From assembly GCA_900472785.1 (NCBI GenBank), contig UCJH01000028.1, forward strand, positions 107,031-171,030: a stretch of DNA of 64,000 bases, read 5' to 3'. Both the position numbers and the translations under genes were made by a program. A model generated the notes under the pieces. That model was given only the letters and a program-made list of their open reading frames with translations, was not told the DNA's origin and searched no databases. The stretch comes from Hyphomicrobiales bacterium. Its GTDB lineage: Bacteria; Pseudomonadota; Alphaproteobacteria; Rhizobiales; Rhizobiaceae. Positions 1 to 64,000 of the stretch are shown here, piece by piece. Within the stretch, counting starts at the first letter, position 1, and each line of letters opens with the position of its first letter.

Positions 1-906
1 GACTACGGATTTTCTCCATGGCTGGCACTTCCGGCCGCTATTTTGATCGGAGCCGCGATTGGCTCCTGTTCGGCGCGGTGGGTGAACTGGGTGGGCGTTC
101 CCTCGTTCGTGGTCACGCTTGGACTTGGCTTGGCGCTCAACGGCATCCAATTGCTTCTGCTCCCTGCAACGGCGCGCTACGGACTGATGGGCACCGGTGT
201 GGAATATATCGCCCAGACGACGATAGACGGGATGGGTGCCTGGATGACGTGGTTGATTGGCGTCGCGCTGCTCGCCAGCCTGATCCTCTCTGGTGTCGCC
301 CGGCGCCGGCGCGCGGGTCTCGAGGTATCAACCCTTCACGGCGTCGTTCTTCCAATCGCGGGGGCGGGCGTGCTTGGCGCAATCGTCGTGCTGGTCCTGA
401 ATGCCAACCAGGGAATTCCTCTGCCAGTTCTGATTTTCGTCTCCCTTCTCGGGATCGGTGGCTACGTCCTGAACGAAACTCAATTCGGTCTCTACCTTTA
501 TGCAGTCGGCAACAATGACGAAGCGGCAAGGCGCGCCGGGATCAGGGTGCCGCTCATTCGCATGGCCGCGTTTGCGATCGCGGGAGGTATTGCTGCCGTC
601 GCAGGCATCGTCGCTTCCTCCAGAACGCTCGGCGTCGGTGTCTTTTCCGGTGGCGGTGTCGGTGGTGGAACCCTGCTCCTGGAGTCAATCGCAGCGGCGG
701 TGATTGGCGGCGTCAGCCTGTTTGGCGGCCGGGGCGCCATCCATGCCGCGCTGCTGGGAGCCTTGGTGATCGGCACGGTTCAAAACGGCCTCAATCTCAT
801 GGGCGTCGAGAACGAAGTCAGGCTGATCGTAACAGGCCTTCTGCTGGTGCTGGCAGTCTCGATCGACAAGATCATCGAAAAACTGACCGGACAGCAATCG
901 TTTTGA
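1..906 (+). CDS. Sugar ABC transporter permease, 5' end outside window
   Basis: The reading frame is open from base 1, so the gene begins upstream; the first ATG in the window (43) is internal. The visible 301 residues form repeated hydrophobic helices of the BPD_transp_2 permease family (XylH/RbsC type), which carries monosaccharides across the inner membrane with a periplasmic binding protein and an ATPase. The Gly/Val-rich stretch GGGTLLLESIAAAVIGG and the final helix before a short charged tail (KIIEKLTG) are typical of the C-terminal half of these permeases. The full family length is near 400 residues, so about 100 are missing. The sugar cannot be told from this part. An RpiR-type sugar-phosphate regulator follows, which fits a catabolic sugar-uptake operon. 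Confidence 0.85.
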   Translation, partial: DYGFSPWLALPAAILIGAAIGSCSARWVNWVGVPSFVVTLGLGLALNGIQLLLLPATARYGLMGTGVEYIAQTTIDGMGAWMTWLIGVALLASLILSGVARRRRAGLEVSTLHGVVLPIAGAGVLGAIVVLVLNANQGIPLPVLIFVSLLGIGGYVLNETQFGLYLYAVGNNDEAARRAGIRVPLIRMAAFAIAGGIAAVAGIVASSRTLGVGVFSGGGVGGGTLLLESIAAAVIGGVSLFGGRGAIHAALLGALVIGTVQNGLNLMGVENEVRLIVTGLLLVLAVSIDKIIEKLTGQQSF

Positions 907-1016
907 TGGCTCGACACCGGGAATGAACGCACGTCCCGCCCGCTCTGTGACGGTTTTTCCATTGCCAACCTTTTGCAGTTCAGCGCATGATGCAATGGAA
1001 TTTGCAGGTATGAAGA

Positions 1017-1889
1017 ATGGCAGACATAGACCCCCCGCGCGACTACGAGGAATTCATCCGGCTGGTTCATGACCGCTACGACGGCATGAGCAAATCCTAT
1101 CAGAAAATTTCGGTGTACCTTACCCAGAGCCCGAACGATGTCGCCGTCCTGTCGGTTAATTCCATTGCGGAGCGCTGCGGCGTCCACGCGTCCAGTTTCG
1201 TGCGTTTTGCCCAGTCATTGGGATATGAAGGCTTCAAAGATCTCCAGGGTCTGTTCCAGCGCCGCCTCTCGACCGCCGCACCGGGTTTTGAAGCACGCAA
1301 GAAAGCGCTTGAAACGGAACTCGGAACACGGACGGACAAAAGCGAAGTTGGTTTTCTGAGGGATCTCGTCGTGCGCGATATCGCGTCCCTCCAGGATATC
1401 CTCTCGCAGATATCCGGTGGAGACCTGGCGACGGCAGTCGATCTTCTGGAAAAAAGCGAGACGATCTACCTAATCGGCCAATTGCGCTCGGCGCCTGTGG
1501 TTGAACTGCTGCGATATGTTCTGACCATGCTCGGGAAGCGTTGCGTCCTGCTTGATCCCGGCGGCGGGCTTGCGACTTACATGGCACGTACGATGAAGGA
1601 GAAGGACCTTCTGTTTGCCGTGTCATTCCGCTTCTATGCAACGGAAGTCGTCAACGTCGTCGAAGATGCGGCATCCCGGGGCATTCCGATTGTCGCGATT
1701 TCCGACAGCACATTGTCTCCACTCGCCAAATCGGCGACAGTTCTCTTCCCGGTCCCCGAGCACGAATATACATTCTCGCGTTCTCTCGCTGCGCCCATGT
1801 GTCTTGCGCAGGCGTTGACCGTTGCGCTTGCAAGCCGGCTGCAGGGCAGCGAGGATGACCCACGGATACCTATCGTGACCGGACAATAG
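1017..1889 (+). CDS. MurR/RpiR family transcriptional regulator
   Basis: A 290-residue protein with an N-terminal HTH_6 domain (about 15-95; the SIAERCGVHASSFVRFAQ stretch is the recognition helix region) and a C-terminal SIS sugar-isomerase fold (about 135-265; IYLIGQLRSAPV and AISDSTLSPLAKSA are the sugar-phosphate loop regions). Such proteins bind a phosphosugar through SIS and control sugar catabolic genes. Length is normal for the family. It lies 110 bp after the ABC permease on the same strand, so it probably regulates that transporter; the effector cannot be read from the sequence. ATG 1017 is the first start in frame. Confidence 0.88.
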   Translation: MADIDPPRDYEEFIRLVHDRYDGMSKSYQKISVYLTQSPNDVAVLSVNSIAERCGVHASSFVRFAQSLGYEGFKDLQGLFQRRLSTAAPGFEARKKALETELGTRTDKSEVGFLRDLVVRDIASLQDILSQISGGDLATAVDLLEKSETIYLIGQLRSAPVVELLRYVLTMLGKRCVLLDPGGGLATYMARTMKEKDLLFAVSFRFYATEVVNVVEDAASRGIPIVAISDSTLSPLAKSATVLFPVPEHEYTFSRSLAAPMCLAQALTVALASRLQGSEDDPRIPIVTGQ

Positions 1890-2352
1890 GATTGGCGTCG
1901 GCTCCTTGAACAGCGGGCCTCGGCGTCGCGTATCCCATCGCACCGTTTTTTGTTGAAAGAAAGCGGTTTTGCCTTCAGGGGTTCCGCAGCAGTTCAAACC
2001 ACTCCAGAGCTTTTGAAGTGGGTTGAGCGCGTTTAAGGCGAGCGGATAATTCGTCATCGTCGAGAGTTTTGTCCGCTTTGCTAGAATTTTAGATTTAAGA
2101 GGATTTGCGATAGCCAGCACATCCAATGGCGGGGATTCCATGTCCGCTTCTGAGCGATCCCGGATCACGATGGACAATGGATGCCTGCTTTCGTTCTATG
2201 CAACCAGCTTGCGGACAGTCCGGCTCCGGCCCCATATCGGCCGTTCCGAGAGCAAGTGGTTGACTGGGTGGAAAGTAGCCAATGAATGATAGGGGCAGCG
2301 GTTCGTGTCCGTTCAAGGCGAGGCCATCAAACACCCCCTGATCTTTATGGAA
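1890..2352. other. Gene-free spacer
   Basis: About 460 bp after the RpiR gene. Open frames crossing it show no recognisable domain and overlap the regulator in antisense. No repeat or clear terminator was identified. It may hold decayed sequence next to the deleted genes that follow. Confidence 0.4.
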
Positions 2353-2938
2353 TCACGCTGCAATATCCGCGACGTTGCTCTCGTTCTTCCCCATCATCGC
2401 CTCACGTATTTGCTGCCGCAACCATGCGCAGCCCAGATCGCTGTCCATGTGGAGCGGCCAAACCATTGCCACGGGTGGAAAAGAAAGCGCCAATGGCACC
2501 GGGCTGACCTCAAGCCCCAACAGCGGGCCATAACGAAGCGCAATACGCGATGATACGGTGGCAATGACCGCAGATGAACGCGCCGTTGCCAATATCGACA
2601 TGAAATCGGGAGCTGCCGCCACGACTTCCAATTCTGCACCTGCATGCTCCAGCGCATCCTTGACGCAGCCATGCAGGCTGTCCGTCTGCGAGATCACCGC
2701 ATGTTGTGCGGCCATATAGGCATCAAGATCCACCGGATTGGAGAGCTTCAGCAATTGAGGATTGTAACAGCATAATACGCTGGAATGATAAAGTGGTTCG
2801 GAATGGTGTCGTGAATCCGGCAGGTAACTGCACCCCACGGAAAGACCGATGACGCCCGCATCCAGCATAGCGTCGACTTCTGCCGCATCACCACCACGGG
2901 CCAAAATGCGGATGCCCGGCGCGATATCCCGCAGACGC
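2353..2938 (-). pseudogene. LysR-family regulator, C-terminal remnant
   Basis: The frame ending at 2353 gives about 195 residues that match the effector-binding (LysR_substrate) half of a LysR regulator: it starts at LRDIAPGIRIL, the usual first strand, and continues through VDAMLDAGVIGLSVG, SDSLHG-like segments and the last helix WLRQQIREAM. The N-terminal helix-turn-helix is absent. Upstream, the reading passes directly into an epoxide hydrolase in another frame, so the two genes were joined by a deletion at about 2939. Without a DNA-binding domain it cannot be a working regulator. The family call is firm; the ancestral target is unknown. Confidence 0.72.
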
Positions 2939-3514
2939 GCCGGGGATGGAAGGGATGACAACATCAAACGCATCCTCGGGGCGGCCGCCGTAAGCTGTGG
3001 GGTCGGTAAGAGGGCCGATGGACTTAATGAACTCGAATGTTGAACCCGGCCAACCGTGAGTGAGAACCACGGGCAGGGCGTTGGGGTAACGGGAGCGGAC
3101 ATGGATAAACTGGATTTCGACCCCATCGATCGTGGTGATGAACTCCGGCAATGAATTGGGCTGCGCCTCGGCTTTCCGCCAGTTGTAATCAGTGCCCCAA
3201 TAGCGAACCAGTTCCTGAACCTGCGCCAGTTGAATACCCTGCGAGGCATCATCGACGATTTCCTTGTCGGGCCAGCGTGTCTCCGAAATGCGCTTGCGGA
3301 AGTCGTCGAGTTGGGATTGTGGGACGTTGATGTGGAACGGACGGATACTCTCGTCCGAACTGGTGGTTTTCGCCGACGTGGCCGAAATTGTATCGGAGGC
3401 GATCGCCGGCAGGATGTATCCCGCAGGAACGAGCATGAGGGAGCCAACCGCAACTGCGATCAGGCGGCCAGAAAAATGCACCTGAATAGAGGACGCGTTT
3501 TCAGTTCTAAGCAT
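2939..3514 (-). pseudogene. Epoxide hydrolase, N-terminal remnant
   Basis: The frame from ATG 3514 encodes about 192 residues of a secreted or membrane-anchored epoxide hydrolase: a hydrophobic leader (about 13-40), the EHN lid domain (about 60-165; FRKRISETRWP, then the WRKAEA and LPEFITTIDG region) and the start of the alpha/beta fold with the oxyanion-hole motif LTHGWPGS and VIPSIPG. Right after VIPSIPG homology stops; the nucleophile Asp, acid and His of the missing two thirds are lost and the frame runs 16 unrelated residues to a stop at 2888. The break coincides with the start of the LysR remnant, indicating a deletion. The promoter element upstream (3570-3616) is still intact. Confidence 0.8.
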
Positions 3515-3569
3515 GAATACTCTCCGTTGTTTTGCCTGTTGGTGACGCAGAGCAGGCTAGAGGGCGGAC

Positions 3570-3616
3570 GTATCCAGCATGTTTTGAAAATTGCCGGAAG
3601 TGTATCAGAGCGTAGC
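3570..3616 (-). promoter_or_regulatory. Shared tandem-repeat promoter element, epoxide hydrolase remnant
   Basis: On the minus strand this reads GCTAC, 5 nt, GATACACTTCCGG, a spacer, then GGATAC 41 nt after the first repeat. The same order and spacing (41 or 42 nt) occurs before ohr (11863), the Tat hydrolase (8512) and dipZ (8416). The 10-bp period of the two upstream repeats fits an OmpR/PhoB-class response regulator box overlapping the -35 region, with GGATAC as a possible -10 (inference). It ends 55 bp before the start codon. Confidence 0.55.
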
Positions 3617-3678
3617 ATCGCGATTCTGAGCCCGCTCTGGAGTGAACCCCTCGGGCTGGACCAGCGTGGCTCTTCAAA

Positions 3679-4476
3679 CTAAGCCGCCTGCTGGGCGAGT
3701 TGAGTTTCGAATTCTGCTGGCGACAAATAGCCAAGGGCTGAGTGCAGCCGCTTGGCATTGTAAATCTGCTCGATGAACCTGGGCAAGCGTTCTGCCACGT
3801 CCGCGAAGGTCTCGTAGCCGGCGGTGTAGATGTCCTCGACCTTCAGGGTCTTCATGAAGCTCTCAGCCTGCGCATTATGATAAGGGTTGCCGACTGCGCT
3901 CATGGAACCCTGTAGACCAGCGGCATCGAGCGCCCGTCGATAGCTCTCGCTGGCGTATTGGCACCCGCGGTCGGTGTGGTGAATGCAGCCGGCAGGAGGC
4001 TTTCGGTTTTCGAGCGCCGAATGCAGCGCTGCCAATGCCAGCGGCGTATCTAGGCGTTTTGATAGGCCATAACCGACGACTTTGCGGCTGCAGGCGTCGA
4101 GAATGACGGCAAGGTAGCAGAAGCCGACAGTGATGCGGATGTACGTGAAGTCAGCCACCCAGACCATATCGGGTCGCGCCGGGATCACATTGCGGTAGAG
4201 GTTCGGGTAGATCGGTGAATCGTGGTTGCTGTCGGTTGTGCGAACATACCGCTTGCGAGGCTTAATCCCAAGGCCATTGGCCCGCATGACGCGAGCGACA
4301 CGCTTGTGGTTGACAAGGTGGCCTCGCCGCTGAAGCTCGTGTGTCACACGTCGGTATCCGTAGCAGGGCAACTCGTCCTGGATGTCCTCGATGATCGCAA
4401 CGAGCTCGCTGTCGCCGAGGTTTAAGGCTCTCGCGGTTGACCGGTAATAGTAGGTGCTTCTCGGGAGATCGATCAT
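3679..4476 (-). CDS. IS3-family transposase OrfB (DDE integrase domain)
   Basis: This 265-residue protein holds the HTH_21 region (about 20-75; [15 protein letters not shown]) and the rve integrase core. The catalytic triad is visible: D in WVADFTYI, D in [11 protein letters not shown], and E in [11 protein letters not shown] with the DDE-to-E spacing of IS3. The C-terminal [18 protein letters not shown] motif is characteristic. ATG 4476 overlaps the orfA stop in an ATGA junction, but the functional OrfAB transposase is probably made by -1 frameshifting at an A7 run in orfA (4562-4568). All key residues are present, so the element may be active. Confidence 0.93.
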
Positions 4477-4835
4477 TTTGCACCCCCGTCGGATGGAGCA
4501 GGCCGGGGACCGGTGATGATGGAGGAGCTCCCGCTGTTGCCGGCGATCGGCTGCCGCGGAGTTTTTTTAACCAGGTCCAGCTCCATGGTGAGCTGGCCGA
4601 CTTTGCGTTCGAGCGCCGCAATGTGGGCCTCGTACTCTGCGATGACGCTGGCCTCAGCCTCCTCATCGTTCAGCTCGCCGCGATCGAACTGCGTCAGCCA
4701 CAACTGGATGAGGTTGGCGGAAACGCCATAAGTGCGCTGCGCATCGCGCCGTCCGATGACGCCGTTTCGGATATCCTGGCAAAGCTGTAACTTGAACGGC
4801 GTCGAATGCCGTCGATATGGACCTCTGGACTTCAT
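4473..4835 (-). CDS. IS3-family transposase OrfA
   Basis: This 120-residue protein has an N-terminal helix-turn-helix ([20 protein letters not shown] to [16 protein letters not shown]) followed by a leucine-zipper-like coiled coil (about 60-95; [20 protein letters not shown]), as in IS3 OrfA proteins that bind the terminal repeats. ATG 4835 is chosen because the domain starts immediately; a longer frame extends upstream without homology. Its end overlaps orfB by 4 bp. Confidence 0.88.
4562..4568 (-). other. A7 slippery site for -1 frameshift in IS3
   Basis: The minus strand reads GTTAAAAAAACTCC inside orfA. A -1 slip on A7 leads into the orfB frame, which is open from there through the orfB ATG, giving an OrfAB fusion as known for IS3 transposases. 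Frameshifting itself is inferred. Confidence 0.65.
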
Positions 4836-5164
4836 GAGCCTTCTCCGATTGAGGCCCGCACAGTGTATCAGTTTTCCGTACCCCGCGGTCCAGCCCGAGG
4901 GGTTCACTCCACTCCACGCATCAGTCGCAAACGCCTCTTGATCAAGATCGTCGGCACAGTTGACACAGCGGTTCCCGAGGGGACCGGGATAAGGCGACTG
5001 CAGGTTTAGAAATCGACTTGCTGCTTGATCGAATATGCTTGGAAAGCGCATAAGCCCGATACGTTCTGGCTGAGGCCAATCTTGTCCTGTCGATCCAGAC
5101 GTAATTTTTGGCGAAAAGTGTTCCGGCCATGCCAGACGGCGAGTGTTGTCATGTCCCGGACAGC

Positions 5165-5208
5165 GCCAACAGGCGCAGGCAGGAACACCGCTGCCTGCGC
5201 CTGTTGGC
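5165..5208 (-). terminator. Long perfect hairpin after the cupin gene
   Basis: GCCAACAGGCGCAGGCAG and its exact complement are separated by 8 nt, giving an 18-bp perfect stem 10 bp after the cupin stop codon. There is no T run on the minus strand, so it may act as a transcript-stabilising end or attenuator rather than a classical terminator. The adjoining 4915-5164 stretch contains no recognised gene. Confidence 0.6.
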
Positions 5209-5218
5209 GGCCAAGTTG

Positions 5219-5617
5219 TTATTTTGACGGTACGACCAAAGCTTGGCCTTTCCGGACGATATAGGTGGCAAGCTCCGAGGCTTTGCCGGGGCCTACATTT
5301 TCCGCCGAGTGAACAACACCTGTGGGAATGAAGAGTGATTGACCTGCGGAAAGCGTGACCGGCTCGCGTCCGTCCAATTTATACTCGAGCGTCCCTTCGA
5401 TCACATAGGCGATCTCTTCACCAGGGTGGGAATGCCTGGGGGCCAAAACACCAGGGAGAAAATCGACACGGACCTGGACGACTTCGTGGGCGGCCACGTT
5501 GAGATCGCTCCTGATGAGATCGGTGCGTTGCAGCGTTTCATCGGCGAACGCCTGCAGCGGCGTTGTTGCGCTCATGAGAAATAGGACGGCGGCGGCACAT
5601 GCATTGATCAGTTTCAT
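5219..5617 (-). CDS. Secreted cupin-domain protein
   Basis: This 132-residue protein has a signal peptide (about 1-25; AAAVLFLMSATTPLQAFA) and one cupin_2 domain. The metal-binding motif 1 is seen as SHPGEEIAYVIEGTLEY (with a preceding RH) and motif 2 as FIPTGVVHSAEN. Small periplasmic cupins bind a metal, but the reaction is unknown. It is the third gene of the dipZ operon, 75 bp after the alpha/beta hydrolase, so it is probably expressed with the thiol-redox proteins. Confidence 0.83.
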   Translation of the reverse strand: MKLINACAAAVLFLMSATTPLQAFADETLQRTDLIRSDLNVAAHEVVQVRVDFLPGVLAPRHSHPGEEIAYVIEGTLEYKLDGREPVTLSAGQSLFIPTGVVHSAENVGPGKASELATYIVRKGQALVVPSK

Positions 5618-5692
5618 GACTGTATCCTTTGGGATGGCTGAAGAAGGAATAAATAATGGAAGAAAATCACGGAGGCGGCGCTTGAGACGCGC

Positions 5693-6460
5693 TTACTTGC
5701 TGTTTGCGCCAACGTGCCGCGCCGCTGTCTCGATAACGTCGGCAACTTTCTCAGCTTGCGACGCGAAGACGGCGTGGCTTGCCTTGATCTCGGTCACAAA
5801 GCTGCCGGCGCGCTTGGCCATCTCACGTTCCAGTTCGGGATTTATCGAGCGGTCTTCGGTTGCAACAATTGACCAGCTCTGCTTTGTCTTCCACGCGGGA
5901 TCACCAATTTTTGCGGTGAAAGCTTCCTTCGAGGCGAAGACCTGCGATCTGGCCAGAAACGCTGCGTCGTCTTTCAGCAAGTCCGCGGCGAAGTCGTTCG
6001 CGAAGGCGGCGGGGTCGAGATAGAGATATTTCCCGTCCTTCGTTTCGCGGATATTCATGCCGCCAGCCGGCTTGGAGCTAGCAAGACTGAGAAGGCTTTC
6101 CCCCTTGTCCGGCTGGAAAGCCGCGACGTAGACGAGGCCCGCGACAACAGTGCTGTGGCCAGCTTCGGTGATCACCATGCCGCCATAGCTGTGACCGACG
6201 AGAAGCGTCGGGCCGTCCTGCAGATCGAGCACGCGGTTGGTGGCGGCAATATCGTCGGCAAACGACGTGAGCGGCTCTTGTACAATGGTGACATTGAAGC
6301 CGCGTTGGACGAGGATATCCGATGCTTTGCGCCAGCCTGAACCATCGGCAAGTGCGCTATGGACGATGACGATATTTTTGACTTCGGCGGCCTGTGCGGC
6401 GAAGGCAATCACGCTCGTGGCGAACGCGAGAGCGAGGGTCGAGATGTAGTGACGGTTCAT
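5693..6460 (-). CDS. Secreted alpha/beta hydrolase, small esterase type
   Basis: The 255-residue product has a signal peptide (about 1-24, cleaved after AAQAAE or similar) and an alpha/beta hydrolase fold of the methylesterase/hydroxynitrile-lyase-like subgroup: IVIVHSALADGSGW near the N terminus (oxyanion region), the nucleophile elbow GHSYGG (Ser), an Asp in VATEDRSI and a His in IKASHAVFASQ. The catalytic triad is complete. The substrate is unknown. It lies 50 bp downstream of dipZ and 75 bp upstream of the cupin, in one operon. Confidence 0.85.
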   Translation of the reverse strand: MNRHYISTLALAFATSVIAFAAQAAEVKNIVIVHSALADGSGWRKASDILVQRGFNVTIVQEPLTSFADDIAATNRVLDLQDGPTLLVGHSYGGMVITEAGHSTVVAGLVYVAAFQPDKGESLLSLASSKPAGGMNIRETKDGKYLYLDPAAFANDFAADLLKDDAAFLARSQVFASKEAFTAKIGDPAWKTKQSWSIVATEDRSINPELEREMAKRAGSFVTEIKASHAVFASQAEKVADVIETAARHVGANSK

Positions 6461-6510
6461 GGGTTTGACTCCTGTCGTTTGTGGGTGGTTGGGGTAAGGG
6501 AGATGAGGTT

Positions 6511-8286
6511 TCAGCCGAAGGTGAACGCGTAGGCTTCGACGCCAGGATCAAGGAAACGGATTTCGAATGTGCGTTCCTCCACGTCGCCGGACTGGCGGAC
6601 GAGCTGGTAGAGTTTTGTTGAGGTCACCGTGCCGTAGCCGTCAGCATCGGTATCGGCACCATGGTTGGGTCCGGGAGGCTTGCCGTCGATCGTCACCTGG
6701 AAGCGGATAGGTTTGCCGGCGGCGCTGGGTCCAAGGACCAGATGCAGGTCGCGTGCTCTGAAACGGTAGACAATGCTGCCATCCGCCTGATCCAGCACGG
6801 CCTGTTCAGTGCCGACTGTCCATGTTCCGGAGAGGCCCCACTCATTCAGGCCCGGTTCATCGATGGAATACGCATTGGCGGCATCAGCATGCAGGCCTTC
6901 CGGAGAGACGAAGCTGGCGGCGCGTTTGTAGCCGAGATAGGTTTCGCCGGAACGGACGTTCTTGAGGTCGGGGCTTGCCTCGGCACCTTTGGAGTCTGGC
7001 GTCACTGGTGCAGTCGAGCCCATATCGCTGCCGGCTTCGCGTAAAAGGTCCTGGATTGCCTGCTCGGTCTGGCGATAGTTGCCTTCACCGAAATGATGGT
7101 AGCGGATCTGACCCTTAGCATCGATTAGGTAGTGTGCCGGCCAGTAGCTGTTTTCGAAGGCGCGCCAGATCTTGTAGTCGTTGTCGATCGCAACCGGATA
7201 GCCGATCTCGAAGTCATCGACCGCCTTTTTGACATTGTCGATCTTCTTTTCGAAGGCGAATTCCGGGGCATGCACGCCGATGACAACCAGGCCCTGATCT
7301 TTGTACTTTTCGGCCCAGGCGCGGACATAGGGGACGGTTCGAATGCAGTTGATACAGGAATAGGTCCAGAAATCGATGAGGACTACCTTGCCTCGAAGCT
7401 CTTCTGCCGTCAGCGGCGGCGAGTTCAGCCAATCAACGACGCCATTCAAGGATGGTGCAGCGCCTTCGATAGGCAAATTGCTGCGGAACGGCTGTGTTGT
7501 ATCGACGACAGCAGACACTGTGCCGTTGCTGGCAACCTCGGATGAAGTTTGGATTTTAGGCTTATCCTGTAGTTGGTCAAGCACGGTCTGTTCGAGGGCG
7601 GCCGTGCTCGCATAGGAAAGCCGTGCCAAGAGGTCAGTGTCCAGGCCAAAAGCAATGACGGCAACACCGGCCAGTACCGCAGCACCGAGCACCTGGCGAA
7701 TACGCTCGCTGACGCCGAGCGACCGCTTCATGCCGGCAAAGATCTTACCCCCGACAAGAAGGGCAATGGCAAGCGATGTCGCGGCACCTGCGGCATAGGC
7801 GACTAGCAAAAAAGTCGTCTGGAGATTGGCGCCTTGCAATGCAGCACCCGTCAGCACGAGGCCGAGGATCGGCCCGGCGCAGGGTGCCCACAGCAGCCCG
7901 GTCGCAACGCCGAGGATGAAGGAATTTGCGGCAGTCGGTCCGGAGCCGGGTTTGCCCGACGCGTTCAGCAGTCTATTGCCGAAGTCAACGACCGGCTGGG
8001 TAATGACGCTTGCAACGCGTGGCGACAAAAGGCTGACCCCGAAGAGTGCGAGCAGCAAGAGGGCGGCGAGGCGACCATATTCATTGGCATGGACCGCCCA
8101 ACTGCCACCGACCGCTGCAAGCGTAGCGACCAGTGCGAAAGTGACACTCATGCCGATCAGCATGGGCAGCGCGCTGCGGATGAAAGGTTGCCCCGCACGG
8201 GCAAAAACGAAGGGGAGAATGGGAAGGATGCATGGGCTGAGGATTGTCAGCGCTCCCCCAAAATAGGCAATGATGAGAAGAGTCAT
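6511..8286 (-). CDS. DipZ-like CcdA/thioredoxin fusion protein
   Basis: A 591-residue protein in three parts: a CcdA/DsbD-type membrane domain (about 1-240) with the conserved cysteines in SPCILP and APCAGP; a periplasmic thioredoxin-like domain (about 285-430) with active site CINC in FWTYSCINCIRT; and a C-terminal carbohydrate-binding-like domain (about 460-591) of the DipZ type. It should carry reducing power from cytoplasmic thioredoxin to periplasmic targets. The longer frame to 8445 has no homology; ATG 8286 has the ribosome site AAGGAAA. It heads a three-gene operon with the hydrolase and cupin and diverges from the Tat-exported hydrolase gene. Confidence 0.9.
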   Translation of the reverse strand: MTLLIIAYFGGALTILSPCILPILPFVFARAGQPFIRSALPMLIGMSVTFALVATLAAVGGSWAVHANEYGRLAALLLLALFGVSLLSPRVASVITQPVVDFGNRLLNASGKPGSGPTAANSFILGVATGLLWAPCAGPILGLVLTGAALQGANLQTTFLLVAYAAGAATSLAIALLVGGKIFAGMKRSLGVSERIRQVLGAAVLAGVAVIAFGLDTDLLARLSYASTAALEQTVLDQLQDKPKIQTSSEVASNGTVSAVVDTTQPFRSNLPIEGAAPSLNGVVDWLNSPPLTAEELRGKVVLIDFWTYSCINCIRTVPYVRAWAEKYKDQGLVVIGVHAPEFAFEKKIDNVKKAVDDFEIGYPVAIDNDYKIWRAFENSYWPAHYLIDAKGQIRYHHFGEGNYRQTEQAIQDLLREAGSDMGSTAPVTPDSKGAEASPDLKNVRSGETYLGYKRAASFVSPEGLHADAANAYSIDEPGLNEWGLSGTWTVGTEQAVLDQADGSIVYRFRARDLHLVLGPSAAGKPIRFQVTIDGKPPGPNHGADTDADGYGTVTSTKLYQLVRQSGDVEERTFEIRFLDPGVEAYAFTFG

Positions 8287-8368
8287 CGTCGTTTCCTTGA
8301 AACCGGTTGATCGGGTTCTGGACGGCGATGGGCACGACCAGCAACGGAGCCAATCTGGTCGGCGCGAC

Positions 8369-8416
8369 GTATCCCGGATGTGTCCGGCTTCAATGAGAAG
8401 TGTACCGCTGTGTAGC
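8369..8416 (-). promoter_or_regulatory. Shared tandem-repeat promoter element, dipZ operon
   Basis: On the minus strand: GCTAC, 5 nt, GGTACACTTCTC, a spacer, then ACATCCGGGATAC, with GGATAC 42 nt from the first repeat. This matches the elements before ohr, the Tat hydrolase and the epoxide hydrolase remnant. It ends 83 bp before ATG 8286. Confidence 0.55.
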
Positions 8417-8476
8417 AAACTGCCGGGTTCACGACAGAGAGACACAAATCATCGGCGGCCGCTTGGATGGGGGGGA

Positions 8477-8498
8477 GCGAATTGTATCAGAACGTATC
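8477..8498 (-). promoter_or_regulatory. Extra tandem repeat in the divergent dipZ/hydrolase region
   Basis: On the minus strand this reads GATACGTTCTGATACAATTC, a clean 10-bp direct repeat of GATAC with the AATTC that follows the box before ohr. No GGATAC lies at the usual downstream spacing, so it may be a second regulator-binding site rather than a promoter. Confidence 0.4.
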
Positions 8499-8511
8499 GA
8501 GGTCGCCCGAT

Positions 8512-8560
8512 GCTACATCCGTATTCAATTCCGGGCGTGACGGGACACATGGGGGATACA
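8512..8560 (+). promoter_or_regulatory. Shared tandem-repeat promoter element, Tat hydrolase
   Basis: GCTAC, 5 nt, then a degenerate second repeat TATTCAATTCCGG, and ACATGGGGGATAC 42 nt after the first repeat. The order and spacing match the three other copies. It ends about 48 bp before ATG 8608. Confidence 0.5.
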
Positions 8561-8607
8561 TCCGACCGGCTTTTTTCCAATCACGATCATTCGAGATGGA
8601 GAGAACG

Positions 8608-9651
8608 ATGTCCCCTGAATTCAACCACCAGCGCCGCCGCTTCTTCGGTATCGCCGCAATGACTGTGGCTGCCGCCGAATTCGGCATGGCCGCGATAGCC
8701 AATGCCCAGTCGTCCGGCGCACCGTCGGGTTCTGCCAACGCGGTAGCGCGCACCTCCTTCGCAGCGTTGAAGCAGATCAAGGCAGGCGTGCTGGATATCG
8801 GATACGCAGAAGCCGGCCCAGCAGATGGTTCCGTCGTCCTGCTGGTTCACGGCTGGCCATACGACATCTACAGCTATGTCGATGTCGCACCGATCCTGGC
8901 TAATGCAGGCTACCGTGTCATCATTCCCTACCTGCGCGGCTACGGCACGACGCGCTTCCTTGTCGACGAGACGCCGCGAAACGGCCAGCAGGCGGCATTG
9001 GCGGCCGACATGATCGCCTTCATGGATGCACTCGGCATCGAAAAGGCGATCCTAGGCGGATATGACTGGGGTGCGCGCACCGTCAATATCATGGCGGCTC
9101 TCTGGCCGGAGCGCTGCAAGGCGATGGTTTCCGTCAGCGGCTATCTGATCGGCAGCCAGGACATCAACCAGAAGCCTTTAGCCCCGAAGGCAGAGCTCTC
9201 CTGGTGGTACCAGTTCTATTTCGCCACCGAGCGCGGCCGGCTCGGCTATGCCGCCAACACGCACGAGTTTGCGAAGCTGATCTGGCAAACGGCCTCGCCA
9301 ACATGGAAATTCGACGACGCGACCTTTGATCGTTCGGCTGCCGCATTCGATAATCCGGACCACGTGGACATCACCATTCATAATTATCGCTGGCGGCTCG
9401 GTCTCGCCGAAGGCGAAGCGAAATACGATGCCTACGAGAAACAGCTGGCGATGGGGCCGATCATCACTGTTCCGACGATCACCATGGAAGGCGATGAAAA
9501 CGCCGCGCCGCATCCGCAGCCATCCTCCTATTCGAAGAGGTTCTCCGGAAGATACGAGCATCGAGATGTAACGGGTGGTATCGGGCATAATTTGCCGCAG
9601 GAAGCGCCGCAAGCGTTCGCCCAGGCCATCCTGGATGTCGCGAAATTCTGA
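8608..9651 (+). CDS. Tat-exported alpha/beta hydrolase, epoxide hydrolase/dehalogenase type
   Basis: This 347-residue protein starts with a twin-arginine signal (QRRRFFGIAAMTVAAAEFG, then ANAQ), so it is exported folded. The hydrolase fold follows: oxyanion motif LVHGWPYD, nucleophile elbow GGYDWGA with Asp rather than Ser, and a late His in GGIGHNLPQEAP. An Asp nucleophile is the mark of epoxide hydrolases and haloalkane dehalogenases. ATG 8608 has GGAGAG 7 nt upstream; in-frame starts at 8467 and 8596 lie in the promoter or lack a better site. It diverges from the dipZ operon and precedes the two-component genes. Confidence 0.85.
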   Translation: MSPEFNHQRRRFFGIAAMTVAAAEFGMAAIANAQSSGAPSGSANAVARTSFAALKQIKAGVLDIGYAEAGPADGSVVLLVHGWPYDIYSYVDVAPILANAGYRVIIPYLRGYGTTRFLVDETPRNGQQAALAADMIAFMDALGIEKAILGGYDWGARTVNIMAALWPERCKAMVSVSGYLIGSQDINQKPLAPKAELSWWYQFYFATERGRLGYAANTHEFAKLIWQTASPTWKFDDATFDRSAAAFDNPDHVDITIHNYRWRLGLAEGEAKYDAYEKQLAMGPIITVPTITMEGDENAAPHPQPSSYSKRFSGRYEHRDVTGGIGHNLPQEAPQAFAQAILDVAKF

Positions 9652-9659
9652 ACCGTCAG

Positions 9660-9693
9660 GCTGCCGCTAGAAAACCCCTTTACTGGCGGCAGC
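9660..9693 (+). terminator. Hairpin after the Tat hydrolase
   Basis: GCTGCCGC and GCGGCAGC form an 8-bp stem around an 18-nt loop, 9 bp after the stop codon. No T run follows, so termination strength is uncertain. Confidence 0.45.
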
Positions 9694-9750
9694 TGACACG
9701 GAACTAATGTCGCCGGAAGTACCGCTGAGTTTGATGTTGAAAGACCAAAG

Positions 9751-10491
9751 ATGGAGCATGTCGACCACATCCTGATCGTCGATGACGACCGTGAAATTCG
9801 CGAGCTGGTATCGAGCTACCTGAAGAAGAACGGGCTTCGGACGACGGTTGCCGCCGACGGCCGTCAGATGCGAAGTTTCTTGGAGACGGGCACAGTCGAT
9901 CTGATCGTGCTCGACGTGATGATGCCGGGCGATGACGGGCTCGTGCTGTGCCGCGAGCTTCGCGCTGGCAAGCACAAGGCGACGCCGGTCATCCTGCTGA
10001 CGGCGCGCGACGACGAGATGGACCGTATCATCGGGCTCGAAATGGGCGCGGATGACTATTTGCCTAAGCCCTTCGCGGCACGAGAGCTTCTCGCCCGCAT
10101 CAAGGCGGTGCTGCGGCGCACCCGAATGCTGCCGCCGAACCTTCAGATCAGCGAGGCAGGGCAACTGCTGACGTTCGGCGACTGGCGGCTTGATACCGTG
10201 GGCCGGCATCTTCTTGACAGGGACGGGACGGAGATCGCGTTGAGCGGTGCGGAATATCGGCTGCTGCGGGTTTTTATCGATCATCCTCAACGTGTGCTAA
10301 ACCGTGACCAGATTCTTAACCTCACGCAGGGCCGCGATGCCGAGCTCTTCGATCGCTCGATCGACCTTCTGGTCAGCCGTCTGCGCCAGCGGCTCGGCGA
10401 TGATGCACGCGAACCGAGCTACATCAAGACGGTGCGGGCCGAAGGCTATGTGTTCTCCGTGCCGGTCGAGATTTCGGTGCCCAGGACATGA
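9751..10491 (+). CDS. OmpR-family response regulator
   Basis: A 246-residue regulator: receiver domain (about 1-120) with the acidic pair in IVDDDREI, phospho-acceptor Asp in LIVLDVMMPG, Thr in LLTARDD and Lys in YLPKPF; then a winged-helix Trans_reg_C DNA-binding domain (about 145-240; EYRLLRVFIDHPQRVLNRDQ, and the RQRLGDD..YIKTVRAEGYVF end). It overlaps the sensor kinase gene by 4 bp (ATGA), so the pair is co-translated. The 10-bp direct repeats found before four neighbouring genes fit the tandem boxes bound by this family; that link is inferred. Confidence 0.93.
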   Translation: MEHVDHILIVDDDREIRELVSSYLKKNGLRTTVAADGRQMRSFLETGTVDLIVLDVMMPGDDGLVLCRELRAGKHKATPVILLTARDDEMDRIIGLEMGADDYLPKPFAARELLARIKAVLRRTRMLPPNLQISEAGQLLTFGDWRLDTVGRHLLDRDGTEIALSGAEYRLLRVFIDHPQRVLNRDQILNLTQGRDAELFDRSIDLLVSRLRQRLGDDAREPSYIKTVRAEGYVFSVPVEISVPRT

Positions 10492-11807
10492 GTGAGGGCG
10501 GCAAGTCCCGTTTCGGCTGGTGGCCAAGCACGCTACGATCGCGCCTGTTTGTCATCTTGTTTGCCGGATTGGCAGTTGCCTATGGCCTGTCTTTCAGCGT
10601 TCTTTTTGCAGAGCGCTACATGTCGGCCAAGGCCGTCATGCTCGGGACATTGGAAAGCGATCTGGCAACATCTATTGCCGTCATCGACCGACTTCCCGCC
10701 AACGAGCGGGCCGAATGGCTGGATCGCCTTAGTCGTGGCAGCTATCGCCTTGTTCTTGGGCCTGGTCTTCCCGGTGTGCCGGACATGTCCGGCCGCGGAG
10801 CGGAGATCGCGAAACGAATAGAGGAGGCGGCTGGCAAGAGGTTTCCGCTCCGCGTCGAAGCTATTCCCGGTGACGACACGCGGCTGCAAGGACACCTGAC
10901 GCTTTCCGACGGTTCGCCGCTCACCATCGATGTAACGCCGCGCGGCGTCATGCCGTTGGCCGAATGGCTGCCCTATGTCTTTGCCGCACAGATGGTGCTG
11001 CTGATCCTCTGCACCTGGTTTGCGGTGCGCCAGGCAGTTAGCCCGCTTGGCGAACTGGCGGCCGCCGCAGATGCACTCGATCCCAACAATAGGGGGTCTC
11101 CATTGAGCGAGAGTGGGCCGAGCGAGGTCGCCAATGCGGCGCGCGCCTTCAACGCCATGCGCGACCGTATCGCCCATTACCTGGAAGAACGCGTGCAGAT
11201 TCTCGCGGCAATCTCGCACGACCTGCAGACGCCGATCACGCGCATGCGCCTACGCGCCGACATGGCGGAAGATAGCCCCGAAAAGGACAAGCTGATCAGC
11301 GATCTGCGCGAGATCGGGCGGCTGGTGCAGGACGGTATCGCCTATGCGCGCAGTTCGCACGGCAATGGCGAAAACACTTCCCGTATCGATCTTGCTTCCT
11401 TCATCGACAGTATTGCCTACGATTATCAGGACACCGGCAAGGCGGTCACGGTTGCAGGCATCGTCCACGGCACGGTCGTTACGAAACCGCATGCGTTGCG
11501 GCGTATCCTGACCAACTTTATCGACAACGCTCTCAAGTTTGCGGGGACTGCCGAGATCAGCGTCGAACGGACGGGCGAAGGAAATGCCATCATTACGGTG
11601 AGCGACCGTGGTCCAGGTATTCCGGACGACAAGCTGGAGGCCGCCATGCAGCCATTCTACCGGATCGAGACTTCGCGCAATCGCGACACAGGGGGCACAG
11701 GGCTTGGCCTGGCCATCGCCCAGCAGCTTTCCGTCTCTATCGGCGGTGCAGTGCGGATCTACAATCGCCCCAGCGGAGGTCTTGCCGCAGAGATATCACT
11801 GCCCTGA
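10488..11807 (+). CDS. Membrane sensor histidine kinase
   Basis: A 439-residue kinase partner of the preceding regulator. Two membrane helices (about 18-40 and 160-182) enclose a periplasmic sensor of about 120 residues; a HAMP domain (about 183-235) is followed by HisKA with the phospho-accepting His in AISHDLQTPITRMRL and by HATPase_c with N box (FIDNALKFAG), G1 (DRGPGIPDD) and G2 (GGTGLGLAIAQQL). The periplasmic domain carries few Cys, so a direct thiol sensor is not obvious. Surrounding genes suggest a cell-envelope redox or reactive-electrophile signal, which is inference. Confidence 0.93.
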   Translation: MSEGGKSRFGWWPSTLRSRLFVILFAGLAVAYGLSFSVLFAERYMSAKAVMLGTLESDLATSIAVIDRLPANERAEWLDRLSRGSYRLVLGPGLPGVPDMSGRGAEIAKRIEEAAGKRFPLRVEAIPGDDTRLQGHLTLSDGSPLTIDVTPRGVMPLAEWLPYVFAAQMVLLILCTWFAVRQAVSPLGELAAAADALDPNNRGSPLSESGPSEVANAARAFNAMRDRIAHYLEERVQILAAISHDLQTPITRMRLRADMAEDSPEKDKLISDLREIGRLVQDGIAYARSSHGNGENTSRIDLASFIDSIAYDYQDTGKAVTVAGIVHGTVVTKPHALRRILTNFIDNALKFAGTAEISVERTGEGNAIITVSDRGPGIPDDKLEAAMQPFYRIETSRNRDTGGTGLGLAIAQQLSVSIGGAVRIYNRPSGGLAAEISLP

Positions 11808-11851
11808 AGAATGCCCGGTTTCGTTGTGCATTTTGTACGAAAAGGTAGCTC

Positions 11852-11910
11852 GGTACGCGGCTGCTACGCTCGGATACAATTCCGACCTTTTCGAAAACAT
11901 GTCGGATACA
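11852..11910 (+). promoter_or_regulatory. Shared tandem-repeat promoter element, ohr
   Basis: Three G-n-TAC repeats stand at 10-11 bp steps: GGTAC (11852), GCTAC (11863), GATAC (11873), followed by AATTCCG and, 41 nt after GCTAC, GGATAC (11904). The last two repeats and GGATAC match three other promoters in the island. The element ends 64 bp before the ohr start. Confidence 0.58.
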
Positions 11911-11973
11911 TCGAGGCTGCAAAACACTCTCGTCAACAACGTCGCTCTATGCGACAGAACGAAGGAGTGTCCC

Positions 11974-12390
11974 ATGACGACGATCGAGAAGGTCCTCTAT
12001 ACCGGCAAGACCCATACCACCGGCGGTCGCGACGGCGCGGCGCGCAGCGATGATGCTCAGCTTGACGTCAAGCTTTCGCCTCCCGGCAGTGGCAAGCCCG
12101 GGACCAATCCCGAGCAACTCTTTGCCGCCGGCTGGTCCGCCTGCTTCATCGGTGCTCTGGGCATTGCGGCCGGCAAGCGCAAGATCCGGTTGCCGGCCGA
12201 GACCGCCATCGACGCCGAAGTTGATCTCGGCTTGACCGGAGATGCCTATGGCCTGCAGGCGCGCTTGAACATCAACCTGCCGGGCATTGATCCGGAACTG
12301 GCGCGCGCGCTGGTCGAGGAAGCCCACCAGACCTGCCCCTATTCGAAAGCTACGCGAGGCAACATCTCGGTCGAGCTGAAGCTTGCCTGA
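11974..12390 (+). CDS. ohr: Organic hydroperoxide resistance protein, Ohr/OsmC family
   Basis: A 138-residue OsmC-fold thiol peroxidase. The two redox cysteines of Ohr are in place: the peroxidatic Cys in GWSACFIGAL and the resolving Cys in HQTCPYSKATRGN, with the N-terminal LYTGKTHTTGGRDG typical of Ohr. It reduces organic hydroperoxides with dihydrolipoyl-type thiols (family knowledge). ATG 11974 follows AAGGAGTG. A longer open frame from 11608 overlaps the kinase and is not meaningful. It carries the best copy of the shared promoter element and no MarR-type OhrR gene lies beside it, which suggests control by the neighbouring two-component system. Confidence 0.92.
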   Translation: MTTIEKVLYTGKTHTTGGRDGAARSDDAQLDVKLSPPGSGKPGTNPEQLFAAGWSACFIGALGIAAGKRKIRLPAETAIDAEVDLGLTGDAYGLQARLNINLPGIDPELARALVEEAHQTCPYSKATRGNISVELKLA

Positions 12391-12418
12391 GCAGACTCGC
12401 AAATCCATGGAGTGTACA

Positions 12419-12544
12419 ATGAAACGCCTGATCGTTGGCATGCTGGCGCTCGCCGTCTTTGCGGCGCCTTGCGTCTATGACGTGTTTTCGCCTGAACCAT
12501 CGCCCATTGACGCGCTGGCCACGGCCGTCGGTCTTCAAGGGTAG
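12419..12544 (+). CDS. Small exported peptide, unknown
   Basis: A 41-residue ORF (MKRLIVGMLALAVFAAP, then Cys-Val-Tyr) that looks like a signal peptide followed by a very short tail ending DALATAVGLQG. It lies 28 bp after ohr, has a GGAG about 9 nt before ATG, and is followed by a strong terminator, so it is the last gene of the ohr transcript. The Cys after AAP could be a lipid-attachment site, but the lipobox is poor. Function unknown. Confidence 0.6.
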   Translation: MKRLIVGMLALAVFAAPCVYDVFSPEPSPIDALATAVGLQG

Positions 12545-12560
12545 ATAGACCGGAAACCGG

Positions 12561-12594
12561 AAAAGGAGCGACTGCGGAAACAGTCGCTCCTTTT
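12561..12594 (+). terminator. Rho-independent terminator after ohr
   Basis: AAAAGGAGCGACTG and CAGTCGCTCCTTTT form a 14-bp stem with a 6-nt loop and a U tract. It serves the ohr transcript and, being symmetrical, could also stop transcription of the minus strand. Confidence 0.88.
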
Positions 12595-12687
12595 GCCATC
12601 AGGACTTGTCGGCGTTGTCCTTGAGCAGCGCAGCAGCCTCCAGCGCCGAGGGATCAGCTCTGAGAAGAAGGTAGTCGAGCATTGATT

Positions 12688-12957
12688 TCAAGCTCGGATC
12701 GCAAAGAGCAGCCGCATCAGCAGGCCCGTCGTGTTCATCTCATTCTGGCTGACCATTCCGTCGCCGTCGTGGTCCATGCGTTCGCTGTAGTCGATGGTGG
12801 GTTTTCCCTGTTCGTCCGTGGCGACGCCGGGTTTTAGGATCTCATTGAATGTCTTGAATTCATCAGAATTGAGTTTCCCATCTCCGTTTCTGTCCAGTTT
12901 TGCAAACGCATTGTTGAGCATCTGCGACAGGGGATTGGTGTTGTTGATCGACGTCAC
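12688..12957 (-). CDS. EF-hand calcium-binding protein
   Basis: An 89-residue protein with two EF-hand loops: DRNGDGKLNSDEF (about 22-34) and DHDGDGMVSQNEM (about 62-74), each with acidic ligands at positions 1, 3, 5 and 12 except the second, whose position 12 is Glu in NEM. No signal peptide is visible, so it is probably cytoplasmic. Calcium buffering or signalling is possible; partner unknown. It ends before a 90-bp spacer that contains only a short minus-strand frame of doubtful status. Confidence 0.75.
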   Translation of the reverse strand: MTSINNTNPLSQMLNNAFAKLDRNGDGKLNSDEFKTFNEILKPGVATDEQGKPTIDYSERMDHDGDGMVSQNEMNTTGLLMRLLFAIRA

Positions 12958-13046
12958 GATTTCTTATCTCCGGTCAGTGGGATTTGGGTGTCATGGCAGT
13001 TTTGGAAGATGGCCATCGGCTTTCGACGAAGCGACGGCAATTGGCT

Positions 13047-14030
13047 TCATCGGGCTGGCGGACAGGCTATCAGCAGCAGCTTGCCGGTCGTGCGGCGGCT
13101 TGCCATGTCAGCATGCGCCCTTGCAGCGTCGGTCAGGGGATAGCTCCCGCCTATGCTGACTTTGAGCAACCCGTCTTGGATCCAATCGAAAAGCTGCCGA
13201 GTACGAGCGCGAAGGAGTTCGGGAGTTTGGATGTGGTCTGAAAAGACCGCGTAGCCGATCTTGATGCTTTTCGGCAGGCTTATGATCTCCAGAGATCCGG
13301 GCCCTCCGAGCACTGGGCCATACCAGCAGAACGTACCTGACCGGCGAAGAGCGTCGAGCGAGCCTTTGAAGGTCCTTGGGCCGGAGCCGTCATAGACGAC
13401 ATCGACGCCTTTGCCCTCAGTCAGGCGCAGGACTTCTTCAGCGAAGTCTCCCTCCGTGTCTACGACAACGGCCTCGGCCCCCGCCTGCTTGGCAATTTCG
13501 ACCTTGTCGCGGGATGAAACGCGACCAATAACACGCCCGCCTCTCAACTTGATGATCTGTGTCAGCAACAGGCCGACACCGCCAGCTGCTGCATGGACAA
13601 GTGCCGTGTCCCTGGGGCGCACGGGATAAAAATCGGTCGCGAAATGGCTGGCGGTCAATCCCTGCATCATGAGCGATGCCGCGGTTTGGTCGTCAATATA
13701 TTCGGGGATATTTACCAGCGCCGCCGCCGGGATCGATATACGCTCGGCATAGCTTCCCGGGGCGTAAACCCAGGCGACGCGATCCCCAATTGCAAACTCG
13801 GTCACGCCTTCACCGAGAGCAAGCACGCGTCCGGCGCCTTCAACCCCAAGTATTTTCGGGTTTGCGATTTCCGTCCAAGCCATGCCCTGGCGAACACCAA
13901 TGTCCATGAAGTTCACGCCCGCCACAGCGATTTGGACGAGAACATGTCCAAGCGTTGCGACTGGCTCAGGATGGTTCACGACTTCGATGACATCGGTATC
14001 CCCGATGCTGTTCATGACAACAGCTTTCAT
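13047..14030 (-). CDS. Quinone oxidoreductase-like MDR protein
   Basis: The 327-residue protein is a zinc-free medium-chain reductase: GroES-like N-terminal domain (about 1-125; GVNFMDIGVRQG, and GVEGAGRVLALGEGV) and a Rossmann domain with VHAAAGGVGLLLTQIIKLRG for NADPH. It would reduce quinones or enones. ATG 14030 begins the conserved MKAVVMNSIG; the frame to 14159 is nonhomologous. It lies 52 bp after the TetR gene on the same strand, with one of two matching putative operators in between, so it is probably the repressor's target. Confidence 0.88.
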   Translation of the reverse strand: MKAVVMNSIGDTDVIEVVNHPEPVATLGHVLVQIAVAGVNFMDIGVRQGMAWTEIANPKILGVEGAGRVLALGEGVTEFAIGDRVAWVYAPGSYAERISIPAAALVNIPEYIDDQTAASLMMQGLTASHFATDFYPVRPRDTALVHAAAGGVGLLLTQIIKLRGGRVIGRVSSRDKVEIAKQAGAEAVVVDTEGDFAEEVLRLTEGKGVDVVYDGSGPRTFKGSLDALRRSGTFCWYGPVLGGPGSLEIISLPKSIKIGYAVFSDHIQTPELLRARTRQLFDWIQDGLLKVSIGGSYPLTDAARAHADMASRRTTGKLLLIACPPAR

Positions 14031-14040
14031 TTGCAGTCCT

Positions 14041-14064
14041 TTCTTGACTGATTGTTCCAGAATT
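14041..14064 (-). promoter_or_regulatory. Putative TetR operator before the quinone oxidoreductase
   Basis: On the minus strand this reads AATTCTGGAA, 2 nt, ATC, 1 nt, GTCAAGAA. It matches 21 of 24 positions of the site upstream of the tetR gene (14664-14687) and is an imperfect palindrome with TTCTGGA and TTCTTGA arms. Confidence 0.55.
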
Positions 14065-14082
14065 GAATAAAATTTTTTGCCG

Positions 14083-14649
14083 CTATGCGATGGCGCGGAG
14101 GGCCAATTGCCCGAGCGATGCGAGTTGGTCATGGCCGGCTCCTCCGCGCGCAGCGACACGGATTCCGGTAATACTGGCGAAGAGGAAATCTATGACGGCA
14201 TCTGCCGCCAACGAGCTATCCACGTCGCCGGTCTCCTGCGCCTGTCTGATTCGTTCACGTGCTGCTCGTCTTAAGCGATGATCGGCGGCGCGATGGACCT
14301 GTGCGAGGTCTGGCCGACTCTGGCCAAATTCGCAGATTGAATTGACGCCGAGGCAAGCCTGGGTCGCGGTTGCGACGACCCGATCGATCATCGCTGCCAT
14401 ACCGTCAATAGCTCGCGGCTTGCCGCGCAGCATCGCGATATGCGCATCAGTTTCCTCGGATGCATAGCGTTCCACCGCGAGGCGATACAGCCCCCACTTG
14501 TCCCCGAAAGTGTCATAAAGGCTTTGTCTGCCGATTTTCATCGCCTGCACCAGCATTTCGGTCGACGTTCCTTCGAAGCCGTGCTCTCGAAATATAGCGA
14601 CTGCTGCATCCAGTGCCTTGTCGCTGTCGAACTCTTTTATCCTTGCCAT
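14083..14649 (-). CDS. TetR/AcrR-family repressor
   Basis: A 188-residue regulator with the TetR_N helix-turn-helix at about 10-55 (ALDAAVAIFREHGFEGTSTEML, then MKIGRQSLYDTFGDKWGLY) and a variable C-terminal effector domain. ATG 14649 is preferred to a TTG three codons upstream. It is the first gene of a two-gene unit with the quinone oxidoreductase. Two near-identical palindromic sites, one before each gene, support autoregulation and control of the reductase; the inducer is unknown. Confidence 0.88.
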   Translation of the reverse strand: MARIKEFDSDKALDAAVAIFREHGFEGTSTEMLVQAMKIGRQSLYDTFGDKWGLYRLAVERYASEETDAHIAMLRGKPRAIDGMAAMIDRVVATATQACLGVNSICEFGQSRPDLAQVHRAADHRLRRAARERIRQAQETGDVDSSLAADAVIDFLFASITGIRVAARGGAGHDQLASLGQLALRAIA

Positions 14650-14663
14650 GCAAGCCAAATAGG

Positions 14664-14687
14664 AATTCTGGAATGATCTGTCAAGAA
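14664..14687 (-). promoter_or_regulatory. Putative TetR operator before tetR
   Basis: The plus strand reads AATTCTGGAATGATC then TGTCAAGAA, ending 15 bp before the tetR start. It matches the site at 14041-14064 on the opposite strand at 21 of 24 positions. Confidence 0.55.
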
Positions 14688-14809
14688 TGAATTCTACGGC
14701 AAAGTGTCTGCCGCCGGCGTGGACTAGGCCGATGTTCGATGCCTTTCAAGCCGATAGGAGGTCGGAAAGCGGCCTCCTATCGTACGACAGTTTTACAGGA
14801 CGACCGTCT

Positions 14810-15646
14810 TCAGTAATTAGCGGCGAAGTCGGTCGACACCGAGACCGTGCGCCATTCGGAGAGAATGGCAGCGTCTTGTGCGTGCTTTTTCTCGATTGCT
14901 GCGACCGTGTCGCTACCGAGCGGCAGACGCACCGGCGGATTGGGGGCATCAGTAAAGGCGATGAGCGCTTCTGCTAGCTTTTGAGGGTCGCCAGGTTGGT
15001 GATGGCTGAGACCGGCTGCTATCGTGCGCACCTTGCCGACGGTTTCTGCATAATCGCCGATGATGTTGTCGCTGACCGACAAGGACGAGCTGTCGAGGAA
15101 GTCGGTGCGGAAATAACCGGGCTCTACGACGGTGACATGGATGCCAAGCGGTGCGAGTTCGTCATGCAGCGCTTCGCTCAAGCCCTCGACGGCAAATTTC
15201 GTCGAGGAGTAGACGCCGAAGCCGGCCGCGCCGCGATAGCCGCCGATCGATGAAATATTCAGGATGCGGCCGGAACGCGCCTGACGCATCGAGGGCAGGA
15301 CGGCGCGGGTCACGTTGAGGAGGCCAAAGACATTGGTGCGATAGACGGCCTCGATCTCAGCCACGGTTGCTTCTTCGACTGCACCCATCAATCCGAACCC
15401 GGCATTGTTGAGCAGGATATCGATGCGGCCGAAGCGCTCGATCGCTGCTTCCACGGCTGCGGTCGCCTGGCTGTGGTCGGTCACGTCGAGGGCGACCGGA
15501 AGCAGGTTGGGGTGTTCGCCGAACCGCTCGGTGATCGCCTTTGGATTGCGGGCGGTGGCGATGACGGCATCGCCCTTTGCAAGAGCACGCGTCGTGATGA
15601 GGGCGCCAAAGCCGCGTGAGGCGCCGGTGATGAACCAGATTTTCAT
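14810..15646 (-). CDS. Short-chain dehydrogenase/reductase
   Basis: The 278-residue protein is a classical SDR: cofactor motif TGASRGFG near the N terminus, NNAGFG, catalytic Ser in ISSIGG, Tyr and Lys in YSSTKFAVEG, then PGYFRTDF. An Asn-Ala-Gly and basic residues after the first strand (ATARNP) favour NADP(H). It starts at ATG 15646 with MKIWFITGASRG. It follows the VOC gene by 82 bp on the same strand. Substrate unknown. Confidence 0.88.
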   Translation of the reverse strand: MKIWFITGASRGFGALITTRALAKGDAVIATARNPKAITERFGEHPNLLPVALDVTDHSQATAAVEAAIERFGRIDILLNNAGFGLMGAVEEATVAEIEAVYRTNVFGLLNVTRAVLPSMRQARSGRILNISSIGGYRGAAGFGVYSSTKFAVEGLSEALHDELAPLGIHVTVVEPGYFRTDFLDSSSLSVSDNIIGDYAETVGKVRTIAAGLSHHQPGDPQKLAEALIAFTDAPNPPVRLPLGSDTVAAIEKKHAQDAAILSEWRTVSVSTDFAANY

Positions 15647-15728
15647 GGAGATGTTCCTTGATGTTCGATGAGATAGGGAGAGGTTGTCTGGCCACCGCGA
15701 TGTCGGGATGGCCAACCGGGTGGAAGGG

Positions 15729-16190
15729 TCACGGCAGGATTTCTGCCAGCTCGATCAGATTGCCGAAGGGATCGCAGAAGAAGGCGAGGCGACGGCTGAT
15801 CGCCAGCAGTTCGAACGGCTCGGTGACAATGGTGACGCCTCGCGCACGCAGTTCCTCGACGGTGGCGTCAACGCTCGCGACAATCAGGCAGAAATGATGG
15901 TAGCCGGCATATTTGAGACTGTCGCCGAGATCGGTATAGGGTCGCACGTCTGCCGGCGACGGATCACCGCCTCCAAGGATTTCCACATAGAAGTGGTCGT
16001 CGGTGGCAGGTGCGAGATAGGCGAGTTGCTCGTCGGCATAGTCCCATTCGGCGACGACACGAAAGTCGAGCTTCTCGACATACCAGCGCTTGACGGTTTC
16101 GAGGTCCGGCGTGCGGACGGCGACGTGATGACCGCGCATGTCGGCGAAAGGCGATGCAGTGTTGTGGGCGGGAGGAATGAAATCGGCCAT
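15729..16190 (-). CDS. VOC (glyoxalase/bleomycin-resistance) family protein
   Basis: A 153-residue protein with one vicinal-oxygen-chelate domain: first metal-binding His in MRGHHVAVRTPDLE, YVEKLDF, then GYHHFCLIVASVD and the closing Glu in DPFGNLIELAEI. It could be a lyase, dioxygenase or antibiotic-binding protein; the sequence does not decide. ATG 16190 was chosen because homology begins there. It diverges from a LysR regulator gene 117 bp away and precedes the SDR gene in a two-gene unit. Confidence 0.83.
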   Translation of the reverse strand: MADFIPPAHNTASPFADMRGHHVAVRTPDLETVKRWYVEKLDFRVVAEWDYADEQLAYLAPATDDHFYVEILGGGDPSPADVRPYTDLGDSLKYAGYHHFCLIVASVDATVEELRARGVTIVTEPFELLAISRRLAFFCDPFGNLIELAEILP

Positions 16191-16255
16191 TGCCTTGTCT
16201 CCTGTCTTGTTCGGCACCAGCGCCGGTTCACGAGGAGAAATCTGGACCTTTTCGA

Positions 16256-16278
16256 GATTAAGAATTAGAGAGATAATC
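16256..16278. promoter_or_regulatory. Putative LysR box
   Basis: GATTA, 13 nt, TAATC is an interrupted palindrome containing a T-N11-A core, in the 117-bp region between the divergent VOC and LysR genes. Its position 30 bp before the lysR start fits autoregulation and control of the VOC/SDR pair. Confidence 0.4.
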
Positions 16279-16307
16279 TTCTTCTCAATGATGAGTGAGA
16301 TTTGACA

Positions 16308-17192
16308 ATGCGCAGTACGGATCTCTCGGAACTGGCGGCTTTCGATGCGGTTGCCCGTCACCGCAACTTTCGCCGGGCCGGCGAAGAGCGCGGCGTGACG
16401 GCCTCGGCGATCAGCCATGCGGTGGGCAATCTCGAGGCACGCGTCGGCATTCGCCTGCTCAACCGTACGACCCGCAGCGTGTCGCTGACCGATGCTGGCG
16501 CGATGTTGCTTGCGCAACTTTCTCCCGCCTTCGGGGAAATCGGGTCGGCGCTCGATGCCCTCAACCAGTTTCGTGACACGCCGTTCGGCAAGGTGCGCAT
16601 CAACGCACCCAATTCGGTGGCACCTTTCGTATTTCGATCGGTCATTGGTCCGCTCATCGCAAAAAATCCTGGTCTCCAGCTGGAAATCGTTGCCACTGAC
16701 CGCCTAGTCGACATTGTAGAGGAGGGGTTCGATGCCGGCATCCGTCTCGGCGAAAGCCTGCGTGATGGCATGACGGCTGTGAAGATTAGGCCGCGACTGC
16801 GGTTTGCCGTCGTGGGCTCAACAAGCTATTTCGAGCATCATCCGCTTCCCAAAACCCCGAATGATCTGCGTCACCATGTTTGCATCCGCAATATTTATCC
16901 AAGCGGCAAGCCCTATGCCTGGGAGTTCAGTCGAGTCGGCAAGATCATCGAATTCGAGCCGACCGGGTCTCTATCGCTCGATGACCATGAGCTGATGGTC
17001 GAGGCAGCGCTTTCGGGCGTGGGGCTGGCTTATGTGTGGGAGGAACGGGCGCGTCCTTATATCCAGAATGGCAGACTGGTCGAATGCCTGGCATCCTGGA
17101 GTGCGCCCGAGGACTGGCTCTATCTTTATTACCCGACGCGGAAATACCTGTCGGCTGGTCTGCGCGCCGTCATCGATGCGCTGCGCGTATGA
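16308..17192 (+). CDS. LysR-family regulator
   Basis: The 294-residue protein has an N-terminal winged helix (about 5-65; LAAFDAVARHRNFRRAGEER, then ASAISHAVGNLEARVG, RLLNRTTRSVSLTDAG) and a LysR substrate domain (about 90-290; GKVRINAPNSVA and AGIRLGESL, as in the CrgA-like subgroup). ATG 16308 is preferred to TTG 16302. It is divergent from the VOC/SDR genes and probably activates or represses them. Confidence 0.9.
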   Translation: MRSTDLSELAAFDAVARHRNFRRAGEERGVTASAISHAVGNLEARVGIRLLNRTTRSVSLTDAGAMLLAQLSPAFGEIGSALDALNQFRDTPFGKVRINAPNSVAPFVFRSVIGPLIAKNPGLQLEIVATDRLVDIVEEGFDAGIRLGESLRDGMTAVKIRPRLRFAVVGSTSYFEHHPLPKTPNDLRHHVCIRNIYPSGKPYAWEFSRVGKIIEFEPTGSLSLDDHELMVEAALSGVGLAYVWEERARPYIQNGRLVECLASWSAPEDWLYLYYPTRKYLSAGLRAVIDALRV

Positions 17193-17527
17193 ACGAAGGG
17201 GCTCTGGCGATTCGTATCTCTTCAAGTCGCAGGTTAAGTCTTTCAGCTGGCCAATCGTTAATGACAACCAGCCAGCTTCCACGGATGATCCTTGCGAGGT
17301 CATGAGGGCTTACGGAAGCTGCCGATCAGCTTTTTAGCAAAGTACAAAGCGTGTTTCTACTAACGGGAGTTTTTCAATCGCTAAGTTTGCAGCTCAAATT
17401 TAAGGCAAAATTATAGTTCGTTCCGTCACATTGTTCTCTCTTGAGTTGCATCGTTGTGCAAACTCTGACTGTTCCATGACGGCAGCCATCCAAATTGAAG
17501 CTCACCTCAAAGTGTCGAGGAAATGAC
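17193..17527 (+). other. Upstream region of the chemoreceptor gene
   Basis: About 335 bp with lower GC than its neighbours and no supported ORF. GAGGAAA directly before 17528 is the ribosome site of the MCP gene. No clear operator or repeat was seen. Confidence 0.4.
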
Positions 17528-19450
17528 ATGCGTAGACCAACTATCCGTACATCGCTTGTAGCCATGTTTGCCATCCTAGCGGTCCTGCTTGTGGCCTTGT
17601 CTGCCTATTCCGTCAGGACCATGAGCGTTCTGGCCCACAATACATCTCGCATTGGCGACTACTGGATGGAACGGGTTGTTACCGCTCGCGAAATCAAGGG
17701 CAACATAAACTTGATGCGTCTTGCATTTGCCCGCCAGCTTTTAGCGGAAGCAACTGAGGTCGAAACAGAAACCGCGTTTCGCAACGGGATAGAAAAAAGC
17801 TTAAACGAGGCGATGGCAAAGTATGAGGCGGGAATTACCACCGACACGGGGCGTCAGCTGTTTGGCGAAATCAAAAAAGAAACGAATGCGTATATTGTAA
17901 AAGGCGCTGAGATGGGTCGCCTATCGGACGCCGGAAAACTCGTTGAGGCAAAACAGTTTTTCCGAGCGGAAATGAAGGTGCAGTCTGAAGCTGCGAATAA
18001 GGCGGTGGGTGATCTGGTCGATTTTATCATGGCCGAGTCTGCTCGCTATGTATCAGAAAGCAAAGTGAGTTATGACTCAGCTTTCTGGATCATGATTTCA
18101 TCGGCAATCGGTGCTGTTTTTATTGCCATTGGCAGCGCCTTTTACGCGATGTCGGGTATAGCCCGCCCCATCAATTCGATTACCGCTTCGATGACCCGCC
18201 TTGCCAAGGGTGACGTTGAAGCACAAATTCCGTTCAACGGTCGCACCGATGAAGTGGGCTCCATGGCAGGTGCAGTCGAAGTGTTCCGCCAGACGGCTCT
18301 TGCCAAGATCGAATCCGATCGCCAGATCGAGGCCAATCGATCGCAGTCGGAAAAGGAGCGACTGCGCACGGAGGAGGCCGAACGCATTCGGTCCAAGGAG
18401 ATGACTCAGGCAACGTCTGGACTGGGTGAAGGGCTGAAGCATCTTTCCAAGGGCGATCTGACGTTTCAGCTCCTAGAACCTTTTGCTACAGACTTTGAAA
18501 CGCTCCGCGCTGATTTTAACTCAACCGTTAGCCAATTGTCGGAAACCCTGCGCGCTGTCGCTTCTGCAACCGGAGCTATCGACAATGGCAGCCGGGAAAT
18601 CAGCAGCAGTGCCGACGACCTGTCCAAACGTACTGAGCAGCAGGCCGCATCGCTGGAAGAGACGGCAGCCGCTCTTGACCAGATCACTGTCAACGTCGCC
18701 AACTCGTCCAAACGCGCAGACGAGGCCCGCAAGGTTGCAGTTCTAGCCAATGAAAGCGCCGCGCAATCGGGCATTGTTGTCGCCAATGCGGTCGATGCCA
18801 TGCAGAAGATCGAGCAGTCCTCGAACGAAATCTCCAACATTATCGGCGTGATCGACGAGATCGCATTTCAAACGAACCTTTTGGCCCTGAACGCCGGAGT
18901 CGAAGCCGCTCGCGCAGGTGATGCAGGAAAGGGATTTGCCGTCGTCGCCCAAGAGGTCCGTGAGCTTGCGCAGCGATCCGCGAAGGCTGCCAAGGAGATC
19001 AAGGACCTGATCCGCAATTCGTCCGTCCAGGTACAGAGCGGAGTTAAGCTGGTCAGCGACACCGGCGATGCCTTGAAAACGATTGAAGGTTATATTGTAA
19101 CTGTGAACCAGCACATGGACTCGATCGCAACCTCCGCCAAGGAGCAGTCCGTTGGACTGGGCGAGGTAAACACCGCCGTCAATCAGATGGACCAGGTAAC
19201 CCAACAGAATGCTGCGATGGTGGAGGAGACAAGTGCAGCGGGGGCTACTCTTGCCAATGAAAGCGGCCGCTTGCGCGAACTGATCTCGCAGTTTCAGTTG
19301 GGTGGCGCACTTCGTCAAACGGCTTCCGCAATGAAGGTTGCAGATTCCAAGCATCATCCCGTTGCATCGCCAGTAAAACGTTTGGCCGGTAAGGTCGCAA
19401 GCGCTTTCTCCGGCAACGCAGCCGTTCAAGACAGCTGGGAGGAATTTTGA
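17528..19450 (+). CDS. Methyl-accepting chemotaxis protein with C-terminal tether
   Basis: This 640-residue chemoreceptor has a first membrane helix (about 10-30), a periplasmic four-helix-bundle type sensor (about 35-185), a second helix (about 190-212), HAMP segments (about 213-340) and a cytoplasmic signalling domain with the conserved hairpin tip IDEIAFQTNLLALNAGVEAA. The C terminus ends SWEEF, resembling the xWE-type pentapeptide that binds CheR or CheB. ATG 17528 has GAGGAAA upstream. Its stop overlaps the start of a cheW gene, which is frameshifted. The ligand is not evident. Confidence 0.93.
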   Translation: MRRPTIRTSLVAMFAILAVLLVALSAYSVRTMSVLAHNTSRIGDYWMERVVTAREIKGNINLMRLAFARQLLAEATEVETETAFRNGIEKSLNEAMAKYEAGITTDTGRQLFGEIKKETNAYIVKGAEMGRLSDAGKLVEAKQFFRAEMKVQSEAANKAVGDLVDFIMAESARYVSESKVSYDSAFWIMISSAIGAVFIAIGSAFYAMSGIARPINSITASMTRLAKGDVEAQIPFNGRTDEVGSMAGAVEVFRQTALAKIESDRQIEANRSQSEKERLRTEEAERIRSKEMTQATSGLGEGLKHLSKGDLTFQLLEPFATDFETLRADFNSTVSQLSETLRAVASATGAIDNGSREISSSADDLSKRTEQQAASLEETAAALDQITVNVANSSKRADEARKVAVLANESAAQSGIVVANAVDAMQKIEQSSNEISNIIGVIDEIAFQTNLLALNAGVEAARAGDAGKGFAVVAQEVRELAQRSAKAAKEIKDLIRNSSVQVQSGVKLVSDTGDALKTIEGYIVTVNQHMDSIATSAKEQSVGLGEVNTAVNQMDQVTQQNAAMVEETSAAGATLANESGRLRELISQFQLGGALRQTASAMKVADSKHHPVASPVKRLAGKVASAFSGNAAVQDSWEEF

Positions 19451-19932
19451 TGAGTTTTTCAAACAGCAAGGCCACCGCGACAGGCGAAACTTTTGAAATC
19501 ATCGCCTTCCGGCTGCACGATCAGGAATTCTGCGTGCGCACAAGAACCATTCGTGAGATCCGGGGGTGGGGGCCTGCAACCCCCCGTCGCCCATGCTCCT
19601 TCCGATGTTATCGGTGTCATGAACCTGCGTGGAACCGTCATTCCGATTATCGATCTCGCAAACAAGCTTGGCATGACGAGCACGGAGCCTAATGAACGCA
19701 GTGCAATTGTCGTGGCGGAAGTGCATGGCCTGGCGATGGGGCTAGTCGTCGATCGCGTTTCCGATATCCTGACGATTGCCGAAATCTGCTACAGCCCATT
19801 CCGGAAATCGGCATGTCCGACGGCGTGCACTACGCTGACGGAATTATCACGCAGCCGGACGGTATGATTTGTTTTCTCAACCTCGAGCGTATATTCGAGG
19901 AGGTAGCAGTGGCAAAAATGCGAGCGGCTTAG
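19450..19932 (+). pseudogene. cheW: cheW with two frameshifts
   Basis: A CheW coupling protein can be followed in three segments: ATG 19450 onward (FEIIAFRLHDQEFCV, IREIRGWGPATP), then one base out of frame (APSDVIGVMNLRGTVIPIID, MGLVVDRVSDIL), then back to the first frame (PIPEIGMSDGVHYADGI, FLNLERIFEEV) to TAG 19932. The first shift is a +1 near a C-rich run at about 19585 and the second a -1 at about 19790, so the ends are in phase but about 70 residues are not. CheW links the receptor to CheA; the broken gene directly follows the MCP gene. Sequencing error is possible in the homopolymer. Confidence 0.82.
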
Positions 19933-20020
19933 GTGGATGGTCTCTGTTATGAGGGAACCAGTAAATCAAGGGGAAGCAATACGCTGTAAGTTTTAATTGA
20001 GCGCTGCAGTTTGAAATCTT

Positions 20021-20266
20021 TCAAGGCGCGTAATGCCCCATTTCCAACTCTTTCCATCCCAATACCTCCGCGAGCGTAACAGGAGGGTGTGGCTCCAGGA
20101 ACATCCAGATAAGCTCGTCCTGACCATTGAGATAGAACTTCGCTCCGATCTTTACGTCATGAAGTACGGAATTCGCATAGTATACAATGCGAACGAGCAC
20201 CGGTGTTCCGTCTGTCGGCACGTTACCGAGTGCTCTGAATGGAACATCTCTCACGAATTCAAGCAT
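20021..20266 (-). CDS. Small unknown protein
   Basis: An 81-residue frame from ATG 20266 (a TTG lies five codons upstream), with GGGGG just before the ATG. It has beta-rich sequence (VLVRIVYYANSV, GAKFYLNGQDEL) and no membrane segment. No family recognised. It has a composition like its neighbours, and is separate from the broken cheW on the other strand. Confidence 0.4.
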   Translation of the reverse strand: MLEFVRDVPFRALGNVPTDGTPVLVRIVYYANSVLHDVKIGAKFYLNGQDELIWMFLEPHPPVTLAEVLGWKELEMGHYAP

Positions 20267-20335
20267 CAAACCCCCATGCAATCCGGGGCAGAACGAAGCG
20301 ATGGCAGATGCGTTCCTTCAGCGATCGAGTTGTGG

Positions 20336-20770
20336 TTAACGAACGACTCTCGACGATGCCAAATTTGGTTTGTTTGACTTCCGTCCCAAGCCGTTGGCTC
20401 GCGCGAGCTGGGCGCGTTTGATGGCATAAGCAGGCGCTACCATGGGGTAATCAGCAGGCAGATTCCACTTGGCACGATATTCCGCCGGCGTCATTTTGTA
20501 ACTGCTCATCAAGTGGCGCTTTAAGAATTTGAACTGGCGCCCGTCTTCTAGGCACACCAAGTATGTGTCCTGGATAGAATTCCTGATCGACACGGGTGGC
20601 GTTGGTTTTTCTGTCGGCATCTTCACCGCTTTTTCTCGAAGATCAGAAAGCGCGTTATGCACATCCGCAATCACCTTTTTTAAGTCGGTATTCCCGGTGA
20701 CGTGCTTGCGCACGTACGAAGCAATAATTTTGGCTGTCAGGGTGACGAGAAGTCCGTTGGTCGATGGCAT
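20336..20770 (-). CDS. Ros/MucR-family regulator with altered zinc site
   Basis: The 144-residue protein matches Ros/MucR: the N-terminal helix LTAKIIASYVRKHV, then VCLEDGRQFKFLKRHL, MTPAEYRAKWNLPADYPMVA and AYAIKRAQLARANGLG. In Ros the zinc finger uses Cys-x2-Cys and two His. Here the second Cys is Asp and the residues after RHL are MSSYK, so the distal His residues are gone. Some family members fold without zinc, so DNA binding is still possible. ATG 20770 is chosen because homology begins at LLVTLTAKI. Ros/MucR proteins repress exopolysaccharide and virulence genes at AT-rich sites. Confidence 0.87.
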   Translation of the reverse strand: MPSTNGLLVTLTAKIIASYVRKHVTGNTDLKKVIADVHNALSDLREKAVKMPTEKPTPPVSIRNSIQDTYLVCLEDGRQFKFLKRHLMSSYKMTPAEYRAKWNLPADYPMVAPAYAIKRAQLARANGLGRKSNKPNLASSRVVR

Positions 20771-20891
20771 TGACGGTTTCCGAGTTGATCGCGAAGCGGG
20801 GTTTATTAAGCGAACCATATTGGATTGAGCATTAGTGTAAGCGCAGGCACAACAAGGCTGGCTGTATAGCAACGCCAATCAGGTCAGGTGG

Positions 20892-21083
20892 TCACCTGAC
20901 CTGCAAGAAGTGTCTTTTTAAATCTTTCTCGTCACGTATGCCGCGCTTATAGAGCGAGATCATTTGTGCGGCGAGTTGTTGTCCTACTTGACTGTCCGGG
21001 ACAATCCCGAGTTCTTTGCATCTCTCGTGCAAGACGCGGTGGAGGAGTTCAATATCCTCATCCATCAAAGCCCCGGTTTGCAT
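20892..21083 (-). CDS. Small unknown protein
   Basis: A 63-residue frame from ATG 21083 with GAGG 6 nt upstream. It is charged and helical (DIELLHRVLHERCKELGI, LYKRGIRDEKDLKRHF). No domain recognised. The good ribosome site and lack of overlap support it as real. It lies between the Ros/MucR gene and an IS3 copy. Confidence 0.55.
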   Translation of the reverse strand: MQTGALMDEDIELLHRVLHERCKELGIVPDSQVGQQLAAQMISLYKRGIRDEKDLKRHFLQVR

Positions 21084-21291
21084 AAATCGCCTCGTTGTTC
21101 AAACCGCAAAAAGTTTGTCACGATGCAAAGACAAGTTAAGTAAGTTGGATTGTTCTCCACGACAATCATTCGCAATGCATGACGCTCTGCGGTTGCTTTC
21201 ATCCTCCGCACCCGGATCAAAGTCCTTGACCTGAGACCCTAAACTTCCTCCAAATTTTGGTAGAGTCCGTTACTCTGAGGAGACGGACAGG

Positions 21292-21558
21292 ATGAAGCAT
21301 TCACGGTTCACGGATGAGCAGATCATCGGGATATTGAAAGAGCAGGAGAGCGGCATGCGGACGGCCGATGTCTGCCGCAAGCACGGAATCTCCGAAGCGA
21401 CCTTCTACAAATACAAGTCGAAGTTCGGCGGCATGGAGGTGTCCGATGCCCGCAAGCTGAAAGCTCTGGAAGACGAGAACGCCAAGCTGAAGAAGCTGCT
21501 GGCCGAAACCATGTTGGATAACGCCATTTTGAAGGATGTCGCCTCAAAAAAATGGTGA
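21292..21558 (+). CDS. IS3-family transposase OrfA
   Basis: The 88-residue OrfA has the HTH_8-type helix-turn-helix ([39 protein letters not shown]) and a short coiled coil ([17 protein letters not shown]). It ends at TGA 21558, where AAAAAAA (21546-21552) allows a -1 shift into orfB. Intact. Confidence 0.92.
21546..21552 (+). other. A7 slippery site for -1 frameshift in IS3
   Basis: TCAAAAAAATGG at the end of orfA: a -1 slip bypasses the orfA TGA and enters the orfB frame, where an ATG also begins at 21552. This is the usual OrfAB signal of the family; its use is inferred. Confidence 0.65.
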
Positions 21559-22391
21559 CGCCCGAGGTGAAGCGGGGCGCTGTGGCTCATGTCTGCAAGC
21601 AGCATGGGGTGAGCCAGCGTCGGGCGTGCGAGGTTTTGTCCATTGATCGGTCGAGCGTGCGATACTGCAGCGTCCGGCCTGATGACGCTGATATCCGTGA
21701 GGCTATGAAGGCGGTCGCATCCGAACGTCGCCGTTTCGGGTATCGGCGCATTCACGTCATGCTGGATCGGCAGGGGATTGTCATGAACCTGAAGAAGCTT
21801 CGGCGTCTTTATCGCGAGGAGAAACTGACCGTGCGTAAACGCGGCGGGAGCAAGCGTGCTTTGGGAACGCGGCGACCTTTGGCACTACCGTCGCGACCCA
21901 ACGAGCGCTGGAGCCTGGACTTCGTCAGCGATGCCTTCACGGATGGTCGCCGCTTTCGCGTTCTTGCCGTTGTTGACGACTTTACCCGCGAATGCCTGGC
22001 GCTGGTCGCCGACACGTCGCTTTCAGGTCGGCGGCTTGCGCGGGAACTCGATGCCGTCATCGCCCGGCGAGGCAAGCCGCGAACGATTGTCTCTGACAAT
22101 GGAACGGAGATGACGAGCATGGCCATTCTCGAATGGTGCCAAAACACGCACATCGACTGGCATTATATCGCGCCGGGCAAGCCGATGCAGAACGGCTTCG
22201 TGGAAAGCTTCAATGGCAGCTTCCGCGACGAATGCCTAAACGAAACACTGTTCTCGTCGCTGACGCAGGCGAGGATCGAAATCACAGCATGGAAGGAGGA
22301 CTACAATCGAAACAGACCACACTCTTCACTGGGCAATATCACACCCAGTGAATTCGCAATGAAAATGGCTCTGGAAAAACTGGCCGCATGA
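21552..22391 (+). CDS. IS3-family transposase OrfB
   Basis: The 279-residue integrase subunit has HTH_21 ([20 protein letters not shown]) and the rve core with catalytic D in [11 protein letters not shown] in [11 protein letters not shown] and E in [16 protein letters not shown]. The final [14 protein letters not shown] motif is typical. All catalytic residues are present, so the element may be active together with OrfA. Confidence 0.93.
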
Positions 22392-22721
22392 GGCCAGATT
22401 GAAAACCCAAGACTCTCCTGAAAACTGGAGGGAAGATGGGTCTCAGGTCATCCTAACGAAACCGTGTAATCCAAAGCCCGGACCCACAGCAGTGTGATAC
22501 AGCCGCACCCTGCCAGCATCATTTTCGTTTCCATTTCGCCGCTCCATATTGGTTTCCTGTGCAGAAACGGGTGCGCCTCGATATGGTTCAGTCAAAATCG
22601 TATCATCAGGCCTCAGTCCTCCTCTGAAGGGGACTTAAGCCTGGGACGCAAATTTCAGTGGAATGCAAACTCTACAACGACATCCGGGATGCTGTCACTG
22701 ACTGCCCGCGTAATTCAAAAT

Positions 22722-23063
22722 CTAACCTGGGCTTGTGTTACTAGTCTCATCCAGCAGTGTCGCCAGTGCGGTAACGAGTTGCGCCTCGGCAAAAGGCTTT
22801 TGAAGCAAGACACTCCCGCGCACGCCGTAGGCGCGCCAGGCCGCTGCGCTATCGCCTGTCATGCAAACGACCGGCAACATAGGACGCAATTGCCTCGCAT
22901 GTCTGGCGGCATCCCATCCGTCGAGCTCTCCGGGCATCCGGATGTCAGTGACAAGGGCACAGAACTGATCCGGTTTTTCCTCAAGTATCTTGATGACATC
23001 GCGAGCAGTCCGGACAAAAACAAAATCGAACCCGGCATCGGTGAGAATGTCTTCAATGGTCAT
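22722..23063 (-). pseudogene. CheY-like receiver, N-terminally truncated
   Basis: From ATG 23063 the 113 residues carry the middle and end of a receiver domain: MTIEDILTDAGFDFVFV, the phospho-acceptor Asp in CALVTDIRMPG, Thr in VVCMTGDS and Lys in LLQKPF. The first strand and its acidic pair are missing. In related stand-alone receivers the text is V..ED.. then LVAMTIEDIL; here only LVAM survives, overlapping the end of a frameshifted DUF6894 gene. Without the acidic pair magnesium binding and phosphorylation should fail. A deletion that joined two genes is likely; a short translated product is still possible. Confidence 0.6.
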
Positions 23064-23295
23064 CGCGACAAGACAGCTTGATCGAGTGTGACTGTCTCCA
23101 AGACAACGCCTTTGCCGTCGGCGATATCGATGGCAATAACGTCTGTCGGCGTGCTGCCAAAAGCTCATCTGCTACGAGCTGACGTAAAGTTGAGGAGGCC
23201 ATTTCACGAGCATCCTCAATGGACTCGAAGATCATACCGTCCTGATCCGCTTCAAATGCATCGTCGTGACGAATATTAAAAAAGAAGAGCGGCAT
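23060..23295 (-). pseudogene. DUF6894 protein with a frameshift
   Basis: ATG 23295 opens MPLFFFNIRHDDAFEADQDG, the standard start of DUF6894 proteins, and continues IEDAREMASSTLRQLVADELL. After LLAA the family sequence resumes in another frame (TPTDVIAIDIADGKGVV, LETVTLDQAVLSR) and ends at TGA 23060. One indel near 23140 explains this. The end overlaps the start of the truncated receiver by 4 bp. Related intact genes lie at 23617 and 39625. Function of the family is unknown. Confidence 0.7.
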
Positions 23296-23616
23296 CTGCG
23301 TTACCCCATGTCCGATCGCTTTCAACGATGGCAATAAAGGATTGTTCCTGCCAATCCAGAAATGGCGACTGTATGCTTTCTGTGGGGAAATCGGGTGCCC
23401 GGAGCGGTTAGACGCCCTGGAGACGCGGCAGGTCACAGCCAAACCGCATCGACGTTCTATCGGGGAAGTCGTCACACCCGAGCCCTTTCAAGCGAGTGAA
23501 GGATGCCTGCATGGCACCGAGGATGCAAGGCTGTTTTGTGAGCTACATCTCACTGATTTTTCTAATCTTGAAACCTTTGCCATCATCCTCCGTTAAGGCG
23601 ACAGAGGAGAGCAGCC
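23296..23616. other. Spacer between DUF6894 genes
   Basis: About 320 bp with one 84-codon plus-strand frame that shows no recognisable domain. GAGGAG at about 23605 is the ribosome site of the next gene. Otherwise nothing was identified. Confidence 0.35.
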
Positions 23617-23868
23617 ATGGACACCTTTTACTTCGATATCGCTGACAATGATGGCATCTTGCCAATTGACCAGGGCTTTGAATTTGGCGACGTAAAGCAC
23701 GCGTTCATAGAGGCCAAGACAGTCTTGGCAGAAATGGCCATGGACGGTTTGCCATCCAATCCGACAAATGCGTTAGCCGTCCAGGTGCGGGACGGCCATC
23801 ACAAAACCATTGCCCAGGTCGCGTTGCGACTGGAAATTACCTTCGTTGACAGGCAGGTGACCTTTTAG
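23617..23868 (+). CDS. DUF6894 small protein
   Basis: The 83-residue product starts MDTFYFDIADNDGILPIDQG and continues FGDVKHAFIEAKTVLAEMA, which matches the DUF6894 pattern (an aromatic-rich first strand, an acidic turn, then a helix). ATG 23617 has GAGGAG 9 nt upstream. It overlaps by 4 bp, tail to tail, with the 57-residue ORF on the minus strand. Function unknown; these genes are frequent next to stress genes in rhizobia. Confidence 0.68.
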   Translation: MDTFYFDIADNDGILPIDQGFEFGDVKHAFIEAKTVLAEMAMDGLPSNPTNALAVQVRDGHHKTIAQVALRLEITFVDRQVTF

Positions 23869-24038
23869 CTGCTGGAATCGATGGACTGAGAATGGCGGGC
23901 TTGCCGGAGAGCGTCCGTTTTCTTTCTCTCCGATTCCTTTATTTCCTGGATAATCGAAAGCGCGATTTGTTTCGCCTCCTCGAAGTTTCCGCGCGGTGAC
24001 GCGCCTCGCGGGCGGCGTTTCGGTTTCGGCTCGGTCAT
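23865..24038 (-). CDS. Small basic protein coupled to the receiver gene
   Basis: A 57-residue ORF (MTEPKPKRRPRGASPRG, then FEEAKQIALSIIQEIKESER). Its ATG overlaps the stop of the upstream response regulator gene (ATGA at 24035-24038), indicating translational coupling. The N-terminal third is basic and proline-rich; the rest is one amphipathic helix. No family recognised. It could be a partner of the receiver protein. It is convergent with the DUF6894 gene. Confidence 0.62.
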   Translation of the reverse strand: MTEPKPKRRPRGASPRGNFEEAKQIALSIIQEIKESERKKTDALRQARHSQSIDSSS

Positions 24039-24631
24039 CCCTCTCGCTCCATCATCTGATCGATCGCCGACAGTGACAGTGCTTCGCTAACGTTCTTCAG
24101 GAGTTCGTCAGGCTGACAAGGCTTCTTTAGCCATCTCCCACTCGCAAATACATCATGCTCATCACTTTTGGCCGACCCGGAGCTAATCAGAAACGGTATG
24201 CCGTGGTCGAGAAGATGCTGCGCCAACGCGACGCACGGTCCTTCCTTCAGGTGAATATCGATGACAGCGACATCCGGCGTATGCGTCGCAAGCCATGTCA
24301 GCGATTCTGCACAGGTCGCGCAAAAACTGACTCTATAGCCCTCAGACTGTAAGGTATGTTCAAAATCGAGGGCAATAAGAGGTTGATCTTCGACGACGAG
24401 GACATGTTTCGGTCGAACGATGTCGGAAGCCGCCATTGCCTGGGCCAGCGCGTTCGAAAGATAAGGCCCACTTATCGCCTCACTCTTGGCCAGTCTAACG
24501 GCGGTGGACATTGCAAGCTGGCCTTTGACGCTGCTGATGTCACATCCATTATCTGCGCACCAAAGTTGTACGGCGGAGATGACGGCGTCGGCCGGGGTCT
24601 CTTCGAGGTATAGCAGTTCGAGTATTGACAT
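24035..24631 (-). CDS. Single-domain response regulator with N-terminal extension
   Basis: The 198-residue protein has an unassigned N-terminal helical region (1-70) and a C-terminal receiver (about 75-190): acidic pair in VLVVEDQPL, phospho-acceptor Asp in VAVIDIHLKEG, Ser in LISSGSA and Lys in WLKKPCQPDELL. There is no DNA-binding domain, so it probably works by protein contact. It overlaps the downstream 57-residue gene. No histidine kinase gene is adjacent. ATG 24631 is the first start in frame. Confidence 0.83.
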   Translation of the reverse strand: MSILELLYLEETPADAVISAVQLWCADNGCDISSVKGQLAMSTAVRLAKSEAISGPYLSNALAQAMAASDIVRPKHVLVVEDQPLIALDFEHTLQSEGYRVSFCATCAESLTWLATHTPDVAVIDIHLKEGPCVALAQHLLDHGIPFLISSGSAKSDEHDVFASGRWLKKPCQPDELLKNVSEALSLSAIDQMMEREG

Positions 24632-25108
24632 AGTCGTGCTTCTCGATTGGGCGGGAGCACGTCGTAACTCTCAATCAGCAGCGGCCGGAAAATCGTGAGG
24701 CTGATGACTGTAAGATACGCCCAAAGCCAAAGCCAGTCATTTAAATAAAATACGTTAGCGTCGTCTGATGTCCAGCAGTGAAGGCTTGTAGCGCCTTCCA
24801 CGCTCTCCGAACAGCGGGAGGTCGGCGCTGCATAAAAGTGCGCCGACCTCGAAGCCAAGACTTCCGGTCATCAGCACAAGGCGACGACCACACGCTAGAT
24901 CTCCGAAGCATCCAATCTCTTCGGAAAAGACTTACCAGCAACATGGGGGAAGGAACTGGCAGCCGCACTTCAAACCTGCTGGGCACCGAATAGTTCCATA
25001 CAACAGGTACCAGCAATTCGCTGTCAAAATTGGTAAAACAGTCCTGCGGCCTGCACGATGAGACCGATTGTAGCTGCGGCCGCAACAACGAAAATGAGAA
25101 TGCTTGTT
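24632..25108. other. Gene-free spacer
   Basis: About 480 bp. The one long minus-strand frame (24741-25112) has an unnatural composition with no domain. Near 25045-25115 the minus strand in another frame has a hydrophobic stretch (ILIFVVAAAATIGLIV) without a start codon, perhaps a decayed membrane peptide. Confidence 0.35.
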
Positions 25109-25351
25109 TCATCGTTGATCGCCTTCCAGCATCCTTATCTCATCGGTTATCTTGCCTGTTGTGTCCCTTAGCAGGGCAACATAGTTCGCCAGAAGGTCTG
25201 GAAGCTGCGGGAGGCGTGCCAGTAATTCCTGCGAGGCTTCGTCCGATTTGAGCGTTTCCAGATAGGCCTCGGCTATTGCAGCCTCCATTGCATATCCGTG
25301 GCGGCGGGAAATTAGCGGGGCGACCGGATCGCTGTAATAATCGTCGGGCAT
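25109..25351 (-). CDS. Small unknown protein downstream of SRAP
   Basis: An 80-residue acidic helical protein (MPDDYYSDPVAPLISRR, AAIAEAYLETLKSDEASQ, LPDLLANYVALLRD). ATG 25351 starts one base after the stop of the SRAP gene (TGA-C-ATG), so the two are translated together. A TTG three codons upstream is less likely. No family recognised. Confidence 0.58.
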   Translation of the reverse strand: MPDDYYSDPVAPLISRRHGYAMEAAIAEAYLETLKSDEASQELLARLPQLPDLLANYVALLRDTTGKITDEIRMLEGDQR

Positions 25352-25352
25352 G

Positions 25353-26069
25353 TCACGCAACCTCCAACAGGATCAGCTTGTCGTTCGCGAGCGGTCGCTG
25401 CAGCGCTTTGGCTTGCTCCCATGGTGCCGTCAGCCATTCCTCGACCTCGTCGCGTTCAGTGAGGGTGACGGGCATCGCCTTTTCATGAACCCGGCTAACA
25501 AGTGCGTTGGGCTCGGTGGTCAGGAAAGCGAATAGATCGGTGACAATCAGCCCTTCCTTGATTTTGCGCACGCTCTCCCACTGTGGAACCCAGATTCCGG
25601 CGAAGAAAATCAGCGGCTGCTCGGCTGATCGCGCGAACCAGGCATTCGGCGTTCGGCCGCCTTCAATCCTTCTGGCCGGATCCGGTTCGGCAAACTTCGT
25701 CATCGGCACGACGCAGCGGTTCTCAACGCTTAGCCATCGCGTCCAATGTTTGCTCAATGTATTCCGGACATTGGTGGTCCCGCCGTCCGGCTCCATCTTC
25801 AGCAACTCATCGAAATTGACGTCCTTACCTTTGGCTCGCAGCTTGTCGGCGCGTTTCGCTGCAGCTTGATACAGCGCCTGCTTCGAACTTGGCATGCCCC
25901 AGCGAACGCTTGTCAGCTCTCGCAGCCCCTTGTTGTTGCGGACGATCGGCGCCATGCGGTCCTTATAGACGTCGATCGACGGCTCCATGTTGCCGAGTGT
26001 ATCGACCATGGCCCTGGTCTGTTCTCGAATAGCTTCCTGGCTGGTGGTAACGTTGTAGAGATTGCACAT
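25353..26069 (-). CDS. SRAP (YedK/HMCES) family protein
   Basis: A 238-residue SOS-response-associated peptidase. The product starts MCNLYNVTTSQ, so after Met removal Cys2 is the N-terminal residue that forms a thiazolidine crosslink with abasic sites; the conserved Asn, the ENRCVVPMTKFAEPD stretch and the late His in VSRVHEKAMPV complete the active site. It protects single-stranded DNA at abasic sites (known for the family). ATG 26069 is fixed by the need for Cys2; the frame to 26120 is not homologous. It is followed directly by an 80-residue gene. Confidence 0.92.
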   Translation of the reverse strand: MCNLYNVTTSQEAIREQTRAMVDTLGNMEPSIDVYKDRMAPIVRNNKGLRELTSVRWGMPSSKQALYQAAAKRADKLRAKGKDVNFDELLKMEPDGGTTNVRNTLSKHWTRWLSVENRCVVPMTKFAEPDPARRIEGGRTPNAWFARSAEQPLIFFAGIWVPQWESVRKIKEGLIVTDLFAFLTTEPNALVSRVHEKAMPVTLTERDEVEEWLTAPWEQAKALQRPLANDKLILLEVA

Positions 26070-26143
26070 ACTGACTGTAATGGCCCCATAAATATCCGGA
26101 CACGATCTCCCACTTAACAAGTGTGCGAGGTAATGTGCCCATT

Positions 26144-26490
26144 ATGACTAGTCACAATCCGAAGATAGAAGTCCTGTCCGGTCCTGAGCGCCGCCGTCGC
26201 TGGTCGACAGCGGAGAAGCTCGCGATAGTCCAGTAGACCTACGAGCCGGATGTCACGGTCAGCATCGTTGCCCGACGGCATGGCATTCAGCCGAACCAGT
26301 TAATCGCCTGGCGCAAACTTGCAGCGCAGGGCGCGCTGACGGCGACGGCATCGTAGGATGAGGTCGTTCCTGCATCCGGATACAGAGCACTTCAGAACCA
26401 AGTTAAAGAACTTCAGCTCCTCCTCGGCAAAAAGATGATGGAAGGCGAAATCCTCAAAGAAGCGCTTGAGATAGCAGCGCACCCGCTCAG
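26144..26490 (+). pseudogene. Decayed IS3-family orfA (IS2-like)
   Basis: One frame from ATG 26144 reads like an IS2-group OrfA: SGPERRRRWSTAEKLAIVQ, stop (26234), VARRHGIQPNQLIAWRKLAA, stop (26354), EVVPASGYRALQNQVKELQ, LLGKKMMEGEILKEALE. Two in-frame stops and the absence of an orfB show decay. Its last part runs in frame into the next gene, inflating that open frame. Exact ends are not visible. Confidence 0.75.
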
Positions 26491-26749
26491 CCTATATCTT
26501 CAGCGCGATCTGCCCCCAGCACGGCAAGGCCGCCGCCCTAACCGCTCGCTTAGTGAGCTTGGCTGCAACCCATTATTCGCTCGCTGCTTGCAAGCCAATA
26601 AACTCAGTCTGGCGCTGAACTGCCGCGCCTGCGGGACCGGACGATGTCACACAGCGGGGGCTGATTGTCCCAACCCACATAATCAGTCATGGAACTCTGT
26701 TGTCGGCTGCTTCGTTTCAGTTATGCGTTGCAAACCGAGGAGAAGACGA

Positions 26750-27442
26750 TTGGCGATTATTGCCACAGCGGGCTGGTCTATCGCGACGAGGGAGGCGAAC
26801 CGGTTTGCGCCTGACGGAAGCGGTCTAACCCGATATGCATCCGTGTTCGACGGCGTCGAGATCAACTCCACCTTCTACCGCCGACACAAGATGTCGACCT
26901 TCGCGCGGTGGGCTGAGTCCGTCCCGGATAGCTTCCGCTTTGCGGTCAAAATCCCCAAGGAAATTACCCACTCCCGCGCGATGCAAGACATCATTGAGCC
27001 GTTTAACACCTTTCTTGAAGATATTGTGCCTCTCGGAGCAAAGCGCGGTCCGCTTCTTTGCCAGCTACCACCCTCCTTGGCATTCAATGCCTACCAATTC
27101 GACGGTGCATTTAAGGCAATGCGGCATGCCGATGAAGGGCAGATTGTCATCGAAGTTCGCCACAAAAGCTGGACATCGAAGGTGGCACTGGATATGCTCA
27201 AGAATTACGCGATCGATCGGGTGCTCGCCGATCCTGCACCGGTATGGCCGGCGGAGGATTTCGACACACTGCCGAAATACGTCCGTCTGCACGGCAAGCC
27301 GAAGATCTACTATTCGAACTACACCGACGACGAGATCAGGGCGTTCTTAGACGTTTCGGCGAGAGACGGCTGGTGCGTATTCGATAACACTGCCTCGGGC
27401 GCCGCCATCGAAAACGCTCTGACCATGCTCGAAACATGCTGA
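26750..27442 (+). CDS. DUF72 (YecE-like) family protein
   Basis: The 230-residue protein is a DUF72 TIM-barrel protein: IATAGWSIATREANRF, FDGVEINSTFYRRHK, FRFAVKIPKEITHSR, GPLLCQLPPSLAFN, then VEVRHKSW-like IVIEVRHKSW and a YVRLHGKPKIYYSNY motif near the end. The function of the family is unknown. TTG 26750 with GAGGAG 6 nt upstream is favoured; ATG 26723 is an alternative. The open frame reaches back to 26435 only because it joins an IS relic in phase. It is alone on its strand. Confidence 0.8.
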   Translation: MAIIATAGWSIATREANRFAPDGSGLTRYASVFDGVEINSTFYRRHKMSTFARWAESVPDSFRFAVKIPKEITHSRAMQDIIEPFNTFLEDIVPLGAKRGPLLCQLPPSLAFNAYQFDGAFKAMRHADEGQIVIEVRHKSWTSKVALDMLKNYAIDRVLADPAPVWPAEDFDTLPKYVRLHGKPKIYYSNYTDDEIRAFLDVSARDGWCVFDNTASGAAIENALTMLETC

Positions 27443-27606
27443 GCGTCTCAGGCTTACCCGCCAATGCTCGTGCCGTTCAGGCGGTTTTGTGTCAGATCAA
27501 GAAGGGATTTATTGGATGTCGGATCGCAGCAAGAAGAGCTATATGAATAAGTAACTCATTAGGCTTGAGCTGCGCGTCCCATGCCGTCGGGGCAGGTTAT
27601 GCGTCT

Positions 27607-28215
27607 TCAGCAAAAACCATTCAGTTTAAGGATCTTATGCGCCTCGATCGATGCCCGAAGCTCGTCCTCTGAGGTGCGGTTGCCCTGGTTGGCGTCGGGA
27701 TGGTGCATTTGGAGCTTCTCCTTGTAGCGGCGTCTGATTTCCTCCGCCGTAGCGTCCGGCAACAGGCCAAGTGTTTCGAAAGCCTTGGCTTCGAGCACCT
27801 TTAGTTTTTGTTTAGGGAGAGGGCCGGGCTGCGCCTGGCGTTGGGTGGCTGTTTTGCGGGCGTTTAATGTCTTCGCAGAACCGGAGCGGACAGTGGAAGG
27901 AATAGGGATTTCGGTCGCTTCGGATGCTCTGGTACCAACGGTAGGACGACTGCCAGTTGTCGCTTCCATCTGATAGCGAGCGACATCAGCGTGTGATGGA
28001 GCCGTTGTGTAGCTATATGCCTTGTTGTATTCCTTCACATGTTCAAGACAGAACAGGAGATAGAGGCCTTCAGCACCCGCCCCAACCGGTGCGCGATGCG
28101 TGCCTGCCCTTTCACAGCTATCCCATTGGCATTTCGGGCCCACGGGTTCGCTGGCGGCAACAGTCTTTTTGCGAGCAGATCTAAGGCCCACGAATATTTT
28201 CGAATCAAGTGTCAT
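27607..28215 (-). CDS. J-domain (DnaJ-like) protein
   Basis: This 202-residue protein carries a C-terminal J domain (about 145-200): FETLGLLPDATAEEIRRRYK, then HHPDANQGN with the HPD motif that stimulates DnaK. The N-terminal half has CQWDSCERAG and YLLFCLEHVKEYN, a Cys-x4-Cys and Cys-x2-His pattern that could bind zinc, as in rhizobial DnaJ-like proteins. ATG 28215 starts MTLDSKIF; upstream ATG codons are less consistent with the family. Single gene. Confidence 0.82.
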   Translation of the reverse strand: MTLDSKIFVGLRSARKKTVAASEPVGPKCQWDSCERAGTHRAPVGAGAEGLYLLFCLEHVKEYNKAYSYTTAPSHADVARYQMEATTGSRPTVGTRASEATEIPIPSTVRSGSAKTLNARKTATQRQAQPGPLPKQKLKVLEAKAFETLGLLPDATAEEIRRRYKEKLQMHHPDANQGNRTSEDELRASIEAHKILKLNGFC

Positions 28216-28432
28216 CTCGTCGTTATGGATGGCGCGCATCACCTCGGCAAGGTTAGTGAAATTCGAATGGCCGCGTTGCAGACGGAACTTCGCCCCCTCG
28301 CAACGGCGTCCACACCTCTAGAGTTTTGATCGGTATGGCCTTGCCAAATTTTCAACTGACTGGCATCGCAACCGCATCTTTTTTCGATGACCCGCGTTGT
28401 TCTTTCTCAAAACAAATATGAAGGAAGACGGA

Positions 28433-28756
28433 ATGCGGAACGGCGGCAGTAAGATGACGGGCAATATCGATGAAATAGACGAATATTTCAAACACGCAGT
28501 CGAAGCGGACGAGAGAGAATACGCAGCGGTCGTACCGTCTCAAAACAACGATGACATGCATCGGGAGGAAGTGCGACGCCTCAACGCACTCGTGGCCCAT
28601 TTGCGCGATCAAGTCCGTGAAATCCAATCCCGGTCACATAGCAATGATAGAGCTCGGAACGGATCGGGATTTCCCTTAATTTCAACGGTTCTTTTTGCGG
28701 CTGGCTTGGTCAGCATTCTGTTAGCCGTACAGACGCGAAACTTTCGCCGGAAATAA
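28433..28756 (+). CDS. Small tail-anchored coiled-coil protein
   Basis: The 107-residue protein has an acidic N terminus (IDEIDEYFKHAVEADERE), a helical segment with heptad-like pattern (REEVRRLNALVAHLRDQVRE) and one C-terminal membrane helix (PLISTVLFAAGLVSILLAV) followed by a basic tail RNFRRK. The layout suggests a protein held in the inner membrane facing the cytoplasm. ATG 28433 has AAGGAAG upstream; ATG 28418 is a weaker choice. No family recognised. The gene 28768 follows after 11 bp. Confidence 0.6.
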   Translation: MRNGGSKMTGNIDEIDEYFKHAVEADEREYAAVVPSQNNDDMHREEVRRLNALVAHLRDQVREIQSRSHSNDRARNGSGFPLISTVLFAAGLVSILLAVQTRNFRRK

Positions 28757-28767
28757 AGGTGAACCAA

Positions 28768-28929
28768 ATGTCCACCAAAGATGTTGTAAAGTCGCGTGTC
28801 ACACACGTCGCCGGCCCAGACGAAAAACAACCAGCGGCCGGCGTCGAGGACGGCAGCATGGAGGCCGAAAACCGGAAGGCCAAGGTGAAGTGGCCACGTG
28901 TAAATAAGGCGAATCCAGAGGAAGTTTAG
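28768..28929 (+). CDS. Small charged protein, unknown
   Basis: A 53-residue ORF (MSTKDVVKSRVTHVAGPDEK, NRKAKVKWPRVNKANPEEV). It has no hydrophobic segment and is probably disordered. AAAGGTG precedes the ATG and it lies 11 bp after the tail-anchored protein gene, suggesting one transcript. Confidence 0.5.
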   Translation: MSTKDVVKSRVTHVAGPDEKQPAAGVEDGSMEAENRKAKVKWPRVNKANPEEV

Positions 28930-29118
28930 TATCCGAGTTATCTCAAGGGCGGCGGTAGCCGTCGAGAAAGCGGCGCGCCAGATAGTGCTGAATTCGCGAC
29001 ACGCCCGATCGCATTGGAGATTGTCCGCAGACTTGGATTCCCCGACGGATGAGTTAGGGCTCACATCCTTAAAGGACGAAATCGCCTAGATTCCCGTCTG
29101 GGAGCAGGAGCGGAAGCG

Positions 29119-29292
29119 ATGAAAGCATCGAACTTTTCGAACGCCCAGAAGGCGTTCAAGCATGACGGTGGTTGGCCGGTTGTGGAGATTTGCCAGAAGG
29201 TGGGACCAGCCAAGCAATCCTCGATGAATTCGAGCGTCGCCTCGAAGCCAGCGGCGTTCCGATGGCAGTCAATCGAGGGTCATATTTATTAA
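29119..29292 (+). pseudogene. Decayed IS3-type orfA fragment
   Basis: The ORF starts MKASNFSNAQKAFKHDGGWP and continues VVEICQKVG, close to the start of a common rhizobial OrfA (K-S-FS-AQKAF, then PV-EICRKAGIS). After KVG the homology stops in this frame, while the +2 frame resumes with GTSQAI, so an indel is present. No orfB follows. The remaining sequence of 28930-29511 shows no other gene. Confidence 0.55.
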
Positions 29293-29511
29293 ACCACCCT
29301 CATCGGCAGGGTGAGCCGGCCTGCGTGTCACATTGCTCAGTGCGACAAGCGATTTTGGCGTCTACCCGGCAGAGTTTACCAACCCTTGCGACGAGGAAAG
29401 GTCGCCATGGATATCGAGGTCAAATGACCGAGATTCGTCGATCAAACGCGACCGTACAAGGAAACTTAATTCCCTTGCGATAAGGAGTCACTCAAATGCG
29501 GAGATCTGAAC

Positions 29512-30282
29512 ATGTCGAACCCATGCAACGGCTGCCGCGGTGACAAGGCTTTTGATCTGCCTTTTACAATGGCGTTCCAGCCAATCGTCGATATCAAGAC
29601 CGGCGCGACTTTTGCCCACGAGGCGCTGGTGCGGGGTCCTAACGGAGAAGGTGCAGGCTCCGTACTGAGCCAAGTTGGTGCTGATAACCGTTATGCCTTC
29701 GATCAGCAGTGCCGTGTGAAAGCTATAGAGCTTGCTGCAAAGCTATACGATACCAATGACCAGGTAAAACTCTCCATCAATTTTATGCCGAACGCGGTGT
29801 ACGAGCCTCGTGCTTGTATTCGGCTGACGCTCGCGACTGCTATGAGCGTTGGTTTTCCGCTGGACCGCATCATTTTTGAGTTTACTGAGGACGAGCGGCT
29901 CGACACAAAGCATGTCCTCCATATTCTTCGTACCTATAGAGACATGGGGTTCAAGACTGCCATCGACGATTTTGGTGCGGGGCACGCCGGTCTCGGTCTG
30001 CTTACCCACTTTCAGCCTGATATCGTCAAGTTGGACATGGATATGATCAGAGGCATCGATAGTGATTCCGTCCGACGCACAATCGTGAAGCATACTCTGA
30101 GGATGCTTGAAGAACTGTCGATTGTTCCATTGTGCGAGGGTGTTGAAACAGAGGATGAACTGCTGGTATTGCGCGATCTGGGGGTGTCACTGGTTCAGGG
30201 TTACGTTCTGGCAAAGCCAAAATTAGAAGGCCTGGCGGAGGTGGCTGCAGTTGGGTGCTTGTCTGCGAAGCCGTCTAGGTGA
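29512..30282 (+). CDS. EAL-domain cyclic-di-GMP phosphodiesterase
   Basis: A 256-residue stand-alone EAL protein. Catalytic-site motifs are present: the EAL signature in HEALVRGPNG, the Asn in KLSINFMP, Glu in FEFTEDE, the metal pair in TAIDDFGAGHAG, Lys in PDIVKLD and Glu in LCEGVET. It should hydrolyse cyclic-di-GMP to pGpG. No GGDEF, PAS or membrane segment is attached. A Cys-x2-Cys at the N terminus (CNGC) could be a redox or metal site. ATG 29512 is the first start. Confidence 0.9.
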   Translation: MSNPCNGCRGDKAFDLPFTMAFQPIVDIKTGATFAHEALVRGPNGEGAGSVLSQVGADNRYAFDQQCRVKAIELAAKLYDTNDQVKLSINFMPNAVYEPRACIRLTLATAMSVGFPLDRIIFEFTEDERLDTKHVLHILRTYRDMGFKTAIDDFGAGHAGLGLLTHFQPDIVKLDMDMIRGIDSDSVRRTIVKHTLRMLEELSIVPLCEGVETEDELLVLRDLGVSLVQGYVLAKPKLEGLAEVAAVGCLSAKPSR

Positions 30283-30500
30283 TTGGCGCCTTGACATGAA
30301 ACGTCATTCTTAAGCTCTACTGAAAAGCGATTTGGGATGCTGCTATTCAGCATAAGCCTTGGCTAGCGCGATCGTCGGCAATTCTTGCCGAGATCAACCG
30401 GACATTCACGATGCTTGGATCAAAATCGGTCGATGAGCCATTGAAGCAGGTCAACGTGCTGGAGTGATAATGAAACTCGTATGTCAGACCACGCGACAGT

Positions 30501-30974
30501 TCAGGCAGTGGTCGTCGCCGCTGGCCGCACATTTCGCTCGTGATAGCGCATTTTCCAGTGAACAATGTCGGGATTGCTTTCGAGCTTGACCAATATCCAT
30601 CCAAGCTGCACGACGCCAACGGATAACTTGATGGTTACCACGCTGATAGCGGAAAACGCCTCGACCAATCTTTTGGCATCTTCCTCAAAGCTGGTCGCTC
30701 CATCGACCTCGTAGGAATAACACCCCTCACTACCGCCCTCCAGAGTTAATAGGGTGTCCGTCAAATGGGCGTTGGTGGCGAGCGCTGGTCGCCCAGGGGT
30801 ATTGTCGCCATGCCGTTGAACACGATGATAATCCCACCCGAACACAGCATGCAAATCTGTTTCGTCGCGTGTATCAGATTTTGCAAATTGGCGAAGCGAT
30901 AACGTTGAAGTCCCCATGGTAAGATCGCCAATGATGGCAACGACCTTTTTCCATTCCACGACACGTTCAAACAT
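30501..30974 (-). CDS. Unknown protein, 157 residues
   Basis: The frame from ATG 30974 has GGAG 7 nt upstream. The sequence is globular in look (VVEWKKVVAIIGDLTMGTS, DLHAVFGWDYHRVQRHGD, DAKRLVEAFSAISVVTIKL, VVQLGWILVKLESNPD). No domain recognised. It lies in a 1.2-kb stretch (30283-31509) otherwise holding only a repeat (31151-31244). The same bases on other frames give shorter, less plausible ORFs. Confidence 0.45.
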   Translation of the reverse strand: MFERVVEWKKVVAIIGDLTMGTSTLSLRQFAKSDTRDETDLHAVFGWDYHRVQRHGDNTPGRPALATNAHLTDTLLTLEGGSEGCYSYEVDGATSFEEDAKRLVEAFSAISVVTIKLSVGVVQLGWILVKLESNPDIVHWKMRYHERNVRPAATTTA

Positions 30975-31150
30975 GCGCCAGCTCCGTTTGTTCAATACAT
31001 GCTCCTCCCTCAGTTTTTGGCAACCGGCAGCTTCGAAAGCATTTGATGTGGACAGAATCGGATCAGTGCAGGGCGCACGAGCGAAATCTGAACACGAGGC
31101 TCCTTGGAACTATTCCGATAGTTCCTCATTCCCTTAACGAGGTCGCAGCT

Positions 31151-31244
31151 GTGTCAACGGGACGTGACGGGGATGGTGAACACAGGGATTTTTCCCGTTT
31201 CTTCCTGTGGCCAACGAAACGGCAGGCGAGCATCCCACCCGTCC
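31151..31244 (+). repeat. 94-bp repeat with conserved hairpin, copy 1
   Basis: It matches 61763-61856 at about 77 of 94 positions without any gap. CACAGG (31181-31186) pairs with CCTGTG (31204-31209) around a loop containing ATTTTTCC. In the other copy two of these pairs are replaced by different complementary pairs. The repeat lies in intergenic DNA 265 bp before the DUF3833 gene. Confidence 0.65.
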
Positions 31245-31509
31245 AGGCGTGATCTCATCCGACCGGCATAAAAAGACGCACATGATCGACCCACACCTGG
31301 TTCCGCCCGTTCACGCATATAGAAAAGCCGGATGCGATATCTCGTGATAAATGACGCCCTGCAGTTCATGGAGGGAGAGGCGTACCATCTGGATGGACAA
31401 GGCTGATATCCTCTTCGCGTTTTGGATATGGCCGATGTCGTCCCTGATGCACTCGGAAGCGTAAGTTAAATAGGGACGGACAGCTTCGCAAATTGCATTG
31501 GAGGTCGCC

Positions 31510-32088
31510 ATGCATTTTTCCCGTCGGACGTTCGTCACCGCCCTGGCAGCAGGCGCAGGAAGCATGTGTAGCGGCCCTAACGCGCAGGCCCATCTCAAGG
31601 AGAACATGCCAGTGGAAATCGCTAAATTTGCGGGGAAGACACCCCGTTTCGAGCTTGAAAAGTTCTTTTCCGGGAAACTCGAGGGATGGGGATACACGGT
31701 CAGTCGCTTCAATACCTTGCAGAACCAGTTCAAGATCGTGACGAAGGGGAAGTGGGACGCAAGCACCAGCATTCTTTCCTTAAAGGAGACTTATACATTC
31801 GATGATGGCCATAGTGATGTCTTGAATTGGACGATCCTCAAGCAGTCGGCCAGCAAATACGAGGGCCGTGAGGATCGCATTGATGGAGCGGCCAAAGGCG
31901 AGCAGGCTGGAAACGCTTTTCACTGGACATACAGGCGAGATGTTCCTGACAAGGAAGGTAAGACCTCCAGCTTGGGTTTCGACGACTGGTTCTGGCTTCA
32001 GCAACCAGATGTCATGGTTGCCCACGCCTCGATGACTAAGCTGGGCATCGAAGTCGCAAGGCTCTCGGCTTTTTACCGCAAAATTTGA
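31510..32088 (+). CDS. DUF3833 exported lipoprotein-like protein
   Basis: This 192-residue protein has an RR-type signal (FSRRTFVTALAAGAGSMCSG) with a Cys that may be the lipid-attachment site. The body matches DUF3833: FAGKTPRFELEKFFSGKLEG, FKIVTKGKWD, LKETYTFDDG, EDRIDGAAKGEQAGNAFHW and FDDWFWLQQPDVMVAHA. The domain is a calycin-like beta barrel of unknown ligand. ATG 31510 has GGAGG 6 nt upstream. It precedes the stress PPOX-fold gene by 83 bp. Confidence 0.82.
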   Translation: MHFSRRTFVTALAAGAGSMCSGPNAQAHLKENMPVEIAKFAGKTPRFELEKFFSGKLEGWGYTVSRFNTLQNQFKIVTKGKWDASTSILSLKETYTFDDGHSDVLNWTILKQSASKYEGREDRIDGAAKGEQAGNAFHWTYRRDVPDKEGKTSSLGFDDWFWLQQPDVMVAHASMTKLGIEVARLSAFYRKI

Positions 32089-32171
32089 AGGTCGGCGGCG
32101 CGAGGGCCGACAACACGGCGCGAAGCCGCGCGCACCTGCAAAACACTAACCACGGAAAAGGAAAGAGTTAG

Positions 32172-32657
32172 ATGGCTGACGAAAAGGAACTGAAAGACAA
32201 ATTTTGGCGGGCAATAAAATCCGACATGACGGTGATGCTTGGTTTGGCGGGCGTCGATGAGAGCCATACGCGGCCCATGGCGGCTCAGCTCGACGGCGAG
32301 GATGGTCCGATCTGGTTTTTCACATCGACCGAATCTGATCTTGTCAAACAGCTCTCCACTGCCCACCGAGCAGTCGCTACTTTTGCGTCGAAGGGACATG
32401 ACGTGTTCGCAGCAATTCATGGCGACCTCAAAGTCGATAATGACCGCGCGGTCATTGATCGCCTTTGGAACAGGTTCGTTGCTGCCTGGTACGAAAAGGG
32501 CAAGGACGATCCCAAGCTCGTTCTACTCAGGTTCGACACCGAACGAGCAGAAATCTGGAAAGATGGTTCCAGTCTTTGGGCGGGTATCAAACTGCTTCTC
32601 GGTTCGGATCCGAAGCAGGACTACAAGCATAACGTCGCTGAGGTGATCCTGAAGTAG
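32172..32657 (+). CDS. Pyridoxamine 5'-phosphate oxidase-fold general stress protein
   Basis: A 161-residue flavin-type split barrel of the general stress protein 26 group: DMTVMLGLAG, HTRPMAAQLDGEDGPIWFFT, DLVKQLSTAHRAVATFASKG and the RFDTERAEIWKDGSSL end. These proteins bind FMN or FAD; the reaction is not known. ATG 32172 follows AAGGAAAGAG. It lies downstream of the DUF3833 gene on the same strand. Confidence 0.85.
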   Translation: MADEKELKDKFWRAIKSDMTVMLGLAGVDESHTRPMAAQLDGEDGPIWFFTSTESDLVKQLSTAHRAVATFASKGHDVFAAIHGDLKVDNDRAVIDRLWNRFVAAWYEKGKDDPKLVLLRFDTERAEIWKDGSSLWAGIKLLLGSDPKQDYKHNVAEVILK

Positions 32658-32721
32658 TCGAGGGGGCTCTCCAGCTCCTTACTGCTTCTGCTTTGACCAC
32701 GATGTAATGCAGTGCAGGAAG

Positions 32722-33177
32722 CTAGGTCGTAGACTCATAACGATCTGATCCAATTCTTGCTGCTGGCAATTTGACGGCGGCGAGAAAGTTCATCGGGTCC
32801 TTGTCGTGACAGGTGGCGATGCCTCTGAACTGTTTGAGTTTGCTGAAGAAACGCTCGATAAGATTGCGCTGTCGGTAAACCCATTGGCTGAAAGGGAAGC
32901 TTCCCTTCCGATTGCTTTTGGCAGGAATATTGGCCCATGCCTGCCGTTGCTTTGCAAATGCTCTTATCGCGTTTGTATCGTAGGCCTTGTCCGCCAGCAG
33001 GATCGCACCCTTGGAGATTGTCTGTAACAATGGTTCGGCCATGCGACCGTCATGGGCTTGGCCGGCTGTGAGCGCGAGACGGATCGGTCGGCCATCGGCA
33101 TCGACAACGGCGTGGATTTTGGTGGTCAAGCCGCCACGGGAACGTCCGATGCAGCCATCGTCTTGATCCCCCTTTTT
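32722..33177 (-). CDS. IS5-family transposase, downstream part (frameshifted)
   Basis: This is the C-terminal 150 or so residues of the transposase, read in the -1 frame after a slip in the A-run of 33172-33178. It has the DDE residues D in LLADKAYDTNAIR and E in RQRNLIERFFSKLKQFR, with the conserved GGLTTKIHAVVDADG. Its stop TAG is built from the CTAG target duplication outside the element. It has no start of its own; the functional protein is a fusion with orfA. Confidence 0.85.
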   Translation of the reverse strand, partial: KKGDQDDGCIGRSRGGLTTKIHAVVDADGRPIRLALTAGQAHDGRMAEPLLQTISKGAILLADKAYDTNAIRAFAKQRQAWANIPAKSNRKGSFPFSQWVYRQRNLIERFFSKLKQFRGIATCHDKDPMNFLAAVKLPAARIGSDRYESTT

Positions 33178-33571
33178 CCCGTCGCCGCATGTTGATGAAC
33201 ACGGACGCAGGAGCTGTCGATCATGACGATATCGCCATCGAAAGCCTTGGAAATCTCGCCCAGAACATGATCCCAGACACCCGCCATGCGCCATCGCACG
33301 AACCGGTTGTAGCAAGTTGTATACGGACCATATCGATCCGGAACGTCTGCCCAGGCCGAGCCTGTCCGGAACCGCCACAAGATGCCGTTGATCACCCACC
33401 GGTCGTCAACGCGCGGCACGCCACGCGGTTTATTTGGCAACAACGGCTGGATGACGGTCCATTCGAAATCGGTCAAATCAAACCGGCGACGGGTCATGAG
33501 AAGCCTCCAAATCAAGACCCCAGTGAATCAAAATCGCACCGATTTGCAAACCCATTTTATGAGTGCGCAAC
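32726..33571 (-). mobile_element. IS5-family insertion sequence, IS427-like
   Basis: An 846-bp element: GTCGTAGACTCATAA at 32726 and the complement of GTTGCGCACTCATAA at 33571 are its inverted ends, with identical ACTCATAA cores. A CTAG duplication flanks it (32722-32725 and 33572-33575), the usual target of this subgroup. It inserted 27 bp downstream of the SDR gene stop. Confidence 0.88.
33126..33497 (-). CDS. IS5-family transposase, upstream part (OrfA)
   Basis: The 123-residue product starts MTRRRFDLTDFEW and has the DUF4096-type segment (LLPNKPRGVPRVDDRWVING, WRFRTGSAWADVPDRYGPY) and the first catalytic Asp in DIVMIDSSCVRVHQHA. ORF 1 runs to a stop soon after GIKTMAAS. A-AAA-AGG at 33171-33178 on the minus strand lets -1 slippage join it to the downstream part. 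Confidence 0.86.
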   Translation of the reverse strand: MTRRRFDLTDFEWTVIQPLLPNKPRGVPRVDDRWVINGILWRFRTGSAWADVPDRYGPYTTCYNRFVRWRMAGVWDHVLGEISKAFDGDIVMIDSSCVRVHQHAATGKRGIKTMAASDVPVAA

Positions 33572-33601
33572 CTAGGGAGAAGTGCTCCTCCTTGAAGAAT
33601 T

Positions 33602-34396
33602 TCAGCTACTCGCTGTTCCGGGAGCCGCCATCTTGGCGTGCTGTTCGGCCAGCGTTCCGGCTGGCGTCACGTTGGCCATGATCGTCCGAAGCTTGTTCTT
33701 CCAACCGGCGACGACATCGCCTTCGTCATTCATTAGCGCATCGAACCCAACTTTTGCCACATCGGCCGGATCGTCCTTTTCCGCATGGCCAACTTCGGTA
33801 TCGAGCATGTCGGCTCGCTCGAAGAACCGGGTTTCGGTCGCTCCCGGCATAAGACAGGTGACAGAGACGCCGCCATCCTTGAGCTCGTGACGAAGTGCAA
33901 AGGAAAACGAGTTCAGGAACGCCTTTGTCCCATTGTAGACCGCCTGGTAAGTACCGGGGATGAAACCGGCGATCGATCCGATGATCAAGATCTTGCCAAC
34001 CCCACGCGCCCGCATGTCGTTACCGATTGTGTGGATGAGCGCGATGGTACCTGTGACATTGGTGTCGATGACATGCAGGGCCTGATCAAGCTTTTGATCT
34101 AGAAAGCCCTTGCCGAGCCCCCTCCCGGCATTGGCCACCAAAATATCGACCGGTTGCCCCTTGTCGGCAACGAACCGCGCAAAATCGGCCGTGCCTTCCT
34201 TGGTCGAAAGGTCGACCTGCATGGCATCGACCGAAACGCCGATCGAGCGCAGAATGTCGGCGGCGATATCGATGTCGTCTTCGTCGGCGGCAATAACCAG
34301 GTCATAGCCTTTTTGAGCCGCGATCTTTGCGAGTTCCAAGCCGATTCCCGAAGACGCTCCCGTCACGACGGCAAGCTGCTTTTGTGGATTTCCCAT
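33602..34396 (-). CDS. Short-chain dehydrogenase/reductase
   Basis: The 264-residue SDR has the cofactor motif TGASSGIGLELA, ANAGRG, catalytic Ser in IIGSIAGF, Tyr and Lys in YNGTKAFLNSF and CLMPGATETRFF. Acidic ADEDD after the second strand points to NAD rather than NADP. ATG 34396 has GGAG 6 nt upstream and is preferred to ATG 34402. It is the last of three genes (sorbosone dehydrogenase-PEBP, ADH, SDR) with 11-18 bp gaps. Sugar or aldehyde oxidation is inferred from context. Confidence 0.88.
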   Translation of the reverse strand: MGNPQKQLAVVTGASSGIGLELAKIAAQKGYDLVIAADEDDIDIAADILRSIGVSVDAMQVDLSTKEGTADFARFVADKGQPVDILVANAGRGLGKGFLDQKLDQALHVIDTNVTGTIALIHTIGNDMRARGVGKILIIGSIAGFIPGTYQAVYNGTKAFLNSFSFALRHELKDGGVSVTCLMPGATETRFFERADMLDTEVGHAEKDDPADVAKVGFDALMNDEGDVVAGWKNKLRTIMANVTPAGTLAEQHAKMAAPGTASS

Positions 34397-34413
34397 GATC
34401 ATCTCCAGTATCC

Positions 34414-35583
34414 TTACGGTTTTAGAACGACCTTAACGCAGCCGTCCTTTTTCTCGAGGAATGTCTTGTAAAGTTCAGGGCCATCGTCGAGGCTTCCCGT
34501 GTGGGTGATGATGAACGACGGATCGATCTCGCCGTTCTGGATGCGGTCCATCAAGATTGGCAGGTAGTGCTGAACAGGCGTCTGCGCCATCTTGAAGGTC
34601 AGGCCACGGTTGATCGCAGACCCCATGGGGATCTTGTCGAGAAATCCGCCATAGACGCCCACGATCGAGACCGTGCCGAAGTTGCGGCAGCAGTGGATCG
34701 CTTGCCGCAGAACATGCGGCCGATCGGTTCCCATGAAAGTCGCGACCTTGATGCGGTCGAGCCGGGCATCCCAACTCGCGGCAGGGTCGGACTCCGTCCC
34801 CACGGCATCGATGCAGGCATCGGCGCCGCGACCATTGGTCAATTCCATGATCCGGTCGTAGATATCCTTGTCCATGTAATCGAGGGTGATGGCTCCAGAC
34901 TTCGCGGCGAGCGCAAGGCGCTCGGGAATGGTATCGATCGCGATGACCCGCTCCGCCCCGAGGATGAAGGCCGACTTGATAGCCATCTGCCCGACGGGAC
35001 CGCAGCCCCAAATGGCGATCGTATCGCCCGACTGGATGTTGCAGAAGTCGGCGGCCATGTAACCCGTCGGGAAAATATCGGACAGGAACAGAACCTGCTC
35101 GTCGCTCAGCCCGTCGGGGACCTTGATCGGTCCGACATCGGCGTAAGGGACGCGGAGATATTCAGCCTGGCCGCCGCTGAATCCACCGAGCAGATGCGTG
35201 TAGCCAAACAGGCCCGCCGGTGAATTACCCCACATCTTCCTGACTTTTTCCGGCTTGGGATTGGAACGTTCGCAGCCGGAGAAAAAGCCCCGTTTGCAGA
35301 AGAAGCACTCGCCGCAGGCGATCGTGAAGGGAACGACCACTCTGTCGCCGACCTTCAGCTTCTTGTTGTCCTTGCCGACTTCAACGACTTCTCCCATGGT
35401 TTCGTGACCCATGATGTCGCCGCTGTGCATATCGGGCATGATACCGTTGTACAGGTGAAGATCGGAGCCGCAGATCGCGCAGGCGGTCACCTTAATAATG
35501 GCGTCGCGCCCGTCCTCAATCGTAGGGTCGGGAACACTCTCGCAGCGAATGTCATGTTTGCCGTGCCAGGTCAGTGCTTTCAT
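34414..35583 (-). CDS. Zinc-dependent alcohol/aldehyde dehydrogenase
   Basis: This 389-residue medium-chain dehydrogenase has all zinc ligands: catalytic site in [14 protein letters not shown] and [12 protein letters not shown], structural zinc in [15 protein letters not shown]. The Rossmann segment is [15 protein letters not shown] and [14 protein letters not shown] gives Asp for NAD. The closing GGEIDPS-like [16 protein letters not shown] and VKVVLKP are typical of the glutathione-independent formaldehyde-dehydrogenase-like group. Substrate unknown. It lies 17 bp before the SDR gene and 10 bp after the sorbosone dehydrogenase gene. Confidence 0.9.
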
Positions 35584-35593
35584 GTCGTGTCTC

Positions 35594-37402
35594 CTATTTG
35601 GATGTCAGCTTGCGCTCGAATGTTCCGACGATCTGGCCCCCAGCGAGTACGTGGCCTTCCATCGCTTTCAGCACCGCATCCCGTTTTGCGCCGGGCTCCA
35701 GGCCGAGCGTTTCGACGTCGAGCGCGAAAACCTGGAAATGATAGTGATGGGCGGGATCGCCGACCGGCGGCTTCGGACCGGTATAGCCAAGTGAGCCCAT
35801 GCTGTTGGTGCCCTGCTTTAGGCCCCTCGGCTCCTGCAGGATCGGCGTGCCAGGGATGCCTTCACGCAACTTTTTGATTGCCGCCGGGATGTCATAGGCG
35901 ACCCAGTGCGTGAACGGCTTCGGCTTGGCGGCATCGGGGTCATCGCAGATGATTACAAAGGATTTGGCGCCCTCGGGTGCACTGCTCCACTCGATGGCCG
36001 GCGATGCATTGTCGCCATCAGCGGCGTATTGCAGGGGGATGACACCATCCTTTTCGAAAGCGGACTTTACGGCGATGGCATCGCTGCCTTTGGCTTTGAC
36101 CAGATCAATTGCGATCTTGGATGCCGGCATGTCAGTGACGACATTGGGGATGCTGCCGGCCTCGGCGGCCTGTGTTGTTGCACCGCCGCTGTAGGAGACT
36201 TTGTAGACCGTGCCATTGCTGTCATCAGCGACGTACAGCGAGCCGTCATTGCCAACAGCGACGCCCGTCAGGCGTCCGAGATAACCGTATTTGCCGCTTT
36301 CCTGTCGAAGCAAAAAGCCTTCGAGAAATTTCTCGAATGCAACAGGTTTGCCATTTTCAAAATTGACGCGGACGATCTCGTAGCCGCTCGGCGGACGGCG
36401 GTTCCACGAGCCGCGCATGGCGATGAAGGCATCGCCCTGATAATCCGCCGGGAAAGCCGTGCCTTCGTAGAACGCCATCTGCATCGGCGCGCTGTGGGCG
36501 GTGTAACCGAGAGCCGGCTCGGTCGATTGCTTGGCCCAATCCTCGAGCGTAACGCCTTCGGGCGGATCCATGCGGGGGTTCAGCCCGCTCATTCCATAGA
36601 CATAGGGCCAGCCATATTTCTTGTCCTGCTCGATCTTGTTCAATTCCTCGATCTGGACTTCGTCGCCGAGCCAGTCGATGCCGTGATCCATGCCGTAGAG
36701 CGCGCCGGTGGTCGGCTCCCAGTCGAAACCGATGGTGTTGCGCAGGCCGCTGGCGAAGATCGACCGCGATGTCCCGTCCTTGCTTGCCCGCAAGACCGTT
36801 GCGTTCTCCGGATTGTCGTCCTGGCATTCATTGCAGGTACTGCCCGAGCCGATGTAGAGCATGCCGTCGGGCCCAATGCCGAGTGTGCGGTTGGCATGTT
36901 GTCCGGCATCCGGAAGATCGTTGATGATGCGCTTTAGCGGGCCGAACGTTCCGTCTTCCTTGACGTCGGCGGTGTAGACATCGTGGATTGTCACCAGGAA
37001 CACCGTGTTCCCGTCGAAGGCAATACCATGCATACCGGGGCGGCTCGCAACCGTAACGGCGCCATCCGCCTTGCCGTCACCGTCCTCATCCTTGAGCATG
37101 ATGACATCACCGACAGACCGGCGCGTGGCGTAAACGATGCCCTTGTCGGAAATCGCCAGCATACGAGGATTGATCAGGTCGCGAGCGAAAACCTCGACCT
37201 TGAAGCCTTCAGGTGCCTTGATCAGCGCCTTGAGCTTGGCATCGTCCTTCACCTGAAGCTTTTCAGGCTCCAGGATCGAGCCTTGGATGACGACATCGGA
37301 GGCGCGGCCCACCCCTCCCTTTACTTGTGCGGAAGACATCGAAGGCAAGGACAAGGCCAAGGCGGAGACAGACAATAAAAGCGCGGACGGACGGATGTGC
37401 AT
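35594..37402 (-). CDS. PQQ-type sugar (sorbosone) dehydrogenase fused to a PEBP domain
   Basis: A 602-residue secreted fusion. A signal peptide (1-25, [16 protein letters not shown]) is followed by a beta-propeller dehydrogenase (about 40-410; [68 protein letters not shown]) and a C-terminal YbhB/YbcL PEBP domain (about 445-600; [58 protein letters not shown]). The propeller class oxidises sugars or aldehydes with PQQ in the periplasm. ATG 37402 has GGAGG upstream. It is first in the ADH/SDR operon. Confidence 0.88.
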
Positions 37403-37433
37403 GGGACCTCCCGGACCATTGGAATAAAAGGAA

Positions 37434-37458
37434 AAGCCCGGTCGATAAGACCGGGCTT
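37434..37458 (-). terminator. Terminator after DUF4142
   Basis: AAGCCCGGTC and GACCGGGCTT form a 10-bp stem with a 5-nt loop. On the minus strand a T-rich tail (CTTTTCCTTTT) follows, which stops the esterase/DUF4142 transcript before the dehydrogenase operon begins. Confidence 0.85.
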
Positions 37459-37475
37459 CGTCACAGGTCGTCAGA

Positions 37476-38000
37476 TCAATGAGCCGCAGCCATATGCATC
37501 ACGTGCATCTTGTGCATTTTCAGCTTCGGCAGCGTCTTGGCCGCAAATGCCTTCACCGCCTCGTCGTCACCGCCCTTGGCATAGGTGGCAAAAAGCGTGA
37601 CCGCCTCCATATGCGCCGTCGTCTGCATACCGATATAGAGCGACTGGAAATCCTGTTCGGACGCGCCTTTCAAAAGGTCCAGCATGGCGGCGTGCTTGGG
37701 GGACAGCTTGGCCGGCACATCGTCAAGCTTAGCGGCCTTTTTCATCTCTTCCGCCGCCATGGTGTGATCCTTGATCATCGCGACTGCAAATTCCTTGACA
37801 TCGGCGTCCTTCGCCTTCTGCTCGGCCAGCTTGCTGGACTCGATCTCAAAGGCATTCGAACTGGTGACGACCTTGACAAAGGAGGCCTTGTCGACATTCA
37901 TCGGAGCGTCGGCTTTATCAGCACACGCCGGCATGGCGGCGAGGCTTGGCGTGGTCATCAGGAAGAGCGACAGGAGCGAGGAGGATATTATCTTGTTCAT
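37476..38000 (-). CDS. DUF4142 exported protein
   Basis: The 174-residue protein has a signal peptide (SLLSLFLMTTPSLAAMPAC) and a DUF4142 ferritin-like helical domain (about 40-165; FVKVVTSSNAFEIESSKLAE, VKEFAVAMIKDHTMAAEEMK, FQSLYIGMQTTAHMEAVTLF). The domain contains several His and Glu in the helical positions but metal binding is not proven. It ends in a His/Met-rich tail (HKMHVMHMAAAH), which could bind copper or another metal. It is 11 bp after the esterase gene. Confidence 0.85.
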   Translation of the reverse strand: MNKIISSSLLSLFLMTTPSLAAMPACADKADAPMNVDKASFVKVVTSSNAFEIESSKLAEQKAKDADVKEFAVAMIKDHTMAAEEMKKAAKLDDVPAKLSPKHAAMLDLLKGASEQDFQSLYIGMQTTAHMEAVTLFATYAKGGDDEAVKAFAAKTLPKLKMHKMHVMHMAAAH

Positions 38001-38011
38001 GGAAGCTGTCC

Positions 38012-39067
38012 TTACTTGGCTTGGGCAAAGGATGCGGTGAGGTTGGCGACGGCAAGATCAAGCGCCTGCTTGGCCTGTGGAACCACCTTGCCCATGCCAA
38101 AAAACTCGTGGGTGACACCGTTGAACGTCTTAAGGTCCACCGCGACGCCGGCGTCCTTCAGTTTGCCGGCATAGATTTCGCCATCGGACTGCAAGGGATC
38201 GATCTGGGCCAGAATGACAGTTGCGGGCGCAACGCCAGCAAGATCGGAGCGACCGTTGAGGTTGATCCGCGGATCCTTGGTCTCATCCATGGACGAGACC
38301 GTGTTCTTCACGAACCATTCCATATCGGCCTTGCCGAGAGGCTTGGCGTTGGCATTTTCCTTGTAGGACGACGTATTCATGTCATTGCCGGCAACCGGGT
38401 AGACCAGAAGCTGGTGGACAGGCTGCTTGGTCTTCATCTCCTTCGCCATCAGCGCGACATTGGCTGCCAGATTGCCGCCGGCGCTTTCACCGGCAACCGC
38501 GATCTGGTCGGAATTGCCGTTCAGTTCGTGAATGTTCTCGACAAACCATTCATATGCTGACCAGGCATCGTCGTGCGCTGCGGGAAACTTGTGTTCGGGT
38601 GCGTGCCGGTATTCGACCGAAACGACGATGGCATTGGTGCCGAGCGACAGCGCACGCGGTGCGCCGTCGTAAACATTGATGTCGGCCACGACCCAACCGC
38701 CGCCGTGATAATAGACGACCACCGGGAAAGGCCCCTTGCCACCGGGGATATAGACACGGGCAGCAAGGGTCCCGGCCTTTGTCGGAATGGCGATGTCCTT
38801 CGTCGTGACCTGCGCTTCGGGATTGGATGAAATCCGCTTATCCCATTGAACAGCGTGAGCGGCATCGGCCGGGCTCGCCTGGGTCCGGGCGTCGGGCACC
38901 GTCAGGGTCGAAAACGGCTTTGCTTCAAGCGCACCGAGCTTGTCGAGCACGGCCTGCATTTCCGCGTTGGGCTTTGCCATTTCCTGGGCGTTACTAATTG
39001 AGGCAGCGCTGAGAGGAAGCGAGAAAATCAATGCAATTACAGAATGCTTAAAAGTCTTTTGCGTCAC
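38012..39067 (-). CDS. Secreted esterase, hormone-sensitive lipase family
   Basis: A 351-residue alpha/beta hydrolase with a signal peptide (1-25, ALIFSLPLSAASISNAQ), the family motif YYHGGGWVVAD, nucleophile elbow AGESAGGNLAANV, Asp in QIDPLQSDG and His in FNGVTHEFFGM. The triad is complete; it should act on acyl esters of small alcohols in the periplasm. ATG 39067 precedes a hydrophobic leader. First gene of the esterase/DUF4142 unit, with 330 bp upstream that contains its promoter but no gene. Confidence 0.88.
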   Translation of the reverse strand: MTQKTFKHSVIALIFSLPLSAASISNAQEMAKPNAEMQAVLDKLGALEAKPFSTLTVPDARTQASPADAAHAVQWDKRISSNPEAQVTTKDIAIPTKAGTLAARVYIPGGKGPFPVVVYYHGGGWVVADINVYDGAPRALSLGTNAIVVSVEYRHAPEHKFPAAHDDAWSAYEWFVENIHELNGNSDQIAVAGESAGGNLAANVALMAKEMKTKQPVHQLLVYPVAGNDMNTSSYKENANAKPLGKADMEWFVKNTVSSMDETKDPRINLNGRSDLAGVAPATVILAQIDPLQSDGEIYAGKLKDAGVAVDLKTFNGVTHEFFGMGKVVPQAKQALDLAVANLTASFAQAK

Positions 39068-39397
39068 CGGAGATCACCTCTGTTAGAACTGGTCTTGTAA
39101 CCAGCACGAACAGAGTTTGTTCCGTTAATCAGGCGTAATAGGATGGACTAATGCAAGATGCGGTTCGTGTTGCGTTTGGTCCTCATTATATTGTTCGCAT
39201 CCCGCGAGCGACTGGAACCGGCTCACTCTCTATTGATCCATAATTCATAGAATGCTTGGATATCAAAAAAACTTGGTACGGCAGCGTCATGCCCCAGTTC
39301 ATGGTGTCCATGAAAGTTCCTTCAAAAAGATCGGGCGTCCGCGACCAGACTTCGGTACCAGCCGGTTCCAGGGTCAAGATAAAGAACGACGACCACG
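39068..39397. other. Intergenic, esterase upstream region
   Basis: About 330 bp between two minus-strand genes. One minus-strand frame (39186-39401) shows no recognised domain. No operator was identified. Confidence 0.35.
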
Positions 39398-39625
39398 TCA
39401 CTCTGCCCGAAATGAAAGGATACCTTTCATAACGACCCCGTTATCCTGGTCTCTCACCGTTACCTTTGCGATGAAAGGATCGATGCCATTCAACTCGTCC
39501 CCCACAATGTCCAAGAGAATGGTCGCGAGTACCTTTTGAATCGCAGCTTCATCGGGAAGATTGCGTCCGTCATTATCCTTAAGAAAGCCTCCGCCGTTCT
39601 CAAGATCAAAGAAATATTGCGGCAT
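39398..39625 (-). CDS. DUF6894 small protein
   Basis: A 75-residue DUF6894 protein beginning MPQYFFDLENGGGFLKDNDG and continuing AAIQKVLATILLDIVGDEL, VTVRDQDNGVVMKGILSF. It matches the family from start to end. ATG 39625 is chosen; the frame to 39964 is not homologous. It is divergent from a Crp/Fnr gene 90 bp away. Function unknown. Confidence 0.75.
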   Translation of the reverse strand: MPQYFFDLENGGGFLKDNDGRNLPDEAAIQKVLATILLDIVGDELNGIDPFIAKVTVRDQDNGVVMKGILSFRAE

Positions 39626-39715
39626 CAAGGCATCTCCATTTGCTGGTGAATGAGCCGCGCAATAGTTTGTTCCCCACCTAAAAAATTTTGGTCGGTCTCT
39701 TGAGGAAGGTGCAAC

Positions 39716-40435
39716 ATGATTGAACTTCTCATCCGCAATCTCAACGCCCGGGATGCGCTGGATGCCGATGAAATCGCATGCTTGCAACGCATCATAAATC
39801 GTGAACGCGCAGTGGGAGTTGACGAGGATATTGTCAGGGAAGGGTCGCGCCCAAATGAAAGTACCCTTCTTCTCGACGGAATTGCCGCGCGCTATCGTGT
39901 TCTGGAGGACGGAAAACGACAGATCACAGCGCTCCACGTGCCGGGCGACTTTGTCGATCTCCACGCCTTCATGTTAAAGACTATGGATCACGGTGTTGTT
40001 GCGCTGTCCTCTTGCAAGGTCGCGGCTGCAAGCCATCGCGATCTTACGACGGTTACGCAGACCAGCCCTCATCTTACCCGCATGCTATGGCTCTCGACCG
40101 TAATCGATGGCGCGATCCATCGGGAGTGGATCGTTGCCATGGGTCGGCGATCGAAGAAAGCGCACTTGGCACATCTGATATGCGAGTTGTTTACACGGTT
40201 GGATATCGTTGGATTGGTCAACGATCAAAGCTTCCACTTCCCCCTATCTCAAGCGGAAGCTGCCGACGTCCTTGGGCTTTCGCTCGTGCATCTGAACAAG
40301 ACGCTCCAAAAGCTTCGTTCCGACGGCTTGGTGCGCTGGGAAGACCACGTCATCACGATATTGGACTGGGTTCGACTCGTGGAAATTGCTGAGTTTGACA
40401 CTGTCTATTTAAACCTCGTCCGAGAGCCCCGATAA
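39716..40435 (+). CDS. Crp/Fnr-family regulator
   Basis: The 239-residue protein has a cyclic-nucleotide-binding type barrel (about 20-135; GVDEDIVREGSRPNESTLLL, VLEDGKRQITALHVPGDFVD) and a Crp-type helix-turn-helix (about 165-225; FPLSQAEAADVLGLSLVHLNKTLQKL). There is no Cys cluster for an Fe-S centre. The RxxS phosphate clamp of cAMP receptors is not evident, so the ligand is unknown. ATG 39716 has GAGGAAGG upstream. It is divergent from the DUF6894 gene. Confidence 0.9.
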   Translation: MIELLIRNLNARDALDADEIACLQRIINRERAVGVDEDIVREGSRPNESTLLLDGIAARYRVLEDGKRQITALHVPGDFVDLHAFMLKTMDHGVVALSSCKVAAASHRDLTTVTQTSPHLTRMLWLSTVIDGAIHREWIVAMGRRSKKAHLAHLICELFTRLDIVGLVNDQSFHFPLSQAEAADVLGLSLVHLNKTLQKLRSDGLVRWEDHVITILDWVRLVEIAEFDTVYLNLVREPR

Positions 40436-40577
40436 AGATCCACCACGCACCCGTGGTCGGCGTGTCATCCCAACGGTACCCCCTCAATTTCGAGGAGGAC
40501 GTGCAACTTTAAAATATTTGAATGAAACGCCCGACCATTGTCCGCAAACTTTCCTTTTAACATTGGAGAATTGGATA

Positions 40578-40775
40578 ATGGATGAAGTACGCCGTCGCCC
40601 GCGGGGATCATCAGCACTTGGGGATTTTGAACAGTCGAAGCGGTCGGCGATGGAAACAGTCATGCAGGAAAAAATCGTGGAGCGTGCGAAATCAGAACGA
40701 CTGAGGTTTTTACGCGAGGCGCGAGGCCGATATGGGGAGCCGGAAAACATCGTTAAGGAAAAGGATGACCAGTAA
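40578..40775 (+). CDS. Small unknown charged protein
   Basis: A 65-residue ORF from ATG 40578 (MDEVRRRPRGSSALGDFEQS, then MQEKIVERAKSERLRFLREA). GGAGAATT lies 10 nt upstream; ATG 40518 is in frame but lacks a good site. Highly charged and helical, with no family recognised. Confidence 0.45.
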   Translation: MDEVRRRPRGSSALGDFEQSKRSAMETVMQEKIVERAKSERLRFLREARGRYGEPENIVKEKDDQ

Positions 40776-41335
40776 TCACAGCAGTTAGGTAACTCCTGCC
40801 GGCTTTGTCCCGCGTATGCAGAACTGTATACAGTTGATTTGTTTTATCACGGCGCAGGGAGACTAAATTACGAAATTCGATCTGGGCAATAGCCTAGCAA
40901 TCGTAACTGTCCTTCTTTCGGTGTTTATGTTTGGCGGTATGCCTCTCACTGGCTCGGCCGTTACGGCCGCGAACTGGCCCGACATTGGACGACCAAAGTG
41001 GAAGGCGACTTACGCCGTGCCAGGCCACTTCTCGTCGTCATCGTCGAAAACTGAGAATCGAGTTCCTGCAATTCGGCTTCGGTGATGCTAGCGGCATTCA
41101 TGTTCCAGAGTGCATTTCCAGAATCCAGGATCCGGATGGTGGCCTCAGAGGTAGACGAAGGTCCGGCCATCAAGGCGAATGACTCTAATGCCTTTGTTGG
41201 TCGCGTCGGAGGCTCTGCGCGGTCAGCATATTTATGCTCGCAGGTACTGCATTGGGGGCGCTGTTCGCGCTGATCCTTCGTCTCTGGCTTCCGGTACAGC
41301 GCAGAAGCGATGATCACTGACAGGCCTCGACGTCG
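40776..41335. other. Region without a clear gene
   Basis: About 560 bp. It may hold more of a decayed gene (see the DUF6766 remnant that follows), but no frame gives a convincing homology. The minus-strand frame 40961-41392 is long but not recognised. Confidence 0.35.
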
Positions 41336-41503
41336 ATGATGGATCATCTGAGAAGCACGCAATTCTGGTTTGAACCCTTGCAGAACTGGCAAAGCAACTT
41401 TCTCTCGACGGCGGGCATTGTCGTGCTCTCAATCATCCTGCGGTTTCAAGGTCCACCCAAATCCAAGCCTGTCGCTCCGCCGCACACTCAAACAGGAGAC
41501 TGA
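41336..41503 (+). pseudogene. DUF6766 protein, C-terminal remnant
   Basis: A 55-residue frame whose sequence STQFWFEPLQNWQSNFLS, AGIVVLSIILRFQG and SKPVAPPHTQTG matches the end of DUF6766 membrane proteins (FWF-x-FQNWQSEFL, LR-KGSPESKPVDAPH). The rest of the gene, with the first membrane helices, is not found upstream in frame, so this is a truncated copy. Confidence 0.55.
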
Positions 41504-41572
41504 TGCAAGACGCGCCGGAACCAAACCGGAACCCAATAGTTCTCGCGATCATCACTCAATGGGGGAAGCGAA

Positions 41573-42349
41573 ATGGTAAGACGGGTCGCACTGGTAACAG
41601 GCGCAGGGTCCGGGATTGGACGCGCAACTGCTCTTTCTCTCGCCGCCAATGGCTGCGCAATTGGAGCTCTTGGGCATAAGGGACCTGAACTCGAAAACCT
41701 AATCCAGGAAATGGAAACCAAGGATTATGACGCGGTCATGCTTGATGCCGACATCTCGGATGAAGGCCAGATGCGTAGGGCCGTTGCGACCCTCCTCGAG
41801 CGTTACGGTCGGCTGGATGTGGTCGTTGCGAACGCTGGTATCAACGGCGTCTGGGCGCCGATCGATGATCTCAGCCTGGAGGAGTGGAACAAGACCATCG
41901 CAGTTAACCTGACCGGGACCTTCCTCACGATCTCCACCACAGTGCCGCACCTGAAGGCATCAGGGGGAGGAGCGATCATCGTGGTCTCCTCGATCAACGG
42001 AACCAGAACGTTCACGACGCCAGGCGCGACCGCATATACGGCAACGAAAGCAGGGCAGGTGGCGATGGTTCAACAGCTCGCTCTCGAACTGGCCCGCCAT
42101 CACATTCGCATCAACGCCGTCTGCCCCGGCGAGATCGACACGAACATCGACGCCAACACCTCTTTGCGTTATGAGGATGAGACGGCGATCCCGGTGATCT
42201 GGCCGGAAGGGCAAGTTCCCATCACAGGCGGCAGCCCCGGCCGCAGCGAAGATGTCGCAGACGTCATAACGTTTCTCGCGTCGGACAAGGCCCGCCACAT
42301 TACGGGTTCACCAATCTGGGTTGATGGCGGGCAGGGCTTGCTGCGATGA
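41573..42349 (+). CDS. Short-chain dehydrogenase/reductase
   Basis: The 258-residue SDR has TGAGSGIGRATALSLA, NAGINGVW, catalytic Ser in VVSSINGT, Tyr and Lys in YTATKAGQVAMV and CPGEIDTNI, plus the closing VDGGQGL. A Gly after the second strand (ALGHKG) leaves NAD/NADP preference open. It overlaps treZ by 4 bp (ATGA), so it is co-translated with a trehalose enzyme. The link to trehalose metabolism is inferred from this coupling. Confidence 0.88.
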   Translation: MVRRVALVTGAGSGIGRATALSLAANGCAIGALGHKGPELENLIQEMETKDYDAVMLDADISDEGQMRRAVATLLERYGRLDVVVANAGINGVWAPIDDLSLEEWNKTIAVNLTGTFLTISTTVPHLKASGGGAIIVVSSINGTRTFTTPGATAYTATKAGQVAMVQQLALELARHHIRINAVCPGEIDTNIDANTSLRYEDETAIPVIWPEGQVPITGGSPGRSEDVADVITFLASDKARHITGSPIWVDGGQGLLR

Positions 42350-44136
42350 GTGCGGACATCATTCGTCTTCCAACGACAAGGCCTGCGCCGCACTGGGGCC
42401 CACAGTCGCTTCGCGGAGGTAGGCACCTGTTTCAACTTTGGGCTCCTGCGGAAGGGCAGGTTGTTCTCGTTCTCAATGGAATTGATATGGCGATGGCGAG
42501 AACGGAAGACGGCTGGCACCGCATCGAAGCGACAGCAAGTTTCGGCAGCACCTACGCTTTCACGCCCGAAGACGGCCGCGTTGTTGGCGATCCGGCCTCA
42601 AGACAACAGGCTGGCCCGCTTGACGGCCCGTCCATTCTGACCGATCCCGACAGTTACGCCTGGACAAATACTGCTTGGAAAGGTCGGCCGTGGGAGGACA
42701 CGGTCGTCTACGAGATTCATATCGGCACGTTCACACAACAGGGTACATTCCGTGCTGCTCTTCAGAAGTTGCAGCACCTTGCCCAGCTAGGCGTTACTGC
42801 CGTCGAGATCATGCCGCTTGCACATTTTCCCGGAAACCGTGGCTGGGGCTACGACGGCGTCCTCCAATTCGCGCCGCACGGGGCCTACGGTTCCCCCGAC
42901 GACTTCAAGGCGTTTATCGATGCCGCGCACGGGCTCGGTCTGATGGTGTTCCTCGACGTTGTCTACAATCACTTCGGTCCCGAAGGAAACTATCTCGGTC
43001 AGTACGCACCTGGGTTCTTCAGACAAGGTGCTTCGACGCCGTGGGGCGATGCGATCGCATACGAAAAGCCGGAAGTCCGCGCTTATTTTATCGAAAACGT
43101 GCTTTATTGGCTACGGGATTTCCGGCTGGATGGCCTCCGGTTTGATGCCATCGACCAGATTGAAGATGGCAGCAATGTCCATATTCTTGAGCAGATCGCC
43201 CGAACGGTTCGCAACGAAATCGGCGGCAGGCATGTTCACCTCATCACCGAAAATCCTGCAAACGGAACGGATTTAATGGTCGAGCAGCCCGGCGGTCGAT
43301 ATTTCAAGGCTGACTGGAACGACGACTTCCATCACGCGCTTCATGTCGCAGCGACGGGCGAGGGAGTCGGCTATTACGAGCCGTTTAAAGACGATCCTTG
43401 GGGCAAGTTGCGACACGCGTTGGCATACGGTTACCTGAAACCTGGCAAGCCGATTGTCGATGACGATCCGCCGCCCACCGAGTCCCTGCCGCCTACCGCA
43501 TTCATTCACTTTCTGCAAAACCATGATCAGGTTGGAAACCGTGCGCTTGGCGAAAGGTTGCACCACGGCATCGATCGCCATGTCTATCGGGCGCTAATGG
43601 AGATGTTGTTGCTTACGCCGCAAATCCCATTGCTCTTTATGGGCGACGACCACTTATCGAAGCGGCCCTTTCATTTCTTCGCGGACTATCAGGGAGACAT
43701 TGCTGAGGCAGTTCGGGGAAACCGCCCCAAAGAAGTGTCGAACTTTGGCGGGCTGCCAAAAGGTTTGACGGAAGCCGACATACTTGATCCGAACAATCTC
43801 AACACATTTTCGGCGAGCGCACTCGATTGGCGTGAGGCCGAAACCGAAGGTGGACGGGAATGGGCAGACCACATTCGGTATCTGATCACGCTGCGGCGGC
43901 AAAAGATCATACCGCTTCTAGCCGATGCACGCGGTTATTCTGGGCGGATCATCGACGCGCCAGAGCGTTGTGTCTATCTTGACTGGGAACTTGGCGAAAA
44001 GACCCTCCAGTTAAGAGCAAATTTCTCCGGCAATGATGTCCCATCGCCAAGTGTATCGGGTGACAGGATGTTTCCGGAAAATGACACCGATGCCGCTCAT
44101 CTTGGCAATGCCAAGGTTCAAATTTTTATTTATTGA
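42346..44136 (+). CDS. treZ: Malto-oligosyltrehalose trehalohydrolase
   Basis: The 596-residue GH13 enzyme releases trehalose from maltooligosyl-trehalose, the second step of the TreY/TreZ route. An N-terminal CBM48-like domain (about 20-105; HLFQLWAPAEGQVVLVLNG) precedes the barrel: VVYEIHIGTFTQQGTF, VFLDVVYNHFGPEGNY, the nucleophile Asp in LDGLRFDAIDQI, acid Glu in HLITENPANG and the diagnostic LQNHDQVGNRALGERL. Normal length. No treY or treX is in the window; the SDR gene upstream overlaps it. It may need a TreY elsewhere or act as a stress function. Confidence 0.92.
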   Translation: MSADIIRLPTTRPAPHWGPQSLRGGRHLFQLWAPAEGQVVLVLNGIDMAMARTEDGWHRIEATASFGSTYAFTPEDGRVVGDPASRQQAGPLDGPSILTDPDSYAWTNTAWKGRPWEDTVVYEIHIGTFTQQGTFRAALQKLQHLAQLGVTAVEIMPLAHFPGNRGWGYDGVLQFAPHGAYGSPDDFKAFIDAAHGLGLMVFLDVVYNHFGPEGNYLGQYAPGFFRQGASTPWGDAIAYEKPEVRAYFIENVLYWLRDFRLDGLRFDAIDQIEDGSNVHILEQIARTVRNEIGGRHVHLITENPANGTDLMVEQPGGRYFKADWNDDFHHALHVAATGEGVGYYEPFKDDPWGKLRHALAYGYLKPGKPIVDDDPPPTESLPPTAFIHFLQNHDQVGNRALGERLHHGIDRHVYRALMEMLLLTPQIPLLFMGDDHLSKRPFHFFADYQGDIAEAVRGNRPKEVSNFGGLPKGLTEADILDPNNLNTFSASALDWREAETEGGREWADHIRYLITLRRQKIIPLLADARGYSGRIIDAPERCVYLDWELGEKTLQLRANFSGNDVPSPSVSGDRMFPENDTDAAHLGNAKVQIFIY

Positions 44137-44425
44137 AGTCGGAATGTGTCATTCGCGAGATTTCCGCCAGAAGTTCATCTGCCGACAGGATCGGATCAGA
44201 CGGAGGTGCTTCCATCTCAGGAGCAAGGTGAGTTTTTCGCTTCGCTCTGCGCCGCTCTTGGCGAACGGCCTGATACAGCCGCCGCATTTCCGGCATTTCG
44301 AGCTCGCCGTGTATCCACCGTTCGGCCAGTAACATGAAGTCGGCGTCGTTATGGATCGGGTGGCCCGCGGCGGCTTCGCTGATGGTCAGCCGTTGGATTG
44401 TCGCTCTGCGACTGTCGATAGTCAT
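44126..44425 (-). CDS. Small unknown protein
   Basis: A 99-residue protein overlapping the end of treZ by 11 bp on the opposite strand. It is basic and helical (DADFMLLAERWIHGELEMPE, YQAVRQERRRAKRKTH) and slightly resembles VbhA-type antitoxin helices, but not enough to call. ATG 44425 is the first start. Composition is like that of the genome. Confidence 0.45.
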   Translation of the reverse strand: MTIDSRRATIQRLTISEAAAGHPIHNDADFMLLAERWIHGELEMPEMRRLYQAVRQERRRAKRKTHLAPEMEAPPSDPILSADELLAEISRMTHSDFNK

Positions 44426-44450
44426 TGTACCCTCGATGCTCCCAGCAAAA

Positions 44451-44468
44451 GGCCCGCCGAAGCGGGCC
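44451..44468 (-). terminator. Hairpin after DUF892 gene, copy 1
   Basis: GGCCCGC, CGAA, GCGGGCC is a strong stable tetraloop stem 28 bp after the DUF892 stop. On the minus strand TTTTGCTGG follows, a short T run. Confidence 0.72.
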
Positions 44469-44495
44469 TCGCGCTGTCACTTTGCATGAAATATA

Positions 44496-44999
44496 TCAAG
44501 CAACCTTCTTCTTACCTGCCTTCGGGTTCGCGGACGCCTCACCGAGTTGGGTGAGTAGTGCGTCGGTGGCGATTTCCTCCTGTAGGTTGGCGTCGAGCAA
44601 TGCTACGGCTTCTGTGTAGCCAAGCTGTTCGGCCCACGACTTCAGCGTGCCATAGCGGGCGATCTCGTAGTGCTCGACAGCCTGTGCCGATGAGATCAGC
44701 CCAGCGTCGAGCGCGACCGAGCCCTTGTACTCTTCCATAATCTCTTCGCCTTCGGCAATGATGCCTTGAATGGCTTCACATGTCTTACCGCGTGCGGCCT
44801 TGCCGACGATTTCGAACACTTGCTGCAGGCGTTCGATTTGACCTTCGGTTTCATCCTTGTGCTTCAAAAACGCTGCCTTACCGTCTGGCGATTGGGCAGC
44901 GCGGGCCATCTTTGGCAGGGCTCTCAATATCTGCTTTTCGGCGAAGTAAATGTCCTTGAGGGTGTCGATGAACAGATCGTCGAGGGTCTTCTCAGCCAT
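44496..44999 (-). CDS. DUF892 ferritin-like stress protein (YciE family), copy 1
   Basis: A 167-residue ferritin-like helical bundle: DDLFIDTLKDIYFAEKQILR, then HKDETEGQIERLQQVF and AVEHYEIARYGTLKSWAEQ, with Glu and His residues that would bind a di-iron centre. YciE-type proteins are induced by osmotic and stationary stress. ATG 44999 begins MAEKTLDDL; the frame to 45044 has no homology. A second copy lies at 56783 on the opposite strand, about 82% alike in protein. It is convergent with the treZ region. Confidence 0.9.
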   Translation of the reverse strand: MAEKTLDDLFIDTLKDIYFAEKQILRALPKMARAAQSPDGKAAFLKHKDETEGQIERLQQVFEIVGKAARGKTCEAIQGIIAEGEEIMEEYKGSVALDAGLISSAQAVEHYEIARYGTLKSWAEQLGYTEAVALLDANLQEEIATDALLTQLGEASANPKAGKKKVA

Positions 45000-45265
45000 T
45001 GTGGTTCTCCTATTGGCGGGGTGGATTGGAATTGCGCGACTCAACCCCGTTTGCGAAAGATTGTTCCTCCCGGGAACTGTCAGGCTTGCACTTCGGTGCA
45101 GGTGTCGGAGAAAGACGTATGAGAGCGTCTGGAATTGGAGGTACTGTGCATCGATATGCAGCGGATATTCATTGAAGAGTCCTGTGGCATGGTGACTGGA
45201 TGAACGCGGTTCTTCCGTATCACGAGCCCCGTAACTTACGCACCGCCGCAGCTCCTGAATTCACT

Positions 45266-46249
45266 TCATCCATGATTACGGCTTGAATGCCACTGCCAGG
45301 CAGAACGAATGATATCGTGAAGATTATATTTGGGCTGCCAGCCTAAGATGCTCAATGCCAGTTCGCTATTTGCAACAAGAGACGTGGAGTCTCCGTAACG
45401 TCGCTCCGCATGCTCGATCGGGAAAGGTTTGCCCGAAACAGTGGAGATGGCGGAGACTAGTTCCCTGACAGTGGTTCCTGTTCCGGTGCCGAGGTTGAGC
45501 TGAGTGCTTTTTCCGCCGGATAGCAGATAGTCCACTGCCCGCACATGTGCATCCGCAAGGTCGAGAACATGAACATAGTCGCGCACGCAGGTTCCGTCAC
45601 GCGTCTCGTAGTCGTTGCCGAACAGCGTAAAACCAGTTCGACGTCCGAGCGCTGCGTCGATTGCAAGGGGAATGGCATGCGTTTCGGGCGAATGCCATTC
45701 ACCGATATGCCCCGCGAGATCGGCACCCGCCGCATTGAAATATCTAAGAATGACCGAGCGTAAGCCTTTGTAGCTGTCATAATCCTGCAGCACTTGTTCA
45801 ACGATCCATTTGGTTCGTCCATACGGGTTAATCGGTCGTTGTTCGTGGGTTTCATCCATCGGCGACTGTTTAGGCAAGCCGTACGTTGCGCAAGTGGAGG
45901 AGAACACAAATGCGTCGATGCCTGCCGAAAGAACTGCAGCCAGGAGCGTCAGCGTACCGATCACATTGTTGTCGTAGAATAACGCAGGATCCTTGACCGA
46001 TTCACCGACCTCTATCATTGCAGCAAAATGCAAAATGGCGTCCGGCTTGTAAGTAGCGATGACCGCATCAAGACGCTCTCGATCGCGAATGTCGCCTTTT
46101 TCTAAAGGTCCCCATCTCACAAACTCGGAATGGCCGTTGGACAAATTGTCAAACACGACGGGTTTGTAACCGCGGTTCGCCAAGGTCAAACAGGTGTGGG
46201 AACCGATGTAACCGGCACCACCGACAACGAGCACTGTCTTATCCTGCAT
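45266..46249 (-). CDS. galE: UDP-glucose 4-epimerase
   Basis: The 327-residue enzyme interconverts UDP-glucose and UDP-galactose. It is an extended SDR: NAD motif VVGGAGYIGSHTC, DNLSNGH, the catalytic Ser-x-Ala in STCATYG with Tyr and Lys in YGRTKWIVEQ, and FNAAGAD with GTCVRDYVHVLDLADAH. ATG 46249 starts MQDKTVLVVGG. It is divergent from the glycan biosynthesis operon (209 bp apart) and supplies its UDP-galactose substrate for the mutase domain of the second gene. Confidence 0.93.
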   Translation of the reverse strand: MQDKTVLVVGGAGYIGSHTCLTLANRGYKPVVFDNLSNGHSEFVRWGPLEKGDIRDRERLDAVIATYKPDAILHFAAMIEVGESVKDPALFYDNNVIGTLTLLAAVLSAGIDAFVFSSTCATYGLPKQSPMDETHEQRPINPYGRTKWIVEQVLQDYDSYKGLRSVILRYFNAAGADLAGHIGEWHSPETHAIPLAIDAALGRRTGFTLFGNDYETRDGTCVRDYVHVLDLADAHVRAVDYLLSGGKSTQLNLGTGTGTTVRELVSAISTVSGKPFPIEHAERRYGDSTSLVANSELALSILGWQPKYNLHDIIRSAWQWHSSRNHG

Positions 46250-46458
46250 GACGTCAACTAGACTTGACGTTGGTGAAGCACGAATCGACTGACTGCCGAG
46301 ACGGCGTCTGCCAGGGCGCCGCTCTCTCACATTTATCGTAACGCATTATCACCAAAACTCCACCGATCACAAATTTAGCCGAGGATGGATCAAATCGCAC
46401 GGCAACGAGTTCTGACCGACAACTAGCGAGGTGAATAATTGTTCATTCGAATTCTTTC

Positions 46459-47616
46459 ATGAGCCAGCCGGTGAAAACAAAGCGGATCGTCGTCATTAGT
46501 GATTTCCAGGATGGCGGCAGATTTCCGGCGCCTGTCGCAGACGTCCAGGAATTTCTTGCTCAGTGGTCAAAGCAGCCAAGCGGGCTCCCGCTTCGACCTC
46601 CAGAACATAGAGATTGTGTCGTCGAAGGGGGATATCTCGATCGACTTCCCTTGGCGTTGGTCAAGGCGGGGATAGTCGACGTTGCCGAAGTCTGGACACA
46701 TTGGCGTGGCGATCAACCACCAAAGCTCGATGTAAGTGGCGCGCCGTTTATCTTTCGGCGTTCGTTCCAGATGAATGGTCCTGAAGCGCCAATTGCCTCG
46801 AATGATATGTTAGCCCACATTGTGGCATTCGGTGCGCCTGAAATATTGTGCGTTTGGGGACTCGGTGTTTCCAACGAAATTATGGAAGCCTGCAAAAGCA
46901 GCTTCAAGATTTATAATTCCATCGACGCGCCAGCGCTGCGCGTTCCGCCGGAAATAAGCAAACATTTTGATCTTGTGATCACCGGCGCTGAATGGCAGTC
47001 GCAGGAGGTAACCCATCGGCACCCTACCATGAAGACTGCAATTCTGCCCATCGGTCCGGAATTCGCGTCGGACTCTATGTTTTTTCCGATTGCTGGTCCG
47101 AAAATCTACGACATCGTCTATGTTGCCGCAGCGCAAGCCTACAAGCGCCATGACATTCTCTTCGACGCAATGGCCAAGTTGCCGCTCAGCATTCGTGCAT
47201 TGTGTGTGTTCGGCTACGGGGAGTTGAGCGAGGATCTACGCAGCCGCGCCCGCGATCTTGACATCGAAGTTCAATTCGTGGGGCCGCCTGGAGTTCCGTA
47301 TACCGAAGTCAACAAGCTGATGAATCAAGCCAAAATCGGTGTCGTGTGTGGAGTGGATGATGGAGCACCAGCTATCCTCACGGAATACATGCTTGCCGGC
47401 CTTCCCGTTCTTGCCAACGAAGCACTCTGCTGCGGGCTGCAATATATCACGCCGCAAACGGGACGCACGTCGCCGGCTGATACTTTTCACGAGGCTATCA
47501 TCGAGATGCTTGCGACACGTTCGACTTATTCTCCAAGGCAAACCGTGCTGGACAATTGGACCTGGGCTCATTCGGTGCGCAAGCTGCAGGCGTTGATAGG
47601 GAGTGACGCGCGCTAA
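46459..47616 (+). CDS. Glycosyltransferase (GT4-like)
   Basis: A 385-residue protein with two Rossmann-like halves. The C-terminal half has the nucleotide-sugar pattern DIVYVAAAQAYKRHDILFDA, VQFVGPPGVPYTEVNKLMN and DDGAPAILTEYMLAGLPVLA, close to the E-x7-E of GT4 enzymes. The N-terminal acceptor half is divergent. It is the first gene of the glycan operon, 71 bp before the GT-mutase fusion. Sugar and acceptor cannot be told. Confidence 0.8.
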   Translation: MSQPVKTKRIVVISDFQDGGRFPAPVADVQEFLAQWSKQPSGLPLRPPEHRDCVVEGGYLDRLPLALVKAGIVDVAEVWTHWRGDQPPKLDVSGAPFIFRRSFQMNGPEAPIASNDMLAHIVAFGAPEILCVWGLGVSNEIMEACKSSFKIYNSIDAPALRVPPEISKHFDLVITGAEWQSQEVTHRHPTMKTAILPIGPEFASDSMFFPIAGPKIYDIVYVAAAQAYKRHDILFDAMAKLPLSIRALCVFGYGELSEDLRSRARDLDIEVQFVGPPGVPYTEVNKLMNQAKIGVVCGVDDGAPAILTEYMLAGLPVLANEALCCGLQYITPQTGRTSPADTFHEAIIEMLATRSTYSPRQTVLDNWTWAHSVRKLQALIGSDAR

Positions 47617-47687
47617 AATGTTCAACTCGAAGCGGAACAAAGCAAGAGACTTGTAGTTTGCGTTCGTCTCTCAAGCGCGGATGTTCA

Positions 47688-50030
47688 ATGAATCTTTCCA
47701 GTTCTTTTCCCGTAGCGTCACATACAGTACCTGTTCGTCACGCCCCATTGATCTGTTTTTCCCATTTGCGCTGGGATTTTGTGTTGCAGCGGCCGCAGCA
47801 CCTGATGGAGCGTTTTTCCGGGGAGCGGCAGGTTTTTTTCTTCGAAGAGTTCATCCCGACCGACCATCATCTTGCCTATATGGAAATCCATCCGTTTGAA
47901 GGAACGACGGTTAAATCCATACGTCCTCGAATTCCGCATTGGTGGAGCGAAGAGGACAGGGAGCGGGCGCTCGGCAAACTGCTCGACGAGCTCCTGACGC
48001 TTCATGGCGTCATGAAACCGATTCTCTGGTTCTACACCCCGCTCATGTACAGTTTTGCCCGCCATGTAGATGCGTCTGCCGTGATCTATGACTGCATGGA
48101 CGAGTTGGCAAATTTCAAATTCGCGCCGGCCGGACTGAAGGAAACGGAGGCTGCCCTTATCGCGCGGGCGGATGTGGTCTTCACGGGTGGTCAGAGTCTC
48201 TATGAAGCCAAGCGCCATATGCACGATAACATCCATCCGTTTCCATCGAGCGTCGATGTCGGCCATTTTCATGCCGCCCGAACGAACCATAACGAGCCAT
48301 TGGATCAACGATCGATAAAGGGAGTGAAACTCGGGTACTATGGCGTGATCGACGAGCGTCTTGATCTCGAACTTATCGCTCAGGTTGCTCAGGCTCGACC
48401 CGATCTTTCCTTCGTCTTCATCGGCCCCGTTGCCAAGATTGCGCCAGAAGCCTTGCCGCGCGCTGCCAATATTCATTATCTCGGCCGGAAGAGTTATGAC
48501 GAGCTACCCGGTTATCTTTCGGGATGGGATGTAGCCCTGATGCCGTTTGCGTTGAACGAAGCAACGAAATTCATCAGCCCAACCAAAACGCCGGAATATC
48601 TTGCGGCCGGTCGACCTGTCGTCAGCACGGCGATCACCGATGTCGTACGTCATTACGGCGATATTAACGGCGTGTTTGTCGCTGTAGATGCCGGTCGGTT
48701 CGCTGCGGCATGTGACGAGGCGCTCGCTCTCAGCCGCAGCGCCGACAATTGGCTGATGCGCGTTGACGCCATGCTTGCCGGATCATCTTGGGATCAGACA
48801 TTCTTGACAATGAAGACCTTGGTCAATGAGGCCATTGAACGCCGAGCCGGACTGCAACTGCCCAGGATGCGGCAGCCGGAGAAGAGGAGATTCACCTCCT
48901 CATCGCGATACGATTATCTTATCGTCGGTGCCGGATTTGCCGGCTCGGTTCTAGCTGAAAGGCTGGCATCCGAAGGCGGGAAGCGGGTGCTTCTCTGCGA
49001 TAGGAGAGCCCATGTTGGTGGCAATGCCTATGATTTTCACAATGAAGACGGCATCCTCGTCCATAAATATGGCCCTCATATTTTCCACACCAACAGCGAA
49101 GAAGTTTTTCGTTACCTGTCACGGTTTACTGCCTGGAGGCCGTACGAGCATCGGGTGCTGGCGCAGGTCGGCGATCTCCGGCTGCCTGTTCCCATCAATA
49201 GGACGACGCTAAACGCCCTCTACCGACTCGAGCTGAAGGATGAGGCAGAAGCGGCTTCGTTTCTGGCGAGCCGTGCCGAGGCGTGTGAATCGATCAGGAC
49301 TTCGAAGGATGTGGTCATTTCGCAGGTCGGGAGCGACTTATATCGCACCTTCTTCGAGGGCTATACCCGCAAACAATGGGGGCTTGATCCTTCCGAGCTT
49401 GATAAGTCTGTGACAGCGCGCGTGCCGACCCGTACGAACACCGACGACCGTTATTTTCTAGACGCGTATCAGGCGATGCCGCTGCACGGCTATACCGAAA
49501 TGTTCGAGAAAATGCTGGATCATGACAACATCACTGTCAGGACGTCGACAGAATATGTCGAGCTCCGTGGTCTCGCCGACCACACGATCTTTACAGGGCC
49601 GATTGACGAGTATTTCGATTATCGTTTCGGCCGGTTGCCCTATCGTAGCCTGACGTTCCAGCATGAGACCCATAATGCACGACGCGCGCTTCCGGTCGGC
49701 GTCGTCAACTATCCATCCGAAGATGTACCCTATACCCGCGTCACCGAATATAAGCACCTCACAGGACAGGTTCATCCCAAGACCGCGCTCTGTTACGAGT
49801 TCGCCAGCGGCAGCGGCGATCCGTATTACCCGATCCCCCGCCCTGAAAATCAGGCGCTTTATAAACAGTATGAAGCGTTGGCCAGAGAACGTTCGGACGT
49901 GACATTTGTCGGGCGCCTTGGAACCTACAAATATTACAATATGGATCAGGTCGTTGGCCAAGCCTTGGCGACCTATCGAAGGATGGCGAAAGCGGTTCCG
50001 GCTGATAGTATGGCCGCCGGCGCGCAATGA
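47688..50030 (+). CDS. Glycosyltransferase fused to UDP-galactopyranose mutase
   Basis: A 780-residue two-domain protein. Residues about 20-395 are a GT-B glycosyltransferase (FSHLRWDFVLQRPQHLMERF, CMDELANFKFAPAG, LGYYGVIDERLDLELI, PTKTPEYLAAGRPVVSTAI). Residues about 405-775 are UDP-galactopyranose mutase: FAD motif YLIVGAGFAGSVLAERLA, GGNAYDFHNEDGILVHKYGP, FFEGYTRKQWGLDPSELD and GTYKYYNMDQVVGQAL. The mutase makes UDP-galactofuranose, which the fused transferase may use directly. A TTG at 47658 is less likely than ATG 47688. Its end overlaps the next gene by 4 bp. Confidence 0.9.
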   Translation: MNLSSSFPVASHTVPVRHAPLICFSHLRWDFVLQRPQHLMERFSGERQVFFFEEFIPTDHHLAYMEIHPFEGTTVKSIRPRIPHWWSEEDRERALGKLLDELLTLHGVMKPILWFYTPLMYSFARHVDASAVIYDCMDELANFKFAPAGLKETEAALIARADVVFTGGQSLYEAKRHMHDNIHPFPSSVDVGHFHAARTNHNEPLDQRSIKGVKLGYYGVIDERLDLELIAQVAQARPDLSFVFIGPVAKIAPEALPRAANIHYLGRKSYDELPGYLSGWDVALMPFALNEATKFISPTKTPEYLAAGRPVVSTAITDVVRHYGDINGVFVAVDAGRFAAACDEALALSRSADNWLMRVDAMLAGSSWDQTFLTMKTLVNEAIERRAGLQLPRMRQPEKRRFTSSSRYDYLIVGAGFAGSVLAERLASEGGKRVLLCDRRAHVGGNAYDFHNEDGILVHKYGPHIFHTNSEEVFRYLSRFTAWRPYEHRVLAQVGDLRLPVPINRTTLNALYRLELKDEAEAASFLASRAEACESIRTSKDVVISQVGSDLYRTFFEGYTRKQWGLDPSELDKSVTARVPTRTNTDDRYFLDAYQAMPLHGYTEMFEKMLDHDNITVRTSTEYVELRGLADHTIFTGPIDEYFDYRFGRLPYRSLTFQHETHNARRALPVGVVNYPSEDVPYTRVTEYKHLTGQVHPKTALCYEFASGSGDPYYPIPRPENQALYKQYEALARERSDVTFVGRLGTYKYYNMDQVVGQALATYRRMAKAVPADSMAAGAQ

Positions 50031-53000
50031 ACAAGCGACCGCGTATCGTCTTGGCGACCGACAGCCTCGACCCATCCGGTATGGGCGAGCACATGTTGAC
50101 ACTCGGCTGCGCGCTTCAACCACAATTCGATGTCACGCTTGCCGCGATCGACAAGATCGAGGTGTCTCTCCTGGAGCGTGCTGCATGCGGTGGGCTTGCA
50201 GTGAAGGCCATCGATAGCGATGAAACGTTCGAACTCTGGCTGAAGACGGCAAACGTTGCCTTGCTGCACGTTCATGCCGGTATCGGCTGGGAGGGGCACG
50301 GCCTCGCGCGCGCCGGAACCGCCAATGGCATTCCAGTCATTCGTACCGAGCATCTCCCGTATTTGCTAACCGAGATCGACCAACAAGCGCTTTATGCGAA
50401 GGAAAGCCGGGAACTCGCGCACCACATCGTCGTTTCGGAAGCATCACGGCGGAGTTTTGAGGACAACGGCGTCGATGGCAGACGTATCACCGTCGTTCGA
50501 AATGGCATTCTTCCCTTAAAAGCGGTCGATAGGCGCCCGGTTGACACCGCCGGAAACGAGCCTGACTGCAGAAAAGTATTGATCACTGTGGCCCGCTTTT
50601 CTCAGCAAAAAGAGCACGCGACCCTGGTCAACGCCATGCCTGCCGTATTGCGCAAGTATCCCTCGGCCATTCTGCGTCTTGTTGGTAAAGGCGAGGAGTT
50701 GGCAAATGTTCGGGGGTTGGTCGACAAACTTTCGCTTGGTCGGCATGTGGAATTTCTAGGGCACCGGACCGATATTGCCGAGTTGATGGCGGACGCCGAT
50801 TTATTCGTTCTGCCGTCGCGTTTCGAGGGTTTGCCGCTTGCGGTGCTGGAGGCAATGTCGCTGGGCCTGCCGGTGGTCGCCACCCGGATTGGCGGGACCG
50901 TCGAAGCTTTGGGCTCGGATCATCCGTTTTTTTGCGAGGTTGGCAATCCGTCCACACTGGCAGACACAATAATTCATGCTCTCGGCGACAGGGGCCGAGC
51001 GAAGGCTGCCGGACAAGCCAGTCGAACGCGGTTTCAAGCTGAATTTTCAGCGCAGCGCATGGTCGATCAAACGGCTGATGTGTATCGCCGCTTTCTTCCT
51101 CGACGGACAGAAGACAAACAAGGACATTTTTACATGAATAAGACACGCATTGGCTTTATCGGTGTCGGAGGTATTGCGCACCGGCATCTCGACATCCTGG
51201 CCGGGTTCGAGGACGTGAGCCTTGTTGCTTTTGCCGATCCCGATTTCAGTCGTGCACAGCAGGCGGCGTCACATTTTGGTGCGCGCGCGTTCGACAACCA
51301 TGTTGCAATGCTTAACGACGAGGCCTTGGACGCCGTCTATATCTGCATCCCACCATTTGCTCACGGAGCAGCAGAACGGGAGTTGATTGCGCGGGGCATA
51401 CCGTTCTTCGTCGAAAAGCCGATCACGCTCGATATCGGTTTGGCTGAAGAACTTGCCACTGCTATCGAGGCCGCAAAGTTGATCACCGCCGTGGGTTATC
51501 ATTGGCGTTATCTCGATACGGTCGAGGAAGCGCGGCGGTTGCTGGCCGACAATCCTGCCCAACTGCTTTCAGGCTATTGGTTGGACCAGACGCCGCCGCC
51601 GCAATGGTGGTGGAAGAACGATCGCTCGGGCGGGCAGATCGTGGAGCAAACGACCCATATCATCGATCTAGCGCGATATCTCATCGGCGAGGTTGAAGAG
51701 GTTTATGGCCGTGTCGGCTTCCGGGATCGGGCGGAATTTCCCGGCCTTGACGTTCCGGCGGCGACCACCGCCAGCCTTACCTTTAAATCGGGCGTGATTG
51801 CCAACATCGCGTCCACTTGCCTTCTCGGCTGGAACCACAAGGTGGGGCTCAATATCTTTGCCGACCGGCTCGCGATCGAACTCACCGACCACGACATCAT
51901 GGTTGACGTGGGTGCCGGCCGACCTGTGCGCCATGCCGAGGGAGATCCCGTTTGGCGTGAAGATCGTGATTTTATAGATGCGGTGCGCGGCGGAGAAAAT
52001 CATATTCGCTGCGCCTATGGGGACGCATTGGCGACGCACAGGCTGGCGCTGGCGGTTGTGTCCTCTGCGCGCAGCGGCGAACCGGTCAGGATTGAACTCC
52101 CGGTTGTCCACCGCAATCCGATAGCACCGCTGCTGCATCAGCCACGGTACGATCCGCCGCAAAGATTGCCGCCGGGCCACCGCAAGGTCCGCTCTCTGGG
52201 TATTGAAGGGCCAGGGAAAGCCTATGTCCTGGAATACGAGGAGGGTCCGCCCGCCCATGGCCAGATTCGGCTGGACACGCTTTACACCGGCTTTTCCGCC
52301 GGTACCGAACTGACGTTCATGAAGAATACCAACCCATACTTCCACTCTCGCTTTGACGGAGGGCGTGGCGTTTTCCTCGAAAACGAGCCGGATCTGCGTT
52401 ATCCGGTCCCGTTCCTTGGCTATATGGAAGTCGCGCGGATTTCGGAATCGAGGGCACATGGATTTGCTGAGGGCGCGACCGTCGCAACGACATTTGCCCA
52501 CAAGACGGGTCATACCGCCGACCCATATCACGACGTTCTGATCCCTTTTCCGGACGATCTCGACCCCATACTTGGCATTTTTGTCGCGCAGATGGGGCCG
52601 ATCGCCGCCAATGGTATTCTCCATGCAGACGCGGATGCGCTCGGAACGAAAATTCCCGCTCTGGGAGCCGGGATCGCTGGCCGGCGAGTCGTCGTGTTCG
52701 GGGCAGGGACGGTCGGATTGATGACAGCTCTGTTTGCCCAGAGGGCTGGCGCATCGTCTGTCGTCGTCGCCGATCCTTCGGAATTTCGGCGCAACAAAGC
52801 AGAAGCCCTTGGCTTGACCGCAATGGGTGAGGACGACGTCTGGCAGCATGCGAAAGCGCGCTGGCACAATGGCGGACAGGATCGCGGCGCCGATGTCGTC
52901 TTTCAGACGCGGGCGCACGCGCGAAGCTTGCATATTGCCTTGAAGACGCTGCGCCCGCAGGGGACGGTTGTCGATCTCGCTTTCTACCAGGGCGGGGCGG

Positions 53001-53269
53001 ATGCCTTGCGGCTGGGTGAGGAGTTTCATCACAATGGGCTCAATCTGCGCTGTGCGCAGATCAACCGCGTGCCACGTGGCTTGGCGACACTATGGGACAG
53101 GCGCCGCCTTGCCGAAGAAACGATCAGTCTCCTGAAAACCCATGGCGCGCTTATCCGCGAGCATATGATCACGCATATCGTCCCGTTCGACGACGGGCCG
53201 GCATTCCTGGCCGATCTGGTCGAAAACCGGCCAGAATTTCTGCAGATCGTTTTCAAGGCTTCCGAATGA
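50027..53269 (+). CDS. Three-domain fusion: glycosyltransferase, Gfo/Idh/MocA dehydrogenase, zinc ADH-type dehydrogenase
   Basis: One open frame of 1080 residues. About 1-365: GT4 transferase (ATDSLDPSGMGEHMLTLGCA, VARFSQQKEHATLVNAMP, FVLPSRFEGLPLAVLEAMSL). About 370-700: Gfo/Idh/MocA sugar dehydrogenase (RIGFIGVGGIAHRHLDI, FADPDF, FVEKPITLDI, GYHWRYLDTVEEAR). About 720-1080: MDR-type dehydrogenase (YTGFSAGTELTF, VVVFGAGTVGLMTALFAQ, HITHIVPFDDGPA). An internal ATG at 51134 could start the dehydrogenases separately, but the frame is unbroken. The dehydrogenase pair suggests sugar epimerisation or ketosugar chemistry. It overlaps both neighbours by 4 bp. Confidence 0.88.
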   Translation: MNKRPRIVLATDSLDPSGMGEHMLTLGCALQPQFDVTLAAIDKIEVSLLERAACGGLAVKAIDSDETFELWLKTANVALLHVHAGIGWEGHGLARAGTANGIPVIRTEHLPYLLTEIDQQALYAKESRELAHHIVVSEASRRSFEDNGVDGRRITVVRNGILPLKAVDRRPVDTAGNEPDCRKVLITVARFSQQKEHATLVNAMPAVLRKYPSAILRLVGKGEELANVRGLVDKLSLGRHVEFLGHRTDIAELMADADLFVLPSRFEGLPLAVLEAMSLGLPVVATRIGGTVEALGSDHPFFCEVGNPSTLADTIIHALGDRGRAKAAGQASRTRFQAEFSAQRMVDQTADVYRRFLPRRTEDKQGHFYMNKTRIGFIGVGGIAHRHLDILAGFEDVSLVAFADPDFSRAQQAASHFGARAFDNHVAMLNDEALDAVYICIPPFAHGAAERELIARGIPFFVEKPITLDIGLAEELATAIEAAKLITAVGYHWRYLDTVEEARRLLADNPAQLLSGYWLDQTPPPQWWWKNDRSGGQIVEQTTHIIDLARYLIGEVEEVYGRVGFRDRAEFPGLDVPAATTASLTFKSGVIANIASTCLLGWNHKVGLNIFADRLAIELTDHDIMVDVGAGRPVRHAEGDPVWREDRDFIDAVRGGENHIRCAYGDALATHRLALAVVSSARSGEPVRIELPVVHRNPIAPLLHQPRYDPPQRLPPGHRKVRSLGIEGPGKAYVLEYEEGPPAHGQIRLDTLYTGFSAGTELTFMKNTNPYFHSRFDGGRGVFLENEPDLRYPVPFLGYMEVARISESRAHGFAEGATVATTFAHKTGHTADPYHDVLIPFPDDLDPILGIFVAQMGPIAANGILHADADALGTKIPALGAGIAGRRVVVFGAGTVGLMTALFAQRAGASSVVVADPSEFRRNKAEALGLTAMGEDDVWQHAKARWHNGGQDRGADVVFQTRAHARSLHIALKTLRPQGTVVDLAFYQGGADALRLGEEFHHNGLNLRCAQINRVPRGLATLWDRRRLAEETISLLKTHGALIREHMITHIVPFDDGPAFLADLVENRPEFLQIVFKASE

Positions 53270-55551
53270 TTACCGATCAACCGCCCATCCGTATCCTGTT
53301 CGTTTTCGCTTGGCTGGTCGTCGGTGGTGAGGAAACGGAAGTTCGGCTGCTCGCCCGCAATCTGGACCCCGGCCGCTACCGGATCGACGTCGTGGTCTGC
53401 TTTCACAAGCCTGGCATGCCGGAACAGACGCATGAGCAATTGAAGGACTTGGGCGTGGATGTCGATACCACGCCGTATCAATTGTCTTTTGAAGACACGG
53501 TCAGCTATCTGGCCAGCAAGGTCTCGGGATATGATGTCGTGATCTCTTGCCAGAATGTTGCGGATATCTATCCGGCATTGGAGCGTATGCATTGGCGTCC
53601 GCCGCTGATCGAGCATGGTGGACTGGTGTCGGAGGCACTGGCTGGTCCGAAGCATTTCACCAGTCGTTACGTCGGGGTTTGCCGATCCATCAGGGACGCC
53701 GCCGCGTCGAAGATGCCCGGACGTGAATCGAGTGCGGTTGAGATTCCGTCAATGGTTGATCTCGCAGAGTTCAATCCGAGTCAGCGCCCGATCATGCGAC
53801 TGAAACTTGGCGCGAGCGAGAGTACGATTCTGATCGGCTGGGTTGGGCGCCTGGATCCGAAGAAGAATGTCGATGACTTTATCGAAGCGGCAGCCATCGT
53901 TCATGCGCAGAACATCTCCGCCCGCTTTCTCGTAATTGGTGGACCGGACGCCTTCCTTCCGGACTACGCGTCGCAGCTGGAAGCATTGGCAAAAGCCCGT
54001 GGGCTTGCTGGGGTGCTGGAGTTTCTCGGCGATCGAAAGGATATTCCGTCTTTGCTGTCGGCGCTCGACATCTTCGTCTGGCTGTCCAAAGGAGAAGGGA
54101 TGCCACACGTGATTGCGGAAGCGGGTGCTGCGGGCCTGCCAGTGATCGCAACTCCAGACAACGGCGCAACACAGCAGATCGAGGACGGCGTAACTGGGTT
54201 GTTTGTGCCCTATAGCGACCCAATCGCTGTCGCCGAGGCAATAACCAAGCTCATTCACGCGAATGCGTTGCGCCAAAAACTTGGCCTAGGGCTGCGTTCG
54301 ACCGTGGAAAGCCGCTACAGCGCAGCTGCAGTAACTCCGCAATGGGCAAACCTGATCCAAGATGTCATGTCGGAGCGATCGCCGGCGGTACCGACCGGCT
54401 TGTTCCGATCCTTTCTGCAAGGCGGTTTTGAATGCTCCACCCATCGGTTGCGTCCGCGCCTCGGGGAAACGATTGGGAGACGCCTCGATGTTATTGCTGC
54501 CACCGGGCATGATATAAACGCCGCTAGGGATTATGATCAGCTTGCTGGGTATTCGCTTCGCACGGTGCGCGATGGCTTGCGGTGGCACCTGATCGAGACT
54601 GGTGCCGGGAGTTATGACTGGTCGAGTTTTTTGCCTATGCTAAGGGCTGCAAATGAGACCCGAACCCAGGTGATTTGGGATCTTCTACACTATGGCTGGC
54701 CCGACGATATCGACATATGGTCTCCCGATTTCGTCAATCGTTTTGCATGTTTTGCCGGTGCCGCAGCGAGAGTTGTGCGTAGCGAAAGCGACGCCGTGCC
54801 GTTCTATTCGCCCGTCAACGAAATTTCGTTCTTATCTTGGGGTGGCGGGGATGCCGGCTATCTCAACCCCTTTACCAATGGGCGCGGTTTCGAACTAAAA
54901 GTTCAGCTTGCCCGTGCCTCCATCGCGGCGATGGATGCGGTACTTGCGGTCGATCCAAGAGCACGCTTCGTCCACTGCGACCCGGTCATCAACGTCATCA
55001 CCGATCCTTCCCGACTATGGCAAAGGCGTGAAGCCGAGGGCCACCGTCAATCGCAGTTTCAAGGATGGGACCTGCTTGCCGGACGTCTGTGGCCACAGAT
55101 TGGCGGCGCTGATAAGTATCTCGATATAGTAGGCGTCAACTATTATCACAACAATCAATGGGTTCACGGCGGCCCCCCAATTGACAGAGGCCATTGCCTT
55201 TACAAGCCGCTTCGAAATATCCTCAGCGAGACTTTCGCTCGATACGGCAAACCGCTCTTTGTCGCGGAGACAGGTATAGAGGCCGAAAAAAGACCCGAGT
55301 GGATCATGTACGTCTACAAAGAGGTAAAGGCGGCGATTGCTGCCGGCGTTCCTATCGAAGGAATATGCCTATACCCCATCGTCAATCACCTGGGATGGGA
55401 TGATGATCGGCCGTGCGAAAACGGTTTGTTGTCGTCGGTTTTGGTAGGCTCTGAGCGCGTCGCGCACAAACCCTTGCAAAAAGCACTTCTCTCGATCTGG
55501 AACGATATCAGCGAGCGAGTTGATACGGATGCAAAATTGCAAATGCCCTAG
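53266..55551 (+). CDS. Glycosyltransferase fused to a clan GH-A glycoside hydrolase
   Basis: The 761-residue protein has a GT4 transferase at about 1-385 (FVFAWLVVGGEETEVRLLAR, WVGRLDPKKNVDDFIEAA, FVWLSKGEGMPHVIAEAGAA) and a TIM-barrel hydrolase at about 410-750 (RLRPRLGETIGRRLDVIAA, DGLRWHLIETGAGSYDWSSF, SPVNEISFLSWGG with the acid Glu, and VAETGIEAEKR with the nucleophile Glu), close to GH1-like enzymes. It may trim or transfer sugars of the glycan it helps to make. ATG 53266 overlaps the upstream stop (ATGA). The open frame to 53092 lies inside the upstream gene. Confidence 0.88.
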   Translation: MITDQPPIRILFVFAWLVVGGEETEVRLLARNLDPGRYRIDVVVCFHKPGMPEQTHEQLKDLGVDVDTTPYQLSFEDTVSYLASKVSGYDVVISCQNVADIYPALERMHWRPPLIEHGGLVSEALAGPKHFTSRYVGVCRSIRDAAASKMPGRESSAVEIPSMVDLAEFNPSQRPIMRLKLGASESTILIGWVGRLDPKKNVDDFIEAAAIVHAQNISARFLVIGGPDAFLPDYASQLEALAKARGLAGVLEFLGDRKDIPSLLSALDIFVWLSKGEGMPHVIAEAGAAGLPVIATPDNGATQQIEDGVTGLFVPYSDPIAVAEAITKLIHANALRQKLGLGLRSTVESRYSAAAVTPQWANLIQDVMSERSPAVPTGLFRSFLQGGFECSTHRLRPRLGETIGRRLDVIAATGHDINAARDYDQLAGYSLRTVRDGLRWHLIETGAGSYDWSSFLPMLRAANETRTQVIWDLLHYGWPDDIDIWSPDFVNRFACFAGAAARVVRSESDAVPFYSPVNEISFLSWGGGDAGYLNPFTNGRGFELKVQLARASIAAMDAVLAVDPRARFVHCDPVINVITDPSRLWQRREAEGHRQSQFQGWDLLAGRLWPQIGGADKYLDIVGVNYYHNNQWVHGGPPIDRGHCLYKPLRNILSETFARYGKPLFVAETGIEAEKRPEWIMYVYKEVKAAIAAGVPIEGICLYPIVNHLGWDDDRPCENGLLSSVLVGSERVAHKPLQKALLSIWNDISERVDTDAKLQMP

Positions 55552-55778
55552 CGGTGTGCGCCCGTCATTCAAGCTTATGTAAACGTCATCTTGATCGACC
55601 CGTCTGGTTGGGTGAACGTCATGATCGTCACCAGGCACGTCGATTTCACATCAGCAACGCTAACATACTTTATTTTAATGACCGACTTTGATTATGGGCG
55701 TATCTTAAACCATCGGCCTCACGATTTTCGGCCGCTCGCCTGATAACAGGCGAAGGGCTTCCGGTGAAAGCTCCGCCG

Positions 55779-56030
55779 TCAGCCGCGAAACTCTCCATCC
55801 TTCATCTGACGCTCGTTAGAGTTAATGTCCCAGTCCTTTCCCTGCTCCTTCTTTCCCGGTGGAGCTTTATGCGCGGTGGCATCATCGGAGCCCGTTATGG
55901 CGCGCGGCTTAGCGCTGGCAACGCCGTTGTTGTCGCTGTGGTCCAGGCCCTTCGCGTACTGGCCTTGCGCATCCGCGTGGATGGTGGAAAGGCGGCTTGC
56001 CCGTTCGGTATCTGCATCTGCTGCCATCAT
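55779..56030 (-). CDS. Small hydrophilic protein, unknown
   Basis: An 83-residue disordered-looking protein (MMAADADTERASRLSTIHAD, GLDHSDNNGVASAKPRAITG, KEQGKDWDINSNERQMKDGE). ATG 56030 overlaps the stop of the upstream small gene (ATGA at 56027-56030), supporting translation. It resembles rhizobial stress-induced hydrophilic proteins in composition; no domain recognised. The 55552-55778 gap before the glycan operon end holds nothing identified. Confidence 0.58.
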   Translation of the reverse strand: MMAADADTERASRLSTIHADAQGQYAKGLDHSDNNGVASAKPRAITGSDDATAHKAPPGKKEQGKDWDINSNERQMKDGEFRG

Positions 56031-56230
56031 GCATCTCCTTTGGTTTTGCCTGCATCCGTAACTTTCGAGCGATCAGGATCGTTCAGGTTTTCACCAACGG
56101 CGTCACGATCGGTTTCCGGGTCGTCGATGGCGGGAAGGTAGCCTGCAGGACGTGTTTCTTCGGGGCCTTCCCAGCGAGGAGACTGGTCTGTCGTGCCTGC
56201 CGGGCCTGGCTTTGGGGTGTCGTGTTTCAT
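56027..56230 (-). CDS. Small hydrophilic protein, unknown
   Basis: A 67-residue protein rich in Pro, Asp and Lys (MKHDTPKPGPAGTTDQSPRW, AIDDPETDRDAVGENLNDPD). ATG 56230 is preceded by GGAGGAAG, a strong ribosome site, and it is coupled to the next gene by an ATGA overlap. A TTG start nine codons upstream is not needed. No family recognised. Confidence 0.62.
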   Translation of the reverse strand: MKHDTPKPGPAGTTDQSPRWEGPEETRPAGYLPAIDDPETDRDAVGENLNDPDRSKVTDAGKTKGDA

Positions 56231-56377
56231 GGGTCTTCCTCCGTTAATAGACTTCAACTTGAGACGGGACCGATGGTTCCTTCACCAATATGCGAATCCA
56301 TGAAGCATTGAAGCGATAGCGCCAAAGGCTGCGGAACTTGTTGCAAGCGGTTCGGTTGATCCGCTTTGGAGAAACCC

Positions 56378-56782
56378 ATGCCGATATTTCATTTCAAATC
56401 AGGTGATGAAACCGTCGCCAGCGCGACTCCCCTTTTGTTTGAGACTCAAGAGGATGCGATAAACCAAACACGTCTTGCCCTCTGCGAGATGGCACCTGAT
56501 CAGCTTTCGGAGAACGCGGTGGATCTGATTACAATCGAGATTCAGGATGAAGCGAAGCACCCTCTATTCGAGGGTGCGCCTGATTATGGAAGTTATTCCG
56601 AAAACCATCCCATAAGCGGCTTATCGAGCCACCCAGCCCTTCAAAGTGTTTCGCTTTCGATGAGACGTTGGATGCTGGTCAAATGGCGTGGGGCCGCAAA
56701 TTTTCTGCCAGTCCGGTATTATACGGAACCAAGGAACGGTTTTGAAGTTGTGGGGGTCCATTCAACCTCGAAAGGAAAACTC
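56378..56782 (+). pseudogene. DUF6894-like gene that runs into the DUF892 gene without a stop
   Basis: ATG 56378 has GGAG 6 nt upstream and starts MPIFHFKSGDETVASATPLL, ETQEDAINQTRLALCEMAPD, which matches DUF6894. After about 90 residues (FEGAPDYGSYSENHP) homology ends, but the frame stays open through 45 more residues and the DUF892 ATG, giving a 302-residue fusion. The DUF892 gene keeps its own ribosome site, so the fusion may be accidental, caused by a lost stop codon. Confidence 0.55.
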
Positions 56783-57286
56783 ATGGCCGAAAAGACTTTG
56801 GACGACCTGTTTCTCGATACGCTCAAGGATATCTATTATGCGGAAAAGCAGATCCTGAAGGCGTTGCCGAAGATGGCACGTGCAGCCCAGTCTGAGCAAG
56901 GCAAGGCGGCTTTCCTTCAGCACCGCGACGAAACGGAAGGCCAGATCGAGCGTCTCCAGCAGGTGTTCGAACTGATTGGCAAGCCGGCCCGCGGCAAGAC
57001 CTGTGAGGCCATTCAGGGCATTCTCGCTGAAGGCGAGGAAATCATCGAAGACTATAAGGGTTCTGTTGCCCTCGATGCCGGCCTCATCTCCTCGGCACAG
57101 GCGGTCGAGCACTACGAAATCGCCCGTTACGGTACCTTGAAGGCCTGGGCCGAGCAGCTGGGTCACACCGATGCGATCGCCCTGATCGACGCAAACCTTC
57201 AGGAAGAGATTGCGACCGACGAGAAGCTGTCGGCATTGGGCGAAGGCTCTGCCAAAGCTAAGGGCAAGCTGAGAGCCACTAAGTAA
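56783..57286 (+). CDS. DUF892 ferritin-like stress protein (YciE family), copy 2
   Basis: A 167-residue protein that aligns over its full length with the copy at 44496-44999 (opposite strand), differing mostly in conservative changes and at the C terminus (AKAKGKLRATK). The helices DDLFLDTLKDIYYAEKQILK, HRDETEGQIERLQQVF and AVEHYEIARYGTLKAWAEQ keep the expected metal ligands. ATG 56783 has AAAGGAAAA upstream. It follows a DUF6894-like ORF in the same frame. Stress function by family. Confidence 0.92.
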   Translation: MAEKTLDDLFLDTLKDIYYAEKQILKALPKMARAAQSEQGKAAFLQHRDETEGQIERLQQVFELIGKPARGKTCEAIQGILAEGEEIIEDYKGSVALDAGLISSAQAVEHYEIARYGTLKAWAEQLGHTDAIALIDANLQEEIATDEKLSALGEGSAKAKGKLRATK

Positions 57287-57433
57287 TCCGTCGCGGTGGT
57301 TGGTCATCAAATAAGGCCATCACCGTGAAGACGATGATGGCCTTGTGTCCGTCCAACTTGCGCCTCCAAGGCCAGGTTTGCATCCTCAGGGATGCACCCG
57401 CATGCCAGCGTTGTTACAAAGAAAGATGCTGAA

Positions 57434-57835
57434 GTGAAAACATTTGGAATTGCCTATATTGCCACCCTCGTGTCGTTCCTGGCCATAGACGCAATTTGGC
57501 TCGGCGTCGTGGCTCGTAAATTTTACCAAGAGCAACTCGGCAATCTTATGCTTCCGTCACCCAACTTTGCGGTCGCTGCCGTTTTCTATTTGTTCTTTGC
57601 TACGGCAATCGTCGCGCTGGCTGTCCGTCCCGGGCTCGAGGCGGGATCGCTTTGGACAGCAGCCGGCTACGGCGCCGTGCTGGGTCTGGCAGCCTATGGA
57701 ACCTACGATATAACCAATCTCTCGACGCTGAAGAATTGGCCGGTTTCACTCAGCATCGTTGATATGATCTGGGGCGCTGTATTGACAGCGATTGCCAGCA
57801 TGAGCGGCTACGCTGTCGCGCGACATTTCGCATAG
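57434..57835 (+). CDS. DUF2177 membrane protein
   Basis: A 133-residue protein with four membrane helices (FGIAYIATLVSFLAIDAIWL, AVAAVFYLFFATAIVALAV, LWTAAGYGAVLGLAAYGTYD, MIWGAVLTAIASMSGYAV). It matches DUF2177 from the start MKTF-IAY-ATL. GTG 57434 is chosen for that reason; ATG 57392 adds 14 residues not seen in the family. The conserved TYDITNLSTLKNWP loop is typical. Function unknown. Confidence 0.8.
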   Translation: MKTFGIAYIATLVSFLAIDAIWLGVVARKFYQEQLGNLMLPSPNFAVAAVFYLFFATAIVALAVRPGLEAGSLWTAAGYGAVLGLAAYGTYDITNLSTLKNWPVSLSIVDMIWGAVLTAIASMSGYAVARHFA

Positions 57836-57887
57836 CTCTGCTGTTTCCGAGTAAACTTGTAATTTTGGATAAAGACTGGAGATTGGC

Positions 57888-60800
57888 TTGCGCGTGTCCG
57901 AGTATTCAAGCTTCACAAGTCAGGCGTCATCGGACCCTGTCCGAATCTCAAGCGCGTTAACCGCCGCAAAACTGGTCGAGATCATGCATTCCGATCCACG
58001 TCCGCATACCTACGTTGCTTTGACGGGGGGAACGGCAGAGCGGATCGCAAGTGCAGCCAGATGTCTGGGCCCGGACATCGAGGTAATCCTACTGCCGCCG
58101 TGGGACTGTCTTCCCTACGATCGCGTCGCGCCGTCCAAACAGGCGATGGGTCAGCGTATGGATGCGCTCCGTGTCTGGCTGCAACAGGCGTCGAAGCCGA
58201 GGCTGCTCATCACCTCATTGGGAGCGGTGCTGCAGCCAACCCCACCTTTTCCTGTCGTGCGGGAAAGCGAGGTCACTCTCGAGGTCGGGCAGCCATTCGA
58301 TCGTGACGAATTCAGAAAATTCGCGCTTAGAACTGGTTATCTGGAGGAGGCACTCGCTGATGAGCCTGGCGAACTCGTGTTCCGCGAGGACGTCGTTGAC
58401 ATTTTTCCCGCCGGTAGCCCAGTCCCGATGCGCATCGTGCTCGACGGCGATAACAGGATCGAGGAGCTACGGTTTTACGACGCTGAGACTCAGCGAACCA
58501 CCAAAACGGTCGAGCAAATGACATTTGGGCCGGCTTCAGAGCTGATCCTTAGCAGCTTCTCAGACGCCGCCGATAGCCGTCCCGTATCTGTCGAAGAGCA
58601 ACTGCTGCAAGCATACGGCATGATGCCAACTCTGGTTGATGTCGTTGACGGCAGTCTGCTCTCTTTACAGGAGGGATGGGAAAGCAAACTCGACGAACTC
58701 ATTGCGACCATTCAGGACGCGACAGAAGCCCGTGTGCAATCCGAGTCGGGAGCGCGCCGAAAGCCAAGTCGTTTTTACCTTCACCGGGATCAGCTTCTTC
58801 GAGAAATCGCACCGTTTGACCGGTTTGACATCGATTACGCCGACGCTCGTCCACAAGGCTCGATCGAGGGGCGCAATCGTCGAAAGGCTCTGGTCACTTT
58901 TGTCGATCAGCAGAAAAAAGCGGGCCAAACCGTGGTACTCGCCGGCTGCGGTCGGTCGATGGAAAATCTGGTTGGCGCCTTGGCGCAAATATCAGATGTG
59001 ACGCCTGTTGTTGATTGGAAGGCATGCATTTCAGCGCCGGCGGGATCCGTGTTGACACTAAATTGTCGATTGGACCGAGGCTTTGCTATCGACCACATTC
59101 AGGTCGTAACGACTGCTCACGTTTTGGGTGAAGAGGCCGACGAGATCGATACCTCGTCATTCCTGAATGAGCCGCAAATTCAGCTTGGTGACGTCGTGGT
59201 TCACGAGGACCACGGGGTCGGGATCTTGCAGGGGCTCGAAACCCTTGATGTCGAGGGGATCCGTCAGGACGCGGCCCGGCTCGAATATCGCGATGGCGGC
59301 TCCGTCCTCGTGCCGATGGCCGAGTTCGGCAAGCTGTGGCGATATGGATCGTCCCCCGAAACCGTCACACTGGACCGACTGCACACCGAGGCCTGGGCCA
59401 AGCGTCGTTCTGCGATCAACAAGGACATTGAAAAAGTCGCTCGGCATCTAAAGCGGCTTGCTAAGGGTCGTCGCGAAGCCACAGCTGACGCGTTCGTTGC
59501 GCCACAAAAGGCGTATGCAGACTTCGTGCGGCGCTTTCCCTATTCGGAGACAGCCCATCAGTCATCGGCAGTTCGCGCGGTCTTGCAGGATTTAAGCTGT
59601 GGAAAGCCGATGAATCGTCTCGTCTGCGGCGATGTTGGATTCGGCAAGACCGAAATTGCCTTGAGGGCGGCGGCCGCAGTTGCTTTGTGTGGCGCGCAGG
59701 TGGTGGTTATAGCACCGACCACGGTTCTGGCCCGCCAGCATTATCTCACATTCGCGCGTCGGTTTGCCAACACGGATGTCAGAGTTGAGATGCTCTCGAG
59801 GATTGTCGATCGGAAGACGGCAACTGACGTCAAAGCGGGATTGGCGTCTGGCGAAGTCGGCATCGTCATCGCCACGCAGGCCGTGCTTGCAAAGGATGTT
59901 CGGTTTGCCCGGCTCGGCCTGCTGATTATCGATGAAGAGCACAAGTTCGGCGCGCGCGACAAACAGGCGCTGAGCTCGCTCTCGCCCACATTGCATATGC
60001 TGGCGATGTCAGCGACACCGATCCCCCGGACGTTGCAATCGGCGATGATCGGTATCCAGGATGTCAGCACCCTTGCGACGTCGCCGAGAAAACGTCGGCC
60101 GGTCAGAACCACGCTTGGACCATTCGATCGCGCTTCCATGCGTGTCGCGCTGCTGCGCGAGTTTCGCCGCGGCGGGCAGAGTTTCGTTGTTGTGCCGCAA
60201 ATTGAAGATATCGACGGCGTTCACGAAATGCTGACAGACCTCGTCCCCGAGCTATCGGTCCGCGTCGCGCACGGTAAAATGAAAGCTGCAGACCTGGACG
60301 AGGTCATGGTCCGATTTGGCGACGGGGATGGGGACGTTCTCCTGTCCACAAACATTATTGAAAGCGGGCTCGATATCCCGCGTGCAAACACCGTCTTCAT
60401 CTGGCGGGCCGATCGATTTGGCCTGGCGCAGTTGCACCAGCTGCGGGGCAGGGTCGGGCGTGGTCAGATCCAAGGCTTAGCTATGCTTTTGGCCGACGAT
60501 AAGATCTCGGGTGAAACGCGTAGTCGCCTGTTGACCATGGAAGCCCACGATCGCTTGGGCGCTGGCTTTGCATTAAGCATGCAGGATCTCGATATGCGTG
60601 GCGCCGGCGATATTGCCGGAGACGATCAGGCGGGGCACATGAAACTGCTCGGCGTCAGTCTTTATCAAAAACTCTTGGAACGCGCGGTACTGGCGAGCGG
60701 CAAACAGGGATTTCGTGAGCAACAGGATGTTGCAATCAATATTGGCATCACTCAATCGGTACCCGAACACTACGTGTCGGACGGTACGGTGCGACTCAAC

Positions 60801-61148
60801 CTGTATGCTCGACTGCTTCGCGCGGGTGATCAAAGTGCCCTCGATGAACTGGAAGACGAGTTCGACGACCGTTTCGGTGACCTGCCTGATGAGGTCTTCA
60901 CACTCATCCGCGTTGCCAGAGTTCGCGTTGCAGCTGCGGCGTATGGTGTCTGCAAGATCGATGCTGGACCACGCGGCTTGGCGATACGTTTTGCATCAAA
61001 CCCTACTCTTAAGCAGCGCAGTACGCTGACCAAGTTTTGTCAGGCCGAGTACCGGGATCAGCGGCTCGTCTTCTCGGTCTCACTGAATGATGGCCCGCAA
61101 CGGCTTTCATTCCTGGAAAAAGTCTTGCGACAGATCGTCCCAAAATGA
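57888..61148 (+). CDS. mfd: Mfd-type transcription-repair coupling helicase
   Basis: A 1086-residue protein of the Mfd family: UvrB-homologous N-terminal module (about 30-330; LLPPWDCLPYDRVAPSK), RNA polymerase-interaction and CarD-like domain (about 425-500; LGDVVVHEDHGVGILQGLET), then the RecG-type helicase with Walker A GDVGFGKTEIALRA, Walker B IDEEHKFGARDKQ, motif III MSATPIPRTLQ and motif VI LHQLRGRVGRG, and the TRCF end. Canonical Mfd is about 1150 residues; this one is slightly short in the N-terminal half. TTG 57888 has GGAG 6 nt upstream. It may be a second, accessory copy, since a chromosomal mfd is expected. Confidence 0.9.
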   Translation: MRVSEYSSFTSQASSDPVRISSALTAAKLVEIMHSDPRPHTYVALTGGTAERIASAARCLGPDIEVILLPPWDCLPYDRVAPSKQAMGQRMDALRVWLQQASKPRLLITSLGAVLQPTPPFPVVRESEVTLEVGQPFDRDEFRKFALRTGYLEEALADEPGELVFREDVVDIFPAGSPVPMRIVLDGDNRIEELRFYDAETQRTTKTVEQMTFGPASELILSSFSDAADSRPVSVEEQLLQAYGMMPTLVDVVDGSLLSLQEGWESKLDELIATIQDATEARVQSESGARRKPSRFYLHRDQLLREIAPFDRFDIDYADARPQGSIEGRNRRKALVTFVDQQKKAGQTVVLAGCGRSMENLVGALAQISDVTPVVDWKACISAPAGSVLTLNCRLDRGFAIDHIQVVTTAHVLGEEADEIDTSSFLNEPQIQLGDVVVHEDHGVGILQGLETLDVEGIRQDAARLEYRDGGSVLVPMAEFGKLWRYGSSPETVTLDRLHTEAWAKRRSAINKDIEKVARHLKRLAKGRREATADAFVAPQKAYADFVRRFPYSETAHQSSAVRAVLQDLSCGKPMNRLVCGDVGFGKTEIALRAAAAVALCGAQVVVIAPTTVLARQHYLTFARRFANTDVRVEMLSRIVDRKTATDVKAGLASGEVGIVIATQAVLAKDVRFARLGLLIIDEEHKFGARDKQALSSLSPTLHMLAMSATPIPRTLQSAMIGIQDVSTLATSPRKRRPVRTTLGPFDRASMRVALLREFRRGGQSFVVVPQIEDIDGVHEMLTDLVPELSVRVAHGKMKAADLDEVMVRFGDGDGDVLLSTNIIESGLDIPRANTVFIWRADRFGLAQLHQLRGRVGRGQIQGLAMLLADDKISGETRSRLLTMEAHDRLGAGFALSMQDLDMRGAGDIAGDDQAGHMKLLGVSLYQKLLERAVLASGKQGFREQQDVAINIGITQSVPEHYVSDGTVRLNLYARLLRAGDQSALDELEDEFDDRFGDLPDEVFTLIRVARVRVAAAAYGVCKIDAGPRGLAIRFASNPTLKQRSTLTKFCQAEYRDQRLVFSVSLNDGPQRLSFLEKVLRQIVPK

Positions 61149-61263
61149 CCTGCGACTGTCTAGCAACATTTGAGCCTAGAATGTTTTCGTGTTTTACAAT
61201 CGAAGGGTTTTCGGCAACTGCGCCTACAACTTCAGCGCAAGAGGTAAGCTGACCCCACTGACG

Positions 61264-61700
61264 TGGTTAGAGCGTGTGCCTGTATTGCGGGTAGCCGCCG
61301 GAACTTCTATGAACTGCATGTCGCCAAGAGCTCAAATGTCGCCGCTGAGACAGTCGGGCGCCTGGCAGAGCTGTGGGAGATCGAGGACAGCATCGCGGCA
61401 AAAATCCTCACGCCCGTGTCGCGGCGCGTCCGGAACGTTTGGCGTTTATTGTCCGTGACCTCTTTACACTCTAACAGGCACCACTGCCGCGGGTCTCGGG
61501 AAAATCCAAACGCGCTGAGGCTTTCCGATATGCCATCTCGCGCCGAGACGTCTTCGAGCAATTTCTTACCGACGGGCGCATCGAGATTGTCTCCAACAGT
61601 GTTGAGCGAGCGATCAGACCCCCCAAGCCATCATCAGGATGAACAGCCCCTTCGCCTGCAGCGACTTCGGCGGCAGGACATGCGCGACGATGTCGGGCTA
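61264..61700 (+). pseudogene. Decayed IS66 transposase (TnpC) fragment
   Basis: IS66 TnpC sequence is visible in pieces: RRNFYELHVAKSSNVAAETV, then after a frameshift ERLAFIVRDLFTL, stop, GKSKRAEAFRYAISRRDVFE, FLTDGRIEIVSNSVERAIRP and, out of frame again, NSPFACSDFGGRTCATMS. These are the conserved C-terminal blocks in the right order. The copy has at least one internal stop and two shifts and lacks both ends. It supplies most of the artificial N terminus of the open frame that runs into the next gene. Confidence 0.82.
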
Positions 61701-61762
61701 CCGGGCTTCTTCCGTGTGGAACAACTTGCCCGCTTGGGGTGTTACGGTTTCGAGGTCGCGGC

Positions 61763-61856
61763 GTGTCAATCGGACATGACGGAGACGGTGAACGCAGCGA
61801 TTTTTCCGATTTCTCGCTGCGGGCAACGAAACGCCAGGCGAGCGCCCAACCCGTCC
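61763..61856 (+). repeat. 94-bp repeat with conserved hairpin, copy 2
   Basis: It aligns with 31151-31244 without gaps at about 82% identity. The hairpin is CGCAGCG (61793-61799) with CGCTGCG (61815-61821) around a loop with ATTTTTCC. Two base pairs differ from copy 1 on both sides of the stem, preserving pairing. It lies between the IS66 relic and the flavoprotein gene. Confidence 0.65.
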
Positions 61857-61892
61857 GCCGTGTCCTTATTTCCTCTGTTTTCGAGTATCCCC

Positions 61893-63599
61893 TTGCCAAA
61901 CATCGCGATTATCGGCTCCGGCCCCACGGGTATCTACACATTGAAGGGTTTGGTCGAGAGCGATACGCCGCTGTCGATCACCGTCTACGAAGCAAACGCC
62001 GACCCAGGCAAAGGTACACCCTACCATCCTCGCGCCAATGACCGCGCAATGCTTGCGAACATCGCCAGCATCGAACTTCCTCCGGTTTGTGAGAGCTTGG
62101 TCTCCTGGCTGCGTCGGAAAAGTCCTGCTGAACTGGCCGTGCTTGATATCGCTGTGGAAAATATCGGCGAGCGGGATTTCTATCCTCGCATCGTGCTTGG
62201 AGAGTATTTTCAGTCACAACTTCAGGGACTGCTTGCCAAGGCCATTGACCATGGCCATGTCGTCGATGTCAGGGCCAATCACCGTGCAGTTGATATCGCG
62301 CTTCGCGAAACCGATATCACCATCAAGGTTCAGAAAGCGGATGGCGACGACAGTCAGCAGACCTTCGATCACGTGGTGATGGCGACCGGTCACGATTGGC
62401 CGGAGACGACCGAGACGAAGCCGGGTTTCTTCATCTCGCCATGGCCGGCGGCAAACCTGGATACAATCGGCGACGTCGCAGTCGGCGTTTTAGGCACATC
62501 GCTCAGCGGCATCGACGCTGTCGTGTCGGTCGCAACCTCGCACGGTTCGTTCATGCTGGATGAAGCGGGCGTGATGCAATATCACACGTCCGCAGGCAAG
62601 GACTTCCATATCACAATGATGTCGCGCAAGGGGCTCCTGCCAGAAGCCGATTTTTATTGCATCATTCCGTATGCCCCAACGACAATTTTCACTGATGCTG
62701 CGGTGGACAAGCTCATCGAGACCAGGCTCGATCGCCTTCTCGACGAATTATTCGACCTGTTTCGAGCGCAGCTGTTTTCGGACGATCCGGAGTACGCCGA
62801 GCGTCTCGGGCTCGGCATGTTGACAGTGGAAACCGTTGCGGACGCTTATTTTGCCGATCGCGAGTCCTATGATCCCTTTACCTGGGCGTCTCTCAATTTG
62901 GGTGAGGCGAAAGCGAACAAAGCGAGTTGCACAACAGTCGCCTGGCGATACTCAATCCTTAGAATGCATGAAATCCTGCTGCGCGCCGTCCCACATCTTC
63001 GGGCAGATGATCTCAAGCGCTTCCACAAGCACTTCAAAGCCCTGTTCGTTGATGATTACGCCACCGTGCCGCATCAGTCCATCGAGCGACTGCTTGCACT
63101 GCATCGCGCCGGCCGACTATCTGTGCTTAAGCTCGGATCGGATTATAACCTTGATACCGACACGGTCGAGCGGGGCGCCATTATCGAGATCGGCGAGGAC
63201 ACATACGAATTTAGGGCATTCATCGATGCAACGGGTCAGCAGGCCGTGTCCGCCTGGGACGTGCCTTTTCCGTCGTTGATCCGCCAAGGCGTGGTGCGTG
63301 AGGCGCGGACGGAAACGGGATTATCGACCTTGGCGGTCAGGGAAGACACGGCGGTGATCGCCACAGGGGGAATAGATCTGGACAGCAATTTCCGTCCCCG
63401 CTTCGAAAAGGAGCTGAGCCAAAGTCTCTACTGCGTATCGATCCCTTTTCTCCTTCACAAGCTGCCCTTCGTTCAAGGCATCACCAGCGCTGCGGAGCTT
63501 GGCAATATCGTTGCAACGGCAATTCTGGCCGAGGTCAACGGGATATCAACGGCGCTGGGAGAACAAACCGTCTCAGGTCCAATCCAAATCGACGCGTAA
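61893..63599 (+). CDS. FAD/NAD(P)-binding protein (HpyO-type, NAD_binding_9)
   Basis: A 568-residue flavoprotein: the start LPNIAIIGSGPTGIYTLKGL is a dinucleotide-binding fold, YEANADPGKGTPYHPRANDR, a second site DVAVGVLGTSLSGIDAVVSV, and the closing FLLHKLPFVQGITSAAELG are as in the HpyO subgroup of NAD_binding_9 proteins. Such enzymes are usually N-hydroxylases or oxidoreductases of unknown substrate. TTG 61893 is the likely start; the open frame to 61263 is IS66 debris. A hairpin terminator follows. Isolated gene. Confidence 0.82.
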   Translation: MPNIAIIGSGPTGIYTLKGLVESDTPLSITVYEANADPGKGTPYHPRANDRAMLANIASIELPPVCESLVSWLRRKSPAELAVLDIAVENIGERDFYPRIVLGEYFQSQLQGLLAKAIDHGHVVDVRANHRAVDIALRETDITIKVQKADGDDSQQTFDHVVMATGHDWPETTETKPGFFISPWPAANLDTIGDVAVGVLGTSLSGIDAVVSVATSHGSFMLDEAGVMQYHTSAGKDFHITMMSRKGLLPEADFYCIIPYAPTTIFTDAAVDKLIETRLDRLLDELFDLFRAQLFSDDPEYAERLGLGMLTVETVADAYFADRESYDPFTWASLNLGEAKANKASCTTVAWRYSILRMHEILLRAVPHLRADDLKRFHKHFKALFVDDYATVPHQSIERLLALHRAGRLSVLKLGSDYNLDTDTVERGAIIEIGEDTYEFRAFIDATGQQAVSAWDVPFPSLIRQGVVREARTETGLSTLAVREDTAVIATGGIDLDSNFRPRFEKELSQSLYCVSIPFLLHKLPFVQGITSAAELGNIVATAILAEVNGISTALGEQTVSGPIQIDA

Positions 63600-63609
63600 G
63601 AGCGACGAT

Positions 63610-63629
63610 AAAAGGCGTTTATGCCTTTT
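63610..63629 (+). terminator. Hairpin after the flavoprotein gene
   Basis: AAAAGGC, GTTTAT, GCCTTTT is a short stem with a T run, 11 bp after the stop codon. It can act in both directions. Confidence 0.72.
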
Positions 63630-63724
63630 AACGGTCATGCAAGAGCCAAATTTCAACTATCGCAACGACGTTGAAACCGAAGCAGAGTTGCTGCCGTCAA
63701 GAGAGCGCACGAAAGGAGATCGTC

Positions 63725-63844
63725 ATGAATGTAGCACTTTCCTCCAATAACTGGCTTAGCCACACGAGCTCGCGCGAACTGCACGACCTCGGTATCAATC
63801 GTTCCGACATTCACAGCGTTGCCCGCCAGTTGGTCGCTCTTTAA
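63725..63844 (+). CDS. Small DUF1127-like peptide
   Basis: A 39-residue ORF ending SRELHDLGINRSDIHSVARQ, which is the C-terminal motif of DUF1127 proteins (R-L-DLGI-R-DI). AAAGGAGATC precedes ATG 63725. Short DUF1127 proteins in rhizobia can bind RNA and affect metabolism (family knowledge). The N-terminal 18 residues are short but complete for this subgroup. The remainder of the window (63845-64000) has no gene seen. Confidence 0.72.
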   Translation: MNVALSSNNWLSHTSSRELHDLGINRSDIHSVARQLVAL

Positions 63845-64000
63845 GCGGGTTTTTTCCTGCCCATCCGGCTCATGACGCGGGTGTTTCTATATATGCTGTG
63901 CCACGAAGCCCTGAGCTCGGAATGTCTTTCGTCAGAATTGTGGGCTCTTGTAGGCAGTCATAAATCGGTGAAGGACGCGGTACCGCCAACCTACGAGGCT

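Follow-up and report, generated by a model that had tools for sequence, protein, structure and literature searches.

A cassette of fused glycosyltransferase genes with a UDP-galactopyranose mutase and an EcfG-type promoter site in alphaproteobacteria

Organisation of the locus

The window (the whole stretch of 64,000 nucleotides that was analysed) contains, at 46459-55551, a gene for a GT4-type glycosyltransferase (GTa) followed by three genes which each fuse a glycosyltransferase to one or more other enzymes (Table 1), as the original prediction had described. The partners are a UDP-galactopyranose mutase (UGM) for GTb, a Gfo/Idh/MocA dehydrogenase and a medium-chain dehydrogenase (MDR) for the GT4 domain GTc, and a GH1-like glycosidase domain for GTd. 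The four-base overlaps between the fused genes are present in the DNA (50027-50030 and 53266-53269), and the proposed domains and fusions are recovered by profile matches and, for the glycosidase part, by a fold model. All four glycosyltransferases score over the Pfam gathering score for GT group 1 (PF00534 or PF13692), and the mutase passes the UGM equivalog model.

Table 1. Features of the cassette and its surroundings, in window coordinates
Feature	Position	Strand	Description
galE	45266..46249	-	UDP-glucose 4-epimerase; TIGR01179 418.7 bits (cut-off 262.3)
Possible weak EcfG-like site	46387..46411	+	GGATC-N17-GTT (GGATC for GGAAC) upstream of GTa; uncertain
GTa	46459..47616	+	GT4-type glycosyltransferase; PF00534 46.9 bits (cut-off 26.4)
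EcfG-type promoter site	47634..47658	+	GGAAC-N17-GTT, just upstream of GTb-UGM
GTb-UGM fusion	47688..50030	+	TuaH-like GT4 + UDP-galactopyranose mutase; PF13692 43.2 bits, TIGR00031 364.3 bits
UGM domain	48909..49979	+	TIGR00031 (cut-off 303.75) over residues 418-774 of the listed ORF; PF03275 256.7 bits (cut-off 26.3)
GTc-Gfo-MDR fusion	50027..53269	+	PF00534 117.3, PF01408 91.4, PF00107 47.6 bits; MDR fold
GTd-GH fusion	53266..55551	+	GT4 + GH1-like glycosidase domain; PF00534 113.5 bits
GH1-like domain	54391..55500	+	Conserved Glu codons 54820-54822 (N-E) and 55267-55269 (E-T-G)

Three of the gene starts differ from those of the listed open reading frames. The frame of galE runs to 46330, starting upstream of the likely Met, and the ORF finder places the start of GTd-GH earlier (53092) than the ATGA overlap. 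In the list, the GTb-UGM frame begins with a TTG (47658) which overlaps the promoter site; the likely start is the ATG at 47688, downstream of the site.

For GTb, the best-scoring NCBIfam glycosyltransferase model is TuaH (92 bits, far below the cut-off of 550), and a PDB sequence search returned nothing at E 0.01. The fold model of the MDR domain (pLDDT 76.5) gave general MDR matches, with no substrate indicated. The GH domain of the window has no Pfam match at E 0.1, Glyco_hydro_1 included; a distant homologue (locus L045) matches Glyco_hydro_1 with 30.0 against a cut-off of 22.6. The fold model of the window domain (pLDDT 91.4) matches GH1 beta-glucosidases in the PDB, and the 50 Foldseek matches listed are all GH1-type glycosidases (best E 1.1e-16, TM 0.72). 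Two glutamates, E144 and E293, which we infer to be catalytic, are invariant in 25/25 aligned rows and, in a second comparison, in at least 37 of 38 (domain translations containing a stop being dropped). Judging from the model, the domain has a GH1 fold.

The original prediction also counted the diverging galE among the members of the locus, a claim which did not hold: galE lies near the cassette in 2/47 alphaproteobacterial loci, this window included (the flanks searched for galE and DUF892 vary in length among loci), and in the nearest relative an 84% orthologue is found on another contig. We therefore reject galE as a cassette member.

Distribution, fusion states and link to UGM

The three fused genes occur together in 25 of the 47 alphaproteobacterial loci examined (this window included), which points to an architecture beyond chance; the 47 are those retrieved with useful flanks rather than a random selection, and omit L189, L190 and L193 as repeats of L016, L006 and L017. 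GTa is also present in 20 of these 25 loci, being absent or partial in L005, L006, L016, L091 and L092, although the contigs of L005 and L006 start close upstream. Elsewhere GTa is located after GTd-GH (L014, L074, L134 and L137), the GTd part is split across two frames (L004) or the sequence ends inside GTd (L018).

Across the 47 loci (in fusion classes that disregard GTa), GTc, Gfo and MDR form a ladder from separate through partly fused to fully fused. The case that the original prediction had set against itself, domains separate in all relatives, was not found: fused and separate forms both occur. In a quick UGM tree of 100 rows, four changes between the fused and separate states are needed, compared with a mean of 29.2 after shuffling (the starred branches force only one), which leads us to reject many separate inventions of the GTb-UGM fusion. 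Fusions and splits were hence few, the inner branches being weak as to their direction.

The neighbours of the cassette differ among the four annotated regions of relatives, GTc-Gfo-MDR is present on 56 plasmid records and the cassette is often carried by rhizobial plasmids, those of Sinorhizobium medicae WSM419 and S. meliloti BL225C among them; it appears to be a portable, horizontally moving unit. With regard to a possible plasmid location of this window, the 149-contig draft has RepA genes over the cut-off on contigs C59, C85 and C93, and none on C111. A core consisting of a TuaH-like GT4, UGM and a GH1-like domain extends to Cyanobacteria, Bacteroidota and Acidobacteria, and a GH1-like ORF of the same family as the cassette GH lies within 3 kb of GTb/UGM in 42/59 non-Rhizobiales loci.

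The original prediction proposed a route through UDP-galactofuranose (UDP-Galf), and the distribution of UGM genes agrees with it. All ten genomes with UGM-less cassettes have an unlinked UGM, compared with 1/28 genomes whose cassette has UGM (Fisher, 2e-8) and with 9/42 control genomes (6e-6), so that UDP-Galf seems to be required; the UGM-less genomes fall within three genera and the association consequently rests on few independent events. The control group is imperfect: 15 of the 42 are without a GTb match and the other 27 were chosen since they are without a listed P0004 match, while a stop interrupts the UGM of G414, and in G451 a UGM resembling that of the cassette (65%) lies close to a GH. 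Two further genomes, G011 and G503, outside the 38 counted, likewise have no cassette UGM and an unlinked one. As read from its sequence, the mutase points to synthesis of UDP-Galf and not to its destination.

The promoter site upstream of GTb-UGM

The EcfG-type site GGAAC-N17-GTT is found just upstream of GTb-UGM in 43/55 alphaproteobacterial loci (window included), in none of 54 non-alphaproteobacterial loci and in 237 of 11000 random regions (2%). In these counts, loci with start regions more than 92% alike were merged, those with less than 60 nt upstream were omitted and offsets were taken from 47688. The spacer is not conserved (columns 11-18 at no more than 0.21 bits), and the window as a whole holds 15 EcfG-type sites against 3.76 expected. 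The site also occurs in L102 and L103 (from another GTDB family), in L194 and L192 and in the Sphingomonadales MAG L025. Where GTa and GTb are fused (L141) or abut (L142), it lies upstream of GTa instead.

Twelve of the 55 loci are without the site at the GTb-UGM position. In the stretches scanned, L136, L137, L140, L195 and L184 (the last from the same genome as L196) have no site ahead of either GTb or the first gene, and none was found in L018, whose contig starts inside GTa. The uncertain GGATC variant upstream of GTa has counterparts at similar positions in L083, L003, L004, L087 and L088, and of the 24 loci with GTa first, 10 carry the exact GGAAC form no more than 200 nt upstream of that gene. 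The host genome has two NepR genes over the cut-off (the search covered NepR of the NepR/PhyR/EcfG switch). From its sequence and placement, the site looks like an EcfG-type on-switch of the general stress response. Beyond the original prediction, this analysis adds the promoter site with its conservation, the portable nature of the cassette, the cross-phylum core and the likely GTb-UGM start.

Proposed product and comparison with known systems

The reading that we favour, and consider probable if by no great measure, is that of a stress-response, horizontally moving cassette which makes a short oligosaccharide containing galactofuranose (Galf) on a host-made acceptor. In this scheme, EcfG would transcribe GTb-UGM, GTc-Gfo-MDR and GTd-GH under stress, with GTa just upstream; UDP-galactose supplied by the host GalE would be converted by UGM into UDP-Galf and, owing to the fusion, handed on to GTb for Galf transfer; a sugar would be oxidised, epimerised or reduced by Gfo and MDR and then transferred by GTc; GTd would add a further sugar, and the GH1-like domain would trim or transglycosylate the product in the cytosol. 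Synthesis would take place at the cytoplasmic face, the acceptor being probably a host lipid exported by the host (LPS core or a membrane glycolipid). The genes, their fusions and conservation, the promoter site and the tie to UGM are observed; we infer the EcfG dependence, the presence of Galf in the product, the order of reactions and the acceptor. The limited size and the host-made acceptor are suggested by the presence of up to four glycosyltransferases in a unit that lacks a primer, a flippase and a polymerase. Neither a priming glycosyltransferase, a flippase or ABC exporter nor a polymerase was seen in the incomplete annotation of four relatives or among 18 scanned proteins of the window, those of the cassette included. 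This is in line with the original prediction, whose domains, fusions, UDP-Galf route and lack of flippase and polymerase are retained and whose galE membership is dropped.

The product may instead be soluble; the results here fit a lipid-borne and a soluble product alike. A cytoplasmic Galf oligosaccharide or glycoside could, as trehalose does, serve as a compatible solute, its turnover being set by the GH; none of the four cassette proteins has a clear membrane span (the best values of 19-residue hydropathy are 1.17-1.65, GTa being borderline), a glycosidase domain sits within a fusion, no exporter is seen beside the cassette, and the trehalose gene treZ lies nearby (42346-44136), its SDR-treZ pair being preceded by an EcfG-type site at 41517. 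Three or four glycosyltransferases are nevertheless many for a solute, and GT4 enzymes commonly use lipid-linked acceptors, which makes us regard this reading as unlikely. Similarly doubtful is a role as auxiliary genes for a conventional exported polysaccharide, either O-antigen or EPS, with flippase and polymerase elsewhere in the genome: O-antigen and capsule loci are the classic setting of UGM and stress control is known for other rhizobial glycans, but the cassette occurs in varied genomes and plasmids, and the incomplete PLSDB gene tables of four regions list no polysaccharide genes next to it. That the promoter motif is a leftover or chance match, with the cassette expressed from other promoters, is very improbable: the sequences compared are related and not independent, and the motif is missing from some loci, but it keeps a near-fixed position despite a diverged spacer, also in the more distant alphaproteobacterial loci, and is absent there from all 54 loci outside the class.

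Returning to the favoured scheme of a Galf oligosaccharide on a host-made acceptor, a wider and speculative extension, to which we give little credence at present, is that the GTb-UGM-GH1 trio might be central to an undescribed class of stress glycans that spans phyla, with a cytosolic glycosidase-fold transglycosylase acting on the Galf product, to which the alphaproteobacteria would have added general stress sigma control and a fused assembly line.

Galactofuranose is familiar chiefly from the O-antigens of bacteria, the walls of mycobacteria and from fungi. Our analysis would connect it with the general stress response of alphaproteobacteria; it suggests that bacteria of soils and plants have an undescribed glycan induced by stress, and predicts an inducible, specific glycan in Sinorhizobium, Rhizobium and relatives. 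The fusion ladder, together with the cases in which an unlinked UGM takes the place of the fused one, offers natural experiments on the fusion of pathway enzymes, and the GH1-like domain within a biosynthetic fusion is a clear target for enzymology.

The original prediction knew of no described system with this set of fusions, and within the open-licence literature searched we likewise found no description of the cassette, including in the portions consulted of PMC12269835, PMC3892343, PMC6599016 and PMC3616915. Galf galactan and O-antigen loci with glf, such as pamABCDE of Kingella kingae, likewise have UGM feeding dedicated glycosyltransferases in one cluster; according to the portion consulted, UGM (PamB) is there a separate protein and the Galf transferases belong to GT111 and GT2 (PMC12269835), whereas the cassette has GT4 domains joined to UGM, dehydrogenases and GH. 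Regarding regulation, a promoter of the type GGAAC-N16-CGTT is described for Rhizobium etli, and the EcfG-dependent transcripts of Sphingomonas melonis Fr1 include glycosyltransferase and glycosidase genes; no UGM cassette was found in what was consulted of these EcfG/PhyR regulons (PMC3892343, PMC6599016), and the 56 plasmid records with GTc-Gfo-MDR do not include R. etli CFN42. The loci with GTb-UGM and GH1-like or GH1-RmlD genes in Cyanobacteria, Bacteroidota and Acidobacteria, for which we found no published description, share the homologous GT4 and UGM but have no GTa, GTc, Gfo-MDR or GTd match by the search used; in the one scanned, L045, the GH is fused to RmlD. TuaH, from teichuronic acid biosynthesis, provides the closest glycosyltransferase model for GTb, which falls short of its equivalog cut-off. 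Finally, the cassette GH shares with GH1 beta-glycosidases the fold and two Glu at GH1-like places, but differs from them in its low identity (13-19% in the listed PDB matches) and in being fused behind a GT4 domain.

Cassette architecture and the neighbouring galE

The locus predicted originally, a glycosyltransferase gene followed by three fused genes, is indeed present in the window: GTa (GT4 type) is followed by GTb-UGM, GTc-Gfo-MDR and GTd-GH, in which further GT4-type domains (GTb, GTc, GTd) are joined to a UDP-galactopyranose mutase (UGM), a Gfo/Idh/MocA and a medium-chain dehydrogenase (Gfo, MDR) and a GH1-like glycosidase domain (GH), respectively. All four glycosyltransferase domains pass a Pfam cut-off and the UGM domain passes its equivalog cut-off, while the third domain of GTc-Gfo-MDR is predicted to adopt a medium-chain dehydrogenase fold (model pLDDT 76.5). 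No Pfam match was obtained for the C-terminal part of GTd-GH, for which the AlphaFold model is confident (pLDDT 91.4) and all PDB matches listed are GH1 beta-glycosidases (13-19% identity); the glutamates of N-E and E-T-G are invariant in 25/25 aligned rows.

The divergent galE, also counted originally as part of the locus, is a neighbour of the cassette: it lies in the examined flank of 2 of 47 alphaproteobacterial loci, the window and L192, the latter being a different cassette sub-type. The nearest relative, G012, whose GTb-UGM is 89% identical, has its galE orthologue (84%) on a contig other than the cassette's.

Features of the window, in window positions
Feature	Position	Strand	Remarks
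galE	45266-46249	divergent from cassette	genuine gene
GTa-GTd cassette	46459-55551	plus	GTa, GTb-UGM, GTc-Gfo-MDR, GTd-GH
EcfG-type site	47634-47658		just 5' of the likely GTb-UGM ATG at 47688
ATGA overlaps	50027, 53266		join the three fused genes
Stress-type neighbourhood	35594-45044, 56366-57835		two DUF892 genes, DUF4142, DUF6894, treZ, PEBP-GSDH fusion, DUF2177 membrane protein
EcfG-type sites	39123, 45067	minus	directly upstream of neighbourhood genes
EcfG-type sites	41517, 56333	plus	directly upstream of neighbourhood genes
TRCF/Mfd-like protein	57888-61148		transcription-repair coupling factor-like, 1086 aa; downstream of cassette

Fusion states and spread of the cassette

The three fused genes are present in 25 of the 47 alphaproteobacterial loci (classes that disregard GTa, which is present in 20 of these 25). 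GTc, Gfo and MDR are separate genes in 8 loci, GTc-Gfo is fused with MDR apart in 3, GTc-Gfo-MDR and GTd-GH occur without UGM in 4, and GTb-UGM with a separate GH is all there is of the cassette in 5; one locus is truncated (L018) and one, L192, reads GTb, UGM, GH1-RmlD, galE. The order of the GTc, Gfo and MDR parts is constant in these loci, fused or unfused, and a single 1223-aa ORF in L141 comprises GTa, GTb and UGM. L192, which belongs to a genome (G561) in the same GTDB family as the window, has this group in cyanobacterial style, with EcfG-type sites before GTb. Another genome, G451, holds a UGM (65%) and a GH1-like gene on opposite strands, ~1.4 kb apart (C2:538614-542156), possibly a further variant; the GTb search of family genomes listed no match in it.

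The cassette is portable. As many as 56 plasmid records from Sinorhizobium, Rhizobium, Ensifer, Agrobacterium, Pararhizobium and Aureimonas carry GTc-Gfo-MDR (55 matching at least 80% of its length), and the surroundings differ among four annotated cassette regions, none with galE: a type II secretion cluster in one, a nitrate transporter with a toxin-antitoxin pair in another, a transposase and small hypothetical genes in a third, and DNA repair genes in the fourth. With the window's genome counted, GTb is found in 38/394 family genomes and GTb-UGM, at E 1e-150, in 5/385 class genomes.

Of 59 non-Rhizobiales loci found through GTb-UGM, 42 have a GH1-like ORF no more than 3 kb away and 2 have one at a greater distance; the examined flanks of the other 15 contain none (2 on very short contigs, 13 Bacteroidota). 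An hhalign comparison shows this GH1-like family, whose member in L045 is a GH1-RmlD, to be homologous with the cassette GH (probability 99.8%, E 5.5e-30). In 20 of 22 cyanobacterial loci (taxon taken from titles) GTb is fused to UGM, and in 25/25 loci taken for Bacteroidota the two are adjacent genes. By clustering, 16 of the latter 25 have a GNAT-type acetyltransferase near and upstream of GTb (e.g. L055:9098-9619, where Pfam was checked), perhaps acetylating the glycan.

EcfG-type promoter sites and their surroundings

EcfG is the sigma factor of the alphaproteobacterial general stress response, and a report on R. etli gives the EcfG1 motif as GGAAC-N16-CGTT (PMC3892343). Scanning for GGAAC-N16/17-N-GTT revealed a site before GTb-UGM, overlapped by the TTG that opens the listed ORF. 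A first test, which kept near-copies, found the site in 26/29 Rhizobiales loci (shuffled mean 0.3, maximum 3); a wider one found it in 43/55 merged alphaproteobacterial loci (window counted), 237/11000 random stretches and 0/54 non-alphaproteobacterial loci. All 43 sites take the 25-nt form, with information in spacer columns 11-18 not exceeding 0.21 bits, so shared descent alone does not account for the constancy of the core. Among the twelve loci without it at this place, a site precedes GTa in L141 and L142, where GTa is the first gene, and one lies upstream of GTb at ~320 nt in L014 and L074 and at ~400 nt in L134; the stretches scanned contained none in L136, L137, L140, L195 and L184 (from the genome of L196), and the others are L180 and L018, the latter lacking DNA upstream of GTa. 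Where GTa comes first, an exact site lies within 200 nt upstream of it in 10/24 loci. The window's genome has two genes for NepR, part of the NepR/PhyR/EcfG switch.

The window holds 15 EcfG-type sites against 3.76 expected, including ones 5' of an SDR-treZ pair and of both DUF892 genes; the cassette therefore sits in a stress-gene neighbourhood. A DUF892 gene occurs in the examined flanks (of unequal lengths) of 15/47 alphaproteobacterial cassette loci (e.g. L009, L010, L011, L017 and L019).

Galactofuranose supply and proposed mechanism

The 38 family genomes with GTb comprise 28 with a cassette UGM (27 by GTb frames long enough to include it, and G561, where it is adjacent) and 10 whose GTb frame is short and whose cassette gave no UGM match. 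A stand-alone UGM (41-45% identity) is encoded on another contig in 10/10 of the UGM-less genomes, and a second UGM in 1/28 of the others (G709), compared with a UGM in 9/42 controls (Fisher: UGM-less genomes, 2e-8 versus UGM cassettes and 6e-6 versus controls; UGM cassettes versus controls, 0.04). These represent few independent events, since the ten UGM-less genomes come from three genera. Within genus g371, G765, with a UGM-bearing cassette, has no other UGM, and all five UGM-less cassette genomes of the set have one.

We propose that stress would induce the assembly, at the cytoplasmic face, of a galactofuranose (Galf)-containing oligosaccharide on an acceptor already exported by the host. 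UGM would make UDP-Galf for use by the fused GTb, a step supported by domain, fusion and complementarity; from their fusions, we infer that the Gfo-MDR pair would modify the sugar of GTc and that the GH would trim or transglycosylate. Since the unit brings no carrier or exporter with it into its many hosts, the acceptor is more likely LPS core or a glycolipid; alternatively, the product could be a soluble solute.

The individual enzyme families are each known, and we found no description of the gene set, its fusions or its stress promoter in the open-licence papers searched. Genes for glycosyltransferases and glycosidases are among the EcfG-dependent transcripts tabulated for S. melonis (PMC6599016), a precedent for stress-controlled glycans, though not necessarily for the one proposed here.
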